Shown piece by piece: positions 1 to 64,000 of a stretch of 64,000 bases of DNA; position 1 is the first letter of the stretch, and each line of letters begins with the position of its first letter. Made by a program: the position numbers and the translations under genes. The DNA comes from Sphingomonas sp. Y38-1Y. GTDB taxonomy: Bacteria > Pseudomonadota > Alphaproteobacteria > Sphingomonadales > Sphingomonadaceae. The stretch covers positions 2,511,001 to 2,575,000 of the forward strand of contig NZ_CP135916.1 of the NCBI RefSeq assembly GCF_032391395.1, given 5' to 3'. The notes beneath the pieces were generated by a model. The model ran no database searches, had not been told where the DNA came from, and was given only the letters and a program-made list of their open reading frames with translations.

Positions 1-100
1 TCACCGCCAGGACGCTCGCCCAGCCGAGCATCGCGATCATCAAGAGCCCGCGTCGGCGAAGCGCCGACACGCTGCACGGATCGTTGGCGGCGGCGATCAT
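1..100 (-). CDS. Partial protein, N-terminus only
   Basis: The ATG (complement of 98-100) overlaps the TGA of the upstream gene in an ATGA arrangement, so the two are translationally coupled. Only 33 codons are inside the window before it runs off the left edge. After a short polar start the residues become hydrophobic (LLMIAMLGWASVLAV), which fits a first membrane segment or signal anchor. Too little is visible to name a family. Confidence 0.5.
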   Translation of the reverse strand, partial: MIAAANDPCSVSALRRRGLLMIAMLGWASVLAV

Positions 101-414
101 GCGCGTCGCTCCAGCTTGCCGCAAAGGACCGGGCGCGCGGCCACGACCAACGCGTCGGCCGCCAGCACCGCCCCCGCGATCGCCTCGCGCCGGCCGGTCA
201 CCACCAGGCTTCCGGGCAACCGGCCTGCCCCCAGCAACCGCGCGCCCGCCCCCGTCGCGGCATTGAGCGCGGCGACGCTCGCGCCCGGTGCCGGCACCAG
301 CAGCATCGCGCCCTCCGCCGGCGGCGCCAGCCACAATGTCGCGGCACCGCCGATCACGGCCAGGGATTGAACCACCGCGATCGGCGGCCGGGGCGGGCAG
401 AAGCGCTTAACCAT
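97..414 (-). CDS. Small hypothetical envelope protein
   Basis: This is a 105-residue alanine-rich protein that I do not recognise. It begins MVKRFCPP and then has a hydrophobic stretch at about residues 12-30 that could be a signal peptide or a single membrane anchor. The remainder alternates small hydrophobic residues and glycine with no visible catalytic motif. Its stop codon overlaps the start of the next gene (ATGA), which suggests a two-gene unit and makes real expression more likely. Composition matches the surrounding core genome. Confidence 0.45.
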   Translation of the reverse strand: MVKRFCPPRPPIAVVQSLAVIGGAATLWLAPPAEGAMLLVPAPGASVAALNAATGAGARLLGAGRLPGSLVVTGRREAIAGAVLAADALVVAARPVLCGKLERRA

Positions 415-494
415 GCGTTGCCGTTACCGCCGCAATGGTGAAGACGACGTTAGAGATGGCACTGGACCTTGATCGGTACGAAGCCAGTCAAATG

Positions 495-576
495 CCGTGC
501 TCCCGCGAAGGCGGGAGCCCAGAGCCACCAACGCCGTCGCCCGCCGCCGTAGGCTTCCGCCTTCGCGGGAGCACGG
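495..576. repeat. Palindromic intergenic repeat A
   Basis: A 20-base arm at 495-514 (CCGTGCTCCCGCGAAGGCGG) returns exactly as its reverse complement at 557-576, separated by 42 bases. It is the first of three consecutive inverted-repeat units that fill the space between the left-edge genes and dnaB. ORFs across it are by-products of the repeat. Confidence 0.8.
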
Positions 577-588
577 ACGCCGTAGCTC

Positions 589-692
589 GTACCCCGGCGA
601 AGGCCAGGGTCCAGTTGGGAAGGCTGCTGTGAGGACACGCAGCGTCCTACCGGCCAAGTCCCCCACCTGGACCCCGGCCTTCGCCGGGGTAC
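589..692. repeat. Palindromic intergenic repeat B
   Basis: An arm at 589-606 (GTACCCCGGCGAAGGCC) is answered by its near reverse complement ending at 692. The same unit occurs again at 12601-12703. It is a dispersed palindromic repeat of the kind common between genes in sphingomonads. Confidence 0.8.
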
Positions 693-716
693 GACCGAGA
701 GAAACGCCACCACTCC

Positions 717-800
717 GTCACCCCGGACTTGATCCGGGGTCCCGCTTCTTGCCCGCGGGCTGGCGAGAGAAGCGTAATCCCGGATCAGGTCCGGGATGAC
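717..800. repeat. Palindromic intergenic repeat C
   Basis: The arm GTCACCCCGGACTTGATCC at 717 onward pairs with the near reverse complement ending at 800. A second copy lies at 12492-12580, again next to a B unit but in the opposite B/C order. It ends 14 bases past the dnaB stop codon and could help end transcription or stabilise the mRNA. Confidence 0.8.
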
Positions 801-813
801 GAGAAAGAAGCCC

Positions 814-2322
814 CTACTCCAGCGGCCCCGAATATTGCGGCCCCGCATAATCGCTGAACCGCGTGATCTCCGGCTCGAACTTCAGCGTCACCTTGCCCGT
901 GGCACCGTGACGCTGCTTGGCGATGATGAGCTCGGCCAGGCCGAACACGCGCTCCATGTCCTGGTGCCACTTCTGGTGGTCCTCGAACACCTTGGAATCA
1001 TCGCCCTCGACGGGCCGCTTCGGCTCCTTGGCGGCGACGTAATAGTCCTCGCGGTACACGAACCAGACCATGTCGGCGTCCTGCTCGATCGAGCCGGATT
1101 CGCGAAGGTCGGACAGCTGCGGCCGTTTGTCCTCGCGGCTTTCGACCTGTCGGCTGAGCTGCGACAGCGCCATCACCGCCACGTCCATGTCCTTGGCCAA
1201 CGTCTTCAACCCGCGGCTGATCTCGGAGATTTCCTGCACGCGATTGTCGCTCGACCGCGCGCCCGATCCCGACAGGAGCTGGAGATAGTCGACGACGATG
1301 AACTTGAGGTCGTCGCCCAGCGTCCGCTTCAACCGCCGCACGCGCGTGTGCAGCGCGCTGATCGAGATGCCCGCGGTATCGTCGATATAGAGCGGCAGGT
1401 TCTGAAGGTCGGTGGCCGCGTCGGCCAACTGGCGGAACTCCTGCTTGCTGATCCGGCCCATGCGCAGCGCTTCGGAAGAGATGCGCGACTGTTCGGCCAG
1501 GATACGCGTGGCCAGCTGGTCGGCCGACATTTCCAGGCTGAAGAACGCGACCTTGCCGCCGATCGATTCCTTGGGGCTCAGGCCCAGCGCCATGTCGTCG
1601 TTCCACCGGCGCGCGGTGTTGAACGCGATGTTGGTGGCCAGCGACGTCTTGCCCATGCCGGGACGGCCGGCGAGGATGATGAGGTCGGAATGGTGAAGGC
1701 CGCCGATCCGCTGGTTGATGCTCTCGAACCCGGTGGTCGATCCCGACAGGCCGCCGCCCGCGTTCAGCGCCTTGGCCGCCATGTCGACTGCGGCGGTCGC
1801 CGCCTGCGCGAAGGACTTGATCGACTTGGTGGTGGTGCCGCCAGCGGCGACCGCGAACAGCGCCTCTTCCGCCGCCTCGATCTGGGCCGACGGATCGATC
1901 TTCTCCGACGTATCCATCGCCTTGTCGACCAGCTCGCGGCCCACCTCGATCAGCGTGCGAAGCTGGGCGAGGTCATAGATCTGCCGCGCGAACTGGCGCG
2001 CACCGATCAGGCCCGCGCCCGATCCCGTCAGCTGCGCCAGATACGCCGGCCCGCCCAGCGCCGCCATGCCTGTGTCGGTCTCGAACATCGGCTTCAGCGT
2101 CAGCGGGTTGGCGAGCAGATCCTCGCCGCGCAGCTTGGTGATCGCGCCGAAGATGCGCGCATGGACCGGCTCGTGGAAATGATCGGGCTTCAGCATGTCG
2201 ACGATGTCGTCGGCCAGCCGGTTGTCGATCATCATCGCGCCGAGCAGCGCCGCCTCGGCCTCGACATTCTGGGGCAGGCGGATGGGCGCGGCGGGCGCGG
2301 CAGGAATCAGTTGGGTGGCCAT
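814..2322 (-). CDS. dnaB: Replicative DNA helicase DnaB
   Basis: This 502-residue protein is the hexameric 5'-3' helicase that unwinds DNA ahead of the replisome. The N-terminal primase-binding domain (about residues 15-120, beginning LPQNVEAEAALLGAMMID) is followed by a linker and a RecA-type ATPase core. The Walker A motif is GRPGMGKTS near residue 218 and the Walker B region is FIVVDYLQLLSG. The downstream LSQLSR and SGSIEQDAD motifs are also present. Length and domain order are normal. The gene stands alone, with palindromic repeats after its stop codon and a divergent UPF0262 gene 99 bases upstream. Confidence 0.97.
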   Translation of the reverse strand: MATQLIPAAPAAPIRLPQNVEAEAALLGAMMIDNRLADDIVDMLKPDHFHEPVHARIFGAITKLRGEDLLANPLTLKPMFETDTGMAALGGPAYLAQLTGSGAGLIGARQFARQIYDLAQLRTLIEVGRELVDKAMDTSEKIDPSAQIEAAEEALFAVAAGGTTTKSIKSFAQAATAAVDMAAKALNAGGGLSGSTTGFESINQRIGGLHHSDLIILAGRPGMGKTSLATNIAFNTARRWNDDMALGLSPKESIGGKVAFFSLEMSADQLATRILAEQSRISSEALRMGRISKQEFRQLADAATDLQNLPLYIDDTAGISISALHTRVRRLKRTLGDDLKFIVVDYLQLLSGSGARSSDNRVQEISEISRGLKTLAKDMDVAVMALSQLSRQVESREDKRPQLSDLRESGSIEQDADMVWFVYREDYYVAAKEPKRPVEGDDSKVFEDHQKWHQDMERVFGLAELIIAKQRHGATGKVTLKFEPEITRFSDYAGPQYSGPLE

Positions 2323-2421
2323 TCCGCCTCATCCCGGATCGGACGGGCGCACGCAACCGCCCGCCCCTGTGGAAAACGGGAGCCGTTGTAATCGCGGGCC
2401 GAACGCGGCAAGCGGGCGAGC

Positions 2422-2904
2422 ATGGCCGACACGCGCATCATCGACGTGACGCTGGACGAACGCACGATCCTGTGGCGGTCGGCCGATATCGAGCAGGAAC
2501 GGCGGATCGCCATCTTCGACCTGCTCGAAGGCAATCATTTCCGTCCCTTGCGCGATCATGCCGACGGCTATGCCGGCCCGTACAAGCTGGCGCTCAGCGT
2601 TGAGGAAGGGCGCCTCGCGCTGGCACTGGCGCGGGAGGACGGGACGCCGCTCGAGACATTGGTGCTCGCGCTCGGTCGCTTTCGCCGGCCGATCAAGGAC
2701 TATTTCGCGATCTGCGACAGCTATTACCAGGCGATCCGCAGCGCGACTGCCGCCCAGATCGAGACCGTCGACATGGCGCGCCGCGGCATCCACAACGAGG
2801 CCGCCGAACTCCTTCGCGAGCGGCTGGACGGCAAGATCGAGATCGATTTCGACACCGCGCGGCGGTTGTTCACGCTCATCTGCGTGCTGCACATCAAGGG
2901 ATAA
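2422..2904 (+). CDS. UPF0262 family protein
   Basis: This 160-residue cytoplasmic protein matches the alphaproteobacterial UPF0262 family by its overall pattern: an N-terminal IIDVTLDE segment, the central GRFRRPIKDYFAICDSYY block, and a C-terminal helix ending FTLICVLHIKG. The biochemical role is not known. No signal peptide or membrane helix is visible. It is divergent from dnaB and lies 12 bases before the GH25-like gene, so it probably heads a short operon that runs through cdd. Confidence 0.85.
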   Translation: MADTRIIDVTLDERTILWRSADIEQERRIAIFDLLEGNHFRPLRDHADGYAGPYKLALSVEEGRLALALAREDGTPLETLVLALGRFRRPIKDYFAICDSYYQAIRSATAAQIETVDMARRGIHNEAAELLRERLDGKIEIDFDTARRLFTLICVLHIKG

Positions 2905-2916
2905 TCGGGAGCTTTC

Positions 2917-3591
2917 ATGTGGGGTTTGGGGCGCTGGGTCGGCGCCGTCATCGTTCTTGGCCTGCTCGCGCTCGTGGGCTGGCGGTTCGCGGCGCAATGG
3001 GCGCCATCGGCCGAGGATTTCCCGATCCAGGGCGTCGACGTCAGCGCGGCGACCCGTGCGGTCGACTGGGGCACGGCCAAGGCGCAGGGCGTCGACTTCG
3101 CCTATGCGCTGGCGACGACGGGCGACAAGGGACGCGATCCGTCGTTCGAGGGGCATTGGGCGGCGCTGGCGGAAACGGGCATCCGCCGCGGGGCGATGCA
3201 CGGCTACAGTCTCTGCCGCCTGGCCGCCGATCAGGCCGATCACTTCAACGCGGTCGTGCCGCGCATGCCCGACGCGCTGCCAGCGGTCGTCGCGTTCGAC
3301 TTCGCCCCCGACTGCACGGACCGCCCCGCGCGTGACGTGCTGCTGCGCGAGGTCGCGATCTTCCTCGAACGGGTGGAGCGGCACACCGGCGAGCGCGTGC
3401 TCATCCGGGTCGCCCCCGATTTCGAGAAGCAGTACCGGCTGAGCGACGGCGTCGCCCGCACCTTCTGGGCGACGGGCAACTGGTTCGCGCCCGACTATCT
3501 GGCACGTCCCTGGCGGATGTGGCAGGCGAACGCGGCAAGGCGGGTCGAGGGGTTCGAGGCGCCGGTGGGCTGGGACGTGGTGGCACGGTGA
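2917..3591 (+). CDS. GH25 lysozyme-like protein with altered active site
   Basis: This 224-residue protein has an N-terminal membrane anchor or signal (about residues 5-22) and then a GH25 muramidase-like domain. The opening GVDVSAA strand holds the first conserved aspartate, and the later ...RVAPDFEKQY and FWATGNWF blocks fit the family. GH25 enzymes normally have a D-x-E pair on the strand before the NC motif; here that strand reads VVAFDFAPDC, so the aspartate is alanine and the glutamate is aspartate. It may therefore bind peptidoglycan without cutting it well. The stop overlaps a GTG that could start cdd. Confidence 0.7.
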   Translation: MWGLGRWVGAVIVLGLLALVGWRFAAQWAPSAEDFPIQGVDVSAATRAVDWGTAKAQGVDFAYALATTGDKGRDPSFEGHWAALAETGIRRGAMHGYSLCRLAADQADHFNAVVPRMPDALPAVVAFDFAPDCTDRPARDVLLREVAIFLERVERHTGERVLIRVAPDFEKQYRLSDGVARTFWATGNWFAPDYLARPWRMWQANAARRVEGFEAPVGWDVVAR

Positions 3592-3593
3592 GC

Positions 3594-4040
3594 ATGATCG
3601 ACGAAGCCGCACTGATCGCCGCCGCCCGCGCCGCCGCCGTCAACGCCCACGCCCCCTATTCGCGCTTCCGCGTCGGCGCCGCGCTGCTCCTGACCGATGG
3701 CACGGTCGTGACCGGCGCCAATGTCGAGAATGCGAGCTACGGCCTGTCGCTCTGTGCGGAGACCGTGGCGGTCGCGACCGCCAGCGCGGCCGGGCGCCTC
3801 AGGGACATCGTCGCCGTCGCGGTGATCGGCGGCATGGACCGCGACGGCCGCGCGACCGGCACCGATCCCGTCCGACCCTGCGGCCGTTGCCGCCAGGTGC
3901 TGAACGAGGCCGCCGGGATGGGCCGCCGCGACCTCACCGTGCTGTGCGCAGGCGCGGAGGGCGACGCGGTCGAGCGCCACCGCCTCTCCGACCTTCTCCC
4001 CCACGCCTTTGGCCCCAGTGACTTAGGCATTGATCCTTAA
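3594..4040 (+). CDS. cdd: Cytidine deaminase
   Basis: This 148-residue enzyme converts cytidine or deoxycytidine to uridine in pyrimidine salvage. The zinc site is clear: CAETVA supplies the first cysteine and the catalytic glutamate, and PCGRCRQ supplies the other two cysteines. The N-terminal APYSRFRVGAAL block is the substrate-binding signature. I chose the ATG at 3594; a GTG two codons upstream at 3588, overlapping the previous stop (GTGA), is equally possible and would imply translational coupling. The length matches the homotetrameric type. Confidence 0.93.
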   Translation: MIDEAALIAAARAAAVNAHAPYSRFRVGAALLLTDGTVVTGANVENASYGLSLCAETVAVATASAAGRLRDIVAVAVIGGMDRDGRATGTDPVRPCGRCRQVLNEAAGMGRRDLTVLCAGAEGDAVERHRLSDLLPHAFGPSDLGIDP

Positions 4041-4072
4041 CGAGTGAGCGCTACCATCCCCGGCAAAAGGGG

Positions 4073-5026
4073 ATGAGGATGCGTGAAGACACCGCCGCGG
4101 CGACGCGTGCGATCGTGGGGCATGTCGGGCGCAAGGGCGTGCGGTTCGCATTGGTCGACGGCGCCGGCCGGATCGAGCCGGGCAGCATCCGCTTCCACGA
4201 GGCCGCCGCGACGCCCAGCATCGCCGGCGCGATCACCGGCTTCCAGCGCGAGATGCAGCTGCCCCCCGGCGCGATCCGCTCGGCGATCGCGGTCGCCGGC
4301 CTCGTCCGCGGCGATTCGATCTCGGTCACGCGGACGCGCTGGTTCGTGTCGCGCTCCGGGCTGCACGCGATGCTCGGCCACCCGCCGATCATCCTCAACG
4401 ATTTCGAGGCGGAGGCCTGGGCGCTCGCCGCGCGAGAGGGCGGCGGCCAATTCGCCACCACCCACTGCATCGCCGGCGCGACCTCCGGCCTGGGCGTCGC
4501 GGTGCTGCGCCGCGATCCCGTGCGCGGCGTCACCGTGCTCGCGACCGAGGCGGGGCACGCCGCCTTCGCCCCCCCGGACCAGGCGCTGGCCGAGCATGTC
4601 GCCGCGCTCTTCCCCGGCCGGCTGTCGGTCACCGCGGAGGAGTTCGTCTCCGCCTCCGGCCTCGTCACGCTCTATACGCACCTGGCGCGCGCCGCCGGCG
4701 TTTCTCCCCGCTTCACCACGCCCGAAGCAGTCACCGCCGGCGCGATCCGCGATGCGCAGGCAGAGGCGGCGTGCGAGGCGATCGCCGCCGCCTTCGCCGC
4801 GCATCTCGGCAACCTCGTCCTCAGCTATGGCGCGTGGGACGGCGTGATCGTCAGCGGCGGGCTGGGCGCGGCGCTCCGCCCGATGTTCGCCCGCGCGCGC
4901 GTCACCGCCGCGTTCCAGGGCACGCACCGCTTCGCCCGCCAGCTGGCCCAGGTGCCGATCCGCTTCGACACCGTGCCGCAGGGCGAGCTCCTGGGCGCCG
5001 CCGAGGCCCTGCGCGCCGCGGCCTGA
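4073..5026 (+). CDS. Glucokinase-family protein with degenerate ATP motif
   Basis: This 317-residue protein has the bacterial glucokinase (Glk) layout: PIILNDFEAEAWAL near residue 105 contains the sugar-binding ND pair, LATEAGHAAFAP has the conserved EAGH segment, and VIVSGGLG near the C-terminus matches the adenosine motif. The first phosphate motif is unusual. The expected D-I-G-G-T-N is replaced by GHVGRKGVRFAL, losing the metal-binding aspartate and the double glycine; the second loop reads AGATSGLGVA. It may be a weak kinase or a sugar-sensing relative, so I give no gene symbol. It lies 32 bases after cdd on the same strand. Confidence 0.75.
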   Translation: MRMREDTAAATRAIVGHVGRKGVRFALVDGAGRIEPGSIRFHEAAATPSIAGAITGFQREMQLPPGAIRSAIAVAGLVRGDSISVTRTRWFVSRSGLHAMLGHPPIILNDFEAEAWALAAREGGGQFATTHCIAGATSGLGVAVLRRDPVRGVTVLATEAGHAAFAPPDQALAEHVAALFPGRLSVTAEEFVSASGLVTLYTHLARAAGVSPRFTTPEAVTAGAIRDAQAEAACEAIAAAFAAHLGNLVLSYGAWDGVIVSGGLGAALRPMFARARVTAAFQGTHRFARQLAQVPIRFDTVPQGELLGAAEALRAAA

Positions 5027-5063
5027 CGCTTTGCCGCGCTCCCGCCGCCGCGGGAGCCTCCCC

Positions 5064-5978
5064 TCAATGCCCCTTGCGCGGCACCAGCTTGAGCAGCCCC
5101 ACCACGACCAGCCCGACCGCGATCCCGACCACGCCCGAGCCGAGCGCCGTCACCAGCCAGCTCACGAACCCGCCCTCGCCGCCGACCGCGACCGCCGCGC
5201 CGTGGATGACATGCTCCGGCCCCGCGATGCCGAAGCCCGCCAGCCCGTGGACGATGATCCCGCCGCCGACCCACAGCATCGCCGCCGTCCCGACCCAGGC
5301 GAGCACTTTCAGCAGCACCGGCATCGCCTTGAGCAGCCCGCGGCCCAGCCCCACCGCGCGCCCCGACTTGACCAGCGCCAGGCCGATATCGTCCATCTTC
5401 ACGATGATCGCGACCGCGCCATAGACGGCGATCGTGATCCCCACGCCCACCACCGCCAGCACGACCGCCTGCATCCACAGGCTCTGCTGCGGCAGCTCGG
5501 CCAGCGCGATCGCCATGATCTCGGCCGACAGGATCAGGTCGGTGCGGATCGCCCCCGACACCTGCCGCGCCTCCAGCTCGGCCGGATCGGTGATCGCCGC
5601 CGCATCGTCGGCATGCGCGTCGCCGGTGAACTTGTGGAGAAGCTTCTCGACCCCCTCATAGGAGAGGAAGGCGCCGCCCAGCATCAGGATCGGCGTGATC
5701 GCCCATGGGAGCAGCGCCGACAGGATCAGCGCCGCAGGCAACAGGATGAGGAGCTTGTTGCGAAGCGACCCCACGCCGATCTTGGCGATGATCGGCAGCT
5801 CGCGCTCGGGCGCCAGCCCCACGACATAGCCCGGCGTCACCGCCGCATCGTCGATGACCACGCCCGCCGCCTTGGTCCCCGCCCGAGCCGCCGCCACCCC
5901 GACATCGTCCACCGAGGCGGCGGCCAGCTTGGCGATAGCGGCGATGTCGTCGAGTAGCGCGATTAAGCCGCCGGCCAT
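5064..5978 (-). CDS. DUF808 family inner-membrane protein
   Basis: This 304-residue protein starts MAGGLIALLDDIAAIAKLAA and carries the VDDVGVAAARAGTKAAGVVIDD pattern of the DUF808 (YedI-like) family. After this soluble start there are several long hydrophobic segments (about residues 80-105, 145-175, 200-225 and 265-295) separated by short polar loops, consistent with an inner-membrane protein. Function is not established for the family. It is convergent with the glucokinase-like gene and ends 37 bases after it. Confidence 0.85.
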   Translation of the reverse strand: MAGGLIALLDDIAAIAKLAAASVDDVGVAAARAGTKAAGVVIDDAAVTPGYVVGLAPERELPIIAKIGVGSLRNKLLILLPAALILSALLPWAITPILMLGGAFLSYEGVEKLLHKFTGDAHADDAAAITDPAELEARQVSGAIRTDLILSAEIMAIALAELPQQSLWMQAVVLAVVGVGITIAVYGAVAIIVKMDDIGLALVKSGRAVGLGRGLLKAMPVLLKVLAWVGTAAMLWVGGGIIVHGLAGFGIAGPEHVIHGAAVAVGGEGGFVSWLVTALGSGVVGIAVGLVVVGLLKLVPRKGH

Positions 5979-6017
5979 AAGGTTCCTATTTCAATCAAGC
6001 TAGGTGTCAAACATTCT

Positions 6018-7160
6018 CTACTCGGCTTCTGATCTTGGAGTAACCTTCTTTCTACGAGAGCGCGGCTTTGCCGTCTGAGGCCTACTTTCGCGTTCTTCGT
6101 CGGCGTTCGCCTTTTCCACCAGCTTTAACAACTTCTCAATGTCCTGGCGCGTCAAGGTTGAGTCCTCCCCCTCCTGACGGCCCTCAACATCTGTTGTTTG
6201 TGGGATCGGATTAGCATCAGGTTCGCTTGGCTCATCCTTCGCATCGCGGACCATAGCTGCGGGGTTGGACGTCAATAACTTATGCTGCGGCCGCATGGTT
6301 AACGCAGGACTTTCTTGCTGAACTTTCATCTCAGGAATGTAAGCTCCAGTATTTGCAAACCTTTCAAGTCCAACAAAAATTCCGTGCTTCATCCGTGCGG
6401 AACTTTCCGCATCAAGCTGACCATCAGCCTCCATTTTGGATATCTTTTGAATAACCCCCAGTGTCTCGCCTGTCACCTGAAGGTTTTTGATCGTTACATT
6501 ATGCTTATGAAACCAAATAGTGTTATAAACCCATTGAAGCGTTTCTCTAAGTTCGAGCATAAGCTTAGCCACGCCCAAAAAGTCAAAAGACTTTTCGCTG
6601 CCGGAATCAAGACCTACGACGGCGATAGAGTTCTCGGAAACACCCTCAATTTTCGCGAGAACTTGGTAAATGGTACTTATAGATGATAATAGTTCGATAA
6701 CCCTCTCTGGAGTAGACAGCGCGTCACCTTCGTCGGTTAAAATAACCGTTTGCAGCTCCAGACCGTCACTGCGCCCTCCCCCCGATGATTTTATGTCTTC
6801 ATAATCTCTCTCAAGAAGACTTAACACCCTAGGTAGAAAGGTCATCGTTTGCCTTATTTTGCCTACATTACTGAAGACAAAACTAGGATCAAAAGATTGC
6901 AAATGAGGCTGCCAGGTTGAAGGGCTAGATAGGCTTTCCAATCCCATGATTGCCAAAATAGTCTTTTCGGCTGCGCCATATTCAGCGCTGCGATGAAAAT
7001 AGTCTGCCAGGATAGAGATACTGACGAAATCAATTTTTGTTTCTGACTTGGTGTTACGCTGGTAGTTTTCTACCGCCTCTTCGAAGCTGGCCGCTAACCC
7101 GCTTTCCTCGAGGTCCAAAACTATCCTCTCGAGAGCACGTTGCAATACCTCACGCCTCAT
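6018..7160 (-). CDS. AT-rich orphan protein, probably acquired
   Basis: I do not recognise this 380-residue protein. It is soluble, with an N-terminal helical region (MRREVLQRALERIVLDLEES), a middle part rich in leucine and isoleucine, and a charged, low-complexity C-terminal tail (about residues 280-380) ending in basic residues (PRSRRKKVTPRSEAE). An ATG at 7160 preceded by AGGGG is a better start than the TTG at 7184. The base composition is clearly more AT-rich than its neighbours and it uses many codons rare in them, so recent transfer is likely. A self-contained defence or phage-derived gene is possible, but no motif supports a role. Confidence 0.6.
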   Translation of the reverse strand: MRREVLQRALERIVLDLEESGLAASFEEAVENYQRNTKSETKIDFVSISILADYFHRSAEYGAAEKTILAIMGLESLSSPSTWQPHLQSFDPSFVFSNVGKIRQTMTFLPRVLSLLERDYEDIKSSGGGRSDGLELQTVILTDEGDALSTPERVIELLSSISTIYQVLAKIEGVSENSIAVVGLDSGSEKSFDFLGVAKLMLELRETLQWVYNTIWFHKHNVTIKNLQVTGETLGVIQKISKMEADGQLDAESSARMKHGIFVGLERFANTGAYIPEMKVQQESPALTMRPQHKLLTSNPAAMVRDAKDEPSEPDANPIPQTTDVEGRQEGEDSTLTRQDIEKLLKLVEKANADEERESRPQTAKPRSRRKKVTPRSEAE

Positions 7161-7269
7161 CCCATTGCCCCTAAGTCGCCGCAAAATTCGCTGTTACAAG
7201 TGCTTAAACACCGGCACAAAAGCAACATACCGCATCGAATTTGAATTGCTTTTGAGGTTCCCGAGTAAC

Positions 7270-8178
7270 TCACCCCCGCTTCCCCGCCTTCTCCCACTCG
7301 ACCACCAGATCCAGCGGCGCGATCGTCGGCCCCGCCCCCTCCGGCCGGCCCACTATCTTGTCGAGCGCCATGCCCAGTTTCCACTCGACATGGCTCCGCA
7401 GGATCGCGTCGGCCTGGCGCGCACGATCCTCGACATATTGCGCGGCGCGGACTTCGGCGGGCTTGTTGAGGCGGCTATAGCGGCCCAGGCTGTCATATTT
7501 GATCGCACGCGGTTCGGGATCGCGGATGCGCTTGTCGTGCAGGTACAACAGCGCCATCGCCTGATAGGTCGTCATCGCCGGCATCGCCGGCCGCTCGTTA
7601 TGCGACCATTCGGCATGCTCATGGTCCCATGGCTGAAACCCCTCGATCAGCGCCGCCTCCAGCCGTTCATAGCCCTCCTTCTCCGCCGCCTCCCATTCGC
7701 GGGCAAAGCCGGGGTCGCAGCGTCTGCGGCGATAGAAGGGGGCTTCCGCCGCGCCCGCCGCCGCCGCCGACAGCCGGACATTGCACGTCGCGGCCAGCGC
7801 CAGCAGGAACGCCTGCTCGGCCGCGCGCGTCAGCTTGCCGGCTTGCGACGCGCGCAGTTGCAGTTTGCCGTTGGCGAGGGACACGATGACCGGCTCGCCG
7901 CCCTGCGTCCGGTGCTCGCGGGCGGCGCGGGCGGCGCGGCCGCTCGGCGGCTTCGCCTCCGGCCGGTGCGGGCCCTGGCGGTTCAGCCGCGCCTGTGCCG
8001 CCACCAGCGCCGCATCCCACTTGGTCGCGAACACCGGATGCTCTCGCCGCCGACGGTGCATCGTGGCATCGGCGATGCCCACGGCGCGCGCCGCCAGCCG
8101 GACATTGCCGCCCTTGGCCAGTTCGGTCAGGAACCGCCGGTTCTGTGCCGCCTGCTCGGCGGTGAACAATCGTGCCAT
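7270..8178 (-). CDS. Protein with two HTH-like repeats
   Basis: This 302-residue protein contains two related segments: CNVRLSAAAAGAAEAPFYRR near residue 130 repeats the pattern of GNVRLAARAVGIADATMHRR near residue 20. Each looks like a helix-turn-helix followed by a basic RRRR stretch and a FAxxW motif. This resembles the DNA-binding part of phage terminase small subunits, but no terminase large subunit or other phage gene is nearby. I chose the ATG at 8178 (MARLFTAEQ); 8187 is an alternative. It is divergent from rplK with 178 bases between. Confidence 0.6.
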   Translation of the reverse strand: MARLFTAEQAAQNRRFLTELAKGGNVRLAARAVGIADATMHRRRREHPVFATKWDAALVAAQARLNRQGPHRPEAKPPSGRAARAAREHRTQGGEPVIVSLANGKLQLRASQAGKLTRAAEQAFLLALAATCNVRLSAAAAGAAEAPFYRRRRCDPGFAREWEAAEKEGYERLEAALIEGFQPWDHEHAEWSHNERPAMPAMTTYQAMALLYLHDKRIRDPEPRAIKYDSLGRYSRLNKPAEVRAAQYVEDRARQADAILRSHVEWKLGMALDKIVGRPEGAGPTIAPLDLVVEWEKAGKRG

Positions 8179-8208
8179 GTTCCGCATCTGTTCACATGAA
8201 ATCCTACA

Positions 8209-8236
8209 TTGCAAGTGGGATCGCTTTGCGCTAGGC
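8209..8236 (+). promoter_or_regulatory. Possible rplK promoter
   Basis: TTGCAA at 8209-8214 is followed after 16 bases by CTAGGC, a loose match to an alphaproteobacterial housekeeping promoter pointing toward rplK. The leader would be about 120 bases, long enough to hold an L1-binding site of the kind that controls the L11 operon, but I could not fold it reliably. Confidence 0.3.
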
Positions 8237-8356
8237 GCGCGGCTTCCTTCGAGACATCGCAGGGAGTTGCGGGAGGCGCCGGTTCCGGCCGCGCCGTTCG
8301 ACCGCTCAACTTGATCCGCTCTCGGCCTCGGCCGCGGCGGGAACAGAGTGAGAGAC

Positions 8357-8788
8357 ATGGCAAAGAAGATCACCGGCTATATCAAGCTGCAGGTGCCGGC
8401 CGGCAAGGCCAACCCGTCGCCGCCGATCGGCCCGGCGCTGGGTCAGCGCGGCGTCAACATCATGGAATTCTGCAAGGCGTTCAACGCCTCGACGGGCGAC
8501 CAGGAAGTCGGCACGCCGCTTCCCACCGTCATCACCGTCTATGCGGACCGTTCCTTCTCGTTCGAGACCAAGACGCCGCCGGCGACCTATCTCATCAAGA
8601 AGGCCGCGGGCCTGAAGTCGGGCTCGAAGGAGCCGGGCAAGGTGTCGGCGGGAACGATCAAGCGCTCGGCGCTGTCGGAGATCGCGACCGCGAAGATGAA
8701 GGATCTGAACGCGAACGACATCGACGCCGCGACCAAGATCATCGAAGGTTCGGCCCGCGCGATGGGCCTCGAAGTGGTGGAGGGCTGA
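8357..8788 (+). CDS. rplK: 50S ribosomal protein L11
   Basis: This 143-residue protein binds the GTPase-associated region of 23S rRNA. The N-terminal domain ([20 protein letters not shown]) with the proline pair used in factor binding, [20 protein letters not shown], and the C-terminal rRNA-binding domain are all present. I chose the ATG at 8357 because MAKKITG is the usual N-terminus; a GTG at 8348 would add three residues. It is followed by rplA after four bases. secE and nusG, which often precede rplK, are not in the window upstream; the HTH-repeat gene takes that place. Confidence 0.98.
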
Positions 8789-8792
8789 TCTG

Positions 8793-9491
8793 ATGGCCAA
8801 GCTGACCAAGAAGGCAAAGGCCCTCGCGACCGCCGTCGACCGCGAGAAGCTGTACGGCATCGACGAGGCGATCGGCCTCGCCCGCACCCACGCCACCTCG
8901 AAGTTCGACGAGACGATCGAGGTCGCGCTGAACCTCGGCGTCGACCCCCGCCACGCCGACCAGATGGTCCGCGGCGTCGTCACCCTGCCCAAGGGCACCG
9001 GCAAGACGGTCCGCGTCGGCGTGTTCGCCAAGGGTGCGAAGGCCGATGAGGCGCGGGAAGCCGGCGCCGACGTCGTCGGGGCCGAGGACCTGATGGAGAT
9101 CGTTCAGGGCGGCAAGATCGACTTCGATCGCTGCATCGCGACCCCGGACATGATGGGTGTCGTCGGTCGCCTGGGTAAGATCCTGGGCCCCAAGGGCCTG
9201 ATGCCCAACCCCAAGCTCGGCACCGTGACGATGAACGTCGCCGCGGCGGTCGAGGCGGCCAAGGGCGGCCAGGTCGAGTACCGCGTCGAGAAGGCGGGCA
9301 TCATCCATTCGGGCATCGGCAAGGCGTCGTTCGCCGCCGAGGACCTTCGCGCGAACTTCGATGCGCTGGTCGACGCGGTGGTCAAGGCCAAGCCGTCGGG
9401 CGCCAAGGGCAAGTATCTGCGCAAGATCGCGGTCAGCTCCTCGATGGGTCCGGGCATCAAGGTCGATGTCGCCGAGGTCTCGGCCGCTTAA
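8793..9491 (+). CDS. rplA: 50S ribosomal protein L1
   Basis: This 232-residue protein forms the L1 stalk at the ribosomal E site and in many bacteria represses its own operon by binding the mRNA leader. The signature [21 protein letters not shown] block is present ([13 protein letters not shown] near residue 130), as are the N-terminal KKAKAL and C-terminal [10 protein letters not shown] segments. It is the second gene of the rplKA pair and ends at a strong terminator. rplJ and rplL do not follow directly. Confidence 0.98.
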
Positions 9492-9514
9492 GCACGGTTC
9501 GACCGATGTAGGAC

Positions 9515-9548
9515 AGGGCCGGGAGAGCAATCTCCCGGCCCTTTCTTT
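9515..9548 (+). terminator. rplKA intrinsic terminator
   Basis: A perfect 12-base stem (AGGGCCGGGAGA at 9515 with TCTCCCGGCCCT ending 9542) closes a GCAA tetraloop and is followed by a T-rich tract. It begins 23 bases after the rplA stop codon. Confidence 0.92.
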
Positions 9549-9581
9549 ATGTATGGGTGCGGCAAGGCCTGCGTCCAGCGC

Positions 9582-9692
9582 ACGTCCTTCGACAAGCTCA
9601 GGACAAACGGATCATGTTCGGCGAGCAAACCGAGCTATTGGCCTTCGCATTGTGCGCTAAACCCGTTCGTGCTGAGCCTGTCGAAGCACGTG
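9582..9692. repeat. Inverted repeat of the TTCGACAAGCTCAGG type
   Basis: CCTTCGACAAGCTCAGGACA at 9586 and CGTGCTGAGCCTGTCGAAG ending at 9687 are imperfect reverse complements about 50 bases apart. This is a common intergenic palindrome in proteobacteria. No gene is visible inside it. Confidence 0.75.
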
Positions 9693-9705
9693 CGCCGCCC
9701 CCTCC

Positions 9706-9854
9706 CCGTTCGTGCCGAGTAGAGACTGAGTAGCGCCCGCCAGGGCGCTTATCGAAAGCTCATATCGAGGTACCGTCGCACAAGGTCTCCCTCGATAAGC
9801 GACTTCGATACGCCGGCTTGCGCCGGCTACTCAGCCGCTACTCGGGACGAACGG
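9706..9854. repeat. 149-bp compound palindromic repeat
   Basis: The outer arms CCGTTCGTGCCGAGTAG (9706-9722) and CTACTCGGGACGAACGG (9838-9854) pair with one mismatch. Inside are further paired segments: ACTGAGTAGCG near 9725 with the CTACTCAG near 9827, and a CTCGATAAG/CATATCGAG core. The right arm overlaps the end of the next gene and supplies its stop codon. Confidence 0.8.
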
Positions 9855-10446
9855 AGTTGGTGCGGTCGAGCGTGAGCCGCGCCCCATCCGCCACCGCCCG
9901 GAACGCCGCCAGATCCCGCTCGAAATACAGGATCGCCGGCGCCTCATACGTCAAAAGGTAAAGCCGCCCCGCGACCACCGCCCCCCGCGCCTCGCCTCGC
10001 CGGCGAACCTCGTCGCCCGGCAGCGTGTAGCGATAGCGCATCACGAACCCCTCGCGCCCCGCGAGCCGCGCTGGCGCGAGCGCATTCATCTCGAACAGCG
10101 TCGTCCCCGTCGCCACCCGATAGCTCCGCTCGACCAGCTCCGCGATGTCACTCGCCAGCATGGTCGCGGCGAACCGCGGCAAGGGCGCCTCACGCTTGTC
10201 GACTTCGCGGAACAACGGCTCGCCATCCTCGATCCCGCCATAGAAGGTGAGGTCGTTGAGCAGCGGCCCGTCCAGCGTCCAGCTTTCCGCCCGCTTGCCC
10301 GGCCTCAGCCCCGCATTGCGGTTCCAGGCGCGGTCCGGCGTGACTGTCAGCCCCGACCGCGCCACCGCGATCGGCCGCCCTGCCGGCACGAGCACATAGT
10401 CCGAGCACCCCGCCAGCATCAGCGCCAGCGCCAGCGCGCGCCTCAT
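9838..10446 (-). CDS. Predicted lipoprotein
   Basis: This 202-residue protein begins MRRALALALMLAGCSDY; LAGC is a lipobox, so cysteine 14 should be lipidated. The mature part shows no motif I recognise. It is the last gene of a three-gene unit, and its ATG overlaps the stop codon of the M48 protease gene (ATGA). The last residues (NSVRPE) and the stop codon lie in the right arm of the palindromic repeat, so the reading frame probably ended elsewhere before the repeat arrived. An envelope role linked to the protease is likely but unproven. Confidence 0.7.
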   Translation of the reverse strand: MRRALALALMLAGCSDYVLVPAGRPIAVARSGLTVTPDRAWNRNAGLRPGKRAESWTLDGPLLNDLTFYGGIEDGEPLFREVDKREAPLPRFAATMLASDIAELVERSYRVATGTTLFEMNALAPARLAGREGFVMRYRYTLPGDEVRRRGEARGAVVAGRLYLLTYEAPAILYFERDLAAFRAVADGARLTLDRTNSVRPE

Positions 10447-11516
10447 GGCGCGACCATCGCGCGCAGCATCGCCGCGTCGGCAGCATCGGGCCGCTCCGCC
10501 AGATAACGCGACAGCGCCGCGCGCCCGGCCGCCCGATCGCCCTTGCGGATCAGCGCCAGGCCCATGCCACGGCTCGCCTCCGCCAGCGGCAGCGCCGCGC
10601 GATAGGCCGCCACCGCACCGTCCAGATCACCCGCCGCTCGCGCCATCTCACCTTTGCCCAGGGCGATCCAATCGGCCGGGCCGCCACTCCGCGCCATCCG
10701 GTCGAGCAGCCACCGCGTGCCGCCCGGATCGTTGAGCCGCAGCTGATCCTCGATCAGCCAGCGCCAATGCGGCCCGAGCGCGCGCGAGTAACTCGCCGCC
10801 CCATCCGAACCGACGCCGCTACCCGCCAGCCCGGCCAGGACCGCTTCACGCTCGGCGCTGGCAGGATGGCTCGCGAACAACCCGCCGTCCCCGCGCGGTC
10901 GCCGCCCGCGCGCCGTTGCCGCGGCGAGGCGCTCGGCCCGCACCGCCGCCCAGATCGCCGACGCTGCGCGCGGATCATAGCCGGCGCCCCGCAGCATCCC
11001 GATCGACGCCGCGTCCGCCTCCCGCTCCATCTCACGCGAATAGGCCGAGAGCGACGCGACCAGTCCGACCTGCGCCGCCGAGTAGCCGAGATTGCCGGTC
11101 AGCAACCCGACCGGCAGGCCAAGCAGCGCCCAGCCATCGGACTTCCGCCGATAGTCGCGGAATGCCCGGAGCGAGTGCCGCGCGCGATAGTGCGCGATCT
11201 CGTGCGCCAGCACCGCCGCCAGCTCCGCCTCGTTCGCGGTGCGCAGGAACAGCCCGCTCCACACGATCATCGCGCCGTTCGGCGCCATCGACGCGTTGAG
11301 GTACGGCGTGCGCACGACATAGACGCGGATCGCGCCGCAGTCCGGTCCCGCCAGCCGACACGTCAGCGCGCGGACATACTCGTTGAGTGCCGGATCGGCG
11401 ACGATGAACGGCGACGTCCGCAACGTCCGCTCCGCCTCGTCCGTCTGCATCCTGAGGCCGGCCTCGTCGGCGGGCATTGCCTGTGCGAGCATCAGCGCGG
11501 CGGCGATCGCCTTCAT
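10443..11516 (-). CDS. M48 family zinc metalloprotease
   Basis: This 357-residue protein has a short signal peptide (MKAIAAALMLAQAMPA) and an M48 peptidase domain. HEIAH near residue 123 gives two zinc ligands and the catalytic glutamate, and EREAD near residue 175 gives the third ligand. The C-terminal third (after about residue 260) looks like helical TPR-type repeats, the layout of BepA-like proteases that check outer-membrane proteins. I chose the ATG at 11516 because it overlaps the upstream stop codon (ATGA) and gives the export signal. Both neighbours are lipoproteins. Confidence 0.85.
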   Translation of the reverse strand: MKAIAAALMLAQAMPADEAGLRMQTDEAERTLRTSPFIVADPALNEYVRALTCRLAGPDCGAIRVYVVRTPYLNASMAPNGAMIVWSGLFLRTANEAELAAVLAHEIAHYRARHSLRAFRDYRRKSDGWALLGLPVGLLTGNLGYSAAQVGLVASLSAYSREMEREADAASIGMLRGAGYDPRAASAIWAAVRAERLAAATARGRRPRGDGGLFASHPASAEREAVLAGLAGSGVGSDGAASYSRALGPHWRWLIEDQLRLNDPGGTRWLLDRMARSGGPADWIALGKGEMARAAGDLDGAVAAYRAALPLAEASRGMGLALIRKGDRAAGRAALSRYLAERPDAADAAMLRAMVAP

Positions 11517-12190
11517 CGCCGCCCCCGCATCGTCGACAGCAGCCGCTCGACCAGCGCCTTCGCGCCTTCCGCGGTCGCCGGATCGCCGACGCCGCCGGTC
11601 ATGACGTTGAACCAGACGACGTTGCCGCTCTTCAGGTCGACGAGCGAGGCATACGCGATGTGCTCGCCGCCGCCCGGCAACAGGCACAGGCCGACGACGC
11701 AGCCGACCGCGCCCGCCACGGCCATCGCCTTGCGAGCATCGTCCGAGCGGTAGCTTCGCACGCTCAGGAACAGCGCGTGATCGCCCTGCGCGCCGATCGC
11801 CCCCCGCAGTCCCGGTCCCAGCGTCCAGTCGAAACGGCGCTTCTTGGTCGGCAGCGGCACCTCACCATATTTATGGAGCGCGATCGCGGTGGCGACCGTG
11901 CGGTGCAGCGCCTCGTAATCGGCAGGCACCGGCTCGGGGAGCGGCACCGCGCGATCGCCCTGCGCCCTGAGATAAGCCGCCAGCGCCGCCGACAGTGCCG
12001 CGCGCGCCGCCGCGGTGCGCTCGGCATCGTGCTGCGCGACGCCGCCCATGCTGATCCGGCCAAGCTCGACATCGCCGCGCGGCACGACGATCGCCACCGG
12101 GCCGGTCAGCCGGTAGCCCGGCGCCGCCATGTCCTGCGTCGCCGTACAGCCGGCCAGCGCCACCGCCAAAAGGAATGCCATGCCCCGCAT
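11513..12190 (-). CDS. Predicted lipoprotein, operon leader
   Basis: This 225-residue protein begins MRGMAFLLAVALAGCTATQD; the LAGC lipobox places the lipidated cysteine at residue 15. The mature sequence contains a YGEVPLPTKKRRFDWTLGPG segment and a glycine-rich hydrophobic stretch (AGAVGCVVGLCLLPGGG) near residue 165, and appears to be a single domain. I cannot assign a function. It is the first of three overlapping genes with the M48 protease and a second lipoprotein. The ATG at 12181 is an alternative start. Confidence 0.7.
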   Translation of the reverse strand: MRGMAFLLAVALAGCTATQDMAAPGYRLTGPVAIVVPRGDVELGRISMGGVAQHDAERTAAARAALSAALAAYLRAQGDRAVPLPEPVPADYEALHRTVATAIALHKYGEVPLPTKKRRFDWTLGPGLRGAIGAQGDHALFLSVRSYRSDDARKAMAVAGAVGCVVGLCLLPGGGEHIAYASLVDLKSGNVVWFNVMTGGVGDPATAEGAKALVERLLSTMRGRR

Positions 12191-12275
12191 CGCGCGCGAC
12201 CATGGCGCAAAAAGCTTAATGCCGCGCGACCCTATCGCGCTCCGGCGCGTTCATGGTGTGAAAGGAGCCTTTGCC

Positions 12276-12485
12276 ATGACCGATCGCGATCGCGACGCCA
12301 ATCCCGACAGCCCGCCCACCGGCGAGCCCACCGACCTCGAACGCGCCGTCAACGAGGACCGCGGCGGCCGCGACATCGAGAATGTTCGCGAAGACGATGA
12401 GACGCCACTCGAACCCACCGTCTCGCCCGACAGCGCCGGCGGCGCCGGCGGCGTGGTCCGCAACCAGGACGACACGGCGCAGTGA
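12276..12485 (+). CDS. Small acidic protein, 69 residues
   Basis: A good ribosome binding site (AAAGGAG at 12261-12267) precedes the ATG by eight bases. The product is hydrophilic and acidic (MTDRDRDANPDSPPTGEPTD...) with no hydrophobic core, so it is probably disordered. Its codon pattern and the RBS support a real gene. Function is unknown. It is divergent from the lipoprotein operon. Confidence 0.55.
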   Translation: MTDRDRDANPDSPPTGEPTDLERAVNEDRGGRDIENVREDDETPLEPTVSPDSAGGAGGVVRNQDDTAQ

Positions 12486-12491
12486 ACCATC

Positions 12492-12580
12492 GTCATCCCG
12501 GACTTGATCCGAGATCCCGCTTCTTCTGACTTGGCATTTGGAGAGAAGAAGCGGGACGCCGGATCAGGTCCGAAGTGACG
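12492..12580. repeat. Palindromic intergenic repeat C, second copy
   Basis: GTCATCCCGGACTTGATCC at 12492 pairs with GGATCAGGTCCGAAGTGAC ending at 12579. The unit matches the repeat at 717-800, including the inner CCCGCTTCTT segment. Confidence 0.8.
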
Positions 12581-12600
12581 CTTTCAACCTCAAGCTACTT

Positions 12601-12703
12601 GTACCCCGGCGAAGGCCGGGGCCCAGTTGGGAAAGCCAGACCGGCGTAGCCCAACGCTTGTCATCAGCGGCTCGCAACTGGACCCCGGCCTTCGCCGGGG
12701 TAC
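12601..12703. repeat. Palindromic intergenic repeat B, second copy
   Basis: GTACCCCGGCGAAGGCCGGG at 12601 pairs with the arm ending GCCGGGGTAC at 12703; compare 589-692. Both loci carry B and C together, in opposite order. It ends 35 bases from the gatB stop codon. Confidence 0.8.
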
Positions 12704-12737
12704 AAGCTTACGGTGCTGGCCTCGTCATAGCACAGTC

Positions 12738-14294
12738 TCACCCGTCCAGCGCCTTTTTCAGCAGTTCGTTGACGACGCCCGGGTTGGCCTTGCCCGCCAT
12801 CGCCTTCATCGTCTGGCCGACGAAGAAGCCGAACAGCTTGTCCTTGCCGCCGCGATAATCGGCGACCTTGTCCTCGTTCGCCGCCAGCACCTTGGCGATC
12901 TCGGCCTCGATCGCGCCGGTGTCGCTGGTCTGCTTGAGGCCGCGCGCCTCAACGATCGCCTCGGCACCTTCGCCCGTCTCCAGCATGATCTCGAACACCT
13001 GCTTGCCCAGCGTGTTCGAGATGGTGCCGTTGGCGATCAGCGCGAGCAATTCGGCACTCTGGGCAGGCGACACCGGCGAGTTGGCGATGCTCCTGCCCAG
13101 CCGGTTCAGCGCGCCGAAAAGGTCCGATATAAGCCAATTCGCTGCCTGCTTAGCCGCCGCCTGAACATCGTCGGGGACATTTTCGGTCCACGTCGTCGCC
13201 ATTTCGGGCACGAACGCCCCGATCGTCTTGCGGTAGACCATGAGCTTTACGAGAAGCGCTTCGAACCACTGAGCCGTCTCGACTTCGGCCGTCAGCACTG
13301 CCGCATTGTAGGGCGAAAGCCCAAGCGCACCCTCGTACCGCGCGCGCTTGGCGTCGGGCAGCTCGGGCAGGCTCGCCCGGCATTCCTCGAGGAACGCGTC
13401 GTCGAGCTCCAGCGGCAGCAGGTCGGGATCGGGGAAATAGCGGTAATCGTGCGCATCTTCCTTCGACCGCATCGAGCGGGTGACGCCCTTGTCTGGGTCG
13501 AACAGCCGCGTTTCCTGGACGATGCGCCCGCCGCTTTCCAGCACGTCGACCTGGCGCTGCGCCTCATACTCGATCGTCGCCATGACGAAGCGCACCGAGT
13601 TGACGTTCTTCGTCTCCGTCCGGGTGCCGAACGCGTCGCCCGGCTTGCGCACGCTGACATTGACGTCGGCGCGCATCGATCCTTCTTCCATATTGCCGTC
13701 GCACGACCCGACATAGCGCAGGATGGTGCGCAGCTTGCGGACATACGCCCCCGCCTCAGCCGGCGAGCGCATGTCGGGCTTCGACACGATCTCCATCAGC
13801 GCCACGCCGGACCGATTGAGGTCGACATAGGAGCGCGTCGGGTGCTGGTCGTGCATCAGCTTGCCGGCATCCTGCTCGACATGGATGCGCTCGACGCCGA
13901 TCGCCTTCGTGCCCGCGTCGGGGTTCTTCTCGTCGACCGCGATCTCGATCCGCCCCTCGCCCACCAGCGGGTGATAGAGCTGGCTGATCTGATATCCCTG
14001 CGGCAGGTCGGCGTAGAAGTAATTCTTGCGGTCGAACCGCGACCAGCGATTGATCTCGGCGTCGATCGCCATGCCCGTGCGCACCGCCTGGCGAATGCAC
14101 TCGCGGTTCGGCACCGGCAGCATTCCCGGCATCGCCGCATCGACCAGGCTGACCTGCGTGTTGGGCTCCGCCCCGAACGCCGTCGCCGCGCCTGAGAAGA
14201 GCTTGGCGTTCGACGTCACCTGGGCATGGACCTCCAGCCCGATCACGACTTCCCAGTCGCCGGTTGCGCCGTGAATGCGGTAGGTCGATTCCAT
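12738..14294 (-). CDS. gatB: Asp-tRNA(Asn)/Glu-tRNA(Gln) amidotransferase subunit B
   Basis: This 518-residue subunit binds the mischarged tRNA and activates its carboxyl group with [25 protein letters not shown] at the N-terminus is the family signature; the central kinase-like domain and the C-terminal YqeY-like helical tail (ending [22 protein letters not shown]) are complete. I chose the ATG at 14294 because upstream codons run into a palindromic repeat. gatA lies upstream on the same strand but about 90 bases away, with that repeat in between, so gatB may be transcribed with gatCA or partly on its own. Confidence 0.97.
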
Positions 14295-14304
14295 CTTCAC
14301 CAAA

Positions 14305-14378
14305 TCCGTTCGTGTCGAGCGAAGTCGAGACACGTTGCCACTGCCGACCGCTTCTCGACGATGCTCGAAGCGAACGGA
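14305..14378. repeat. Inverted repeat between gatA and gatB
   Basis: TCCGTTCGTGTCGAGCGAAG at 14305 is matched by CTTCTCGACGATGCTCGAAG and GCGAACGGA ending at 14378. It sits in the gatA-gatB gap and could form a hairpin in the mRNA that sets the relative level of gatB. Confidence 0.75.
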
Positions 14379-14385
14379 CGCGAGA

Positions 14386-15870
14386 TCACCACCACTTGTC
14401 GGCCCGAGCGACGAACCCCGCGCGCTGCTCGATCGCGAGCCCGGCGTTCAGCACACCCTGCTCGTCCAGCGGCCTGCCGATCACCTGCAGGCCCAACGGC
14501 AGCCCGCTCGCGTCCGACCCACCCGGCACGCTCATCGCGGGCAGCCCGGCCAGCGACGCCGGCACCGTGAACACGTCGTTCAGGTACATCGCCAGCGGAT
14601 CGGCCTGCTTCTCGCCGAGCGCGAACGCCGCCGACGGCGCGGTCGGCGTCAAGAGCACGTCGCACTGCGCCCAGGCCCGCTCGAAATCCTGCGCGATCAG
14701 CGCACGGACCTTCTGAGCCTGCGTGTAATAAGCGTCGTAGAAACCGGCCGACAGCACATAGGTGCCGATTAGAATCCGCCGCTTGACCTCGTCGCCAAAG
14801 CCCGCCGCGCGGGTTGCGGCGTACATGTCCTGAAGGTTGGCGCCCTCTGGCAGTTCGCGCTGGCCGTACCGCACGCCGTCATAGCGCGCGAGGTTGGACG
14901 ACGCCTCGGCTGGCGCGACGATGTAATAGGCCGGCAGCGCGTATTTGGTGTGCGGGAGCGAGACCTCGACGATCTCCGCGCCGGCATCGCGCATCCATTC
15001 GATGCCCTGCGTCCACAGCGCCTCGATCTCGGCGGGCATGCCGTCGACGCGATACTCCTTGGGAATGCCGACGCGCTTGCCGCTCATGTCGGGCGAAAGC
15101 CCCGCTTCCCATGCCGGCACGGGCAGGTCGAGCGAAGTCGCGTCTTTCGCGTCGAAGCCCGACATCGCCTCCAGCATGATCGCACAGTCGCGCACGTCGC
15201 GCGCCATCGGCCCCGCCTGGTCGAGCGACGAGGCGAAAGCGACCGTGCCCCAGCGCGAGCAGCGGCCATAGGTCGGCTTGATGCCCGAGATGCCAACGAA
15301 CGCCGCCGGCTGGCGGATCGAGCCGCCGGTGTCGGTGCCGGTCGCCGCCGGGCACAGTCGCGCCGCGATCGCCGACGCGCTGCCGCCCGACGATCCGCCA
15401 GGAGTCAGCGCGGCATTGCCGCCATCCCGGCGCCGCCAGGGAGAAATGACGTTGCCGAACGCGCTCGTCTCGTTCGACGATCCCATCGCGAACTGGTCGA
15501 GGTTGAGCTTGCCCAGCATCCCCGCGCCCGCGTCCCACAGCTTCTGCGAGACGGTGGATTCGTAGGTGGGGGTGAACCCTTCGAGGATGTGGCTGGCCGC
15601 GGTGGTCTGCACGCCCTTCGTCGCGAACAAGTCCTTCATGCCGATCGGCACGCCCGCCAGCGGCTTGGCCGTCTCGCCCGCGGCGCGCGCCCGGTCGGCG
15701 GCATCGGCGGCGGCAAGCGCGTGGTCGGGGGTGTCGACGATGAACGCGTTGAGCACCTTGGCCCCCGCCACCGCCGCGTTGAACGCCTCGGCCGCCTCGC
15801 GCGCGGTGAAGTCGCCCGCACGAAACCCGTCGCGAAGGGCGGCGACGCCCAGATCGGTCAACTCGGTCAT
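14386..15870 (-). CDS. gatA: Glutamyl/aspartyl-tRNA amidotransferase subunit A
   Basis: This 494-residue amidase releases ammonia from glutamine and passes it to GatB. The Ser-cisSer-Lys triad is visible: the lysine in [10 protein letters not shown] (near residue 78), the cis-serine in the [10 protein letters not shown] block (near residue 155), and the nucleophile in [13 protein letters not shown] (near residue 178). Length is normal. Its start overlaps the gatC stop (ATGA at 15867-15870). Confidence 0.97.
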
Positions 15871-16154
15871 TCGATCACCTTCGGCACCGCGAAGAAGCCA
15901 TGCTCCGCCTGCGGCGCGTTTGCCAGCACCGCTTCGCGAACGCCGCCGTCGGTGACGACATCGTCGCGCAGCCGCAGCGTATTGGGGATGACCGCGGTCA
16001 TTGGCGCGACGCCGCTGGTATCGACCTCGCCCAATTGCTCGATCCAGCCCAAGATGTTGCCGAGCTCGGGTGCGAGGCGGTCGGCCTCGGCATCGGTGAT
16101 CGCGATCCGGGCAAGCCCCGCGATGCGTTTGACGGTGTTTGTGTCGACGGACAT
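15867..16154 (-). CDS. gatC: Glutamyl/aspartyl-tRNA amidotransferase subunit C
   Basis: This 95-residue subunit wraps around the GatA-GatB interface and stabilises the complex. [20 protein letters not shown] and the [16 protein letters not shown] segment are typical. I chose the ATG at 16154; the longer reading from 16217 adds an uncharacteristic stretch. It is the first gene of the gatCAB set and stands divergent from the DUF3089 hydrolase gene, sharing about 130 bases of upstream DNA. Confidence 0.95.
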
Positions 16155-16283
16155 GAAGGCGCGGCTAGCATCCGGGTTGCCCCTCATCAAGCACCGCCAC
16201 GGTTGCAGCTTTCGCAAACAAGCGGCATCGGATCGGAATTGCCGCTCGGCGGTTCATGCTGCATTGCACAATGGAGGCCCAAG

Positions 16284-17384
16284 CTGGCCCGTAAATTCCT
16301 CTATCTGGTTGCTGTCCTGATCGTGCTCGCCATCGCCGCCACCTTTGCCTATCGCCTGTTCGGCGTGCAGCTACTGCGCCAGACGATGGTGCCGACGACT
16401 GCGTTCCAGGCGCTGCCCGCGACCGCCAGCGATGCCTATGCCAAGGCCGACATGTGGATCGCGCGGCCCGACAAGCCCGGCAATCCTGCGCTCTGGACGC
16501 CGCCGGGCGTGCAGCCGGGTGCGAACCCGCGCGCGGCGGTGTTCTTCATCCACCCGACCTCGTACCTCGATCGCGCGCAGTGGAACGCGCCGCTCGACAA
16601 CCGCGACGCGAACAATCGCGCCGCGCTGTTCCTTCGTGGCCAGGCGTCCGCCTTCAACGAGGTCGGGGCGATCTGGGCACCGCGCTATCGCCAGGCGACG
16701 TTCGGCGCGTTCCTCACCAATGCCGATGCCGCGAACAAGGCGCTCGACCTCGCCTATGGCGACGTGCTCGCCGCCTTCGATCGCTTCGTGGCGGAGGCGG
16801 GCGATCGCCCGATCATCCTCGCCGGCCACAGCCAGGGCGCGCTTCACCTCACCCGCCTGCTCAAGGATCGCATCGCCGGCAAGCCGCTCGCCCGCCGGAT
16901 CGTCGCGGCCTATGTCGTCGGCTGGCCCGTCTCGCGCACCGCCGACCTGCCGGAGATGGGCCTGCCGGAATGCCGCACCGCCGATCAGGCAGGCTGCATC
17001 CTCTCCTGGCAGAGCTTCGCCGAGCCCGCCGACCCGTCGCTGATCCTCGACACCTTCGATGCGACGACGGGCTTCAACGGCACGCGCCGCGCGGGCACGC
17101 CGATGGTCTGCACCAATCCGCTGACCGGCAACGCCGGCGACGCCGCGCCCGCCAGCGCCAATCTCGGCACGCTGTTCCCGTCCGCCGACCTCACCAGCGC
17201 GACCCTTGAAAAGGGCCGCGTGCCGGCACGGTGCGAGGGGCGCGGTCTCCTGATGATCGGCAGCGGCCCGGACCTCGGCAATTACGTGCTGCCGGGCAAC
17301 AACTATCACGTGTTCGACTACAGCCTGTTCTGGGGCAACGTCCGCGCCGACGCCGCCCGCCGCCTTCAGGCGTTCGGCGCTTGA
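16284..17384 (+). CDS. DUF3089 alpha/beta hydrolase, probable CTG start
   Basis: This membrane-anchored hydrolase has about 366 residues: an N-terminal membrane helix ([20 protein letters not shown]) and then a DUF3089 domain with the nucleophile motif GHSQGALH near residue 182. The reading frame has no ATG, GTG or TTG near its natural beginning. A strong ribosome binding site (TGGAGG at 16272) lies six bases before a CTG at 16284 that would start (M)ARKFLYLV, a sensible N-terminus. An ATG at 16271 in another frame gives only seven codons. The gene ends overlapping ruvX. Confidence 0.8.
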
Positions 17385-17851
17385 TCGCGACGCTTGCGGC
17401 CGATTTCGCCGACGCGCTGCCGGATGGCGGGCGGCTGATCGGGCTCGACGTCGGCACCAAGACGATCGGCACCGCACTCTGCGACGCAGGCTGGAGCTTC
17501 GCCAGCGCCGCCCCCCTCGTCCGCAGAACCAAGTTCACCGCAGACAAGGCCGCGCTCGTAGAGCTCGTCGCGAGGCAGTCGGTCAAGGGCATCGTCATCG
17601 GCCTCCCCCTCAACATGGACGGCACCGACAGCCCGCGCACCCAGTCCACGCGGGCGTTCGCGCGCAACCTTCTCGATCTCGGCCTGCCGATCCTCCTCTG
17701 GGACGAGCGCTGGTCGACCGTCGCGGTCGAGCGGCTGATGATCGAACAGGATCTCAGCCGCGCCAAGCGCGCCGAACGCGTCGATTCGCTCGCGGCGGCG
17801 CACATCCTCCAGGCCGCGATCGACGCCCTCGCAAACGTGCCCCACCCATAA
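17381..17851 (+). CDS. ruvX: Putative pre-16S rRNA nuclease / Holliday junction resolvase-like protein
   Basis: This 156-residue protein has the RNase H-like fold of YqgF/RuvX, which in E. coli trims the 5' end of 16S rRNA precursor. Key acidic positions are seen in [13 protein letters not shown], in [15 protein letters not shown], and in [12 protein letters not shown]. The start is a TTG at 17381 that overlaps the previous TGA (TTGA), so the two genes are coupled. Length is typical. Confidence 0.92.
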
Positions 17852-17852
17852 A

Positions 17853-17890
17853 GCCCCTCTCGCTTGCGGGAGGGGTTGGGGAGGGTCTTC
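17853..17890. repeat. Left inverted repeat flanking the DUF559 gene
   Basis: A hairpin unit (GCCCCTCTCGCTTGCGGGAG followed by GGGTTGGGGAGGGTC) lies directly after ruvX. Its near reverse complement is at 18284-18322, so the pair brackets the DUF559 gene. Confidence 0.8.
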
Positions 17891-17898
17891 CTCCTTCT

Positions 17899-18249
17899 TC
17901 AGTCCGCAGGCTTGGCAAGCTCCGCACGCAAAACCGCGATAACGCCCTCAAGATTCTGAAGAACATCGTTGTTCCAGAAGCGGATGACGCGAAAGCCTCG
18001 CGCTTTTAGGAACTCTGTTCGGCGCCTATCCACTTCAGGATCATGCTGCCCTCCATCAATCTCGACGACCAGCATTGCTTCGAGACACGCGAAGTCGACG
18101 ACATACGGCGCCAGCGTATGCTGGAAGCGAAACTTGAACCCGTCGGCCTGGCGATTCCGCACCGCTTGCCAGAAACGATGCTCGGCCTCGGTCCGCTCGC
18201 GGCGTAGCCGGGCCGCATGCGGGCTGATCTGGCGGCGGACCAAAGCCAT
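17899..18249 (-). CDS. DUF559 endonuclease-like protein
   Basis: This 116-residue protein belongs to the DUF559 group, related in fold to Vsr/PD-(D/E)xK nucleases. YVVDFACLEAMLVVEIDGGQH carries the acidic cluster (D, E, D) expected of such a nuclease, and the C-terminal RVIRFWNNDVLQNLEGV block is conserved in the group. The ATG at 18249 (MALVRRQISP) is a better start than 18297, which would lie in the repeat. The gene is bracketed by inverted repeats and may have travelled with them. Confidence 0.85.
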   Translation of the reverse strand: MALVRRQISPHAARLRRERTEAEHRFWQAVRNRQADGFKFRFQHTLAPYVVDFACLEAMLVVEIDGGQHDPEVDRRRTEFLKARGFRVIRFWNNDVLQNLEGVIAVLRAELAKPAD

Positions 18250-18283
18250 CGTTCGACTATGCCCTTCGCGTAGCAGAAGAAGA

Positions 18284-18322
18284 AGGCCCTCTCCCAACCC
18301 TCTCCCGCAAGCGGGAGAGGGC
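18284..18322. repeat. Right inverted repeat flanking the DUF559 gene
   Basis: GGCCCTCTCCCAACCCTCTC continuing to CCGCAAGCGGGAGAGGGC is the near reverse complement of 17853-17890. It touches the stop codon of the alpha/beta hydrolase. Confidence 0.8.
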
Positions 18323-19017
18323 TAAACGCGGCTTGCCAACGCCATCGCCACCGCGCGCCACACCTCCGGGTTGAACTGCACCCAGATGTGGCTCGATCGC
18401 ACCTCGACCGCGTCGCAATCCTCGCCGCGGCAGATCGCGCCGCCGACCAGGCCGTCGCTCGCGCTCCAGATCGCGGTGATCGGCACCGGCAGCGGCCGCG
18501 CCGCTTCCTCGACCAGCGCGCGCACCGCCGGATCCTCGACCCGCGCGCCCGACAGCGCCTGATAGGCGCGCCACACCCGCGTCGCGGTGGGCGGGCCGGC
18601 AAAGGGCGAGCTGATCGTCACCACCCGCGCCACCAGATCGGGCATCCGCTGCGCCGCGATCCGCGCCATCAGCCCGCCCAGACTGACACCCACCAGCGTC
18701 ACCGGCGCCCCATGCCGCACCGCCATCGCCTCGACCCGCGCGAACAGCCGCGCGCCGTCATGCCCGATCGCCCGCTGCCCCAGATTGCGCCCCAACCCCC
18801 AGCCCTCGACCGCATAGCCAAGCGAGGCGAGGTACCGCCATAGCGCCACGTTCGATCGGTCGGAGTTGAACAGCCCCGGCAACAGCATCACCGGCTGCCC
18901 GCGCCCGCGCGGCGCCTGCCTCAAGCTGGGATACGCCGCCGCCAGCCGTGCGACGCCGGCCGCACCGCGCGGCACCTCGGTCAGCGTATAGCGCCAAGGC
19001 GGCGGCGTCAGAGCCAC
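18322..19017 (-). CDS. Alpha/beta hydrolase
   Basis: This is a hydrolase of about 231 residues. PVMLLPGLFNSDRSN is the oxyanion-loop region and LVGVSLGGLMARIAAQR holds the nucleophile serine (GxSxG). A candidate aspartate is in AIWSASDGLVGG and a histidine in EVRSSHIWVQ. No signal peptide is visible. The likely start is a GTG at 19017 that lies inside the last codons of the upstream gene (overlap of 10 bases). Substrate is unknown; lipid or ester cleavage is typical. Confidence 0.75.
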   Translation of the reverse strand: MALTPPPWRYTLTEVPRGAAGVARLAAAYPSLRQAPRGRGQPVMLLPGLFNSDRSNVALWRYLASLGYAVEGWGLGRNLGQRAIGHDGARLFARVEAMAVRHGAPVTLVGVSLGGLMARIAAQRMPDLVARVVTISSPFAGPPTATRVWRAYQALSGARVEDPAVRALVEEAARPLPVPITAIWSASDGLVGGAICRGEDCDAVEVRSSHIWVQFNPEVWRAVAMALASRV

Positions 19018-19685
19018 CGCATCACCCCGCCCGGAAACGGCGTCCACCGTCCCATCCTGACCCCCGCCGCGCGCAGAGCCTCGCCCGTCCAGGCGTTGCA
19101 CGTGCGGATCGCGCTGTAATGTCCTCGCGCCGGATAGAACGCGTCCCAGCCGCCATAGCCATGCACCGCCGTCCCCTCTCCCACGCTCGCGCGGACGAAG
19201 CCGACCAGCCGCGCGACCTGATCGGGCCGAAGCAGCACCCGACGTACCGAAGCACCCCCACGCGGCGGCGGCACATGCTCGACATGCAGCACCGTCGCGT
19301 CGCTTCCCACCGCCGCCGCCGCAACGGTCGAGAGGCTGAGGTCACTCCAGGTCGGGGTGCCCAGATAGAAGGCCCGGTCGCCCCATCCGATCGCCAGCCA
19401 GCCATGCCGGGCATAGCGCGGATCGGCCAGGTCCTCGCCCGCGAACCGCGCCAGCAGGTCGGCCGGCAGCACCGCCTTCGGCAACACAATGCCCGTGTGG
19501 ATGCCGTTATCCTCGACATAGACGGCGATGCCCTCCACCGCCCGCGCCTCCGCCCCCGGCGCCGCGATCGCACCGCCGACCCAGCCCGCGACCAGATAGC
19601 TTTGCGCCACGATGGCGACGAGCAGCAGCAGTCCGGCGAGCGTGCCGAGGAGCTTTCCTTTCAAGCTGTTCAGTTTGCGCGGCAT
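19008..19685 (-). CDS. DUF2459 (TIGR02117-type) membrane-anchored protein
   Basis: This 225-residue protein has an N-terminal membrane segment (about residues 12-35) and a DUF2459 domain outside it. Characteristic blocks are VEDNGIHTGIVLP, WLAIGWGDRAFYLGTPTW and RTCNAWTGEALR, which include the conserved histidine, aspartate and cysteine. The family has no firmly known activity. It overlaps the start of the alpha/beta hydrolase and is divergent from phhA with only 17 bases between the two start codons, so their promoters must overlap the genes or each other. Confidence 0.8.
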   Translation of the reverse strand: MPRKLNSLKGKLLGTLAGLLLLVAIVAQSYLVAGWVGGAIAAPGAEARAVEGIAVYVEDNGIHTGIVLPKAVLPADLLARFAGEDLADPRYARHGWLAIGWGDRAFYLGTPTWSDLSLSTVAAAAVGSDATVLHVEHVPPPRGGASVRRVLLRPDQVARLVGFVRASVGEGTAVHGYGGWDAFYPARGHYSAIRTCNAWTGEALRAAGVRMGRWTPFPGGVMRWL

Positions 19686-19702
19686 GCGCTTATATTTCCC
19701 TC

Positions 19703-20578
19703 ATGACCGCCGAAACCCACATCCACGCCGCACCGCCAGAGGGCGCCGCCGCCGACTGGACCATCTCACAAAACTGGGACGCGTTCACCGCCGAAGAACA
19801 TGGCGTCTGGGACACGCTGTTCGAGCGGCAGGCAAAGCTGCTGCCCGGCCGCGCGTCGAGCGCCTATCTTCGCGGGCTGGAGGCGCTGCGCCTGTCCGAA
19901 AGCGGCATTCCCAATTTCGAGGATCTGTCCGAACGGCTGATGAAGCTCACCGGGTGGCAGGTCGTGGCCGTGCCCGGCCTCGTCCCCGACGATGTGTTCT
20001 TCGAACACATGGCCAATCGCCGCTTCGTCTCTGGCAACTTCATCCGCCGACGCGACCAGCTCGACTACCTTCAGGAGCCCGACGTCTTCCACGACGTGTT
20101 CGGTCATGTGCCGATGCTCGCCGATCCGGTGTTCGCCGACTATCTCGCCGCCTATGGCCGTGGTGGCCTTCGCGCGCTGGAGCTCGGCGCGCTGCCGCAG
20201 CTCGCGCGCCTCTACTGGTACACGGTCGAGTTCGGGCTGGTGCAGGAAGAGGACGGCCTGCGCATCTTTGGCGCGGGCATCGTCTCATCCTCGGCCGAAA
20301 GCATCTTCGCGCTCGACGATCCCAGCCCCCACCGCATCGGCTTCGACCTGGAGCGGGTGATGCGCACCGAATATCGCATCGACGATTTCCAGCAGAACTA
20401 CTTCGTCGTGCCAAGCTTCGAGGAACTGCGGCGCGTGACCGTCGAGACCGACTTCGCGCCGCTCTACGACCGTATCCTGCCACTCCCCTCGATCCCGGTC
20501 GCCAAGCTCATCGACAGCGACCACGTCATTCACCGCGGCACCCAGGCCTATGCGGGGGCTCAAGCGGCGGCCGACTGA
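19703..20578 (+). CDS. phhA: Phenylalanine 4-monooxygenase
   Basis: This 291-residue enzyme hydroxylates phenylalanine to tyrosine with a pterin cofactor and non-haem iron. The iron ligands are in HDVFGHVPML (two histidines, near residues 132 and 137) and the glutamate in VQEEDGLRIFGAG (near residue 178). There is no regulatory ACT domain, as usual for the bacterial form. Its 3' end overlaps the convergent histidine kinase gene by 19 bases. Confidence 0.95.
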   Translation: MTAETHIHAAPPEGAAADWTISQNWDAFTAEEHGVWDTLFERQAKLLPGRASSAYLRGLEALRLSESGIPNFEDLSERLMKLTGWQVVAVPGLVPDDVFFEHMANRRFVSGNFIRRRDQLDYLQEPDVFHDVFGHVPMLADPVFADYLAAYGRGGLRALELGALPQLARLYWYTVEFGLVQEEDGLRIFGAGIVSSSAESIFALDDPSPHRIGFDLERVMRTEYRIDDFQQNYFVVPSFEELRRVTVETDFAPLYDRILPLPSIPVAKLIDSDHVIHRGTQAYAGAQAAAD

Positions 20579-22233
20579 CGCGGGGCGGCGGGCAGCGTCA
20601 GGATCGCGCGCGCGCCCTGCCCCGGCCCGTCGCTCTCCAGCGCCAGCGTCCCGCCCATCGCGTTGGCGGCGTTGGCGCACCAGTGGAGCCCCAGCCCGCC
20701 CGCCTTGTCCGACCGTGTCGAAAAGCCGCGCTGGAACAACTGACGCGCGCTTTCGCGATCGAACCCCTCACCCGTATCGGCGATGGTCATCACGATCCGC
20801 TCGCCGCCATCCTCGATCGAGACTGTGATCCGCCCCTCGCGGCCGCCCGCGACGATCGCCTCGACCGCGTTGACCAGCAGGTTGCCGATGATCTGGCTCA
20901 GCACCACGCGATTGGCGATCGCCCAATGCGCCTGTGTCGGCAGCTCGACCGCGGTCGGCATCTCGCCGGCAAATTGCGCGATTGCCGCGGTCTGGGTCAC
21001 CAGTTCGGTCAACTCGCATGGTGCCAGATGCGGCCGTTCCTGTGCCTCCGATTGCTGCCGCCCGATGATCGCCAGCGCATGCCGCATCGAGTCGCGCCCG
21101 ACCTCCAGCCGCGCCAACCGCTCCTCCCGCGCCTGATCCTCGCTTGCGAGCGCCGCGGCGACGAACGCGGACAGCTTGCGTCGCCTTGCGACCGGGATCG
21201 CGTCGCCCGCCAGCTCCGCCAGCGCCCGCCGGACCAGCGCGCGATCGACCGACGCCGGCTGTGCCAGCCCCTGCGACAGGATCGTGCTGATCGGCGTCAG
21301 CGCGTTGCGGACATTGTGGATCATCGCCGCCGCGCTTTCCGACTGGCCCAGGCGATAGGATTGCGCCTCGACCCGCTCGCGAAGATCGGCAAGCTGGCCG
21401 ATCATCGCGTTGAAGCTGCGCGTCACCCCGCCGATCTCGTCCGCGCGCGGTTCGCCTGGCAGCGGTGTCATCGTCCCCGACGCGCGCACCGCCTGGATAT
21501 GCGCCTCCAGCCGGCTGAGCGGCTGCAGCACCAGCGCGGTGATCGACCGCCGCAGCACCGCCAGCACGATCAGCAGCAGGAGGGTCGACCCGCCCACCGC
21601 CAGCAACAGCATCCGCTGCCCCAGGTTCGACAGGTCGCGCGGAACGCCCAAGCGCAGATGGCCCATAACCCGCCCGTCGCTGTCGATCAGTGGCAGTGCG
21701 GCGTCCAGCCGCCCTTCGGACCGCTGCAGCGAGGGGAGCGCGCCGGTCCGTCGATCATAGCCGATGGTCAGCCCCGTCTCTCGCGCGATCGTCGCCGCGG
21801 GCAGGATGCGGACCGCGATCATCCGGTCGCCGCGCGCGACGATGGCGACCCGGTTGCCCCACGCCACGAAACGCAGCGTCGTCATCGCCGGGGATGGCAG
21901 CGGCAGCGGTGCCACGCCCTTCCGCCAGATCGTCGCGTGGGTGGCAGTGTCGATCAGCGCGTCGACACCGTGCGATCCGGGCGCGTCCCCCGGGCCCGCG
22001 GCCCAGGCGGCGCCGATCGTGCGCCCGCCTAGTTCGGACAGCGTCGCCGCCACCCGCCCGCGCTGCGCAATCGCGGCTTCCTCTTCCAACCGGTCGAAGC
22101 TCGGCGTGATGATGAGCGCCAGCAGCAGCGTGATCGCCACCGACCCGAGCAGGCCGACGCCCGTCAGGATGGTGACGAGCTGCGCCCCGAGCGATTCGCC
22201 GATCCAACGTCCACGCGCGACCCGCGCGAGCAT
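20560..22233 (-). CDS. Membrane sensor histidine kinase
   Basis: This 557-residue sensor has two membrane helices (about residues 17-42 and 188-208) around a periplasmic sensor region, then a HAMP-like segment, a dimerisation region and a HATPase domain. The phosphoacceptor block is AAAMIHNVRNALTPIS, a less common H-box than HExxxPL. The ATP site is complete: NLLVNAVEAI, IADTGEGF and GGLGLHWCANAANAM. Its ATG shares a base with the stop codon of the upstream response regulator (TAATG), so both are made together and probably form one signalling pair. Confidence 0.9.
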   Translation of the reverse strand: MLARVARGRWIGESLGAQLVTILTGVGLLGSVAITLLLALIITPSFDRLEEEAAIAQRGRVAATLSELGGRTIGAAWAAGPGDAPGSHGVDALIDTATHATIWRKGVAPLPLPSPAMTTLRFVAWGNRVAIVARGDRMIAVRILPAATIARETGLTIGYDRRTGALPSLQRSEGRLDAALPLIDSDGRVMGHLRLGVPRDLSNLGQRMLLLAVGGSTLLLLIVLAVLRRSITALVLQPLSRLEAHIQAVRASGTMTPLPGEPRADEIGGVTRSFNAMIGQLADLRERVEAQSYRLGQSESAAAMIHNVRNALTPISTILSQGLAQPASVDRALVRRALAELAGDAIPVARRRKLSAFVAAALASEDQAREERLARLEVGRDSMRHALAIIGRQQSEAQERPHLAPCELTELVTQTAAIAQFAGEMPTAVELPTQAHWAIANRVVLSQIIGNLLVNAVEAIVAGGREGRITVSIEDGGERIVMTIADTGEGFDRESARQLFQRGFSTRSDKAGGLGLHWCANAANAMGGTLALESDGPGQGARAILTLPAAPRQSAAA

Positions 22234-24107
22234 TATCCGTAGGTTCCGCTTCCGGGCAGCGTCTCCGCCACGGGATCGCTCTCCCCGAAGAAGCGAGAGG
22301 TCGCGATCTCCAGCGACCGCGCCGCCTCGACCGGCCGCGACAGATGATATCCCTGCAAATGACTGGCGCCCGCGACGCGCAGCGCCTGCACCTGGGCGTC
22401 GGTCTCGACGCCCTCCGCCACGACCTCCAGGCCGAGCGCGCGGCCCAGATGCACGATCGAATGGACGATCGCCGCCGACTCGCGCTCGCGACCCATGCCG
22501 TCGATGAAGCTCTTGTCGATCTTCAGGCAATCGAGCGCGAACTTGCGGATGTTGTAGAGGCTGGAATAGCCCGTCCCGAAATCGTCGAGAGCGATGCGGA
22601 AGCCCATCTGGCGGAGGCGATACAGCGTCTCTGCCGCGCGTTCGGCGTCGTCGAAGATCGCCGTCTCAGTGATCTCGATCTGAAGGCGCGAGGGCGAAAT
22701 GCCGGCTCTGTCGACCCGCTCGACGATATGGCCGACGAAATTGGGACGGCGGAACTGGCGCGGGCTGAAATTGACCGAGACATACTGCCCCGGCCACTTC
22801 TCCAGCATCGTCAGCGCCTCGGCCAGCACCCAGTCGCCGAGCTCGTGGATCAGGTTCGATTCCTCGGCAATCGGGATGAACATCGCCGGGCTGATCGTGC
22901 CGTATTCGGCGCTTTCCCAGCGCATCAGCGCCTCGAACGCGACGACCTCCAGCGTGTCGCGGGAAACGATCGGCTGATAGACGAGCCGCAACTCGCCCTG
23001 CTCGATCGCGCGCGACAGGCCGCTTTCGATCGCACGGCGGAAACGAATCGATTCGTCCATGCTCTCGTCGAACACGCGCACGCCGCCGCGGGCGTTCTTC
23101 TTGGCGTCGTTGAGCGCCAGGTCGGCGCGGCGCATGACGTCGATCGGATCGGCATGGCTCTCGGCCTCGACCACCACCAGGCCGACCGAGGCACTGCCCT
23201 GCACCGAATGGCCGAAGATGCGGAAATTGGCGGAACAGGCGTGGATCATCCGCTCCGCTTCCATCACCGCGGCGTCGATGCCGCCGGTCGGATAGAGCAT
23301 CGCGAACTCGTCGCCGCCCAGCCGCGCGACCATGCCGCCATCGGGCACCTGCTGCTGGAGGATGTCGCAGACGCGGCGGATCAGCTCGTCGCCGGCCAGA
23401 TGGCCGAACGTGTCGTTGACCAGCTTGAAGCGGTCGAGGTCGAGCATCGCCATCGCGAAACACTCGTCGGCGCGCACCCAGCCCGACAGCGAGCGGATGA
23501 AGGCGAGCCGGTTGGGCGCGTCCGTCAGCGAATCGTGGTTGGCAAGGTGCAGCGCCTTCATCTCGTTGGCGGCCAGCTCGTGCGTCTGCTCCTCGAGGAT
23601 CAGCACCTTTTCCGCCAGCGCGGCGCGCGTCTCGGCAAGCTCGCGGTCGACGTGCCAGCGCTGGGTCAGCGCGGTCGCGGTCTGGACGATCTCCTCGACC
23701 TCGAACGGCTTGGCGATGAAGAACAGCTTGTCGACCGATCCCGCGACGCGCCCGATCTCGATCGGGGCGTAGTCGGAATAGCCTGTCACGATAACGAGGT
23801 TGATGTCGGGATCGATCGCGCGGATGCGCCGCGCGGTTTCGCGTCCGTCGATGCCGGGGGGCATCCGCACGTCGATGAAGGCGACGGCGAAGCGATCCTC
23901 GCCCGCCGCGGCGACCAGGTCGACCGCTTCCTGTCCCTGATGCGCGTGAACCAGGTCGAAGACGGGTGCCGCCGGCTCCGCGCCATCGTGCGTGCCGAAC
24001 AGCTCACTCGCCATCTGGCGAAGCGTGCCGTCACCCTCGCCGGCCGACAGGCACTGGCGATAGCTGTCGTGCATTCCCGCTTCGTCGTCGACAATCAGAA
24101 TGCGCAC
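22233..24107 (-). CDS. REC-GGDEF-EAL cyclic-di-GMP response regulator
   Basis: This 624-residue protein has a receiver domain (RILIVDDEAGM; phosphoacceptor aspartate in VAFIDVRMPPG; lysine in IAKPFEV), a short coiled-coil linker, a GGDEF domain with an intact RLGGDEFAM site near residue 265, and an EAL domain with EALMRW near residue 390, NFSPRQF, EITETAIF, DDFGTGYSS and KIDKSFI. Both synthesis and breakdown of cyclic-di-GMP look possible on sequence. It is the first gene of the pair with the histidine kinase, which likely controls it by phosphorylation. Confidence 0.93.
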   Translation of the reverse strand: MRILIVDDEAGMHDSYRQCLSAGEGDGTLRQMASELFGTHDGAEPAAPVFDLVHAHQGQEAVDLVAAAGEDRFAVAFIDVRMPPGIDGRETARRIRAIDPDINLVIVTGYSDYAPIEIGRVAGSVDKLFFIAKPFEVEEIVQTATALTQRWHVDRELAETRAALAEKVLILEEQTHELAANEMKALHLANHDSLTDAPNRLAFIRSLSGWVRADECFAMAMLDLDRFKLVNDTFGHLAGDELIRRVCDILQQQVPDGGMVARLGGDEFAMLYPTGGIDAAVMEAERMIHACSANFRIFGHSVQGSASVGLVVVEAESHADPIDVMRRADLALNDAKKNARGGVRVFDESMDESIRFRRAIESGLSRAIEQGELRLVYQPIVSRDTLEVVAFEALMRWESAEYGTISPAMFIPIAEESNLIHELGDWVLAEALTMLEKWPGQYVSVNFSPRQFRRPNFVGHIVERVDRAGISPSRLQIEITETAIFDDAERAAETLYRLRQMGFRIALDDFGTGYSSLYNIRKFALDCLKIDKSFIDGMGRERESAAIVHSIVHLGRALGLEVVAEGVETDAQVQALRVAGASHLQGYHLSRPVEAARSLEIATSRFFGESDPVAETLPGSGTYG

Positions 24108-24166
24108 CCGCCGCTCCCCCTATGCTCGAACTTGCACGGGGGTAAGCGGACAGGGTTAACGGATGC

Positions 24167-26125
24167 CTACTGCGGCGCTTGTCCGTTGAACAACTTGCGC
24201 AAAAAGACGGTTTCGACTTCGCGGCGAAGGTCGTTGTTCTCCTTCTTCTGGAAACCATGGCCCTCGTCGCTGAACAGGACGTACCAGGTATCGACGCCCT
24301 GCCCGCGCAACTTGGCGACGACCTGATCGCTTTCGAACTGCGGCACGCGCGGGTCCTGCGCACCCTGCATGACCAGCATCGGCTTGGTGATCCTGGGCAG
24401 GTTCGCCATCGGCGCGATGCGCGCGAACACCTTGGCCATCGCGGGATCGCGCTCGTCGCCATATTCGGCGCGGCGATTGTCGCGGCGATACGCCTCGGTC
24501 CGCTCCAGGAAGGTGCGGAAGTCGCTGATCCCGTATCGCTCGACCCCGCCGACCAGCCGCTCGCTGTAATGCGTCATGACGGCCAGGCTCATATAGCCGC
24601 CATAGGACTGGCCATAGACCGCAACCTTGCCCGCATCGAGGCTCGGCTGAGCCCTGATCCAGTCGAGCAGCGCGCCGATGTCCTTGACCGAATCCTCGCG
24701 CTTCTCGGCATTGTCGAGGTTGAGGTAGCGCTTGCCGTATCCGTCGGAACCGCGGACGTTGGGCAGGATCACCGTCGCGCCCAGCACATCGGCGAAGTAT
24801 TGCGCGCCGTAATTCCAGATCGGCCGCGTCTGCGCTTCCGGCCCGCCATGGATGTCGATGATGACGGGCGTCCGCGTGCCCGCGGCGACGTTCTTGGGGC
24901 GATAGACGAAGGCGGGGACCGACAGACCGTCGAACGACTTGAAACGGATCAGTTCGGGCTCGGCAAGCGCTGCGGGATCGAGGTCGCCAAGCTCGCTGAA
25001 CGTCCAGCGTGCGATCGGTCCGCCCGCCACCGCGTCGAAGCTCCAGACGTCGCCCGCCGATGTGGCGCTCGTCAGCCCCACCGCGATCCGGCGATCGTCG
25101 GGCGCGAACTTGAGCGCGGTGACGACGCCCTTCGGCAGCTCGGGCTGCGGCAACGCGCGGCGCGTGACGCGGTCCTGCACGACGACGCGGCTGAACCCGT
25201 CCTCGTTGACGGCATAGGCGAGGATCCGACCGTCGCCCGAGAGGTCATAGCTTTCGACGTCCCACTTGAGGCCGGGCGCCAGCACCCGCTCCGCGCCGGT
25301 CGCCAGGTCGATCTCGACCAGCCGGCGCACGTCGCTGTCGCGATCCGAAATGGCGATCAGACTCTTGCCTCCGGGTAGGAAGCGCGGATCCTCGTAGCGG
25401 GCGGTGGGCGCCTTGGGCGCGATCCGCGTCGCCTGTCCGCTCGCCAGGTCGAGGAGGAAAAGCTGGCTCTCCCGGTTCGAGATCGAGCGCTGGAAAACGA
25501 GCTTCGACTTGTCCTCACTGAGGTCAGCAGGGGCCACCGCGCCCTCTGCCTTGTAGAGCTCGCGCCGGGCGCCCGGCTGGTTCGGATCGGCGGCCAGGAT
25601 CGTGTAGCCCGCCGCGCCCTTGGTCGCGCGTGCCCACACCGCCAGGCTGCCGTCCTTCGACAGCACCAGCGACCCGTTGCGCGTCCCTGGCTCGGTCAGC
25701 AGCGCCTCCGGCCCGGTCAGCCCCTTGACCGCGAGCTGGAACCACTCGTCGCCGTCCGTATCGCGCGTCAGGATGAAGCGGCGGTCGGCGCCGGGCAGCG
25801 CGGTCGCACCGGCGACCGGGCTGTCATAATAGGTCAGCTGCCGCCGCGTCGCGCCCGCCGCCGCCACCTGATGCAACTGCGCGGTGCTCCCGAACCGCGT
25901 GGTGATGAGCATCGTGCCGTCGGGCAGCCAGTCCTGGAACTCCGCCGACCGGCTGTTCTGGTACCGCTGCACCGCCGCGCGCACGTCGTCGGGGATTTCG
26001 GGCACGTTCTGAAGCGTCGCGGTCCCCACCTGCCGCGTCTGGACCCCCGCGGGCGGCTGCGCCTGCTGGGCGGCGAGCGGCGAGGCGAGCATCGTGGCGG
26101 CAAGGAACAACGGCATCAGACGCAT
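24167..26125 (-). CDS. Secreted S9 family peptidase
   Basis: This 652-residue protein has a signal peptide (MRLMPLFLAATMLASPLAAQ), a beta-propeller of about 370 residues and a C-terminal prolyl-oligopeptidase catalytic domain. The nucleophile is in YGQSYGGYMSL, the aspartate in GAQDPRVP and the histidine in DEGHGF. It should act in the periplasm or outside on short peptides. I chose the ATG at 26125 since it starts the signal peptide. It is divergent from a GH43 gene with 122 bases between. Confidence 0.93.
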   Translation of the reverse strand: MRLMPLFLAATMLASPLAAQQAQPPAGVQTRQVGTATLQNVPEIPDDVRAAVQRYQNSRSAEFQDWLPDGTMLITTRFGSTAQLHQVAAAGATRRQLTYYDSPVAGATALPGADRRFILTRDTDGDEWFQLAVKGLTGPEALLTEPGTRNGSLVLSKDGSLAVWARATKGAAGYTILAADPNQPGARRELYKAEGAVAPADLSEDKSKLVFQRSISNRESQLFLLDLASGQATRIAPKAPTARYEDPRFLPGGKSLIAISDRDSDVRRLVEIDLATGAERVLAPGLKWDVESYDLSGDGRILAYAVNEDGFSRVVVQDRVTRRALPQPELPKGVVTALKFAPDDRRIAVGLTSATSAGDVWSFDAVAGGPIARWTFSELGDLDPAALAEPELIRFKSFDGLSVPAFVYRPKNVAAGTRTPVIIDIHGGPEAQTRPIWNYGAQYFADVLGATVILPNVRGSDGYGKRYLNLDNAEKREDSVKDIGALLDWIRAQPSLDAGKVAVYGQSYGGYMSLAVMTHYSERLVGGVERYGISDFRTFLERTEAYRRDNRRAEYGDERDPAMAKVFARIAPMANLPRITKPMLVMQGAQDPRVPQFESDQVVAKLRGQGVDTWYVLFSDEGHGFQKKENNDLRREVETVFLRKLFNGQAPQ

Positions 26126-26247
26126 CGGCAACCCTTCGGCTTTGAGGATGCGCAGGGTTGTAGGAGGCCGGGCCACGGCGCCGCAAGCTTGCTTTTGTCG
26201 GCGATGTCCGGCCCTTGTGGGCAGTCGGGAAGCCGGAGAGGATCGAG

Positions 26248-27225
26248 ATGAAACTAGCGGCCATGTCTGTCCTTGCGGCCTTGGCCGTTGCGGGCGCCGA
26301 GGAGCGAACGCTCGTCAATCCGATCCTGCCGTCCGGCGCGGATCCGTGGGTCGTCGAGGCGAATGGCACCTTCTACTTCATGGCGACGCGCGGCGATCGG
26401 CTGGCGATCCGGGCGACGCGCGACCTCGCCCGGCTGGCCGCCGCGCCAGAGCAGGTGGTTTGGCGTGCGCCGGCGAGCGGGCCCAACAGCGCCTCGATCT
26501 GGGCGCCCGAGCTGCATCGCATCGATGGCCGCTGGTTCATCTACTATACCGCCAGCGACAAGGCGGCCGACGACGATGCGCACCGCGGCATCTGGGTGCT
26601 GGAGAACCGCTCGCCCGATCCGCTGAAGGGGCAGTGGATCGACCGCGGGCGCATCAACACACAGCGTGCCGGCATCGACGGGACCATTTTCGTCGCGAAC
26701 GGCCGGCGATACTTCGCCTATTCGCCCTATGTCGGTCCCGACAGCGTCATCGCGATCGCGCGCATGGCCAACCCCTGGACGCTGGCCGGGCCGGAAGCGA
26801 TCATCGCGCGTCCGGACCAGCCCTGGGAGCGGCAGGGCGGCCGTCAGATCCTGGAGGGCCCGGCCTTTCTCGCCGCCCCGGATGGCACGCTGCACCTGGC
26901 CTATTCCGGCAGTGCCTGCTGGTCGGACGACTATGCGCTGGGGCTGCTGACCGCAAAGCGCGGCAGCGATCCGATGAAGCCAGATAGCTGGCGAAAGGCG
27001 CCGCGACCCGTCCTCGCCAAGTCACCCGCCACGAACGTCTGGGCGCCCGGGCACAACGGCTTCTTCACGGCGCGCGGGCGCAGCTGGATCATCTATCACG
27101 CCAATGCCGCCGCCGATCAGGGCTGCGGCGCGCGCCGCGCCCCGCACGTCCAGGAGATCCGCTGGACCGCCGACGGCAAGCCGGTCTTTCCGGTGCCCTC
27201 CAGCGGTCCCGCACCTGCGCCCTGA
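26248..27225 (+). CDS. Exported GH43 family glycosidase
   Basis: This 325-residue protein has a short signal peptide (MKLAAMSVLAALAVAGA) and a five-bladed GH43 propeller. The catalytic residues fit: base aspartate in GADPWVV, pKa-setting aspartate in GIDGTIF and acid glutamate in ILEGPAF. WAPELHRIDGRWFIYYT is typical of the family. Such enzymes usually remove arabinose or xylose side groups. The ATG at 26248 follows a purine-rich GGAGAGGATCG. It is convergent with the GH5-like gene and belongs to the arabinan locus. Confidence 0.88.
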   Translation: MKLAAMSVLAALAVAGAEERTLVNPILPSGADPWVVEANGTFYFMATRGDRLAIRATRDLARLAAAPEQVVWRAPASGPNSASIWAPELHRIDGRWFIYYTASDKAADDDAHRGIWVLENRSPDPLKGQWIDRGRINTQRAGIDGTIFVANGRRYFAYSPYVGPDSVIAIARMANPWTLAGPEAIIARPDQPWERQGGRQILEGPAFLAAPDGTLHLAYSGSACWSDDYALGLLTAKRGSDPMKPDSWRKAPRPVLAKSPATNVWAPGHNGFFTARGRSWIIYHANAAADQGCGARRAPHVQEIRWTADGKPVFPVPSSGPAPAP

Positions 27226-27232
27226 GCGTCGT

Positions 27233-28378
27233 TCAGTCCGCCCGCGCGCTCGTCATCGGCGGCACCACACCCTTCGGCGCGGCCGTCAGTCGCCGGATCA
27301 GATCGACCTCGGCCTGGCGATAGGGCTTGCCGTCGGCGCGGAACACCTCGTGGAACCAGATCGTCGGCTCGGCCAGGACATAGGGCTTTTGCCAGCTGTC
27401 CCACGGGTATCGCGTCTGCGTCTTACCATCGACGAAGCCCCAGTTCATCATCGCGACGTTGTATCGCTTGCCGATCGGCAGCGACCCGTCGAACGTCGAC
27501 CCGTTACCGCGCGCCATGTATTCGGTACACAGGATCGGGCGGTTGTACGGCAGGAGCTGGCGGATGCGCCGCTCGAACGTCTCCGGCCAGTTATAGTCGT
27601 GGAAGGTGATGACGTCCGACTGGCCGAGCTGCAGCCGCTCCATCGGCGACGCCTTGCCGCCCGGCGTCCAGTCCTCGCCGATCCACACGCCGGAGGTGAT
27701 GGGCTGCGTCGGGTTCGCGTCGCGCGCCCATTCGAACACCTGCGCCAGCAGCGCACGGACCAGCGGCTCCTTGCCCTCCTGCCCCTTATACTGGTCCGCG
27801 CCGTTGTCGGGCTCGTTCCACAGGTCCCAGCCGAGCACGCGCTCGTCGCGCGCGAACGCGCCGATCACGCCCTGGACATACGCCTTGTAGGCCGGATAGC
27901 GGCTCTTGTCGCGAAGCCCCGCCATGCCCGGACCCTGCACCCAGCCCGAATTGTGGACGCCGGGGATCGGCGGATGCTGCGGCCCGAGCTTCGGATTGGG
28001 GTCCCAGCAGCTGTCGAACAGGACGAACAGCGGCTTGATCTTGTGCCGCGCGGCGATCGTCAGGAACTCGTCGATCCGCCGCTTGAACCCCTCGGCATCC
28101 TGCGCCCAGAGCTGGTCGTGGAGGAACACGCGCATCGTGTTCATGCCGATCCCCTCGGCCAGGGCGAACTCCCGATCGATCTCGGCAGGGTTCCAGGTGT
28201 CCGCCTGCCACATCTCCAGCTGGTTGATCGCGCTGGCGGGCGCGTAGTTCGCGCCGACCAGCCAGGGCTGGCGATCGTACCACGCCTTGGCCTGTGCCGG
28301 AGTCCAGCGGTCGCGCGCCTCTGCGGGCATGGCGAGGATGGTGAGCGAGGCGAGCAGCCCCGCGACGATGCGCTTCAT
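27233..28378 (-). CDS. Exported GH5-like glycoside hydrolase
   Basis: This 381-residue protein has a signal peptide (MKRIVAGLLASLTILAMPAEA) and a (beta/alpha)8-type hydrolase domain. WDLWNEPDNG carries the probable acid/base glutamate and ILCTEYMARG the probable nucleophile glutamate; FHDYNWP fits between them. It resembles the cellulase/mannanase family 5 clan, but the exact family and substrate cannot be fixed by eye. It follows galM at 22 bases on the same strand, so the two are likely co-transcribed. Confidence 0.8.
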   Translation of the reverse strand: MKRIVAGLLASLTILAMPAEARDRWTPAQAKAWYDRQPWLVGANYAPASAINQLEMWQADTWNPAEIDREFALAEGIGMNTMRVFLHDQLWAQDAEGFKRRIDEFLTIAARHKIKPLFVLFDSCWDPNPKLGPQHPPIPGVHNSGWVQGPGMAGLRDKSRYPAYKAYVQGVIGAFARDERVLGWDLWNEPDNGADQYKGQEGKEPLVRALLAQVFEWARDANPTQPITSGVWIGEDWTPGGKASPMERLQLGQSDVITFHDYNWPETFERRIRQLLPYNRPILCTEYMARGNGSTFDGSLPIGKRYNVAMMNWGFVDGKTQTRYPWDSWQKPYVLAEPTIWFHEVFRADGKPYRQAEVDLIRRLTAAPKGVVPPMTSARAD

Positions 28379-28400
28379 CTGTTTCTCCCTGGTCGCGCGT

Positions 28401-29537
28401 TCAGCGTTCGACGAACAGCCGATAGGTCATGACGTTGCGATAGGTCTGTCCGGGTGTCAGCCGGACCGACGGAAAGCCCCTCTGGTTGGGCGCATCGGGA
28501 AAGATTTGCGGCTCCATGACGATCGCGTCCCCCATGCGCAGGATCGCGTTCTTCTTGGCCTTGATCGTCCCGTCGAAGAAATTGCCGGAATAGAATTGCA
28601 GCCCGGGCTGGTTCGACCACAGCTCGAACCCGCGGCCGGAGCCCGGATCGACGACGCGCGCCATCAGATGCTCGCCCGGCGTCACGCGATCGCCGATCAC
28701 CCAATTGTGATCGTAGCCGCCGCCATATTCGATCTGCGGATCGCTCGCGTCGCGGACCCGGTCGCCGACCGCGCGGGGACGGCGAAAGTCGAAGGCGGTA
28801 CCCGCCACCGACTTGTGCCCGCCGGTCGGGATCGACGTCGCATCGGTCGGCGTGAAGCGATCGGCGGGGATCGTCACGACATGCCCCATCGCGCTGCGCG
28901 GGCTGCCGACGCCGGCCAGGTTCCAATAGGCGTGGTTCGACAGGTTGACCACGGTCGGCCTGTCGGTGGTCGCGCGATATTCGATCGTCAGGCGATTGTC
29001 CTCGCCCAGCGAATAGGTGGCATAGGTCGTCAGCGTGCCCGGATAGCCCATGTCGCCGTCCGGACTGACATAGCGCAGCGTCACCGACGCCGTCGGCCCG
29101 CTCTTCACCTCGGCCACGTCCCACAGCACCTTGTCGAAGCCCTTGGTGCCGCCGTGCAGCGAGTTGGGCCCGTTGTTGACGGGCACCGAGTATCGCTTGC
29201 CGTCCAGCGTAAAGCGCCCCCGGGCGATGCGATTGGCGACGCGCCCGACCGTGGCGCCGAAGAATTCGGGCTTGGCCAGATAACCGTCGATCGTGTCGTA
29301 GCCGATCTGCACGTCCTCGATCGTGCCCTTGCGATCAGGCATCCTCAGCGCCTGGATCGAGGCGCCGAGCGCGATGATCGTGGCCGAAACGCCCTTGCCG
29401 TTCGACAGCGTGACCGCGGCGACGGGGCGGCCGTCGGGCATCGCGCCGAACGTCGACCGCTTCGCCTCACCCGCGAACGCGGGATGCGCGACTAGCGCCC
29501 ATGCCGCCACGCCGATCGCCCAGTGCGTGCGCCTCAT
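28401..29537 (-). CDS. galM: Exported aldose 1-epimerase
   Basis: This 378-residue enzyme interconverts alpha and beta anomers of free sugars. NLSNHAYWNLAG contains a catalytic histidine, YDHNWVIG another, and GLQFYSGNFFDG the segment before the C-terminal catalytic glutamate region. A signal peptide (residues 1-22, ending PAFAG) places it in the periplasm, which is common for copies in glycan-use loci. It is divergent from the TonB-dependent receptor; the 190 bases between them must hold both promoters. Confidence 0.9.
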   Translation of the reverse strand: MRRTHWAIGVAAWALVAHPAFAGEAKRSTFGAMPDGRPVAAVTLSNGKGVSATIIALGASIQALRMPDRKGTIEDVQIGYDTIDGYLAKPEFFGATVGRVANRIARGRFTLDGKRYSVPVNNGPNSLHGGTKGFDKVLWDVAEVKSGPTASVTLRYVSPDGDMGYPGTLTTYATYSLGEDNRLTIEYRATTDRPTVVNLSNHAYWNLAGVGSPRSAMGHVVTIPADRFTPTDATSIPTGGHKSVAGTAFDFRRPRAVGDRVRDASDPQIEYGGGYDHNWVIGDRVTPGEHLMARVVDPGSGRGFELWSNQPGLQFYSGNFFDGTIKAKKNAILRMGDAIVMEPQIFPDAPNQRGFPSVRLTPGQTYRNVMTYRLFVER

Positions 29538-29725
29538 CCTGCTCCCCTCACCTTATCCCGACCTCGTAGCCGGTACGGAATCGGATCGTAGCGCGTGGGT
29601 TTTTGGTTACACAAGCCGGCTAGATCGAATAAATAAGATAAAAGCATATTGTCGCCGCTTCGAGCTTCAAATATGTCTGAGTTATCCAGGTGGAAAACCG
29701 CCGGGCGGCACGAAGGGGAGAGATG

Positions 29726-32524
29726 ATGAAGGCCAAGACGTTCATGCTGGCGACGGCGTCGCTGATCGCCGTTGCGGGTACCCCTGCGCTCGCGCAGAGC
29801 GGTGCGCAGGAAACGCCCAAGCCGGAGACCGCGTCCGACCAGAGCGCCAATCCCGCTTCGCCCGCACCCTCCGTTCAGGAAGGCGCGGCAGAGGATGGCG
29901 AGATCGTCGTCACCGGCCTTCGCCGCAGCCTCGAATCGGCTCAGGCGGTGAAGCGCAACTCCGACGGGATCGTCGATGCGATTGTCGCCGAGGATATCGG
30001 CAAGCTGCCCGACACCTTCGCCTCCGCCGCCCTTGCGCGCGTGACCGGCGTTCAGGTGACGCGTGGCGGCGGCGAGGCGGCGGGCGTGCAGGTGCGCGGC
30101 CTTCCCGACATCAGCACCACCTATAACGGGCGCGAGATCTTCACCGCCGAAGGGCGCTTCGTGCAGATCCAGGATTTCCCCGCCGGCACCGTCGCCGCGC
30201 TCGAAGTCTACAAGTCCGGCACCGCGAACCTGATCGAGGGCGGCATCGGTGGCCAGATCAACGTGCGCGGCCGTCGCCCGTTCGACTTCAACGGGTTCGA
30301 ACTGTCGGGCTCGCTCAACGGCGTCGCCTGGCATCAGTCGGGCGACCTGTCCTGGAACGGCAACCTGCTGATCAGCAACCGCTGGGACACCGGGATCGGC
30401 GAGATGGGCCTGCTGGTGAACGCCAGCTATGTCGGCATCAACTTCCTCGATTCGACGCGCGAGCAGTCGCTCGTCATCGGTACGACCAATGAGGGCAATG
30501 CGCCCGGCGCCGCCAACGTCCGTTTCCCCGACGCGCAGGGCCTGTTCTATGGCTATGGCGACCGCTTCCGCCCGTCGGCCAACGCGGCCTTTCAGTGGAA
30601 GCCGACGCCCGAGCTCGAAATCTATGTCGACGGGCTGTTCCAGGGCTATCGCGGCAAGGACGAGAACCGGTTCCTGTTCTTTCCGATCTTCGGCGGTCCC
30701 GATTTTCGCCTCAGCAACGTGACGACGCGGCCGGGTACCAACATCGCCCAGAGCGCGACGGTGACGGGCGCCAATGCGCCCGACGGCTATTATGGCGCGG
30801 CGCAGGGCCACACCGACACCTATCAGGTCGGCGGCGGCGCGACGTGGAAGAAGGGCGGGCTGCAATTGTCGGCGGACGTCGCCTATACCGACAGCAAGTA
30901 CACATTCGACCTCAACAACATCGACCACGCCTTCCGCACGTCGCCAGTGCGCGACGTGATCTTCGAAGTTGACGGCAACGACGGCGGCCCCAGCCTCAGC
31001 TTCCGCGATTTCGACGTGACGGACCCGAACAATTTCCTCAGCCGCGGCTTCTTCCAGGAAAACCTGGTCGTGACCGGCAAGGACATTCAGGCGCGCGCTG
31101 ACGCGCAGTATGATTTCGACGGCGGCTTCATCAAGCGCATCCAGGCAGGCGTGCGCTACAACGACCGCGACGCGACGCGCGACCGCGGCTCGCTCTACAT
31201 CTTCAACCTGCCGGCCGGCATCCCGCTGACCGCGCTACCCGTCGACATCCAGTCGACGCGGCCGGGCTTCGACTACAACAACGCCTTCCCGATCCGGACC
31301 TTCGCGGCGATCCCGGCGGACAGCATCCGCGACAATCTGGCCGCGCTCCGCGCCTTTTATGGCGCGCCGGAGGGCCAGCCGCCGTTCAACCCCACCGAAA
31401 ACTTCGTCGCCAACGAACGGTCCTATGCCGCCTATGCGCAGGTGAAGTACGGCTTCGATCTCAGCAGCGACATCAGCCTCGACGGCCTGATCGGTCTGCG
31501 CGCGGTCAAGACCGAGACGACGATCAGCGGCTTCGTTCAGAACAATACCGACAACCCGCCGACCTTCTCGCCGATCACGGCCGAGAACGACTATACCGAC
31601 TATCTTCCGAACGCGAGCGCGCGCTTCAACATCGGCGGTGAGGTGCAGTTTCGCCTCAACTATACGCAGACGCGCACGCGGCCGAACTTCTTCGACCTCA
31701 ACCCGACGCTCACCGTCGGCCCGCCGCCGACGATCGACCCCAACAACCCGCCCAACCCCAACGATCCCAACAGCAACCTGCGCTTCATCAGCGGCGGCAA
31801 TCCCAATCTTCGTCCGCTGACGTCGGACAATTACGACATCAGCCTCGAATGGTATTTCTCGCGGTCGGGGTCGCTGACGGGCGCGCTGTTCCGGCGCGAT
31901 GCGAACGGCTTCATCAGCCGCATCCAGCTTGCGCCGGTCGATGTCGGCTATGGGCCTTCGCGCCTCGACCTGCCCGAAAATACCGGCAGCACGCGCTTCC
32001 AGGGTGCCGAGATCGGGTTCACCAGCTTCCTCGACATCGAGGGCATTCCCGATTGGGCGCGCGGCTTCGGCATTCAGGCGAACGCGACGTACATCGATTC
32101 GAAGGGCGACCTGAACACCACGCTCGCCAGCGCGCCGAACATCGACGGGCGCCAGGTGCGCTTCAACGGCGTTTCGGAATGGGCGGGCAACCTCGTCGGC
32201 CTGTACGAGAAGCCCTTCTTCTCGGCTCGCCTCGCCTACAACTACCGCTCCGACTTCGTGCAATTCTACAGCCAGGAGCCGCTCGACGTCGGGGCCGACG
32301 GCAGCCCGCGCACGCGCGGCGTGATCGAGCGCGGGCGCGGCCAGCTCGACTTCTCGACGACCGTGACGCCGATCCCCAACGTCACGTTCGCCTTCGACGT
32401 GGTCAACCTGCTCGGCAATCCGCTCCGCCGCTATCGCGAGTTCAACGACGCGGGCGACGACTATACCCGGCAGGTTCTGTATCTCGAGCGGACCTATTCG
32501 TTCGGCGTGAGGTTCCGGTTCTGA
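29726..32524 (+). CDS. TonB-dependent outer-membrane receptor
   Basis: This 932-residue receptor has a signal peptide (MKAKTFMLATASLIAVAGTP...ALAQ), a TonB-box-like EIVVTGLRRS, a plug domain (IGKLPDTFASAALARVTGVQV, VQVRGLPDI) and a 22-stranded barrel ending in the aromatic YSFGVRFRF. It imports substrates across the outer membrane using TonB energy. AGGGGAG upstream favours the ATG at 29726 over the one at 29723. Its stop codon overlaps the next GH43 gene, so the likely substrate is an arabinan-type oligosaccharide; this is inference from context. Confidence 0.93.
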   Translation: MKAKTFMLATASLIAVAGTPALAQSGAQETPKPETASDQSANPASPAPSVQEGAAEDGEIVVTGLRRSLESAQAVKRNSDGIVDAIVAEDIGKLPDTFASAALARVTGVQVTRGGGEAAGVQVRGLPDISTTYNGREIFTAEGRFVQIQDFPAGTVAALEVYKSGTANLIEGGIGGQINVRGRRPFDFNGFELSGSLNGVAWHQSGDLSWNGNLLISNRWDTGIGEMGLLVNASYVGINFLDSTREQSLVIGTTNEGNAPGAANVRFPDAQGLFYGYGDRFRPSANAAFQWKPTPELEIYVDGLFQGYRGKDENRFLFFPIFGGPDFRLSNVTTRPGTNIAQSATVTGANAPDGYYGAAQGHTDTYQVGGGATWKKGGLQLSADVAYTDSKYTFDLNNIDHAFRTSPVRDVIFEVDGNDGGPSLSFRDFDVTDPNNFLSRGFFQENLVVTGKDIQARADAQYDFDGGFIKRIQAGVRYNDRDATRDRGSLYIFNLPAGIPLTALPVDIQSTRPGFDYNNAFPIRTFAAIPADSIRDNLAALRAFYGAPEGQPPFNPTENFVANERSYAAYAQVKYGFDLSSDISLDGLIGLRAVKTETTISGFVQNNTDNPPTFSPITAENDYTDYLPNASARFNIGGEVQFRLNYTQTRTRPNFFDLNPTLTVGPPPTIDPNNPPNPNDPNSNLRFISGGNPNLRPLTSDNYDISLEWYFSRSGSLTGALFRRDANGFISRIQLAPVDVGYGPSRLDLPENTGSTRFQGAEIGFTSFLDIEGIPDWARGFGIQANATYIDSKGDLNTTLASAPNIDGRQVRFNGVSEWAGNLVGLYEKPFFSARLAYNYRSDFVQFYSQEPLDVGADGSPRTRGVIERGRGQLDFSTTVTPIPNVTFAFDVVNLLGNPLRRYREFNDAGDDYTRQVLYLERTYSFGVRFRF

Positions 32525-33495
32525 TGATGAAGAAGCTCGTGCTCGCCTCCGTCGTGATGCTCCTGGGGGCCGCCGCGCCGGCGCCCCAGGGCAACCCGCA
32601 GTTCCAGGGCGCCGATCCGCACGCGCTGATGATCGGCGGCGAATTGTGGGTCTTTCCCACCGGCGGCCCGGTCGGCGCGTGGGATGCCGACCGCTTCCAC
32701 GCCTTCTCCTCGCGCGATCTGAAAAGCTGGCGCGACCGGGGCGAGCTTCTCAACCGCAAGTCGATCCGCTGGGTCCGCGACGACGGCGCGCCCGAGCGGT
32801 TCCTCTGGGCGCCTGGCGTCGCTCAGGCCAACGGCAAATGGTACCTCTACTACTCGCTCGGCCCCAACACGCCCAAGTTCAGCCATATCGGCGTCGCCGT
32901 CTCCGACCGGCCCGAAGGACCCTATCGCGACAGCGGCAAGCCGCTGCTGACCGGACGCCAGGGGTTCGAGGCGATCGATCCGATGGTCTATGTCGATCCG
33001 AAGACCGGCACGCCCTATTTCTATGCCGGCGGCAGCGCGGGCTCGACGCTGCGCGTGTTCGAGCTCAATCGCGACATGGTCTCGATCAAGCGCGAGATCG
33101 CCGTCGCCAACCCGCCCCAATTCACCGAGGGCGCGTTCATGCACGAGCGCGGCGGCACCTATTATCTTTCCTACAGCCACGGCCGCTTCAACGGCGCGAG
33201 CTATTCGGTACACTACGCCACCGGCCCGTCGCCGACCGGACCCTTCACCTATCGCGGCGCGATCCTGACCAGCGATGCGACGCACAAGGGGCCGGGCCAT
33301 CACAGCTTCGTGACCACGCCAAAGGGCGAGACGCTGATCGTCTATCATCGGTGGGAGAATCCGCCCGGGCCTGAACCCTTCAAGGGCGAGCGCCAGATCG
33401 CGATCGATCGCGTCACCTATGCGCCCGACGGCAGCATCCGGCCGATCCGGATGACCGACGGCGCGGCGGCACCGACCCTGCCCGCGCGGCGTTAA
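32524..33495 (+). CDS. Exported GH43-like glycosidase, coupled to the receptor
   Basis: This 323-residue protein begins with a signal peptide (MMKKLVLASVVMLLGAAAPAP) and is a GH43-type propeller. Candidate catalytic residues are the aspartate in GADPHALM, the aspartate in AIDPMVYVD and the glutamate in FTEGAFMHE; GPGHHSF has the conserved histidine. The start overlaps the receptor's stop codon (TGATG), showing coupled translation. It ends at a strong terminator, so the receptor and this enzyme form a two-gene transcript. Confidence 0.87.
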   Translation: MMKKLVLASVVMLLGAAAPAPQGNPQFQGADPHALMIGGELWVFPTGGPVGAWDADRFHAFSSRDLKSWRDRGELLNRKSIRWVRDDGAPERFLWAPGVAQANGKWYLYYSLGPNTPKFSHIGVAVSDRPEGPYRDSGKPLLTGRQGFEAIDPMVYVDPKTGTPYFYAGGSAGSTLRVFELNRDMVSIKREIAVANPPQFTEGAFMHERGGTYYLSYSHGRFNGASYSVHYATGPSPTGPFTYRGAILTSDATHKGPGHHSFVTTPKGETLIVYHRWENPPGPEPFKGERQIAIDRVTYAPDGSIRPIRMTDGAAAPTLPARR

Positions 33496-33548
33496 CCCCT
33501 TCGACCGGGCGGGCCCCTTCCCCCTAAACCCGCCTCAGCCTCGACCGG

Positions 33549-33578
33549 CCCGGCAGTTTCGCGCTGCCGGGTCTTTTT
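33549..33578 (+). terminator. Intrinsic terminator after receptor operon
   Basis: The stem CCCGGCAG (33549-33556) with CTGCCGGG (33564-33571) is followed by TCTTTTT. It lies between two convergent operons and may serve both. Confidence 0.88.
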
Positions 33579-33582
33579 CGTT

Positions 33583-34617
33583 TCAGGCAAGCGGGCCGTT
33601 GGCGACCGGCGGATCGAACAGCGGCACCCCCTTGGCATCATAGCGGACCGGCTGGACCCGCGTGTGCCGGTTGGGGTCGAACAGCGGATCGCCCGTGATC
33701 TTCTCATAATCGCGCGCGTGGAAGACGAGCATGTCGCGCCCGCGCTCGTCGACGGTGAAGCTGTTGTGGCCGGGACCGTAGATCCGGTGCACGGGCGAGG
33801 TCTTCATCACCGGCACCGGCGACTTGGTCCAGGCCGCCGGGTCCATGATGTCGGCATCGTCGCGCGCCGTCAGCATCCCCAGGCAATAGCGCGCATCGGT
33901 CGCGCTTGCCGAATAGGTCACGAACAGGCGCCCGTTGCGCACGAGCAGCGCCGGCGCCTCCGCCACCTTGAACCCCTGCACCTCCCAGGGCAGCTCCGGA
34001 ACCGTCAGCCGCGCGGGCTTGGCGGCGAGCGTCAGCGGCGTCGCCAGCGGCGCGAGATAGAGGTTGGAGTTCGTCTCGATCCCCGGCTCGCGCTGTGCCC
34101 AGGCAAGATAGCGGGTGCCGCGGTGGACGAAGCTCGTCGAATCGAGGTTGAAGCTGTCCCACGGCGTCTGCAGCTGGCCCAGCACCGACCAGCCGCCCGT
34201 CATCGGGTCGGGTCCGTCGCAGACAACGGCATAGGTGCGGATGCGGAACACGTCCTCGCCCCCGCCGCTTGGTCCCGCGGCGAAGTACATGATCCAGCGC
34301 CCGTCGATCCTGTGCAGCTCGGGCGCCCAGAGGAAGCCCGACATCGGCCCCTTCGCCTCGTGCCGCCACAACACCTTCTCCGGCGCGGTGGTCAGCCCGC
34401 CGATCGTGCGCGACCTGCGCAGGACCAGCCGGTCATATTCGGGCACCGACCCGGTCATGTAGTACCAGCCGTCGTCGTGCCGAAAGACCTGCGCATCGGC
34501 TCGGTTCCTGACGAGCGGATTGACGATGCGGGCTTGCCGCTTCTGCGCGAATGCCGCGGATGCGGCGGTCGCGGCGATGCCGCCGATCATCAGGCGGCGC
34601 GAGATCGTGATCGTCAT
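33583..34617 (-). CDS. Exported GH43 family glycosidase, Tat-like signal
   Basis: This 344-residue protein begins MTITISRRLMIGGIAATAAS; the twin arginine followed by a hydrophobic run suggests export by the Tat path. The GH43 residues are in RADAQVFRHDDG, NLDSTSFV and VAEAPALLV, and FLWAPELHRIDGRW is typical. It may be an exo-acting arabinofuranosidase, but the subfamily is not certain. Its start overlaps the stop codon of the endo-arabinanase gene (ATGA). Confidence 0.85.
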   Translation of the reverse strand: MTITISRRLMIGGIAATAASAAFAQKRQARIVNPLVRNRADAQVFRHDDGWYYMTGSVPEYDRLVLRRSRTIGGLTTAPEKVLWRHEAKGPMSGFLWAPELHRIDGRWIMYFAAGPSGGGEDVFRIRTYAVVCDGPDPMTGGWSVLGQLQTPWDSFNLDSTSFVHRGTRYLAWAQREPGIETNSNLYLAPLATPLTLAAKPARLTVPELPWEVQGFKVAEAPALLVRNGRLFVTYSASATDARYCLGMLTARDDADIMDPAAWTKSPVPVMKTSPVHRIYGPGHNSFTVDERGRDMLVFHARDYEKITGDPLFDPNRHTRVQPVRYDAKGVPLFDPPVANGPLA

Positions 34618-35681
34618 GGCTTCTCTCCCACGCCGGCGATCGCCGGCCATCCATCCGCGCTCCAGCGAAGCGCCGCCACGCGCAGCGTCGGCGCGCCTTT
34701 GTTGTCCCGGTCATAGGCGTGATAGACGAGGCGATCGACGCCGTCCCTGCCGCGATGATGGCCCGCATGGCCGGGACCGCGAAACCGGCCCTTCTCCTCC
34801 AGATCCGCGCGCAGCAGGACCGTACCGCCGCCCTCCAGCATCGAGCTGCCGTCCTTGCCCCGGTACGGCCCGGTGATCGCCTTCGATCGGCCGATCACGG
34901 TGTAGTAGGTGCTGCTGACGCCCTTGCAGCAATAGTCGTAGCTCGCGACCAGATAGTACCAGCCGCCGCGCTCGAAGAGGTAAGGCGCCTCGATCGCCGA
35001 GGGCGCGCCCGCCGGGACCGGACGGCTGGCGAGCGCCAGCGGCCTTCGCGACGGATCGAGTGGCTTGCCCGTGCGGCGATCGAGCTCGACCAGCTTTAGC
35101 CCGCTCCAGAAGCTGCCGAACGCCAGCCAGTGCCGCCCGTCTCGATCGGCGATGAACGCCGGATCGATCGCGTTGTAATCGTCGCCCGGTCGCGACGCGA
35201 GCACCAGCCCCTCGTCACGCCAGCCATAACCACGCTTGGCAGGATCGAGCGTCGTGCTTGTCGCCAGCCCGATCGCCGAGCGGTTCGATCCGAAGGTCGA
35301 GACCGAGTAATAAAGCCGATATCGCCCGTTCACGAACGAGATATCGGGCGCCCAGAGATTGCGCGCGCCGGGGACCGCCTGCGTCGCCCATTCGGGCAGG
35401 CTGGCGAAGGGCGGCGTTCCTGTGCGCCACTGCGCCAGGTCGCTCGACACGCGCTCGGCGAGCAGGCCTTGCCCCTCCTTGCCGATCCCCGTCGAGAAGA
35501 CGTGCCACTCGCCGTCCTCCTGGATCAGCACCGGATCGTGGACGGGTCGGACGTCGCTCTCGACCACCGGTGTCTGCGCCGCGCTGGCGGATGCCAGCAA
35601 CACGCCGAGGCAAAGGCATCCGGCAGTTTGGCGTGATCGATGCGGCGACGGTCGGGATGAACGAACTCGCTTCGACACCAT
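34614..35681 (-). CDS. Endo-1,5-alpha-L-arabinanase, GH43
   Basis: This 355-residue enzyme should cut the arabinan backbone. The hallmarks of the endo-arabinanase group are seen: base aspartate in PVHDPVLIQ, pKa aspartate in NAIDPAFIA, acid glutamate in AIEAPYLFE and the metal-linked histidine in LVYHAYD. GARNLWAPDISFVNGRYRLY is also typical. A basic N-terminus and a hydrophobic stretch (LCLGVLLASASA) act as an export signal. The ATG at 35681 is the best start. It is the first gene of the operon with the next GH43 and lies nearest the transposon. Confidence 0.9.
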   Translation of the reverse strand: MVSKRVRSSRPSPHRSRQTAGCLCLGVLLASASAAQTPVVESDVRPVHDPVLIQEDGEWHVFSTGIGKEGQGLLAERVSSDLAQWRTGTPPFASLPEWATQAVPGARNLWAPDISFVNGRYRLYYSVSTFGSNRSAIGLATSTTLDPAKRGYGWRDEGLVLASRPGDDYNAIDPAFIADRDGRHWLAFGSFWSGLKLVELDRRTGKPLDPSRRPLALASRPVPAGAPSAIEAPYLFERGGWYYLVASYDYCCKGVSSTYYTVIGRSKAITGPYRGKDGSSMLEGGGTVLLRADLEEKGRFRGPGHAGHHRGRDGVDRLVYHAYDRDNKGAPTLRVAALRWSADGWPAIAGVGEKP

Positions 35682-35752
35682 GACCTCCCCAACGCCGCCT
35701 TTGATTACTCCTACTGTTTGCAAGTTTGCCGCACGCGCAAGGGTGCGGTTTG

Positions 35753-35764
35753 AGCGTTATCGCT
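35753..35764. promoter_or_regulatory. Possible LacI-type operator
   Basis: AGCGTTATCGCT is a 12-base near-palindrome with the central layout of LacI-family operators. It lies about 75 bases upstream of the endo-arabinanase start. No LacI-type gene is in the window, so the regulator would be elsewhere. Confidence 0.3.
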
Positions 35765-35836
35765 ACCATCGCATTTATCCGAACGTTGGTCCGAAACAGC
35801 GCACAGGAGCCCAAGAAATATCGAGACGACGAACCG

Positions 35837-35856
35837 GCCGGCGCGCTTGCGCCGGC
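35837..35856. terminator. Hairpin just outside the transposon's left end
   Basis: GCCGGCGC (35837-35844) and GCGCCGGC (35849-35856) form a perfect 8-base stem around GCTT. Without the transposon this hairpin would lie about 30 bases past the glmS stop codon, where a terminator is expected. It has no T-run on the glmS-sense strand, so its role is uncertain. Confidence 0.4.
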
Positions 35857-35863
35857 TCGGTGT

Positions 35864-35868
35864 GGCCG
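35864..35868. repeat. Left target-site duplication GGCCG
   Basis: GGCCG directly precedes the left TGT terminus and occurs again directly after the right ACA terminus at 62823-62827. Five bases is the size Tn7 makes. Confidence 0.9.
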
Positions 35869-36020
35869 TGTTAAAGGACATTGAAAAGCTGACAGATGCA
35901 GCCGCTTCACAAGGTGGTAGCGAGGAAAACGGCTTCCGGCGCAAATGACCTATTAGTTGACACTCCGCGTCCGGAAGGATGGGATCAGGGTCTTTCGACC
36001 GGTGCAATCATTATCTGACA
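35869..36020. repeat. Left transposon end with three spaced TnsB-type sites
   Basis: Reading inward, sites end in CTGACA at 35889-35894, GTTGACA at 35956-35962 and CTGACA at 36015-36020. Each is preceded by an A/T-rich half such as CAATCATTAT. Spacings are 68 and 58 bases. Three separated sites at the left end is the arrangement known for Tn7. The 98-codon antisense ORF that crosses this boundary is not a gene. Confidence 0.8.
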
Positions 36021-36078
36021 GCTCCGCGTGCGTTCGAGTGCCCGGATTCATATTGTCGCCTGTGCGCGCTTCAGCTTT

Positions 36079-37068
36079 TTACCCAGCGGTGGAGCCGGAG
36101 GTTTCACCTCGCCCTGAACCTTCGTAGTACCGCTTCCATTCAGACCTGACCAGATCCCGGTCGATGAAGAGCCGCCGGCCTAGCAGCTTGCTGAGGCTGA
36201 TGACCTCGCCGCGGCGGTCGGCTTCCTCGAACATCCAGCGGAGCTTGCGCGGCGTGAACGTCGCGTGTGTCTCGGCTTCCTCAATCAGCGCGGCGCGTGT
36301 GCGTGGGAGCGGGTAAGTCTTGAGCATCGACTGCAGCCCGGGAACACCTCGCGTCAGCATGCCCTGGGTAAAGCCCTTGCGTCGGGCAAGTGCCTTGAAG
36401 TCGGTCTCCGGCGACCAGCCGTCTCGATGGTCCTGGCTGCCGAGCATCGAGTGACCGTAGGTGGTGATGTCGCGGTATCGCATCATCGCCTCGCCGCTGA
36501 ATGGGAAGGCGATCGCCTGCGCGTCGCCCCTGTGATCGGAGGCTGGCCTGTAGGTCATGTCGCGACCCCAGGTGACGTCGACATCGCTGGCGAGCAGGAT
36601 TCCGCCATGTTCGAGGCAGATGAGACTGGTGACAAGCTGATGCCTACGAAGCCAGATCGGTGTTCCGTAGAGCCGCCGGCTCACGTCGTCGCATTCGGGG
36701 CAGTAGCGCAGGCGGTCAGGCCAGGGCAGAACCGCACGCGTGCCCTTCAACGTCCGCTGGATATTCTCCCCCGCAACCATCCGCCTTGCCAGTTCGTCAT
36801 ACTCCCCTCGCTCCCGAAGGGCCGTGTGGAAAGGCAGCAGGGTGTGATCCCTGACTATTTCGCTGACGGTGAGCGGAAGATCCGCACCGACAGTATCAGC
36901 AAGGCGCCCAATCTGCAGCGGCAAGTCGTAGGAAAACTTGATCGACTTCGTGCCGAACAGGTTCTCGTTCACGCGCCCCGTCCGGAGGCGACCCCAGCGC
37001 CCGTATCTCGCTACGATCGAATAGAGCAGCTCGTCCGGGTGGAACTGTGGGAGGAAGGCCAGCGGCAA
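36079..37068 (-). CDS. tniQ: TniQ/TnsD-family transposon target-selection protein
   Basis: This 329-residue protein has the TniQ family N-terminus (FLPQFHPDELLYSIVARYGR), the HTLLPFHTALRER block, and a zinc ribbon made of RYCPECDDV and ICLEHGGI. TniQ proteins guide Tn7-like and CRISPR-associated transposons to their targets. It is shorter than TnsD (about 500 residues), and the C-terminal 100 residues do not show the second CxNP...CxC zinc region; they end in a basic helical segment (RRLFIDRDLVRSEWKRYY). The start is a TTG. It is the last gene of the leftward cargo operon, 126 bases past the membrane-protein gene. Confidence 0.88.
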   Translation of the reverse strand: MPLAFLPQFHPDELLYSIVARYGRWGRLRTGRVNENLFGTKSIKFSYDLPLQIGRLADTVGADLPLTVSEIVRDHTLLPFHTALRERGEYDELARRMVAGENIQRTLKGTRAVLPWPDRLRYCPECDDVSRRLYGTPIWLRRHQLVTSLICLEHGGILLASDVDVTWGRDMTYRPASDHRGDAQAIAFPFSGEAMMRYRDITTYGHSMLGSQDHRDGWSPETDFKALARRKGFTQGMLTRGVPGLQSMLKTYPLPRTRAALIEEAETHATFTPRKLRWMFEEADRRGEVISLSKLLGRRLFIDRDLVRSEWKRYYEGSGRGETSGSTAG

Positions 37069-37194
37069 GGCATCTCATCGCGAATCGGGGCGCACCATCC
37101 TTGACCACCGATCCTGAATTTTTCGTCCAGCCAAAACGCCGTCCGTTCCGCTACTCCTTCGACTGAACGGCCCTTCCAACCACAGAGTTACTTT

Positions 37195-37809
37195 TCATGC
37201 GGTGCCCACCTTCCGTGCGATGACGTTCCCGACCAGACGGACGGCCGCGTTCCGGGCGGACAGGGCCACGACGACATAGGCGAGCAGCATGCCGCCGCCG
37301 AGCATCAGGATGCGATCGAGGCCGTCGGGTGTCCATGCGAGCAGCACCGGCGTGACCAGCGCGAGGAGCGCCAGGAGGACGGCGCAATCACGAAGGATTA
37401 GAAAGCGCCGGTGGTTGTCGGCGATCGCGGGGTCGCTCTCGGTCGCCTTCAACCACTTATACCAGAGCGCGTTCTGCTCGGTCGGGTTCATCGGCGTGGA
37501 GGGAAGGAGGACAGCAAGGTCCGTCGGGTCCACGCGGGCGTCCTTAGGGGCGATGACGGTGAAAGCCCGGCAGCCTGGAGGCCGGTCGCGCAGCCGCCAG
37601 AAGACGAGCACCTCCTTCACTGATCGCGGAAACAGTTCCTGCAGGACGATCATCACGATCCCGGCCAGGCCGGCAAAGCCCGCGTGCTGCAGCAGGGTCT
37701 GGGCCTGCGTCACGCGATCGAGGCCTAGCAGCCCGGCCGCGGTGGCGTAGGCCACCACGATGGGGACGAGGTATTTCGTGTTGATGCCGGTCTTGAGCAG
37801 GTCAGCCAT
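37195..37809 (-). CDS. Four-helix membrane protein of the conjugation operon
   Basis: This 204-residue protein has two membrane helices near the N-terminus (about residues 13-30 and 43-62), a cytosolic middle of about 75 residues, and two more helices (about 140-160 and 165-185). I know no named family. The start overlaps the stop codon of the E2-E1-JAB gene (TGATG), so they are made together. Small membrane proteins in antiphage operons often act as membrane-damaging effectors; that role here is inference. The cytosolic part could also hold a target for modification. Confidence 0.65.
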   Translation of the reverse strand: MADLLKTGINTKYLVPIVVAYATAAGLLGLDRVTQAQTLLQHAGFAGLAGIVMIVLQELFPRSVKEVLVFWRLRDRPPGCRAFTVIAPKDARVDPTDLAVLLPSTPMNPTEQNALWYKWLKATESDPAIADNHRRFLILRDCAVLLALLALVTPVLLAWTPDGLDRILMLGGGMLLAYVVVALSARNAAVRLVGNVIARKVGTA

Positions 37810-40085
37810 CACGGTAGCCTCAGATGCGCTTGGATGTCGTCCTGCGCGACGATGATCATCAGCGTGGGCCGCAGGTCCGGTGCGTCCTTCTCAGCGTGTG
37901 CGGTCATGGCGCGATCATCGCGGCCCGACATGTGCGCCGATCCGTCCGGGTGGCTGTGCCATGTGCCGCACAGATAGACGCGGCCGCGGGCAAGGCGGGT
38001 CAGTCGCCGCTCGGCGAGGGTGCCGCCCGCCTTGCCGAGCTCGAGCCTGGTCTCGGTCGCCGCCGACCCCGGCGGAAGGGATGAGGCGTGAATGACCGTG
38101 ATCACCCGGCGCGTCGGATCCCAGCTGCCGTAGAGGTAGCCACCGGTCTCGGCCGGAAGCGCGGCCGTGCGCTCGGCTTCCAAGGCTGCGATCGCGGAAG
38201 CGGAGACGCGAATCTGCCAGTCGTCCGCGCTGGCGGGTCGCAGGACCGTGAACGGCGCGATCGGGACCCAACGCGCACCTTTCGGCCGTAGTCGTTCATC
38301 GAGCGGGTTTAGCAGGACGCCGGCTTCGCTCCTGTCGCCGAGGATGGCGGTGCAGGCCACCGAGGCCTGCTGCTCGACCGCATGCTTGGGCAGATGCACG
38401 GTCATGGACGTGCAGCCGAAGCCGTAGAGCAGCGGATCGGGGCCGAGCGGATGCCGATCCTCGTAGTTGAGCCAGGCCGCAACGTCGGGGTTGTCGGGCG
38501 CAAGCCCGATCGTCGCAAGCATCATGTCCGACAGTGTGGGCCCGCCGGGCGGCGAGACGAACGTCATTCCGAGGCGCCCCTCATGGTACATCTCGGTCCG
38601 GACGATGGTAGCCTCGGTCGAGCCCCTCAGTTCGTCCATTCGGAGCCGGACCTGTTCGTCCGCAGTGGCGTCGATGACGAGCCGGCCGCCGGTTCGGGCC
38701 TTGAGGACGTCGATTTCGACGGTCGCGATGTCGTCCTTCACCGCCTCGGACCTGCCCTCGTCGTGCCAGAGTGCGTCCGTCAGCCTCTTCGCCTGGTCGG
38801 CCTTGTTCGCGTACACGTCTCTGGTGCGAGCGGAATGGCGGGCGAGGTTGTGGGGGTGGATGCGATCCTTGTCCCACACGAACACGTCCTCCATTCCGGA
38901 GCGGGCGAGGTTGTCGTGTATCGCGCTGCCCAGCGCGCCGTGCCCAAGCAGCGCGACCGGCGGCAGCGGGTCGACACCGGCCACCCAGCGCATGAGCGAT
39001 GGTCGTGGCGGATAGTCGCCGACGATCGTCTCGATGCGGGTGTCGGCGTCGAGGATGTCCTTGTTGAGATCCTGCGAGATCAGGAAGGCCCGCAGTTCGA
39101 GGCTCCGGGCCGCGGGGTCGTCGGAATAGCCGAAGAGGGCGCTCATGATTGGCGCCGGTCGCCACACTCCTATGATGACCACCATCGCCTTCCCGCCGAG
39201 TGGCGGCCGGTGGCACCGAAAGTCCACGTCGTTTTTCCGCAGTTCCAGGATTGCGGAGACGAAGGCAGCGTCAACGCCGATCGCCTTCATGCCCTCCAGC
39301 AGCTCGCCGCCGGTCCGCCAATTCTCGAACAGCGCGTCACGTTCGACGGCCAAGGGTTCGCGCCATACGAAGACCCATGGGATCGCGTGCCGCTCACCGC
39401 CGAAATTCCCGTTGTGATGGCCAATCGCCTTGGTGACGTCATCAGGCTGGAGGATCTGCGAGAAGACCGACACCTGCTTGCGGTCATCGTCATCGAAGCT
39501 GATCGCGACGCCCATCGCGCTGCCCGCATCGGGATAGGCGAACGCATGCTCTTGGAACGTGCGTGGCTCGAGCTGGCCCATCCGCAGCTTCTGGCCGACA
39601 CCGAACGGGACAGGCTCCCATCCGTCCATCATCAGGGTGCCCGTCTTCGCGTCGCGCAGGAAGTCGCGCAGGCGGGTCATGATCGCCTCTATGCCGGCGC
39701 GCTCGTAGATCGGCTGGATGCCGCCGAGCGCCAGGCAGGGGGCCGCTCGGCACCCCGGCTCGCCCGAGCAGAGATGGCCGATCTTGCGCGGGAAGTCCTC
39801 GCGGTCGCAGAGCACGTTGTAGGGTGCCGTGCGACCGAAGGCGCGGCCCTCGCGATAGACGAAGTGGATGCGCTCCACCTCGCGCACGTCGGTCGCCGGT
39901 TCCTCAACCGTCGGCTCGGTCATGATGTCGAAGGTCAGAATCTCACCTTCGTCCAGGCGGCGCAGTTCGATGGACGATGCGACGACACCGGCGGACTGCG
40001 AAATGCGCGCGATCTCCAGCAGCTGGCTTAGGTCTGGCTCAGCGACGATCTCGCCATCGACCGGTTCGTCGCTGCCGTCAGCCAT
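37809..40085 (-). CDS. E2-E1-JAB triple-fusion ubiquitin-like conjugation protein
   Basis: This 758-residue protein joins three enzyme types. Residues about 60-200 look like a bacterial E2 (DFPRKIGHLC, with cysteines 105, 112 and 117; RLRDFLRDAKTGTLMMDGWEP). Residues about 370-620 are a ThiF/E1 domain: GHGALG nucleotide loop at 381-386, DKDRIHPHNLARH, and a candidate catalytic cysteine in GFGCTSM. Residues about 640-758 are a JAB/JAMM protease: glutamate 646 in ETGGYLYG and HSHPDGSAHMSGRD (H710, H712, S720, D723). CBASS Cap2/Cap3 and Bil systems use the same enzyme types as separate proteins. No cyclase and no clear ubiquitin-like protein is next to it. Confidence 0.88.
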   Translation of the reverse strand: MADGSDEPVDGEIVAEPDLSQLLEIARISQSAGVVASSIELRRLDEGEILTFDIMTEPTVEEPATDVREVERIHFVYREGRAFGRTAPYNVLCDREDFPRKIGHLCSGEPGCRAAPCLALGGIQPIYERAGIEAIMTRLRDFLRDAKTGTLMMDGWEPVPFGVGQKLRMGQLEPRTFQEHAFAYPDAGSAMGVAISFDDDDRKQVSVFSQILQPDDVTKAIGHHNGNFGGERHAIPWVFVWREPLAVERDALFENWRTGGELLEGMKAIGVDAAFVSAILELRKNDVDFRCHRPPLGGKAMVVIIGVWRPAPIMSALFGYSDDPAARSLELRAFLISQDLNKDILDADTRIETIVGDYPPRPSLMRWVAGVDPLPPVALLGHGALGSAIHDNLARSGMEDVFVWDKDRIHPHNLARHSARTRDVYANKADQAKRLTDALWHDEGRSEAVKDDIATVEIDVLKARTGGRLVIDATADEQVRLRMDELRGSTEATIVRTEMYHEGRLGMTFVSPPGGPTLSDMMLATIGLAPDNPDVAAWLNYEDRHPLGPDPLLYGFGCTSMTVHLPKHAVEQQASVACTAILGDRSEAGVLLNPLDERLRPKGARWVPIAPFTVLRPASADDWQIRVSASAIAALEAERTAALPAETGGYLYGSWDPTRRVITVIHASSLPPGSAATETRLELGKAGGTLAERRLTRLARGRVYLCGTWHSHPDGSAHMSGRDDRAMTAHAEKDAPDLRPTLMIIVAQDDIQAHLRLP

Positions 40086-40794
40086 AGGAGCCGCCACCTC
40101 CGACCGCCGCGCCGCCGCCGCCGAGACCGACGGCCGCCGGCACCTTCGCGGGCGCGAGCGTCGGGCCGCCGCTGGTCAGGTTGAAGACGACATGGGCCGG
40201 AAGGTCCGAAGCTCCGTTGCCTCCGGTGCAGCGGAAGCGGCCTTCGACAGAACCCGTGACCTCGCCGGCATTGGCGAGGATCCGGAGATAGCGGCGCTTC
40301 GCGTGCCAAGACGGCGGCGTGTCGCCGCCCCGCACGACGCGCCGGCTGCTCGACACGACGTATCCGTTGCCACGCTGCTCGCCGAGCGCCTTCAACGCCT
40401 CGGCCGACTCGGTGAACTCCTCGTCCTTGCAGCCGCCGTTGAGCACCCGCCCGATCGATCGCCGCGAGCAGTGATGAGGAGCCACCAGGACGTGCCAAGC
40501 GAGATGGTCGGGGTTCTTGCGGTGAACATCCTTTTCCAATCTCTCGAGCACCTCGACCGAGGTGTCGCCGCAGGTCAGGATCAGGTTCTCGCCTCCGAAC
40601 CGCCGGATGGTCCATTGGATGACCAGGCTGGTCGGGTTCGAGGAAGCCGGAGGGCAGCCCTCCGCGGTCTTCGGAATGTCCCACTCGGCAGGCGTCGGCG
40701 CCAGCAGGCGCCACTCGAAGTCGGTGGCGATGGCGCCGGTGGTGAACCGGCTGGTGTCCATCACCTTGAGCCGGTTATGCCCAGCCTGCCCTTC
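40078..40794 (-). pseudogene. MBL-fold hydrolase, N-terminal half missing
   Basis: This is the C-terminal part of a ComEC-type metallo-beta-lactamase-fold protein. NLILTCGDTS holds a metal-ligand aspartate and HVLVAPHHCSRRSIG a histidine, but the HxHxDH motif that comes first in the family is absent. Recognisable sequence begins near EGQAGHNRLKVMDTSRF, where the reading runs into a copD fragment on the other strand. A GTG/ATG at 40764-40759 could still start a shortened product of about 228 residues. The tail is glycine-rich, ending in GGGGSYG. Its stop codon overlaps the start of the E2-E1-JAB gene. Confidence 0.75.
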
Positions 40795-41034
40795 ACGCTT
40801 TACGGCCAGCTGCTGCTTGCCAAGCTGGGCGCGTTCGCCGCGATGGTGGGGCTGGCATCCTTGAACAGGTTTCGGCTGACCCCGGCCCTTGGCTCGGTCG
40901 CGTCATCGGGGGCGGCGCGACGTGAGATCGGCGCGTTGCGGCTGAGCTTGGCGTTCGAGGCCGCGCTGGGGATCGCGGTGCTGGCGCTCGTCGCGTGGCT
41001 TGGCACGCTGGAACCGGTCGCGGCGGCTGGATGA
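40777..41034 (+). pseudogene. 3' fragment of copper-resistance gene copD
   Basis: The last 85 codons match the C-terminus of CopD-type inner-membrane copper proteins: LYGQLLLAKLGAFAAMVGLASLNRFRLTPAL, then RLSLAFEAALGIAVLALVAWLGTLEP. Two membrane helices remain out of about eight. The upstream part is missing and is replaced by the truncated MBL gene reading the other way. This marks a deletion or recombination point within about 40780-40800. Confidence 0.75.
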
Positions 41035-41072
41035 CGGTGCGGGCAGCTGCGCGTCGGCTGCCCGCACGGTCC

Positions 41073-41822
41073 TCACATTCCGCTCATGCCGGTCAGCATC
41101 CAGACCGCCATCGCGATCATGCCGAGGTTCTCGGTCAGGCTGACGAAGCCGAGCGGCACGTTCGAGCTGCCACCGACGCACGCGCACTTGAGCTCGCGCT
41201 TGTCGATGTAGACCGCCTTGAAGACGGAGACGGCGCCGACCGTGCCGATGAACAGCGCGATCGGGATCGAAAGCCAGTTCAGTGCGCCGGCCACCATGAG
41301 GACGCCGGCCAAGCCCTCGGCGAAGGGGTAGACGTAGCCGTAGCGGACCCAGCGCTTGGCGAGCAGGTCGTAGTTGAGGAACATGGTCGAGAACTTCTCG
41401 ACGTCCTGCAGCTTGAGCAGCGCCAGGACGGCCATGCTGAACCCGCCGAACCATTGCAGCGCGTGGAGCGTGAACGGAGTGCCGAACGCCGCATGGCTGG
41501 CCGCCAGAGCGAGCAGTGCGGTCATGGCGAAGAGCGCGATCACCGGGCGGTAGCTGGTGGCACCGGGCTCGGCGACGTGCAGGCCGAAATGCCGTCGCAG
41601 GTCGTCGTATCCGCCGACGCGCTCGCCGCCGATGAACACCTGCGGCGTCGTCTTCACGTCGTGCGCGGTCTTGAAGGCGTCGGTCTCGGCGCGGGTGGTG
41701 AGATGATGGTCCTCGACCTCGAAGCCCTTGCGCCGGAGCAGGTCCAGCGCCTTGAGGCCATAGGGGCAGGTATGGGTGGGCATCACCATGCGGTGAAGGA
41801 CGGCGGTGGGACGTTGGGACAC
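41073..41822 (-). CDS. Glutaredoxin-MauE fusion membrane protein
   Basis: This 249-residue protein has a glutaredoxin domain (about residues 10-85; HTCPYGLKALDLLRRKGFEV, then TTPQVFIGGERVGGYDDL) followed by a MauE/DoxX-like four-helix membrane domain (about 95-249) with a KCACVGG cysteine pair. The glutaredoxin site is CPYG, with one cysteine. I chose a GTG at 41822 because AGGAG lies six bases upstream. It is transcribed from a MerR-type promoter and is divergent from merR. A role in thiol or metal redox handling is likely; the substrate is unknown. Confidence 0.85.
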   Translation of the reverse strand: MSQRPTAVLHRMVMPTHTCPYGLKALDLLRRKGFEVEDHHLTTRAETDAFKTAHDVKTTPQVFIGGERVGGYDDLRRHFGLHVAEPGATSYRPVIALFAMTALLALAASHAAFGTPFTLHALQWFGGFSMAVLALLKLQDVEKFSTMFLNYDLLAKRWVRYGYVYPFAEGLAGVLMVAGALNWLSIPIALFIGTVGAVSVFKAVYIDKRELKCACVGGSSNVPLGFVSLTENLGMIAMAVWMLTGMSGM

Positions 41823-41859
41823 GGGGTGCTCCTGTTTGCGGTTCAACTGCACCCGGCCC

Positions 41860-41890
41860 ATATAGGGTCCGTAGTATGGTCCGGAGTCAA
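41860..41890 (-). promoter_or_regulatory. MerR-type promoter of the glutaredoxin-MauE gene
   Basis: On the minus strand TTGACT (41890-41885) and CTATAT (41865-41860) are 19 bases apart, the over-long spacer typical of MerR-controlled promoters. The spacer reads CCGGACCATACTACGGACC, with CCG/CGG symmetry. The merR start codon lies just to the right. Confidence 0.85.
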
Positions 41891-41896
41891 TAGCCC

Positions 41897-42289
41897 ATGT
41901 CGAGGATGACGATCGCACGATTGGCGGAGGCTGGCGGGGTGGGCGTCGAGACGGTGCGTTACTATCAGCGCCGGGGTTTGCTCAGCGAACCCAAGCGGCC
42001 GGGCGGCAGCGGGTTCCGCAGCTACGGCGAGCCCGACGTCCGTCGTCTGCGCTTCATCCGGTCGGCGCAGGGTGCTGGGTTCACGCTGGACGAGATCGGC
42101 GAACTGCTCGAGCTGGACGCCGTCGATGACCGCGTGCGGGCGCGCGAGCTGGCGAGGTCGCGCGTGGCGGCGCTGGATGCGAGGATCGCAGAGCTGCAGG
42201 ACGCGCGGTCGGCGCTCGTTCGGCTGGCCGACGCGTGTGGCAGCGGGTCGGCAGGGGCCTGCCCCATCATCACCGCCTTCGAGCCCTGA
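41897..42289 (+). CDS. MerR-family regulator lacking the first metal cysteine
   Basis: This 130-residue regulator has the MerR winged HTH (TIARLAEAGGVGVETVRYYQRRGLL), a coiled-coil dimer helix and a C-terminal metal loop. Mercury MerR uses three cysteines; here the two late ones are present (ADACGSGSAGACPII) but the first, normally in the LELDGTHC segment, is replaced (LELDAVDDRVRA). The signal is therefore probably not mercury in the standard mode. It is divergent from the glutaredoxin-MauE gene and should act on the promoter at 41860-41890. Confidence 0.88.
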   Translation: MSRMTIARLAEAGGVGVETVRYYQRRGLLSEPKRPGGSGFRSYGEPDVRRLRFIRSAQGAGFTLDEIGELLELDAVDDRVRARELARSRVAALDARIAELQDARSALVRLADACGSGSAGACPIITAFEP

Positions 42290-42514
42290 TCACCCGCGCC
42301 GCGGAAACGACCGCCACGGCCGCTGCGACGGCGTGAGGGTCAGTCCCAGCACCTGCGCCCGGCCTCGCAGGCCGTCGATCGTCCTTCCCATCTCCCGGGC
42401 GATCTGCGCCGTCTGCTGGCGCGCCTCGAGGCGGACGCGGAGTTCGGCGTCGTCCTCGTCCGTCCACCGGCGTGGCCCCCGCGGCGCCGCCGGCGGCTTC
42501 CCGTCGTCAGCTAT
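42290..42514 (-). CDS. Small SANT/Myb-like DNA-binding ORF with no standard start
   Basis: The frame reads ADDGKPPAAPRGPRRWTDED, then DAELRVRLEARQQTAQIARE and MGRTIDGLRGRAQVLGL, a pattern like the SANT/Myb or GcrA helix-turn-helix (tryptophan, acidic run, QIAREMGRT turn). It ends at 42290 next to the merR stop codon. No ATG, GTG or TTG precedes the domain; the nearest options are ATA (42514) or ATC, overlapping the end of czcD. It may be translated by read-on from czcD, use a rare start, or be damaged. Confidence 0.45.
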   Translation of the reverse strand: MADDGKPPAAPRGPRRWTDEDDAELRVRLEARQQTAQIAREMGRTIDGLRGRAQVLGLTLTPSQRPWRSFPRRG

Positions 42515-43424
42515 GGAGATGCCCGCTCTCCTCGCACGCCTCGCCCGGTCCCTCGGTCTGGATCGTCGCGTGCTCGATCCCGAACCGCTCGTGAATCAGG
42601 TCCGCCACGGCCTTGCGGACGGTGTCGGCATCCGCGCCCGGTGCCAGCGTGACGTGCATCGTGCAGCTGACGTCCTCGTTCGACATCGACCAGACGTGCA
42701 GGTCGTGGAGCCCCGCGACGCCGGGGACGGCCGAGACCGCCGCCCGCACCTCGACGAGCCGCAGGCTCGACGGCACGCCCTCGAGCAGCACGTTCGTCGT
42801 GTCGCGCAGCAGGACCCACGTCCGCGGCAGCACCCACAGGCCGATCGCCACGGCGACGATCGGATCGATCCAAGTCCAGCCGGTGAAGCGGATCGCCAGC
42901 GCGCCGACGATGACGCCGACCGACCCGATCATGTCCGCCCACACCTCGAGATAGGCGCCCTTCACGTTGAAGCTGCCGTCCTTGCCGGCGGTCAGCAGCC
43001 GCATCGAGATCAGGTTCACGACGAGGCCGACCGCCGCGACGATCAGCATGCCCCACGATTGCACCGGCTCGGGATCGGTGAAGCGCTGGACCGCCTCGAC
43101 GAACACGTAGATCGCGATGCCGAACAGCAGGATCGCGTTGAACGCGGCGGCCAGGATCTCGAACCGGCGGTAGCCGAACGTGCGGCGATCGTCGGGCGCA
43201 CGCTGCCCGATCCGGATGGCCATGAGCGCGATCACCAGCGCGGCGACGTCGGTGAGCATGTGGGCTGCGTCGGACAGCAGCGCGAGGCTGTTGAACACGA
43301 AGCCGCCGATGACCTCCGCCACCAGATAGGTGGACGTGAGCGCGAGCGCCCAGCCGAGCATCTTCGCGTTCGCGCCGGCGGTGTGGTCGTGGGAATGGCC
43401 CCCGGGGCCGTGGTCATGCGCCAT
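42507..43424 (-). CDS. czcD: Cation diffusion facilitator, CzcD-type
   Basis: This 305-residue proton antiporter exports Zn, Cd or Co from the cytoplasm. It has a histidine-rich start (MAHDHGPGGHSHDH), six membrane helices, the metal-site motifs in SLALLSDAAHMLTD (helix 2) and EVWADMIGSVG (helix 5), and a C-terminal cytoplasmic domain with HVWSMS and a HLHS tail. Its ATG lies 11 bases inside the end of czcA, so it is the last clear gene of the czc operon. Confidence 0.92.
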   Translation of the reverse strand: MAHDHGPGGHSHDHTAGANAKMLGWALALTSTYLVAEVIGGFVFNSLALLSDAAHMLTDVAALVIALMAIRIGQRAPDDRRTFGYRRFEILAAAFNAILLFGIAIYVFVEAVQRFTDPEPVQSWGMLIVAAVGLVVNLISMRLLTAGKDGSFNVKGAYLEVWADMIGSVGVIVGALAIRFTGWTWIDPIVAVAIGLWVLPRTWVLLRDTTNVLLEGVPSSLRLVEVRAAVSAVPGVAGLHDLHVWSMSNEDVSCTMHVTLAPGADADTVRKAVADLIHERFGIEHATIQTEGPGEACEESGHLHS

Positions 43425-46400
43425 GCGTCTGCACTCCTTCGATGTCGGTGGTTGCGTCCGTCGCGCTCGCCTCGATCCTTCGCTGGCCGAAGCGGGCGTA
43501 GAGCGTCGGCAGCACGAACAGCGTCAGCAGCGTGGCCGAGATCAGCCCGCCGATGACGACCGTCGCCAGCGGCTTCTGCACCTCGGCCCCCGCGCCATGG
43601 CCCAGCGCCATCGGCACGAAGCCGAGCGAGGCGACGAGCGCCGTCATCGCGACGGGCCGCAGGCGCGCCAGCGCGCCCTCGCGGGCGGCCGCGGCCCGGT
43701 CGAGGCCTCGCGCCAGCAGGTCCTGGATCGCGGACAGCATCACCAGTCCGTTGAGCACCGCGACGCCCGACAGCGCGATGAAGCCGACGGCGGCCGAGAT
43801 CGAGAACGGCATGCCCCTTAGCAGCAGCGCGAGGATGCCCCCGACCAGGGCCAGCGGCACGCCGGTGAAGACGATCAGCGCGTCGCGGACCGAGCCGAGC
43901 GCCCCGTAGAGCAGCAGCATGATGACCGCGAAGCAGATCGGCACCACGACCATCAGCCGGTCACGCGCCGACGCCAGGTTCTCGAACTGGCCGCCCCATT
44001 CGAGGTAGGTGCCTGGCGGCATCTTCACCCGGGCGCCGATCGCCGCCTGCGCGTCCGCCACGACGCCTGCGACGTCCCGGCCGCGCACGTTCGCCTGCAC
44101 GACGACGCGGCGCTTGCCGTTCTCGCGGCTGATCTGGTTCGGGCCGTCGACGATCTCGATGTTGGCCACGGTGGAGAGCGGCACGAACCCGCCCTCGGCC
44201 GTGGGCACGGGCACCTGCGCGATGGCGGTGAGGTCGGAGCGTGCCGCCTCAGGCAGGCGGATCACGACCGGGAACCGCCGGTCGCCCTCGAAGATCATGC
44301 CGGCCTCGCGCCCGCCGATCGCGGCGGCGACCGTGTCCTGCACGTCGCCGGCAGTCACCCCGACCCGCGACATCGCGGTGCGGTTCGGCCGGATGTCGAG
44401 CATCGGCAGCCCCTCCGTCTGCTCGACCCGCACGTCCGTCGCGCCCTGCGTCCGGCGCAGCACGCCGGCGATCGCCTCGGCGGTCGCGTTCATCTGCGCG
44501 AAGTCGTCGCCGAACACCTTGACCGCGACGTCGCCGCGCACGCCCGCGATGAGCTCGTTGAAGCGCATCTGGATGGGCTGGGTGATCTCGTAGTTGTTGC
44601 CCGGCAGGGTCGAGAGGCGCTTCTCGAGCCGCTCGACGAACTCGGCCTTGCCGAGGTTCGGGTCGGGCCACTGCTCCCTCGGCTTCAGGATCACGAAGGT
44701 GTCGGTGATGTTCGCAGGCATCGGGTCCGATGCGATCTCGGACGTGCCGGTCCGGGAGAACGCGAACTGGACCTCCGGCTCCTTGGCGATCGCCTTCTCG
44801 ACCTGCGCCTGCATCGCCTGGCTCTGGTCGACCGACGTGCCGGGGATGCGGATCGCCTGGACCAGCACGTTGCCCTCGTCGAGCTGCGGCAGGAACTCCT
44901 GTCCGAGCGTCGTGAAGGCGACGGCCGACAGCGCGAGTGCGCCCACCGCGATGCCGAGCGTGGCGTTGGGGCGGCGCAGGGCGGTGTCGAGTCCCGGCTC
45001 GTACCGCCGGCGGAGCGCGGATATGATCCGCCCCTCCCTTTCCTCCACCCGCTTGCTCAGCCAGATCGCGATCGCGGCGGGCACGAAGGTCAGCGACAGG
45101 ACGAACGCGAAGACCAGCGCGATGATCACCGTTAGCGCCATGGGTTCGAACATCTTGCCCTCGACGCCCGTGAAGGTGAGCAGCGGCGCGTAGACGAGGA
45201 TGATGATCGCCTGCCCGTAGACGGACGGGCGGATCATCTCGCGGGCGGACGCCGCGACGATGGCGAGCCGTTCCTTCAGCGGCAGCGCGTCGTCGCGTCC
45301 GTGCTGCGCCTCGGCCAGCCGCCGCAGCGAGTTCTCGACGATGATCACGGCGCCGTCGACGATCAGCCCGAAGTCGAGCGCCCCCAGGCTCATCAGGTTG
45401 GCGGACACGCCGGCCTGCAGCATGCCGATGCTGGTCAGCAGCATGGTGATGGGGATCACCATCGCGGCGATCAGCGCCGCGCGGAAATTGCCCAGCAGAG
45501 CGAACAGCACGACGATCACAAGCAGCGCGCCCTCGGCGAGGTTGCGCGCCACGGTGGCGATGGTCGAGTTGACCAGGTCGGTGCGGTTCAGCACCGGCTT
45601 GACCACCACGTCGACCGGCAGCGACGGTCCGATCTCCTCCAGGCGCTTCGAAACGCCGGTGGAGACCGTGCGGCTGTTCTCGCCGATCCGCATGACGGCG
45701 GTGCCGACGACCACCTCGCGCCCGTTCTCGGACGCCGAGCCCATCCGCAGGCCCTGTCCCGTCCTGACCTCCGCCACCTGGCTCAGCACGATCGCCACGC
45801 CCTCGCGGGTGGCGATCACCGTCCGGGCGAGCTCGTCCGCGGTGCGGACGCGGCCATCGGCGCGCACCGACAGTCCCTCGCCGTTGCGATTGACCACGCC
45901 AGCACCGGCGCTGGTGTTGTTGCGCTCGAGCGCGGTGGCGAGGTCCTGCAGCGTGATCTTCATCGCGGCCATGCGCTGCACGTCGGGGACGACCAGATAT
46001 TCCTTGGTGTAGCCGCCCAGCGAGTCGATGCCGGCGAGGCCGGCGGTGCCCTTCAGCTGCGGCGCGACGATCCAGTCCTGCACGGTGCGCAGGTAGGTCG
46101 CCTTGTCAGCCTCGCTGACGAGGTGGTCGCCTTCCGGGCTGATGTAGCTGCCGTCGGGCTGCAGCCCGGGCTCGCCGCTCTTGTGGTTGACCTTGTCGAG
46201 CTCGCGGTATTCGACGGTCCACATGAAGATGTCGCCGAGGCCGGTGGCGATCGGGCCCATCTCGGGGTTCACGCCCTCTGGCAGGTCCTCCTCGGCCGTG
46301 CGCAGGCGCTCGGACACCTGCTGGCGCGCGAAGTAGATGTCGGTGCCCTCGTCGAACACCGCCGTGATCTGGGCGAACCCGTTGCGGCTGAGCGAGCGGG

Positions 46401-46644
46401 TGTATTCGAGGCCGGGGATGCCGGCGAGCGCGGTCTCTACCGTGAAGGCGACCTGCTTCTCGACCTGGTCGGGTGAGAGCGCTGGTGCGACGACGTTGAT
46501 CTGGACCTGGTTGTTGGTGATGTCGGGGACGGCATCGATCGGCAGCCGCTGGAGCGCGAGCATGCCGGCGATGGCGGCGACGGCGGTGAGCAGCAGGACG
46601 AACCAGCGCCGCTCCACCGAGAAGGTGACGATGCGGGCGATCAT
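43414..46644 (-). CDS. czcA: RND heavy-metal efflux pump, CzcA/CusA family
   Basis: This 1,076-residue inner-membrane pump drives metal out through the CzcB and CzcC partners. It has a first helix (RRWFVLLLTAVAAIAGMLAL), two large periplasmic loops, and the conserved helix-4 block SLGALDFGLIVDGAVIIVEN with the DFG...DGAV aspartates and glutamate typical of the zinc/cobalt/cadmium HME-RND class. Length and helix pattern are complete. It starts three bases after czcB. Confidence 0.95.
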   Translation of the reverse strand: MIARIVTFSVERRWFVLLLTAVAAIAGMLALQRLPIDAVPDITNNQVQINVVAPALSPDQVEKQVAFTVETALAGIPGLEYTRSLSRNGFAQITAVFDEGTDIYFARQQVSERLRTAEEDLPEGVNPEMGPIATGLGDIFMWTVEYRELDKVNHKSGEPGLQPDGSYISPEGDHLVSEADKATYLRTVQDWIVAPQLKGTAGLAGIDSLGGYTKEYLVVPDVQRMAAMKITLQDLATALERNNTSAGAGVVNRNGEGLSVRADGRVRTADELARTVIATREGVAIVLSQVAEVRTGQGLRMGSASENGREVVVGTAVMRIGENSRTVSTGVSKRLEEIGPSLPVDVVVKPVLNRTDLVNSTIATVARNLAEGALLVIVVLFALLGNFRAALIAAMVIPITMLLTSIGMLQAGVSANLMSLGALDFGLIVDGAVIIVENSLRRLAEAQHGRDDALPLKERLAIVAASAREMIRPSVYGQAIIILVYAPLLTFTGVEGKMFEPMALTVIIALVFAFVLSLTFVPAAIAIWLSKRVEEREGRIISALRRRYEPGLDTALRRPNATLGIAVGALALSAVAFTTLGQEFLPQLDEGNVLVQAIRIPGTSVDQSQAMQAQVEKAIAKEPEVQFAFSRTGTSEIASDPMPANITDTFVILKPREQWPDPNLGKAEFVERLEKRLSTLPGNNYEITQPIQMRFNELIAGVRGDVAVKVFGDDFAQMNATAEAIAGVLRRTQGATDVRVEQTEGLPMLDIRPNRTAMSRVGVTAGDVQDTVAAAIGGREAGMIFEGDRRFPVVIRLPEAARSDLTAIAQVPVPTAEGGFVPLSTVANIEIVDGPNQISRENGKRRVVVQANVRGRDVAGVVADAQAAIGARVKMPPGTYLEWGGQFENLASARDRLMVVVPICFAVIMLLLYGALGSVRDALIVFTGVPLALVGGILALLLRGMPFSISAAVGFIALSGVAVLNGLVMLSAIQDLLARGLDRAAAAREGALARLRPVAMTALVASLGFVPMALGHGAGAEVQKPLATVVIGGLISATLLTLFVLPTLYARFGQRRIEASATDATTDIEGVQTHGA

Positions 46645-46647
46645 GGC

Positions 46648-47799
46648 TCAGTCCTCATGGCTCGCCTCGCCCTTTCCGAGCTCGGCCTTGAGGGTGAAGG
46701 AGTTGGTGGACGCGATGCGTTCGTCACCGTTGAGACCGGCCGTGACTATGACCTGGCCGCCGTTGCGACGGCCGAGCGTCACCGGCACCGCCTTGAAGCC
46801 GGTCGCGGTGCGCACGAAGACGTGCGGCTTGTCCTCGATCATCTGGACGGCGGCCGACGGCACGGCGACGGTCCGGTCGCCGCCTGCCGGCACGATGACG
46901 GACGCGTTGACGGTCTCGCCCACGCGCCAGGTGTTGCCGCCGTTGTCGAGCGTGGCGATGACCGGCACCAGCCGGGTGGTCTCGTCGAGGACCGGCGACA
47001 CGAACGTGACCCGTGCGGCCTGCCGACGCCCGGGACCTGTGACCTCGACCTGCGCGCCGGGCTGCACGCGCCCGGCATCCGCCGGCAGCAGCGACATCGC
47101 GACCGATACCTTCGACAGGTTGGCGATGCGGAACAGCTCCGCGTCCGCCGCCACGGTCTGGCCGAGGGTGGCCGACCGGGCGATGACCTGCCCGGAGATG
47201 GGCGAGCGCACGGTGACGCGGTTGAGCGCCCCTCCGCCGCCGCCGGTTGCGGCGAGCTGCTGCTGCGCGAGGCGGAGCGCGATGTTGGCCTCGGTCGCCG
47301 CCGTGCGGGCGGCAATCAGGTCCTGCTCGGGCGAGACGCGCTCGGCGAACAGACGCTGCTCGCGCCGGAGGTTGGACTGTGCCAGTGCCGCCCGGGCGCG
47401 CGCCGCCTCGATCTCGCCCTTCAGCGATGCCGCCTCGCGGCTCTCGATCACGGCGAGCACGTCGCCGCGTCCGACGGATTGCCCAAGGTTCCTGGTCAGC
47501 GATACGAGCCGCCCGCCGATCGCGGCGGACGCGACCTGCACGCCCTGCGGATCGCCCTCGATCGTGGCGCTCACCTCGATGGCGCCGGCGACGCCGCCGA
47601 CCGTCGGCCGGACGACCTCGATGCCCGCGTCGGTGATCTGCTGCTGGGTGAGCGTGACCACGCCCTCCTCGGCGTGGCCTTCCTCGGCCGCGTGCTCGCC
47701 GGCGGCGTTCTCCGCCGGCGCTTCGGTGCCGCCGCCGCAGCCGGCGAGCGTCAGTGCTAGGGTCGCGGGGACGAGCGCCCGCAGGATGGTCTTCTTCAT
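46648..47799 (-). CDS. czcB: RND periplasmic adaptor, CzcB family
   Basis: This 383-residue lipoprotein links CzcA to CzcC. LALTLAGCGGG gives the lipobox; the next part is acidic and histidine-bearing (EHAAEEGHAEEG). The biotinyl-lipoyl domain halves (VEVSATIEG... and VRSPISGQVIARSATLGQTV) flank a coiled-coil hairpin (about residues 120-165), and the beta-barrel segment follows. The start overlaps the czcC stop codon (ATGA). Confidence 0.93.
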   Translation of the reverse strand: MKKTILRALVPATLALTLAGCGGGTEAPAENAAGEHAAEEGHAEEGVVTLTQQQITDAGIEVVRPTVGGVAGAIEVSATIEGDPQGVQVASAAIGGRLVSLTRNLGQSVGRGDVLAVIESREAASLKGEIEAARARAALAQSNLRREQRLFAERVSPEQDLIAARTAATEANIALRLAQQQLAATGGGGGALNRVTVRSPISGQVIARSATLGQTVAADAELFRIANLSKVSVAMSLLPADAGRVQPGAQVEVTGPGRRQAARVTFVSPVLDETTRLVPVIATLDNGGNTWRVGETVNASVIVPAGGDRTVAVPSAAVQMIEDKPHVFVRTATGFKAVPVTLGRRNGGQVIVTAGLNGDERIASTNSFTLKAELGKGEASHED

Positions 47800-49061
47800 G
47801 GCTGGACTTCCGTGTTGGCTGGCGCGCGGGCGGTGAGCCGCTCCAGGCGCGCCTCGGCGTCGTGATAGGCGGCGAGCGCGTCGATGGCGGCCGAGCGGGT
47901 CTGGGCGAGCGTGCGCTCCGCCTCGAGCAGGTCGAGCTGGCCGAACTTGCCCTCGCGGTAACCGATGCGGGCGATGCGGGCGGCCTCCTGAGCCGCCGCG
48001 AGCGCCGGGCCGTTTGCCGCTCGCGCGTTCGCCTCCGCGTTGGCGAGGTCGGTCTCCGCCGTGGCGATCGCCCGCTGCGCGTCGAACAGCGCGACCCGCC
48101 GCAGCGCCTCGGCCTGGTCCCGTTCTGCGCGGGCGGCGTCGACGCCGGCGCGGCCGTTGTTGAACAACGGGATCGGCACGCTGACGCCGAATACCGCCGC
48201 CACGTCGTTGGTGGCCTCCAGCCGGCGGGCACCTGCGCTCAGCGTGAGGTCCGGGACCCGCTGGCTGCGCGCCAACCGCACCTGCGCATTGGCGGTCGCG
48301 ACCTCCGCCTCCGCCGCGGCCAGGGCAAGCGTCCCTTCCGGACTGATGGGAAGCCGCGGGCCGAGGCCGGCGGCGACCCTGTCGAACCAGCCGAGATCGA
48401 GGGCGCCGGGGTCGCGCCCGATCAGCCGTGCCAGGTTGGCGCGCGCGAGTGTCACCGCCCGCTCGGCCTGGGCGAGCGCGGTGTCCGCGTTGATGCGAGC
48501 GACGTCGGCGCGCTGCTCCTCCAGTGGGGAGGCCCGGCCGGCGCGGACGCGCACGTTCGCCGCCCTCAGTCCCTCGGTGGCGATGCGCCGCTGGTCGCGC
48601 GCGATCAGCAGCCGGCGTTCGGACGCCACCGCCTCGTTGTAGGCCTGGGTGACGCGGAGCCTGAGATCGACACGGGCCGTCACCACCGCCAGTCGGGCAC
48701 GGGCGGTCTGCGTGTCCGCCACTGCGATCCGCGCGGAGCGCTTGCCGCCGAGCTCCAGCGGCAGCGACATGCCGACGGTCGTCTCGGCGCCGCGGATGCC
48801 GCTGTATGCGCCCGTGCCGACGACGTTCTCGACCTCCACGTTGACCGAGGGGTTGGGCCGCTGCCCGGCGACGCGGCGCTGGGCCTCGGCGGCCCTGACC
48901 CCGGCGTCCGCTGCCCCGATCCCCGGCGCATTGGCGCCTGCGAGGTCGAGCGCCTGTTCAAGCGTGAGCCCATCCTGCGCGGCTGCCGGTGGACTGGTCT
49001 GCGCCTGCGCGGACGATGCGCAGACGGATGCGGCCAGCGCGGCCGCGATGATGCGATGCAT
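47796..49061 (-). CDS. czcC: Outer-membrane efflux protein, CzcC family
   Basis: This 421-residue TolC-like protein has a signal peptide (MHRIIAAALAASVCASSAQA) and two repeated alpha-barrel halves. LTLEQALDLAGANAPGI and GQRPNPSVNVEVENV are standard; the second half repeats this pattern with the VPDLTLSAG strand. AGGAG lies six bases before the ATG. It is the first of the czcCBA genes and follows the histidine-rich gene. Confidence 0.93.
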   Translation of the reverse strand: MHRIIAAALAASVCASSAQAQTSPPAAAQDGLTLEQALDLAGANAPGIGAADAGVRAAEAQRRVAGQRPNPSVNVEVENVVGTGAYSGIRGAETTVGMSLPLELGGKRSARIAVADTQTARARLAVVTARVDLRLRVTQAYNEAVASERRLLIARDQRRIATEGLRAANVRVRAGRASPLEEQRADVARINADTALAQAERAVTLARANLARLIGRDPGALDLGWFDRVAAGLGPRLPISPEGTLALAAAEAEVATANAQVRLARSQRVPDLTLSAGARRLEATNDVAAVFGVSVPIPLFNNGRAGVDAARAERDQAEALRRVALFDAQRAIATAETDLANAEANARAANGPALAAAQEAARIARIGYREGKFGQLDLLEAERTLAQTRSAAIDALAAYHDAEARLERLTARAPANTEVQP

Positions 49062-49115
49062 GTGTTGCTCCTGACGTGGGATGACGGCCGCCGGGTTCCG
49101 GCGGCGCGGCGCACG

Positions 49116-49463
49116 TCAGGCGATCGGCGGTCTCAGCGTGGAGTCGGCCTGGACCATCGCGAGTTCGGCGCTGTCGCCGGCCATGTGCTCGCCCGCGCTC
49201 GCTCGCGGGGCGGCGTGCGCCACCCGGTCGAGCGGGGCGGCGACGTGGTGGCCGTGGCAGCCACCGTGGTGATGCGGGTAGCCCTTCTCGGAATCGGCGG
49301 GCACCTGGTCGGCATCGCCATCGACGTGACCGGCGACCGCGGCCGCTTCGACACCCGGGATGCACATCTGCTCGTTCGCGTGCGCGGCCACGCCCAGCCC
49401 CATGGAGGCTAGGAGCGCGAGGCCGATCAGGAAGCGCAGCATGCGTGACACGAGGGACCGCAT
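49116..49463 (-). CDS. Exported histidine-rich small protein of the czc operon
   Basis: This 115-residue protein has a signal peptide (SRMLRFLIGLALLASMGLGVAAHA) and a mature part with a GYPHHHGGCHGHHVA cluster, which should bind Zn, Cd or Co in the periplasm. No other domain is visible. It lies between DUF3703 and czcC on the same strand. It could buffer metal or deliver it to the pump; that is inference. Confidence 0.7.
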   Translation of the reverse strand: MRSLVSRMLRFLIGLALLASMGLGVAAHANEQMCIPGVEAAAVAGHVDGDADQVPADSEKGYPHHHGGCHGHHVAAPLDRVAHAAPRASAGEHMAGDSAELAMVQADSTLRPPIA

Positions 49464-49498
49464 AGCATCGTCTGACCGGCGTGTCAGCGACGGAGCGG

Positions 49499-49864
49499 TC
49501 ACGGTTTCGGCTCCGCTTCGATCGTGGCACGCAGGTCTGCGGGGATCGGCATGGGCTGGAACGCGCTGACGTTGGAGCGGCCCGTGTTGCCGACCGGTAT
49601 CCGACCCGTCAGCGAGCCGATCGGCGCCAGGGCCAGCCGCAGCGTCTGGCCCGCGACTTCGCGCAGGTCGCGCTGGCGAACGGCATAGCCGAGCATGGTC
49701 CAGTGCACCCGCAGGTGCAGCGGAAGATCGGGTTGCGAAAGGATGTGGGCACGTTCCAGCGCCCACCAGGCGGCGCCGATGTCGCCGATGGCGGCCGAGG
49801 CGTCGTGTCGCTCGAGTTCAAGCCCGACGAGTTCGCGCAGTCTCGACTTGACGAGGTCCGTCAT
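49499..49864 (-). CDS. DUF3703 family protein
   Basis: This 121-residue soluble protein matches DUF3703 by AWWALERAHILSQPDLPLHL, then VHWTMLGYAVRQRDLREVAG, and the end VGNTGRSNVSAFQPMPIPADL. Members are often found beside metal-efflux genes, and the function is unknown. The start overlaps the stop codon of the CDF gene; ATG codons at 49867 and 49864 are both possible. Confidence 0.85.
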   Translation of the reverse strand: MTDLVKSRLRELVGLELERHDASAAIGDIGAAWWALERAHILSQPDLPLHLRVHWTMLGYAVRQRDLREVAGQTLRLALAPIGSLTGRIPVGNTGRSNVSAFQPMPIPADLRATIEAEPKP

Positions 49865-50511
49865 CATGCTGCTCCCCTCTGTAGGATCTGGGCGCGACGC
49901 TCGCGGCTCAGCTCGGCGCGCGCCTGCCGGATGATCTGGACGCCGCCCGAGATGCCGAGCGTGGCCATGGTCCCGGCGACGAGCAGGTCCGGCCAGGCAG
50001 TGCCGGTGCCGAACACGCCGGCGGCGGCGAGGACGACGGCGACGTTGCCGATGGCGTCGTTGCGCGAGCAGATCCAGACGGAGCGCATGTTCGCGTCGCC
50101 CGTCCGGTAGCGGTAGAGCATCATCGCGACGGCGGCGTTGGCGACTAGGGCGGCCACGCCGACCACGCCCATCACCTCGGCCTCGGGCGTGCCGCCGTGC
50201 CCGACCGCCCAGGCCGTCGTGGCGAACACGTACATGCCGAGCAGCGCCAGTGTGCCGCCCTTCAGCAGGGCCGCGCGGGCTCGCCAGGCGAGCGCCATGC
50301 CCGCGACCCCGAGGCTGATCGCATAGTTCGCGGCGTCGCCCAGGAAGTCGAGCGCGTCCGCCTGCAGCGCCTTCGAGCCGCCCGCGACGCCCGCCGCCAT
50401 CTCGGCGACGAACATGGTCGCGTTCACGGCGAGCGCGATCCAGAGCGCGCGGCGCCACGACGGGCTGTTGTTGGGGTCGGGCTTCCCCGACGCGCAGCTG
50501 CTGCAGGCCAT
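49864..50511 (-). CDS. Short cation diffusion facilitator
   Basis: This 215-residue transporter has the six-helix CDF membrane domain only. KALQADALDFLGDAANYAIS (helix 2) and SVWICSRNDAIGNVAVVL (helix 5) hold the transport-site aspartates. The usual C-terminal cytoplasmic domain is missing. The cysteine-rich start (MACSSCASG) could pass metal to the pore. I chose the ATG at 50511; a GTG at 50517 is also possible. It is divergent from merR2 and heads the large czc operon. Confidence 0.88.
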   Translation of the reverse strand: MACSSCASGKPDPNNSPSWRRALWIALAVNATMFVAEMAAGVAGGSKALQADALDFLGDAANYAISLGVAGMALAWRARAALLKGGTLALLGMYVFATTAWAVGHGGTPEAEVMGVVGVAALVANAAVAMMLYRYRTGDANMRSVWICSRNDAIGNVAVVLAAAGVFGTGTAWPDLLVAGTMATLGISGGVQIIRQARAELSRERRAQILQRGAA

Positions 50512-50541
50512 TTCCACCTCGTGCGACTCGACGTGGATGGG

Positions 50542-50572
50542 TATATGGACCCTGTAGCAACTATAGACTCAA
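50542..50572 (-). promoter_or_regulatory. MerR/ZntR-type promoter of the czc operon
   Basis: On the minus strand TTGAGT (50572-50567) and CATATA (50547-50542) are 19 bases apart. The spacer CTATAGTTGCTACAGGGTC contains the CTAtAG/CTAcAGGG symmetry typical of zinc, cadmium and lead MerR operators. The regulator's GTG start is at 50581. Confidence 0.88.
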
Positions 50573-50580
50573 GGGGTTTC

Positions 50581-51000
50581 GTGGCCGACCTGACGATCGG
50601 ACGACTGGCCGCCGCGACCGGCGTGAAGGTGGAGACGATTCGCTACTACGAGCGGGCGGGCCTGATCGCACCGCCGGCCAGGACGGGCGGCAACTACCGC
50701 TCGTACTCAACGGGCGATCTCGACAGGCTGCGCTTCATCCGGAAGACGCGGGACCTAGGCTTCACGCTCGAGGAGATCAGGGCGATGCTGGACCTGGCGC
50801 GCCAACGGGACCGTTCGTGCGACACAATCGATGCCATCGCGTCGAAGCACCTGGCCGACGTGGATCGCAAGATCGCCGACCTGCGCGGCCTGCGACGCGA
50901 GCTCTCCGCCATCATCTCGAACTGCGCGGGTGGCACGGTGGGCGACTGCCGCATCCTGGAGGCGTTCGGCGACGAGAGACTTCGCGACAACGCAAGCTAG
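50581..51000 (+). CDS. ZntR/CadR-like MerR-family metal regulator
   Basis: This 139-residue regulator has an N-terminal HTH (TIGRLAAATGVKVETIRYYERAGL), a dimer helix, and metal-type cysteines: one in RQRDRSCDTIDAI and two in SNCAGGTVGDCRIL. This three-cysteine pattern fits zinc- or cadmium-sensing members. The GTG at 50581 has AGGGG five bases upstream. It should bind the divergent promoter at 50542-50572 and activate the CDF-czc operon when metal is high. Confidence 0.9.
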   Translation: MADLTIGRLAAATGVKVETIRYYERAGLIAPPARTGGNYRSYSTGDLDRLRFIRKTRDLGFTLEEIRAMLDLARQRDRSCDTIDAIASKHLADVDRKIADLRGLRRELSAIISNCAGGTVGDCRILEAFGDERLRDNAS

Positions 51001-51069
51001 CTCATCGTTCGTCGGATCAGATGCACCGGCACGACATCCTTGCCGGGTGCGCGACGCCGCCGCTATGCC

Positions 51070-52071
51070 ATGTCGATGGGATTCCACCGCGAGATTCTGG
51101 CGCTCGAAGACGAGGACTTGGAACGGTTCGTCCGCGACTGGATCGCGCGGAAGACGTCGGACTATGTCGAGGTCCAACGGTTCTCCGGCGCGGGCGATCT
51201 GGGTCGCGACATCGTGGGCTTCCTGACCGATCGACGTCACGAGGGGCCATGGCACAACTATCAGTGCAAGCAGTATGGGCGGACCTTGGCGACGTCGTCA
51301 GCGCTGCTCGAGCTGGGCAAGATCCTGTATCATAGCGATAGCGGCGAATTCACGCCGCCGACCGCCTACTTCTTCGTCGCCCCACGCGGGATGGGCCGGG
51401 ATCTGGAGAAACTGGTCTTCAATCCATCCGAGTTGCGCACGGCGCTGATCGACCGCTGGAACGCGGTTTGCGCCAAGAAGATCGTGACCGGGCAGACCAT
51501 CGCGCTGGAGGGGTCGCTGCTGGCGCTCGTCAACGCGTTCGACTTCGGCCAGGTCAAGCGGCTGACGGTCGACGACATCCTGGGCGACGAGACTGCGGCG
51601 CCCGTGCTGGCGAAGTGGTTCGGCGCAGACCCCGGCCCCGCGCCCCGCGGTATCGTGCCGTTGGACGTGGACGTCCGCGAACAGCTGTATCTCGGCCAGC
51701 TCATCGACGCGTATGGCGAGCGCGCCGGATCGCCGTTCGACGATCACGTCGCCGTGGGGGATCATCCCGAATTCGGCGAGCACCTGCAGGATCAGCGCAA
51801 GCGGTTCTTCGAAGCCGACGCCTTCAACCGGTTCTACAGGGACAACACGCTGGAGGAGGATCTCGAGGCCCTTCACGACGATGTCTATCACGGCGTCAGC
51901 GGCCATTATCGCGGCAATCATGGCGACACGCTCGGGCGGATCGACGCCGTGATGTCGCAGGCGGCCGCCGTGACGCCCGGCGGACTGCTCGCGCGGCACG
52001 CGCGGGTCCCGGTGAAGCAGGGCTTCTGCCATCACTTCGCCAACGACGGGAAGTTCGTGTGGAAGAGGTGA
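51070..52071 (+). CDS. ABC-3C system nuclease component
   Basis: This 333-residue protein has an N-terminal restriction-endonuclease-like domain: VEVQRFSGAGDLGRDIVGF and then NYQCKQYGR give the D...QxK pattern of Mrr-type PD-(D/E)xK nucleases (aspartate near 47, lysine near 66). The C-terminal half (about 180-333; EQLYLGQLIDAYGERAG, FEADAFNRFYRDNTL, DTLGRIDAV) resembles the shared C-terminal domain of ABC three-component systems. The start is not certain; 51070 and 51076 are close options. It overlaps the next gene by 13 bases. Confidence 0.78.
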   Translation: MSMGFHREILALEDEDLERFVRDWIARKTSDYVEVQRFSGAGDLGRDIVGFLTDRRHEGPWHNYQCKQYGRTLATSSALLELGKILYHSDSGEFTPPTAYFFVAPRGMGRDLEKLVFNPSELRTALIDRWNAVCAKKIVTGQTIALEGSLLALVNAFDFGQVKRLTVDDILGDETAAPVLAKWFGADPGPAPRGIVPLDVDVREQLYLGQLIDAYGERAGSPFDDHVAVGDHPEFGEHLQDQRKRFFEADAFNRFYRDNTLEEDLEALHDDVYHGVSGHYRGNHGDTLGRIDAVMSQAAAVTPGGLLARHARVPVKQGFCHHFANDGKFVWKR

Positions 52072-52565
52072 TCGACCGGTCCGAGGTGATCGGGCTTTTC
52101 AACAGCAAGCTCGAGACGGGCACCCGTGCGGTCATCGTGCTGGATGCGGCCTATCCACGGACGCTCGACCTCGCCCGGCTGACCTGGTTCGACCACCTGG
52201 TCGTTCACACGGGAGACGCGGGCGGGCCGCCGAGCCTGCACCCTCCGTTGCCTGAGCGGACCGGGGAGCTGCTCGTCCGCCGAAGGCTTGTCGAGGACAG
52301 TCTCACGCTCATGCGGCGCGTCCACCTCGTCGACGCTGTCGCAGACGAACATGGCGTCTCGTTCCGCGCGAGCGACGAGGCGGCGCCGTTCGTCAGCCTG
52401 ATGCGCACCGAATACGCCCAAGCCTTGAAGACTTGCGCGAAGTGGCTCGTCGACCACTTCGCCGATCTGTCCGCCGAGGAATTGGCGCGGCAGGTGGAGC
52501 ATCGGCTGGACAGGTGGTCGGTCGAGTTCAGCTCGGACGGCGCCCAACCTGGCGGTGGATCCTGA
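52059..52565 (+). CDS. ABC-3C system middle component
   Basis: This 168-residue protein fits the middle component of ABC-3C systems by position, size and content: LDAAYPRTLDLARLTWFDHLVVH at the start, SLHPPLPERTGELLVRRRLVEDSL in the middle, and a helical end. The GTG at 52059 is preceded by GGGAAG; GTG 52068 is an alternative. It overlaps both neighbours (13 bases upstream, TGATG downstream), which shows a single translational unit. It is thought to link the effector to the ATPase; this is knowledge of the class, not seen here. Confidence 0.75.
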   Translation: MEEVIDRSEVIGLFNSKLETGTRAVIVLDAAYPRTLDLARLTWFDHLVVHTGDAGGPPSLHPPLPERTGELLVRRRLVEDSLTLMRRVHLVDAVADEHGVSFRASDEAAPFVSLMRTEYAQALKTCAKWLVDHFADLSAEELARQVEHRLDRWSVEFSSDGAQPGGGS

Positions 52566-54400
52566 TGACGATCGTGATCCGCAAGATCGCCTTCTCGGGT
52601 CCGGGCATCGTCTCCGAACTCGACTTCGCCGATGGGCTCAACCTCGTCTACGGCGCTTCGAACACGGGCAAGTCCTTCGCCACCAAGGCGATTGACTACA
52701 TGCTGGGCGGCTCGCGGCTGCTGCCGGACATCAGCGAGCGACGCCCGTATGAGCGAGTCTGGCTAGGCCTGTCGACACCAGACGGCGACGAGATGCTGTC
52801 GCGCGCACTGGCTGGCGGGAACTTCGCCGTCCGCCCAGGCCTGGTCGTTCCGCAGGATGGTGCGGACGATGTCCGCGTCCTCGGCGCCAAGCACGATCAC
52901 ACTGACGACGCGAACCTATCGCAGTTCCTGTTGGGTCAGGTCGGTCTGCGCGGGAAGCGGATCGCGGTCGACGCGAACGGGAAGAAGCGGTCGCTCAGCT
53001 TCCGCGACATATCGCGCTTCTGCATCGTCGACGAGACGACAATCCAGAGCGAGGGTTCGCCCATACAGACCGGAAGCCCCGTGACCCAGACGGCGGAGCG
53101 CAGTGCCTACAAGCTGCTGCTGACTGGGATCGACGACAGCGCGATCGTCGAGGTGGTGGACAGCCGCACTTTCAAGTCATCCACCTCGGCACAGATCGAG
53201 ATGCTGGACGACATGCTCGCGGCCGTCGACTCGGAGATCGAGAACGGGTTCGCCGACGCTGGCGAACTGAAGGACCAGAACGACCGTCTTGAGGCGTCCT
53301 TTGCCGCTGCCCAGGCCGATCTCGACGCGGCGCAGGGCTCGATCCGGGAATTGCTCGAACGCAAGCGGCGTCTGGGGTTGGAGGTCTCTATGGCCACGGC
53401 CCGCCTCGACGACATCGACCTGAGCCTTGAGCGGTTCGCGCAGCTCGATTCGGTCTATGTGTCCGACATCCAGCGCCTTGAGGCGCTGGACGAGGCGGGA
53501 TTCCTGCTGACGCTTGGCGGCGGGCGGGACTGCCCCCTGTGCGGGGCTGCGCCCGACAGCCAGCATCATCATGAGGAGGTCGGCGACGTCGAGCGAGTGC
53601 GCGCCGCGGCAGCCGCCGAAGCCGCGAAGATCGTCAGGCAGCGCGCCGATCTGGCAAGCACCATGGCTCAACTGATCTCGGATCGACGAAGGCTTGTTGA
53701 CCATCTGCCTACCGTTCAGGGAAGCCTCCAGGAAACTGAGGCGCAGCTGGAGCGTCTGACGCCGGGCGCCACCGAGGCGCGGCGCGCCATCTCCGAGATC
53801 ATGGAGGTCCGGGATCAAGTCAGGCGCGGCCTAGCGCTGATCGATCAGCGGACGTCGCTTCTGGAACGTCGCGCCGAGATCGCGGCACGCAGGCCCGCTG
53901 CTAAGGCGGATCGTCCGCGGATCGGCGTCGATGGTCCCACGGCGCACGAGTTCGCCCAGGTAGTGAGCCAGGTCCTCACCGCGTGGAACTTCCCAGGCGA
54001 GCGCCATGTGTCGTTCGATGAGCCCAGCTACGATCTGCGTATCGACGGGAAGCTGCGCGGTCATAACGGCAAGGGCGTCCGTGCCATCACGCACGCCGCG
54101 TTCAAGGTCGCGTTGCTGATATTCTGCAAGGACCGCGGACTGCCGCATCCCGGCTTCCTGGTGCTCGATACGCCGCTGCTCACCTACCGCGATCCGATCG
54201 GCGACGACGCGTTGACGGAGGACGAGCGTGCGCTGGTCGCCTCGTCGCTGAAGCAGCACTTCTTCAGCCATCTCGCGTCGTTGAAGGACGTGGGTCAGTT
54301 CATCGTCGTCGAGAACGTGGATCCGCCGGCTGGCCTTGAAGCGGACGCTAACGTCATCGTGTTCCGAGGTGGGTCGAGCGGACGCGCGGGCCTGCTCTAG
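52565..54400 (+). CDS. ABC-3C system SMC/Rad50-like ATPase
   Basis: This 611-residue ATPase has a Rad50/SMC type N-terminus: KIAFSGPGIVSELDFADGLN, with Walker A YGASNTGKSFATK near residue 33. Coiled-coil stretches follow (about 215-310 and 340-460), joined by a zinc-hook-like CPLCGAAPDSQHHHEE with a CxxC near residue 322. FLVLDTPLLTYRDP near residue 540 is the Walker B region. Such ATPases sense invading DNA or damage in defence systems. The gene is convergent with arsH and ends nine bases from it. Confidence 0.85.
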   Translation: MTIVIRKIAFSGPGIVSELDFADGLNLVYGASNTGKSFATKAIDYMLGGSRLLPDISERRPYERVWLGLSTPDGDEMLSRALAGGNFAVRPGLVVPQDGADDVRVLGAKHDHTDDANLSQFLLGQVGLRGKRIAVDANGKKRSLSFRDISRFCIVDETTIQSEGSPIQTGSPVTQTAERSAYKLLLTGIDDSAIVEVVDSRTFKSSTSAQIEMLDDMLAAVDSEIENGFADAGELKDQNDRLEASFAAAQADLDAAQGSIRELLERKRRLGLEVSMATARLDDIDLSLERFAQLDSVYVSDIQRLEALDEAGFLLTLGGGRDCPLCGAAPDSQHHHEEVGDVERVRAAAAAEAAKIVRQRADLASTMAQLISDRRRLVDHLPTVQGSLQETEAQLERLTPGATEARRAISEIMEVRDQVRRGLALIDQRTSLLERRAEIAARRPAAKADRPRIGVDGPTAHEFAQVVSQVLTAWNFPGERHVSFDEPSYDLRIDGKLRGHNGKGVRAITHAAFKVALLIFCKDRGLPHPGFLVLDTPLLTYRDPIGDDALTEDERALVASSLKQHFFSHLASLKDVGQFIVVENVDPPAGLEADANVIVFRGGSSGRAGLL

Positions 54401-54409
54401 CAGTGCTTG

Positions 54410-55168
54410 CTACAAGACCGCCCGGGGTTCGGCGGCGATCGCCACCGCCGAGTGATCCTCGGCCTCGACGCGCCGGCCCGCCGACTTCCGCTCCGAATAT
54501 CGGTCGACGAGCTGGGCCGAATGGGGCCGCATGAGGACGGTGAACCGCACCAGCTCCTCCATCACGTCGACGATGCGGTCGTAGTAGCTGGATGGCCGCA
54601 TGCGCCCGGCCTCGTCGAACTCCTTGTAGGCCATGGCGACCGACGACTGGTTGGGGATCGTGAACATCCGCATCCACCGCCCGAGCAGGCGGAGCGTGTT
54701 GACGGCGTTGAACGACTGCGAGCCGCCTGAGACCTGCATGACCGCGAGCGTGCGGCCCTGCGTCGGGCGCATGCCCTTCATCTCCAGCGGCAGGTGGTCG
54801 ATCTGCGCCTTCATGATCCCGGTGATCTGGCCGTGGCGCTCGGGGCTGCACCACACCATGCCCTCGGACCAGAACGCATGCTCGCGCAGCTCGTGCACGG
54901 CTGGGTGATCGTCGCCCTCCGCCTGATCGGGCAGAGGAAGGTCGAACGGGTCGAAGATGCGGGTCTCCGCGCCGAACAGTTGCAGAAGGCGGGCGGCTTC
55001 CTCGACTGCGAGCCGTGAGAAGGACCGCTCGCGCAGCGAGCCGTAGAGCAGCAGGATGCGGGGCGGCGGCATGTCGTCGCCAAGGCCTTGCGCCGGGTGG
55101 CGGAGGACATACTCCTGATCGAGGGCAGGCAGCAGGTCCGCGTCTGACAGTCGGCGCAGCCGGTTCAT
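54410..55168 (-). CDS. arsH: Organoarsenical oxidase ArsH
   Basis: This 252-residue flavoprotein of the NADPH-dependent FMN reductase fold oxidises trivalent methyl- and aryl-arsenicals. [22 protein letters not shown] is the FMN-phosphate loop; [20 protein letters not shown] and [16 protein letters not shown] are ArsH signatures. It is the last gene of the ars operon and its ATG overlaps the stop codon of the arsN-like gene (ATGA). Confidence 0.94.
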
Positions 55169-55602
55169 GCGAGATCCTTGACGAGATACGTGGCACTTGC
55201 CGGGCAGAGCGACGCGAACTGGGCGCTTGACGCGATCGCCGGCGGTGCCTGGCCGCGATCCGCATCGATGTAGCCGAGGCTGCGGAAGAACGGTGCGGCG
55301 CCCGTTGTCAGCAGGTGGAGGCGCTCGACCGCGTCTTCGCAGACCTGCTCCAGGCGCCGAACGAGTTCGCGCCCATGACCCTGGCCTCTGCGGCTCCGCA
55401 TCACCACCAGCGACCTGAGCAGCCGGTCGGGACCTTCTCCCTCCAACCCCACGTAGCCGATGGGACCATCATCGTCGGAAAGACGGAAGAACAGTCTGCC
55501 GGCCTGGTCGAGGTCATCGACGGGAAGGCCGGCAACCTCCAACTGGAGGCGCAGGACGTCGCGGCCGCCGGGCGGAACGTCGGTGAACACCATGCCTGTC
55601 AT
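55165..55602 (-). CDS. ArsN-type GNAT acetyltransferase
   Basis: This 145-residue protein has a GNAT fold with the acetyl-CoA loop [19 protein letters not shown] and the C-terminal [13 protein letters not shown] segment. Its place between acr3 and arsH fits the arsenic-linked acetyltransferase group (ArsN2-like). ArsN1 enzymes detoxify arsinothricin; whether this one does is not known. ATG codons at 55602 and 55593 are both possible. It overlaps both neighbours by four bases. Confidence 0.8.
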
Positions 55603-56666
55603 GCGTGCGCACCGGACTCGTACCATCCGCGTGTCCGCTTCACGATCGACACCACCGAGAGCATCACGGGCACCTCCACCAGCACGCCCACGACTGTGGC
55701 CAGCGCGGCGCCGCTGTTCAGGCCGAAGAGGCTGATCGCCGCCGCAACCGCGAGCTCGAAGAAGTTGGACGCGCCGATCAACGCGGCGGGTGCGGCAACG
55801 CACCAGGCGACCCCGAACCGGCGGGACAGCCAATAGGCGAGGCCGGCGTTGAGGTAGACTTGGATCAGGATGGGCACGGCGAGCAGCGCGATCACGGCGG
55901 GTTGCGCCAGGATCTGCTCGCCCTGGAAGCCGAACAGCAGCACCAGGGTTGTGAGCAGGGCGAGAAGCGAAACCGGACCAAGCCGCGCGAGCGCTCGATC
56001 CAGGGATTCCTGGCCACCGCTGGTCAGCACGGCGCGTCGGACGATCTGCGCCACGACCACCGGCACGACGATGTAGAGCGCGACGGAGATGAGCAGCGTG
56101 TCCCAAGGGACGGTGATCGCGGCGACGCCGAGCAGCAGCGACACCAGCGGCGCGAACAGGAACACCATCAGGATGTCGTTCAGCGCGACCTGGCTAAGCG
56201 TGTAGGTGGGCTCACCGTCGCACAGGTTCGACCAGACGAAGACCATCGCCGTGCACGGCGCGGCGGCGAGCAGTATAAGGCCGGCGATGTAGGATGGACC
56301 TTGCCCCGCCGGCAGCAGGTCGGCGAACAGCCATCCGATGAAGAAGGCGCCCAGCGCCGCCATGCTGAACGGCTTGACGGCCCAATTGATGAAAAGGGTG
56401 ACGCCGACGCCGCGCCAGTGCTGGCGCACCGACCCGAGCGAGCCGAAGTCGATCTTGAGCAGCATGGGAATGATCATCAGCCAGATGAGCACGGCGACGA
56501 CGAGGTTCACCCGCGCGACTTCGGCAGCGGCGATCGCCGCGAAGGCGCCGGGCAGCAGATGCCCGAGGCCGATGCCGGCCACGATGCAGAGCGCCACCCA
56601 GAGCGTCAGGTATCGCTCGAATGTGCTCATGCCGGGCTGTTGAACCTCTGAAGCCAGCGACGTCAT
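55599..56666 (-). CDS. acr3: Arsenite efflux permease, ACR3 family
   Basis: This 355-residue inner-membrane transporter exports arsenite. It has about ten helices. AAAPCTAMVFVWSNLCDGEP contains the essential cysteine, and IGASNFFELAVAAAI is the other family signature. Its start shares a base with the arsC stop codon. Length is normal. Confidence 0.95.
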   Translation of the reverse strand: MTSLASEVQQPGMSTFERYLTLWVALCIVAGIGLGHLLPGAFAAIAAAEVARVNLVVAVLIWLMIIPMLLKIDFGSLGSVRQHWRGVGVTLFINWAVKPFSMAALGAFFIGWLFADLLPAGQGPSYIAGLILLAAAPCTAMVFVWSNLCDGEPTYTLSQVALNDILMVFLFAPLVSLLLGVAAITVPWDTLLISVALYIVVPVVVAQIVRRAVLTSGGQESLDRALARLGPVSLLALLTTLVLLFGFQGEQILAQPAVIALLAVPILIQVYLNAGLAYWLSRRFGVAWCVAAPAALIGASNFFELAVAAAISLFGLNSGAALATVVGVLVEVPVMLSVVSIVKRTRGWYESGAHA

Positions 56667-57091
56667 CAGGCGACGCGCTGGCCGGCGGAGTCGACGACCT
56701 GCTCGCCGTCCTCCTTCGCGAAGGCGCCCCGCTGCGGCTCGGGCAGAAGGTCTAGCACGGCTTCGGACGGCCGACAGAGACGAACGCCGAGCGGCGTGAC
56801 GACGAGCGGCCGGTTGATCAGCACGGGGTGCTCCATCATGGCGTCGATCAGCTCCTCGTCGCTGATGCTCTCATCGCCCAGGCCGAGTTCGGCATAGGGG
56901 GTGCCCTTCTCGCGCAGCAGCTGACGCGGCGTCAGGCCGGCGCGGCCGATCAGGTCAACGAGCAGCGCGCGGGCAGGCGGTGTCTTCAGATACTCGACGA
57001 CATGCGGCTCGATGCCGGCGTTTCGGATCATGGCGAGCGTGTTGCGGGACGTGCCGCAGTCGGGGTTGTGGTAGATGACGACGTCGGTCAC
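56666..57091 (-). CDS. arsC: Arsenate reductase, glutaredoxin-coupled
   Basis: This 141-residue enzyme reduces arsenate to arsenite. IYHNPDCGTSRNTLAMI holds the catalytic cysteine near residue 12 and the nearby arginine; HPVLINRPLVVTPLGVRLCRP is the typical C-terminal block with the substrate arginines. Spacing to arsR is 13 bases. Confidence 0.95.
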   Translation of the reverse strand: MTDVVIYHNPDCGTSRNTLAMIRNAGIEPHVVEYLKTPPARALLVDLIGRAGLTPRQLLREKGTPYAELGLGDESISDEELIDAMMEHPVLINRPLVVTPLGVRLCRPSEAVLDLLPEPQRGAFAKEDGEQVVDSAGQRVA

Positions 57092-57104
57092 GCGGATCTC
57101 CAGG

Positions 57105-57434
57105 TCAGCAGCAGGCGAGTTCGGTAAGGAGCGGCTCGCACAGTTCGGCTCGCCCCTGGCAGCAGTCCTTGGCGAGAAAGAGCATCAGCGCGCGCAGCGC
57201 GGCGATGTCGGCGCGCTGGACGAAGTTGCGCCCGCGCTTCTCGGATGTGACGAGGCCTGCCTTGGCGAGAACCGCGAGGTGGGTCGAAAAGGTGCTTTGC
57301 GTCAGTCCGGTGCGTGTCACCAGCTGGCCGGTCGTCAGGCCATCCGGCTCATGCGCGACGAGAATCCTGAATGCCTCAAGCCGTGTCGGGTGGGCCAGCG
57401 CGGCTAAAGCAGCGAGGGCTTCATGATTGGTCAT
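57105..57434 (-). CDS. arsR: ArsR-family arsenic repressor
   Basis: This 109-residue winged-HTH repressor begins MTNHEALAALAALAHPTRLE, has the recognition region LTQSTFSTHLAVLAKAGLV, and cysteines in the C-terminal part (AKDCCQGRAELCEP and a terminal ACC) that fit the arsenite site of the proteobacterial ArsR type with C-terminal cysteines. It heads the arsRC-acr3-arsN-arsH operon and should bind the palindrome just before its start codon. Confidence 0.93.
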   Translation of the reverse strand: MTNHEALAALAALAHPTRLEAFRILVAHEPDGLTTGQLVTRTGLTQSTFSTHLAVLAKAGLVTSEKRGRNFVQRADIAALRALMLFLAKDCCQGRAELCEPLLTELACC

Positions 57435-57435
57435 T

Positions 57436-57453
57436 CATCGGGATTACCCGATG
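57436..57453. promoter_or_regulatory. ArsR operator palindrome
   Basis: CATCGGGATTACCCGATG is a perfect 7-base inverted repeat around ATTA, one base upstream of the arsR start codon. A TATCAT-type -10 (complement of 57451-57456) overlaps it. The leader would be very short, perhaps about ten bases. Confidence 0.75.
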
Positions 57454-57779
57454 ATACTGCTCTGATCAAGAAGGATCGGTTTTCACCGATTGATCACTGC
57501 GCCTGCTCCTCTACACGCCGCGCGAACGAGCGGCCGTGAGCCGACCGTCAGCCTTATCGCGCCCGCAGTCCTTCTTGCGGCGCAATACTGGAAGCTGCTC
57601 GATGACCAGCATCGGGGAGGCGCTGGAACGGGTGGCGAAGGTGCTGGAGGGTAGCGGGGCGAGCCAGACCAACGCATGGCCGAACACCCGGTGATGGAAC
57701 CTGTCGCGAACGCCTGCGAGCAGCCGGCCCTTCCTCCCACCTAGATGCGGCGGTGCGTCGCCGCCGTGAGCGGCTAGGT
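57454..57779. other. Gap between two arsR genes, no supported gene
   Basis: These 326 bases hold no reading frame I can support. Minus-strand ORFs (for example 57511-57783) show no family pattern. A 30-codon plus-strand ORF at 57601-57693 (MTSIGEALERVAKVLEGSGA...) has an amphipathic look and could be a gene remnant. The promoter of arsR must be at the left side. Confidence 0.5.
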
Positions 57780-58151
57780 TCACGCCGAGGCGGATGGTCG
57801 AGACTTCGCCAGCTTCGGTTTTCGGCAGGCGTTGAGGTCTCCTTCGAGATCGTCGCAGATGGCCGCGCAGCCATCGCAGCAGTCCTTGATGAGGAAGACG
57901 GTGAGCTGCCTGATCGCGTCAGGCAGCGCCCGGTAGAAGATGTTGCGTCCGGCTCGCCGGGACGTCGCCAGCCCGGCGTGCGACAGGATCGTCAGGTGGC
58001 TGCTCATCGTGTTTGACGGGGTGCCGGTCCGCTCGGCGAGGTCGCCGGCGGTCATCCCTTCCTCCCCTGCCCGCGCCAGCAGCGAGAACACGGCTAGCCG
58101 GGTCGGTTGGGCCAGCGCGCTCATTACGGTGATCGCCTTCATCTTTTCCAT
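57780..58151 (-). CDS. Second ArsR-family regulator
   Basis: This 123-residue winged-HTH protein (KAITVMSALAQPTRLAVFSLL; TPSNTMSSHLTILSHAGLA) resembles the first ArsR, with cysteines in IKDCCDGCAAICDDL that fit a C-terminal metalloid site. It faces the same direction as the ars operon but is separated by 345 bases. It could sense arsenite or antimonite separately. The next operator-like palindrome is at 58243-58260. Confidence 0.9.
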   Translation of the reverse strand: MEKMKAITVMSALAQPTRLAVFSLLARAGEEGMTAGDLAERTGTPSNTMSSHLTILSHAGLATSRRAGRNIFYRALPDAIRQLTVFLIKDCCDGCAAICDDLEGDLNACRKPKLAKSRPSASA

Positions 58152-58242
58152 TCCTCCAGACTAGACGAACCATCGTCAGCCGCAACGCCCGATGCTTGGC
58201 CGCCTCGAGGTGTGATTCAGATCGGGACAGCACAGCCGCATA

Positions 58243-58260
58243 TTTCGATATATCTCGAAA
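58243..58260. promoter_or_regulatory. Palindrome upstream of second arsR
   Basis: TTTCGA (58243-58248) and TCGAAA (58255-58260) are separated by TATATC. It is an ArsR-like operator candidate 92 bases upstream of the second arsR start. Confidence 0.4.
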
Positions 58261-58275
58261 GGTTGAACTGTTATG

Positions 58276-58296
58276 ACCCTGTAGTTACTTCAGGGT
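58276..58296. promoter_or_regulatory. Orphan MerR-type operator
   Basis: ACCCT (58276-58280) and AGGGT (58292-58296) flank GTAGTTACTTC. The sequence is close to the operator of the czc operon (ACCCTGTAGCAACTATAG on the plus strand near 50550). No merR gene is adjacent and the -35 on either strand is poor, so this is probably a relic of a lost metal module. Confidence 0.45.
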
Positions 58297-58357
58297 TGCG
58301 CAGGTCCCGCCGCCGGGCCGCGTCCCGGTGCAGCAGCTGGCGGCATGGAGATGACGA

Positions 58358-59083
58358 ATGGAAGCGACATTCACGGGCCGTGGTTACCGCGCCGCCGTCC
58401 CCGCCGCGCCCTTCTCCTATGAGGACCCGCTCGACCCCGACTCCCCCGCAGACATCGCAACCCGCACGACGCGGCGCGCGCTAATCCGGCTGGCGCTCGT
58501 GGCGGCCGAGACCGGGGCACGGTTCCAGCGTGATGGCGTCGCCCACGACCCGATGAGCTGGCTCCTGGCACCTCGTGCCCTGTTCCACGGGGCAAGCGCG
58601 ATCGATGCGTGCCTGCACCGGGAGGGCTGTCTGCGCGGCCTGCTCGTGCACGCACTGTCGCTCGGGCTCGACGCCGACCCACACGCGGTGGATGCCCTCG
58701 CTCCCGCCGATGATTGCGGCGCGAGGCGCCCGCAAATGCCGGACGACGACGATGCCGGCGATAGCGGCGAGGATGGGGACAAGGCCAGTGTGGCGCGGCT
58801 GTTCACCGCCACGGTGGTGGCGAACCGCGGTGCGGAGACGGTGCAGGCGTTCCACGCGTCGATCGCCACCGGCGAGGCCGAGGTGGCTGAGCGCCTGCAC
58901 CAGCGCCTGGGCCCTGACGCCATCGAAGCGCGCATCGCCGCAGGCTTCGACGCCACCGATCCGCTCGTCGAGGCGCTGCTGTCGCCGGCGATCAGCGACA
59001 CGCTGACGCTGATCGCCGCCGATCCGATCTCGCCGCTCGCCGCCGGCCTCGACCTCAACGTCGAGCAGCGGTTCGTCGGCTGA
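58358..59083 (+). CDS. Hypothetical cargo protein, first of a four-gene set
   Basis: I do not recognise this 241-residue protein. It starts MEATFTGRGYRAAVPAAPFS after a GGAG ribosome binding site. A helical N-terminal part with two cysteines (DACLHREGCLRGLL) is followed by an acidic linker (PDDDDAGDSGEDGDKAS, near residue 130) and a second helical part. No membrane segment is seen. Its stop codon overlaps an ATG of the next gene. Such genes are common on alphaproteobacterial plasmids and islands in my memory, but I cannot give a function. Confidence 0.65.
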   Translation: MEATFTGRGYRAAVPAAPFSYEDPLDPDSPADIATRTTRRALIRLALVAAETGARFQRDGVAHDPMSWLLAPRALFHGASAIDACLHREGCLRGLLVHALSLGLDADPHAVDALAPADDCGARRPQMPDDDDAGDSGEDGDKASVARLFTATVVANRGAETVQAFHASIATGEAEVAERLHQRLGPDAIEARIAAGFDATDPLVEALLSPAISDTLTLIAADPISPLAAGLDLNVEQRFVG

Positions 59084-59124
59084 TGCTCCCGGGCACCGCA
59101 AAGACCAGCGAAGGGGAGCTCCGC

Positions 59125-60030
59125 ATGCTGAAGCAGCATTCAGACGCCGAACTTGATGTGGCCGGCGAGTTTCGCCTGCTTCGCCGTCTCGATGTGCGTG
59201 AGGGCGAGACTGGCGTCGGCGGTCGCGTCAACACCACGATCGGCGTGGTCGTCGACGTCGAGACCAGCGGCCTCGGCGCTGACGACGTCATTGTCGAGCT
59301 CGCGCTGCGCCGGTTTCGGTGCGACCCCGATGGGCTGATCGTGAAGATCGATCGCAGCTACTCGTGGCTCGAGGATCCCGGTCGCGAGCTGCCCGCGGAC
59401 ATCGTCAGGCTGACCGGCATCACCGACGCCGATCTCGCCGGCCAGGCGATCGACGACGACGCGGTGGTGCGCCTGCTCTCTTCGGCCGACTTCGTCTGCG
59501 CGCATAATGCCGCCTTCGATCGCGGTCACATCGAGCGCCGCCTGCCCGCGGCCGCCGGCCTGAACTGGGCGTGCTCATGCGCGGACATCGATTGGCGAGC
59601 GAGCGGATTCGATGGTCGCTCGCTTGGCTGGCTGCTCGCGCAGGCCGGGTTCTTCCACGGAGCGCACCGCGCCCGCGACGACGTCGACGCGGTCATTGCC
59701 CTGCTGGCGCACCAGCTGCCAAGCGGGGGGACAGCGCTGTCTGAGATGCTGGCCACCGCCCGTTCGCCCAGCTGGCGCTTCCGGGCCATCGGCGCCGCCT
59801 TCGAGCTGAAGGACGTGCTGCGGGGGCGTGGTTACCGCTGGGACGGCGAGCGAGAGCCGAAGTGCTGGTGGCGCGACGTGCCGGACGCGCGCCGCACCGA
59901 AGAGGAGTGGTGGCTGGCGGGCCACATCTACTCGGTTGACGCGAGGCCGAAGGCGCTCGGCCCGATGATCGAGAAGGTGACGTGGCGCGAGCGGTATGCG
60001 CCCGCCCCCCGCCCCGCCGGACGGCCCTGA
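59125..60030 (+). CDS. DnaQ-like 3'-5' exonuclease domain protein
   Basis: This 301-residue protein has a DEDDh exonuclease domain (about residues 35-210): VVDVETSGLGADDVIVELAL gives the first D and E, AHNAAFDRGHIERRL the second D, and HRARDDVDAVIALL the histidine and last D. The C-terminal 90 residues (FELKDVLRGRGYRWDGEREP, EEEWWLAGHIYS) look like a separate small domain, possibly for binding DNA or a partner. I chose the ATG at 59125 because AGGGGAG lies six bases upstream; 59083 would overlap the previous gene. It resembles DNA polymerase III epsilon but is not the core proofreader. Confidence 0.8.
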   Translation: MLKQHSDAELDVAGEFRLLRRLDVREGETGVGGRVNTTIGVVVDVETSGLGADDVIVELALRRFRCDPDGLIVKIDRSYSWLEDPGRELPADIVRLTGITDADLAGQAIDDDAVVRLLSSADFVCAHNAAFDRGHIERRLPAAAGLNWACSCADIDWRASGFDGRSLGWLLAQAGFFHGAHRARDDVDAVIALLAHQLPSGGTALSEMLATARSPSWRFRAIGAAFELKDVLRGRGYRWDGEREPKCWWRDVPDARRTEEEWWLAGHIYSVDARPKALGPMIEKVTWRERYAPAPRPAGRP

Positions 60031-60072
60031 CATCACGCACAACCCCGAGACCCAACTTCGAAGGAGAAGACG

Positions 60073-60918
60073 ATGGCAAGGAAGCCGAGCAAGTCGAAGT
60101 CGATCGTGCCCAGCCGCGGGCGGAAGGCGACGGCAGCGAAACCCGAGAGCATCGGCACGGGCACGGCGCTCGCGCCGATCCTCGGTTCTGAGCGGGCGGT
60201 CACGAAGCTGCCGGGGACCGGCGGCTCCATCGCCCGCGAAGAGGGAACCGTGCTCGTCACGGGCCGCGCCTATGCCACTCGCGACCGGACGGTTCTCGCG
60301 GACGAGATCTTCTACGTGCACGGCGCGAAGCCCAGCGGCGATGGCCCGTGGCTCGGCGAGGCCGACAAGGTGGCATGGCGGGACGAGGCAAGCGGCTACG
60401 ACTGCATCATGCTGCGCGACACCGATGGCGCCTTCCTGTCGGGCTTTGTGGGCGTCCCGGGCGATCACCCGCTTTGGGGTTGGGACCATGAGGCCATCTC
60501 GCCCGAACTCGGCATCGAGGTGCATGGCGGCCTGACCTATTCGGAGATCTGCCAGGATGGCCCGAGTCCCCAGCGGCGTATCGTGGCGGAGGCGCGGCGG
60601 ATCTGCCACGTGTCGCTGGAGCCTCTGCGGTATGAGCCGCTGAAGCACGCGACCGACTACCGGGCGGCCGATGCGCATGCGTGGTGGTTCGGTTTCAGCT
60701 GCAACCACCTCTACGATGTCGTTCCAGGCAGCCGCACTCACGGCAATCGCTTCATGGCGGCCGAGACCAGCGCCGAGTACCGCGACGACGCCTACGTCGT
60801 CCGCGAGGTAGTCAACCTCGCCGCCCAGCTGCGCGCGATTGCCGATGGCGAGCCGGTGCCCCCGCGCGAGGGGCCCCCGCTTCCCGCGATCGGCCTTGAT
60901 CCCCAGAGGGGCGGCTGA
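60073..60918 (+). CDS. Hypothetical cargo protein, third of the set
   Basis: This 281-residue protein starts MARKPSKSKSIVPSRGRKAT after AAGGAG. The basic tail is followed by one or two soluble domains with conserved-looking aromatic blocks (GVPGDHPLWGWDHEAI; ADAHAWWFGFSCNHLYDVVPG). HEAI and the SCNHLYD segment could be part of a metal or nucleotide site, but I know no family. It is spaced 42 bases from the exonuclease gene and two bases before the next gene's start, so they are co-transcribed. Confidence 0.65.
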   Translation: MARKPSKSKSIVPSRGRKATAAKPESIGTGTALAPILGSERAVTKLPGTGGSIAREEGTVLVTGRAYATRDRTVLADEIFYVHGAKPSGDGPWLGEADKVAWRDEASGYDCIMLRDTDGAFLSGFVGVPGDHPLWGWDHEAISPELGIEVHGGLTYSEICQDGPSPQRRIVAEARRICHVSLEPLRYEPLKHATDYRAADAHAWWFGFSCNHLYDVVPGSRTHGNRFMAAETSAEYRDDAYVVREVVNLAAQLRAIADGEPVPPREGPPLPAIGLDPQRGG

Positions 60919-60920
60919 GC

Positions 60921-61589
60921 ATGGCGGGATCGGCTCGCCATGTTGGCGATCTGCCTTGGGGCTGGTGGCTGCGCGCCGGCGAGAGCGCGCTGGAGGATGA
61001 GGACGGCCGCACGTGGCGCACCGTGCGCGACGCGTTCTGGCAGGGCCGCCTCGGCTTCCCCGACATCCATTTCGCGGAAGAGCAGCACGAGCTGCTCCTC
61101 CGCGTCCTCACCGGGATCGACGCCCGGTGGCTCGCGGGCGACGAACGGAAGCACGACCTGTTCGCCGGCGACATGATGACCTGGCGCTTTTACCAGTGCT
61201 GGCTTTCGTCAATCGGAATGCTGGAGACCGGTGGTCGTGTGAGCGCGCTGGAGGCGCCGCTCAGCGCCGAGGGCCGCTCGGTGATGCTCATGCTGCAGGC
61301 GACCCGCCAGCCGGAATGGGAGGACGTCCCACTGGCCGATGTCGTCGATGCAATCGCGTCCGCGGGGGCCGATGCCGCTAGCGAGGCGCGTGAGCGCGCG
61401 TTGCGCGCATTCGAGCGGAAAATCGGGCTGCGGCGGCACGTCTTCGCGCGCGAGCGCGTCGGGCGCCAACATCTGATCACGCTGACGGGGATCAGCACCT
61501 CGGCGCGCATGCCCGCCAGATGCGCCGCCGGTCACGCACGCGCCGTCCGACGCCGAGGGGGAGGTGCTTCTCCGCCTTGCGCGCGCTAG
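60921..61589 (+). CDS. Hypothetical cargo protein, C-terminus likely altered
   Basis: This 222-residue protein (MAGSARHVGDLPWGWWLRAG...) looks like a normal soluble protein through about residue 195 (GRQHLITLTGISTSARMP). After that the sequence turns arginine- and alanine-rich (GHARAVRRRGGGASPPCAR) and overlaps the tnsD remnant in another frame. I infer that a recombination joined it to tnsD near 61510 and changed its end. No function can be named. Confidence 0.55.
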   Translation: MAGSARHVGDLPWGWWLRAGESALEDEDGRTWRTVRDAFWQGRLGFPDIHFAEEQHELLLRVLTGIDARWLAGDERKHDLFAGDMMTWRFYQCWLSSIGMLETGGRVSALEAPLSAEGRSVMLMLQATRQPEWEDVPLADVVDAIASAGADAASEARERALRAFERKIGLRRHVFARERVGRQHLITLTGISTSARMPARCAAGHARAVRRRGGGASPPCAR

Positions 61590-62700
61590 CGCCGCGCTTC
61601 TCGACCGCGGCGACGTCGGACCCGTCGATTTTGATGAGGTGACCGCCTTCTATCGCGGCGAGCTTCGACTTCGGGGTCTGATGCGGTCGCGTCTGAAGGT
61701 AGACCAAGTCGCTCTTGGGGAAGCGTTCGCTGCCCGGTTCGGCACGATTCTCGGCCGCTTCCCCGGGCTCGCGAAGGCTGGCCGGGGACAGGGAGAATGG
61801 CTCGCCACGCTGGCCCGGCGTCAGCGCAAGGCGGCACATCCGCTGGAGCATCTGCTGATGCGGGATCTGCTCGGCTCCCGGGAGAGGCAGGCCGATCCAT
61901 GCGGACCAGGGCCCTGGCTGTGCCGCAACCCGCTTGCGGATCATCATGGTCAGCTGGTGGTCAACGATCTCAGGATCTATCGCAACAGGCAGGCGTCGGT
62001 CGCTGTCTTTTCGTGTGGCTGCGGCTATCGCTACACCCGATCGATCAGCGCCGCCGGCGAACTCGGCCGATGCCGCTTCAAGGAGTTCGGGCCGCTGCTG
62101 CGCCCGGCACTCGCCGATCTCGTGGCGGCAGGGGCGACGTTAAGGAGCGTGGCGAACCGACTCGGTGTTGATCCGAAGACTGTGGCCTCGCTCGCCGCAG
62201 AGTTGTCGATCGACACTACGTGGAGCATCCGGCCGTCGACGCGGGCGAACCGACCGCTTGCCGCTGCGGCGTCGCCTCCCGCCAAGTCACGCTCCACGCG
62301 GCGAACGAAGCCCGGTCCTCGCCGCGACTGGCGACGGCTCGACGATGACCTTGCTGAACGCGTCGGACGCGCTGCGGCCAGGGTCCGTTCGTTCGCGCCG
62401 CCCGCGCAGGTAACGGCAGCGTCGCTCGAGCGTGAGCTGCTCGGCCGCCGCGGCTGGATCGGCAAGCGGCGTGACAAGCTGCCGCGCACCATTGCCGCGA
62501 TCGATGGGCATGCCGAGGCGCTCGGCGCTTTCCAGCTCCGCCGCGTCGACTACTCAATTGCGCGGATGGTCGCCGACCGTCAGCCATTGAAGCCTTGGGC
62601 GGTGATGCGAAGCGCGGGTGTCAGATCTGACATGCTCGTTATGATCCAACAGCGCATCGCCGCATACGATCAGTTGGATGCCGCTCGACAGTCAGCCTAG
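61564..62700 (+). pseudogene. tnsD: tnsD, 5'-truncated; C-terminal two-thirds only
   Basis: The frame encodes the later part of a TnsD protein. GPWLCRNPLADHHGQLVVND followed by VFSCGCGYRYTR is the second zinc region; LRSVANRLGVDPKTVASLAA is an HTH; RRDWRRLDDD and LLGRRGWIGKRRDKLPRTIA with FQLRRVDYSI match the C-terminal DNA-binding repeats. The TniQ N-terminal part of about 180 residues is missing. Similarity reaches back to about 61530 (HAPSDAEGEVLLRLARAS), and an in-frame stop at 61483 closes it off. A GTG at 61564 could start a 378-residue product. TnsD binds the end of glmS, which lies just to the right. Confidence 0.82.
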
Positions 62701-62757
62701 GCACCGACTCCGCACTGGCGACTTCATCAAAGCCAGCCTCTGCCAATGCCGTTCAGG

Positions 62758-62822
62758 TGTCACACAATAATTAGCTTTGTCAGCTAATGATTATACTGTC
62801 AGGCAATCATTAACCCTCGACA
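62758..62822. repeat. Right transposon end with three abutting TnsB-type sites
   Basis: On the plus strand TGTCAG or TGTCAC occurs at 62797, 62778 and 62758, each followed by an AATNATTA-like half (GCAATCATTA, CTAATGATTA, ACAATAATTA). Spacings are 19 and 20 bases, so the sites touch. The outer one ends 26 bases from the terminus, as at the left end. Tn7's right end also has close-packed sites. Confidence 0.85.
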
Positions 62823-62827
62823 GGCCG
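62823..62827. repeat. Right target-site duplication GGCCG
   Basis: This copy of GGCCG directly follows the right terminus and matches 35864-35868. Confidence 0.9.
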
Positions 62828-62890
62828 ATCGAAGTGAGAAGCGCCGCTACTCGACGGTGACGCTCTTCGCCAGGTTGCGCGGCTGATCGA
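62828..62890 (-). other. attTn7 region at the glmS 3' end
   Basis: In Tn7 systems TnsD recognises about 30-40 bases at the end of glmS, coding for the conserved NLAKSVTVE tail, and insertion occurs about 25 bases past the stop. Here the stop is at 62847-62849, the tail codons run to about 62876, and the duplicated site is centred 22 bases past the stop. Confidence 0.85.
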
Positions 62891-64000
62891 CGTCGGTGCC
62901 CTTCGCCACCGCCACGTGATAGGCGAGGAGTTGGACCGGCACCGCATAGACGATCGGCGCGATCAGCGGGTGGACCTTGGGCATGGTGATCGTCGCGATA
63001 CAGCCCTCGCTCGCCGCCTCGATCCCGTCATAGTCGGAGATCAGCACGACCTTGCCGCCGCGCGCCTGAACCTCCTGCATGTTCGAGACGGTCTTCTCGA
63101 ACAGCGGCCCCGACGGCGCGATGACGATGACGGGCACGGCGTCGTCGATCAGCGCGATCGGCCCATGCTTCATCTCGCCCGCCGCGTAACCTTCGGCGTG
63201 GATGTAGCTGATTTCCTTGAGCTTCAGCGCGCCTTCCAGTGCCAGCGGATAGTCGGTACCGCGGCCGAGATACAGCACGTCGCGCGCGCCCGCGATCAGC
63301 GGCGCCATCGCCTCGATCGCCTCGTCATAGGCGAGCGCGCCGTTGATCGACGCCGGCGCCTCGGCCAGGTGGCGCACCAGCGCGCGCTCGTCCTCGGTCG
63401 ACAGGCGGCCCTTGGCCTTGGCAAGGTTGGCGGCGAGCGCCGACAGCACCGCCAGCTGACAGGTGAACGCCTTGGTCGAGGCGACGCCGATCTCGGGCCC
63501 GGCATGGGTGGGGAGCAGCAGGTCCGCCTCGCGCGCCATCGTGCTGGTGGGCACGTTGACCACCGCGGCGATCGTCTGCCCCTCCTGTTTGGCATGGCGC
63601 AGCGCCGCCAGCGTGTCGGCGGTCTCGCCCGACTGGCTGATGACGATCATCAGCCCGCCCGGCTCCATCACCGGCGCGCGATAGCGGAACTCGGACGCGA
63701 CATCGATGTCGACGGGCACGCGCGCGAACTGCTCGAACCAGTATTTGGCGACCATGCCGGCATAGAAGCTCGTGCCGCACGCGACGATCGTCACGCGCTT
63801 GATCCCCGACAGGTCGAATTCGGGGATCGGAAGGACGATCTGCCCCTCCAGCCGCTGAAGGTACGAGCGCAGCGTCTGGGCGACGACGATCGGCTGCTCG
63901 AAGATCTCCTTCTGCATGAAGTGGCGGTGATTGCCCTTGTCGATCAGCGCGCCGGTGACGCCGCTGATCGTGACCGGCCGTTCGACGGGCGTGTTGTCGC
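62847..64000 (-). CDS. glmS: Glutamine-fructose-6-phosphate aminotransferase, C-terminal part
   Basis: This enzyme makes glucosamine-6-phosphate for cell-wall and LPS synthesis. The visible part holds the linker and both SIS isomerase domains: GNHRHFMQKEIFEQP, ACGTSFYAGMVAKYWFE, ISQSGETADTLAALR, LGRGTDYPLALEGALKLKEI and the end DQPRNLAKSVTVE. The glutaminase domain lies past the right edge. The reading stays open to 64000, so the internal methionine at 63917 is not the start. The Tn7-like element lies directly after its stop codon and has not damaged it. Confidence 0.97.
   Translation of the reverse strand, partial: DNTPVERPVTISGVTGALIDKGNHRHFMQKEIFEQPIVVAQTLRSYLQRLEGQIVLPIPEFDLSGIKRVTIVACGTSFYAGMVAKYWFEQFARVPVDIDVASEFRYRAPVMEPGGLMIVISQSGETADTLAALRHAKQEGQTIAAVVNVPTSTMAREADLLLPTHAGPEIGVASTKAFTCQLAVLSALAANLAKAKGRLSTEDERALVRHLAEAPASINGALAYDEAIEAMAPLIAGARDVLYLGRGTDYPLALEGALKLKEISYIHAEGYAAGEMKHGPIALIDDAVPVIVIAPSGPLFEKTVSNMQEVQARGGKVVLISDYDGIEAASEGCIATITMPKVHPLIAPIVYAVPVQLLAYHVAVAKGTDVDQPRNLAKSVTVE

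Follow-up and report, generated by a model that had tools for sequence, protein, structure and literature searches.

A broken 6A-MBL operon in Sphingomonas and a glycine-ended tail that may mark its MBL-fold enzyme as a conjugated modifier

What does an E2-E1-JAB conjugation protein attach to its targets when no ubiquitin-like partner is recognised beside it? The question is raised by an operon of three proteins in a 64,000-nucleotide stretch of Sphingomonas sp. Y38-1Y (NZ_CP135916.1, positions 2,511,001 to 2,575,000; hereafter the window). Its central gene, at 37809..40097 on the minus strand, encodes an intact 6A-MBL Cap2_3 fusion of 762 aa, or 758 aa when counted from the ATG at 40085, which is the length of the closest homologues. 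A preliminary description of this DNA had claimed that one protein carries E2, E1 and JAMM domains with their key residues, and the fusion bore this out. Prok-E2_A (residues 65-163), ThiF (381-487) and Prok-JAB (633-752) all matched above their Pfam cut-offs, within an architecture of E2 (about 20-165), a Cap2-like linker region (170-365), E1 (370-615) and JAMM/JAB (625-760). In a 22-row alignment of the fusion, H108 and C121 of the E2 domain, the GxGxxG motif, D409, R420, K432 and C562 of the E1 domain, and E650, H714, H716, S724 and D727 of the JAMM domain were invariant; we take their roles from general knowledge. A crude motif pattern found ETGG alone in the plasmid-borne fusions L065 and L068, and we therefore claim catalytic residues for neither, and for L065 only its family score.

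The AlphaFold2 model of the fusion (mean pLDDT 84) had Cap2 as its best PDB match. The structure check that the preliminary description had proposed left the E2 assignment standing, as residues 23-152 of the model form the UBC-like succession of a helix, four strands and two helices. Because the list of structure matches covers mostly residues 360-638, the E2 assignment rests on the Pfam match, on this secondary structure and on the whole-length Cap2 row of the comparison, which spans residues 20-613 with the domains moved (rmsd 30). The coupled starts that had been described were confirmed as well: the ATG at 40085 sits 8 bp inside the upstream MBL ORF, and the stop of the fusion shares 4 bp with the start of the membrane-protein gene.

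The fusion scored 357.5 bits against NCBIfam NF058523, "anti-phage 6A-MBL cap2_3" (cut-off 320), and the same pairing of an MBL-fold protein with an E2-E1-JAB protein is row 6a of the operons compiled by Iyer et al. 2006 (PMC1779556), as far as that row describes it. Judged by its sequence, the operon belongs, in broken form, to the known 6A-MBL family; a new kind of system was considered and rejected on these two grounds, and the earlier suggestion of a little-studied defence type fell with it. A probable defence role, which had also been proposed, was judged right; "anti-phage" is the name that the NCBIfam equivalog bears. No paper on 6A-MBL by name, or on the source of its anti-phage label, was found in the literature searched. 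As in the 6A-MBL system of NF058523 and NF058524, the MBL and fusion genes stand side by side and the fusion exceeds its curated cut-off; in contrast, the local MBL is truncated, and the window's subfamily is divergent, with MBL scores near the cut-off. The membrane protein of the local operon is absent from the description of row 6a. As had been noted, no cyclase is recognised in the operon: Pfam, PADLOC and NCBIfam scans of its three proteins and the adjacent TniQ found no CD-NTase. A nucleotidyltransferase-domain gene is annotated near one relative, L070.

The first gene of the operon is damaged. The preliminary description had reported an MBL-fold neighbour, and the fold assignment held, although only the C-terminal part is present: a 228-aa ORF (40078..40764, minus strand) that covers positions 173-346 of the 346 in NF058524 and scores 121 bits, below the cut-off of 220. 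Alignment with intact relatives showed that the fragment keeps a glycine-rich tail, GGGGSYG, and has lost the metal motif HPDxDH together with about 150 N-terminal residues (1-159 in the numbering of L013, 1-147 in the shorter ORF of L009). Comparison of the window by blastn with L008, L009 and L013, the last of which is an operon of three genes in Sphingomonas mucosissima DSM 17494, placed the end of homology to intact cassettes at 40776..40777, so an intact local MBL was rejected. This junction is a deletion or rearrangement that cut both the MBL gene and copD (copper resistance D), a C-terminal remnant of which (PF05425 positions 36-105 of 105) lies against it at 40785..41034 on the plus strand, its start approximate, outside the 6A-MBL system. 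We also rejected the idea that the lost part is kept elsewhere: a search of the genome found no second copy, and its two other matches are weak (16.8 and 9.8 bits). Intact relatives of the window's subfamily straddle the NF058524 cut-off (L013, 225.7; L010, 215.8; L012, 216.7), so that the local remnant, itself broken, has intact kin that are members or borderline members of 6A-MBL.

Despite its intact fusion and membrane protein, the local operon most likely no longer works as a defence system, since the MBL active site is lost. One could suppose instead that it is a live derivative in which the fragment, its tail retained, serves as a conjugated modifier without catalytic activity. The frame and tail of the fragment are intact, and dN/dS against L009 and L013 is low for the fusion (0.137 and 0.146), the fragment (0.089 and 0.052) and the membrane protein (0.093 and 0.134). 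However, a recent break would also give low values against relatives, the fragment without the first part of its fold is unlikely to be stable, and the upstream side is gone. We regard a live derivative as very unlikely.

The tail of the fragment offers a probable answer to the opening question. The earlier description had seen no obvious ubiquitin-like partner, and none was recognised nearby: the listed neighbouring ORFs, which start at 70-100 aa, include no beta-grasp or ubiquitin-like gene that we could recognise. What that description passed over is the glycine-ended tail of the MBL protein itself, which is probably the answer. MBL proteins at 42 of 44 loci have a tail that ends in Tyr/His/Phe-Gly or Arg/Pro-Ala-Gly, and one to seven more residues often come after it; these loci are not independent (L008 equals L009 in the tail region) and hold 40 different tails. 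The exceptions are L038, with an MBL ORF that stops short, and L072, where the last three residues are TQG. Glycine is the exact terminus at 24 of the 44 loci, and at the remainder the tail would first have to be trimmed; in the MBL alignments this glycine is conserved and the residues after it vary, and the tail is disordered in the predicted model. The motif recurs in 115 of the best 120 of 181 MBL homologues, all retrieved by a profile whose columns extend over the tail, and Tyr-Ala ends two further homologues. None of seven control MBLs carried it, a small set in which one member (L062) adjoins a 6A operon and from which L053, a 6A fragment, and L063, the same gene as L061, were left out. 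A rate of 17 glycine endings in 100, obtained on ORFs that overlap one another in every frame, did not serve as background. Two genomes have sub-cut-off MBL matches and no fusion match (G958, an N-terminal fragment, 107 bits; G969, 31 bits).

In type II CBASS it is the cyclase, not a ubiquitin-like protein, that is conjugated, and a C-terminal Gly/Ala marks it, with a variable penultimate residue, according to the passages of PMC10097602 that treat this tail. Because of this mark, the MBL enzyme is probably the conjugated modifier in ubiquitin's place. The likeness extends to the Cap2 fold of E2, linker and E1, the JAMM protease, the Gly/Ala rule on a partner enzyme (here the MBL), patatin or membrane effectors, and a WYL regulator that adjoins several plasmid copies of 6A-MBL. 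In 6A-MBL, by contrast, the partner is an MBL-fold enzyme, and the scans of the window's operon recognised no CD-NTase; the protease is fused to the E1-E2 protein; and the tail often extends past its glycine and has a conserved penultimate residue, mostly Tyr, His, Phe or Ala, against the variable one that those passages describe. The MBL enzyme also differs from the MBL domain of ComEC/Rec2 in having no channel domain and an added glycine-ended tail. Within the literature searched, this tail rule of 6A-MBL is new.

Other explanations of the tail have to be weighed. Bub and Bil systems use a dedicated ubiquitin-like protein, of which BubA is named in PDB titles, and 6A-MBL differs from these related systems in that none was recognised among the listed neighbouring ORFs. 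The modifier could nonetheless be a separate ubiquitin-like protein encoded elsewhere, small enough to escape ORF lists that start at 70-100 aa; the MBL would then be only an effector nuclease and its glycine tail a linker or binding motif. We hold this to be fairly unlikely, as no further conserved gene was recognised among those neighbours, a linker would have no need to keep its glycine while the following residues vary, and the control MBLs lack such a tail. Alternatively, the MBL could be a substrate, with the JAMM domain cutting its tail as a nuclease switch and E1-E2 modifying the C-terminus so exposed, perhaps by adding a small molecule. This too is unlikely: the 24 proteins that already end in glycine need no cut, the presence of an E2 domain in which Cys121 is invariant speaks for transfer to a target, and the nearest fold is Cap2. 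The ThiF domain, and database names (thiamine biosynthesis protein ThiF among them), could point to a sulfur-carrier or cofactor operon of the ThiF/MoeB type without a defence role. Such an operon fits poorly with the E2 and JAMM domains, the swapped membrane and patatin genes and the anti-phage name of the NCBIfam model that was passed; ThiF-type NCBIfam models stayed far below their cut-offs. We rejected sulfur-carrier metabolism as extremely improbable.

The third gene (37195..37812, minus strand) encodes a predicted effector of about 204 aa, membrane protein type A, with 72 homologues; it is adjacent in relatives and belongs to cluster A of 10. It had been described as a four-helix membrane protein. 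The membrane assignment stands; by a crude hydropathy scan the local protein has three helices where those of the close relatives L008, L009 and L010 have four, and type A probably has four here too. Neither PADLOC nor NCBIfam matched it, Pfam gave nothing above cut-off, and the PDB yielded no relative by sequence. Across relatives, this position is a slot filled by membrane proteins unrelated to one another or by a patatin phospholipase, with 12 swaps on a 36-row tree and a recognised effector missing in 4 of the 36 rows. Effector labels are our own, from clusters of 28 chosen proteins and by-eye labels for plasmid genes, and Pfam confirmed patatin in three of seven clustered proteins. The tree omits the window itself (L001), L008 (identical to L009), L015 (near L014), the fragments L019, L024 and L025, the broken or cut loci L035, L036, L038, L045 and L046, the second copies L047-L052 of L040-L045, L068 and L069 (near L065), and L073 (no fusion annotated); L026 is included, cut at base 3400 with its patatin part excluded. 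The membrane gene is convergent in L014, L016, L021 and L071 and lies upstream in L018. These swaps suggest a replaceable effector that would attack membranes, and their recurrence at this slot is new within the literature searched.

We propose, with moderate confidence, that intact relatives work as follows. A ComEC-type nuclease enzyme with the MBL fold would present its flexible tail, from which the JAMM domain would trim any residues past the glycine. The E1 domain would adenylate this glycine and pass it by its own cysteine to that of E2, which would join the MBL enzyme to targets, much as Cap2 attaches CD-NTases in type II CBASS, where the Cap2-CdnD02 structure (7tsq) has the tail reaching the ATP site of E1; this conjugation could also be undone by the JAMM domain. 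Conjugated and activated, the MBL enzyme would relay infection to the swappable third protein (a four-helix membrane protein in the local type of operon and a patatin phospholipase in others), which would damage the membrane and stop the phage. The scheme builds on computed gene order, domains, catalytic residues, tail conservation and disorder, fold matches, effector swaps and the local MBL damage, and predicts conjugation, tail trimming, MBL nuclease activity, signalling and killing. That the MBL-fold nuclease itself acts as the ubiquitin-like modifier and is joined through its tail to host or phage proteins (or lipids), with unrelated membrane-attacking effectors plugging in, seems to us somewhat more probable than the contrary.

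If a second, unrelated enzyme class obeys the same tail rule, Cap2-type conjugation would be a general switch for immune enzymes. Together with CBASS, it would imply machinery that conjugates any sensor enzyme with the right tail and needs no beta-grasp protein. The rule can be read from sequence, as a tail glycine with or without residues to trim, and the effector slot offers a guess at function for membrane proteins without a curated family among those tested. Plasmids of E. coli and Klebsiella carry relatives, which opens the system to direct testing. When 5426 complete E. coli genomes were compared with the gene pair of E. coli SE11 (L065, at 4992-8398 of plasmid pSE11-2), 31 gave matches, on plasmids and chromosomes, and in 29 of these the match covers at least 80% of the pair's length. 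Viral contigs yielded one locus and the phage collection no match to the fusion. Exclusively metabolic surroundings, which the preliminary description had named as telling against it, were not found: among nine annotated plasmid loci only L071 adjoins catabolic genes, and the other eight adjoin WYL or HTH regulators, integrases, transfer genes or IS elements.

The local operon travels on a Tn7-like element, as had been claimed, and this element could be delimited. It spans 26,954 bp (35869..62822), carries metal and arsenic-resistance genes besides the operon, and is flanked by a 5-bp target duplication, GGCCG, at 35864-35868 and 62823-62827. A TniQ/TnsD-like protein (36079..37068, minus strand; PF06527, E 4.1e-14) adjoins the operon. 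It was rejected as a part of the defence system, as no TniQ match was found in loci L001-L036, of which L027-L036 have short flanks. Unlike Tn7, the element has no TnsA, TnsB or TnsC recognised among its scanned ORFs, where TnsD and TniQ alone were found; rve and TniB models match only at distant places in the genome. As in Tn7, there is a TnsD-like target selector (61564..62700, plus strand; PF15978, E 1.5e-50), and the TGT...ACA termini enclose repeated end sites, with three copies of TGTCANNNAATNATTA at 62758-62812 and inverted copies at 36005-36020 (one mismatch) and 35947-35962 (three mismatches). The insertion lies just downstream of glmS, an attTn7-type target whose C-terminal part (62847..63998, minus strand), with two SIS stretches and the C-terminus DVDQPRNLAKSVTVE, is open to the window end and whose stop lies 24 bases from the end of the element.

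The E2-E1-JAB fusion (37809-40097, minus strand) was identified as 6A-MBL_cap2_3 by NCBIfam (357.5 bits; cut-off 320), and the adjoining 228-aa ORF (40078-40764, minus strand) matches the C-terminal half of the NCBIfam model 6A-MBL_enzyme at 121 bits against a cut-off of 220. Excerpts of Iyer et al. (2006, PMC1779556) describe operon type 6a, in which a triple E2-E1-JAB protein is adjoined by a metallo-beta-lactamase (MBL) in most operons. Given this description and the fusion match, the system is already known, and membership of the intact operon in the family is nearly certain. The "anti-phage" label comes from NCBIfam. Within the open-licence literature, we found no paper using the term 6A-MBL, whose source may exist elsewhere, and, judging by title (among the best 20 for part of the search), no paper on the system other than Iyer 2006. 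Within the open-licence papers searchable, what is new is the findings on the MBL tail and the effector slot, although the former has perhaps been published elsewhere.

Alignment of 31 MBL proteins revealed a variable stretch rich in Ala, Gly, and Ser after the folded part; this leads into [Tyr/His/Phe]-Gly or Arg-Ala-Gly, located at the very end of the protein or a few residues before it. This motif lies within the last ten residues in 42 of 44 loci, including the window, and 24 of the 44 end exactly in Gly; the 44 loci give 40 different tails. The two exceptions are L038, with a prematurely ending ORF, and L072, with TQG as its C-terminus. Among the best 120 of 181 homologues, collected with a profile that contained the tail columns and thus not a blind sample, the motif is present in 115; Gly is the final residue in 85 (82 with Tyr-Gly), and 2 end in Tyr-Ala. 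The motif occurred in 2/79 fusion homologues, 0/72 membrane-protein homologues, and 0/7 other MBLs, six of which came from genomes for which no fusion match was listed and the seventh of which (L062) adjoins a 6A operon. In a structure model of the MBL of Sphingomonas mucosissima DSM 17494 (L013; mean pLDDT 85.4), residues 371-391 are predicted to be disordered. An extra, tailless MBL-like gene adjoins the operon in five loci, as seen by eye in L013 (10920-11846), L066 (9343-10260), L067 (6137-7207), and L018 (5654-6550, minus strand) and by Pfam in L040 (3680-4744).

Excerpts of Jenson et al. (2023, PMC10097602) report that the CBASS CD-NTase has a conserved C-terminal Gly or Ala in architectures with full-length Cap2 and Cap3 but not in the others examined, and that deleting this C-terminus abolishes conjugation. 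The 6A MBL likewise has a Gly/Ala end beside a Cap2-Cap3 fusion, which makes it moderately likely, by analogy, that the MBL would be the conjugated modifier. The two differ in the penultimate residue, which is conserved in the 6A MBL but variable in CD-NTase, according to the same excerpts.

The third gene of the operon encodes a membrane protein (type A; 37195-37812, minus strand), for which an effector role is likely. Across the loci, several unrelated proteins adjoin the fusion: type A membrane proteins, the type seen in the window (10 in the cluster), type B membrane proteins (8), patatin phospholipases (7, with 3 checked by Pfam), the L018/L037 pair, and one PDC-M48A protein. L037 and the type B protein of L044 resemble Csx27 (PADLOC E 6.2e-4 and 0.0036, respectively). 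The patatin and the E2-E1-JAB protein form a single polypeptide in L026 and P0079. When mapped onto a tree of 36 fusions, six third-gene labels need 12 changes (minimum 5; shuffled mean 21.1). Third-gene types are thus clustered on the tree, yet have been swapped several times, as is also the case for CBASS effectors. Four of the 36 rows have no recognised effector, and two of these (L040 and L067) have the second, tailless MBL gene instead. The membrane gene is convergent in L014, L016, L021, and L071, and lies upstream on the other strand in L018. In the E. coli SE11 plasmid pSE11-2 (L065), a protein of 172 aa, predicted to have three membrane helices (3472-3990, minus strand), adjoins the WYL regulator and could possibly be the effector of a version without a downstream one.

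At E 1e-40, the fusion model NF058523 matched 11/397 genomes of the family, 4/385 of the class, and 7/398 of the phylum, in overlapping samples that each include the window's own genome. The MBL model exceeded its cut-off in 6/299 genomes, all six with a fusion match; in one of these (G781) the fusion is split and scores under the cut-off. MBL relatives were present in 223 of 72,556 plasmid records (124 Klebsiella, 25 Escherichia), all below 60% identity. At eight of nine plasmid loci examined, the MBL is followed by a 726-774-aa gene annotated as ThiF, Mov34, or hypothetical; at the ninth (L073), no such gene is annotated. On pSE11-2, a WYL regulator, the MBL, and the fusion are adjacent; this MBL/fusion pair scores 425.6 and 661.9 bits, and was matched in 31/5426 complete E. 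coli genomes. WYL regulators also adjoin copies in Klebsiella, Rhizobium, and Fibrella. Genes for an ATP-binding protein, a RloB-domain protein, and a nucleotidyltransferase-domain protein adjoin the operon of a Rhizobium plasmid (L070, 760-3348), a defence-island-like neighbourhood.

The local copy is almost certainly damaged. Window DNA is similar to Sphingomonas cassettes (88.5% for L008 and L009, 85.2% for L013) from the end of the membrane gene at 37195 to 40776, where similarity stops. Relative to the intact L013 MBL, homology starts at residue 160 (residue 148 in L009) and the ORF of the fragment at residue 164, such that D30, D44, and the H-P-D-x-D-H motif are missing while D230, H260, and H261 are kept. 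A search of the 3.58-Mb genome yielded no further copy of the lost MBL region. Across the junction, the C-terminal part of copD faces the MBL fragment on the opposite strand; therefore, a single deletion or rearrangement probably cut both genes. The dN/dS values of the fusion, MBL fragment, and membrane gene (0.05-0.15 versus L009 and L013) are those to be expected if a constrained operon was broken recently. Other copies are also damaged: the MBL ends early in L038 and is a fragment in L053, the fusion has a stop in L035 and is split in L045/L046, and E. coli VR50 (H86) has an IS3 insertion. In L073, the MBL adjoins an IS110 element and no fusion gene is annotated. The system seems to be often lost.

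The operon is carried on a Tn7-like element (35869-62822; 26,954 bp) with TGT/ACA termini and 5-bp GGCCG duplications flanking both ends. Three TGTCANNNAATNATTA repeats lie within its right end, with less exact sites in inverted orientation at its left. The right end is separated from the glmS stop by 24 bases, close to the 25 bp of Tn7 at attTn7; TnsD adjoins this end and TniQ the left one. No TnsA, TnsB, or TnsC was recognised among the scanned ORFs, and the element may therefore be unable to move by itself; its core genes may have been lost in the deletion at 40776. Upstream of tnsD and on the same strand are four ORFs (58358-61589), one with an RNase_T exonuclease domain and three without a Pfam match. 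Metal/arsenic resistance genes occupy 40785-57434, comprising the copD remnant, a glutaredoxin-MauE protein, MerR, a CDF transporter, an RND efflux triplet, DUF3703, an SBF-type transporter, ArsC, and an ArsR-type regulator.
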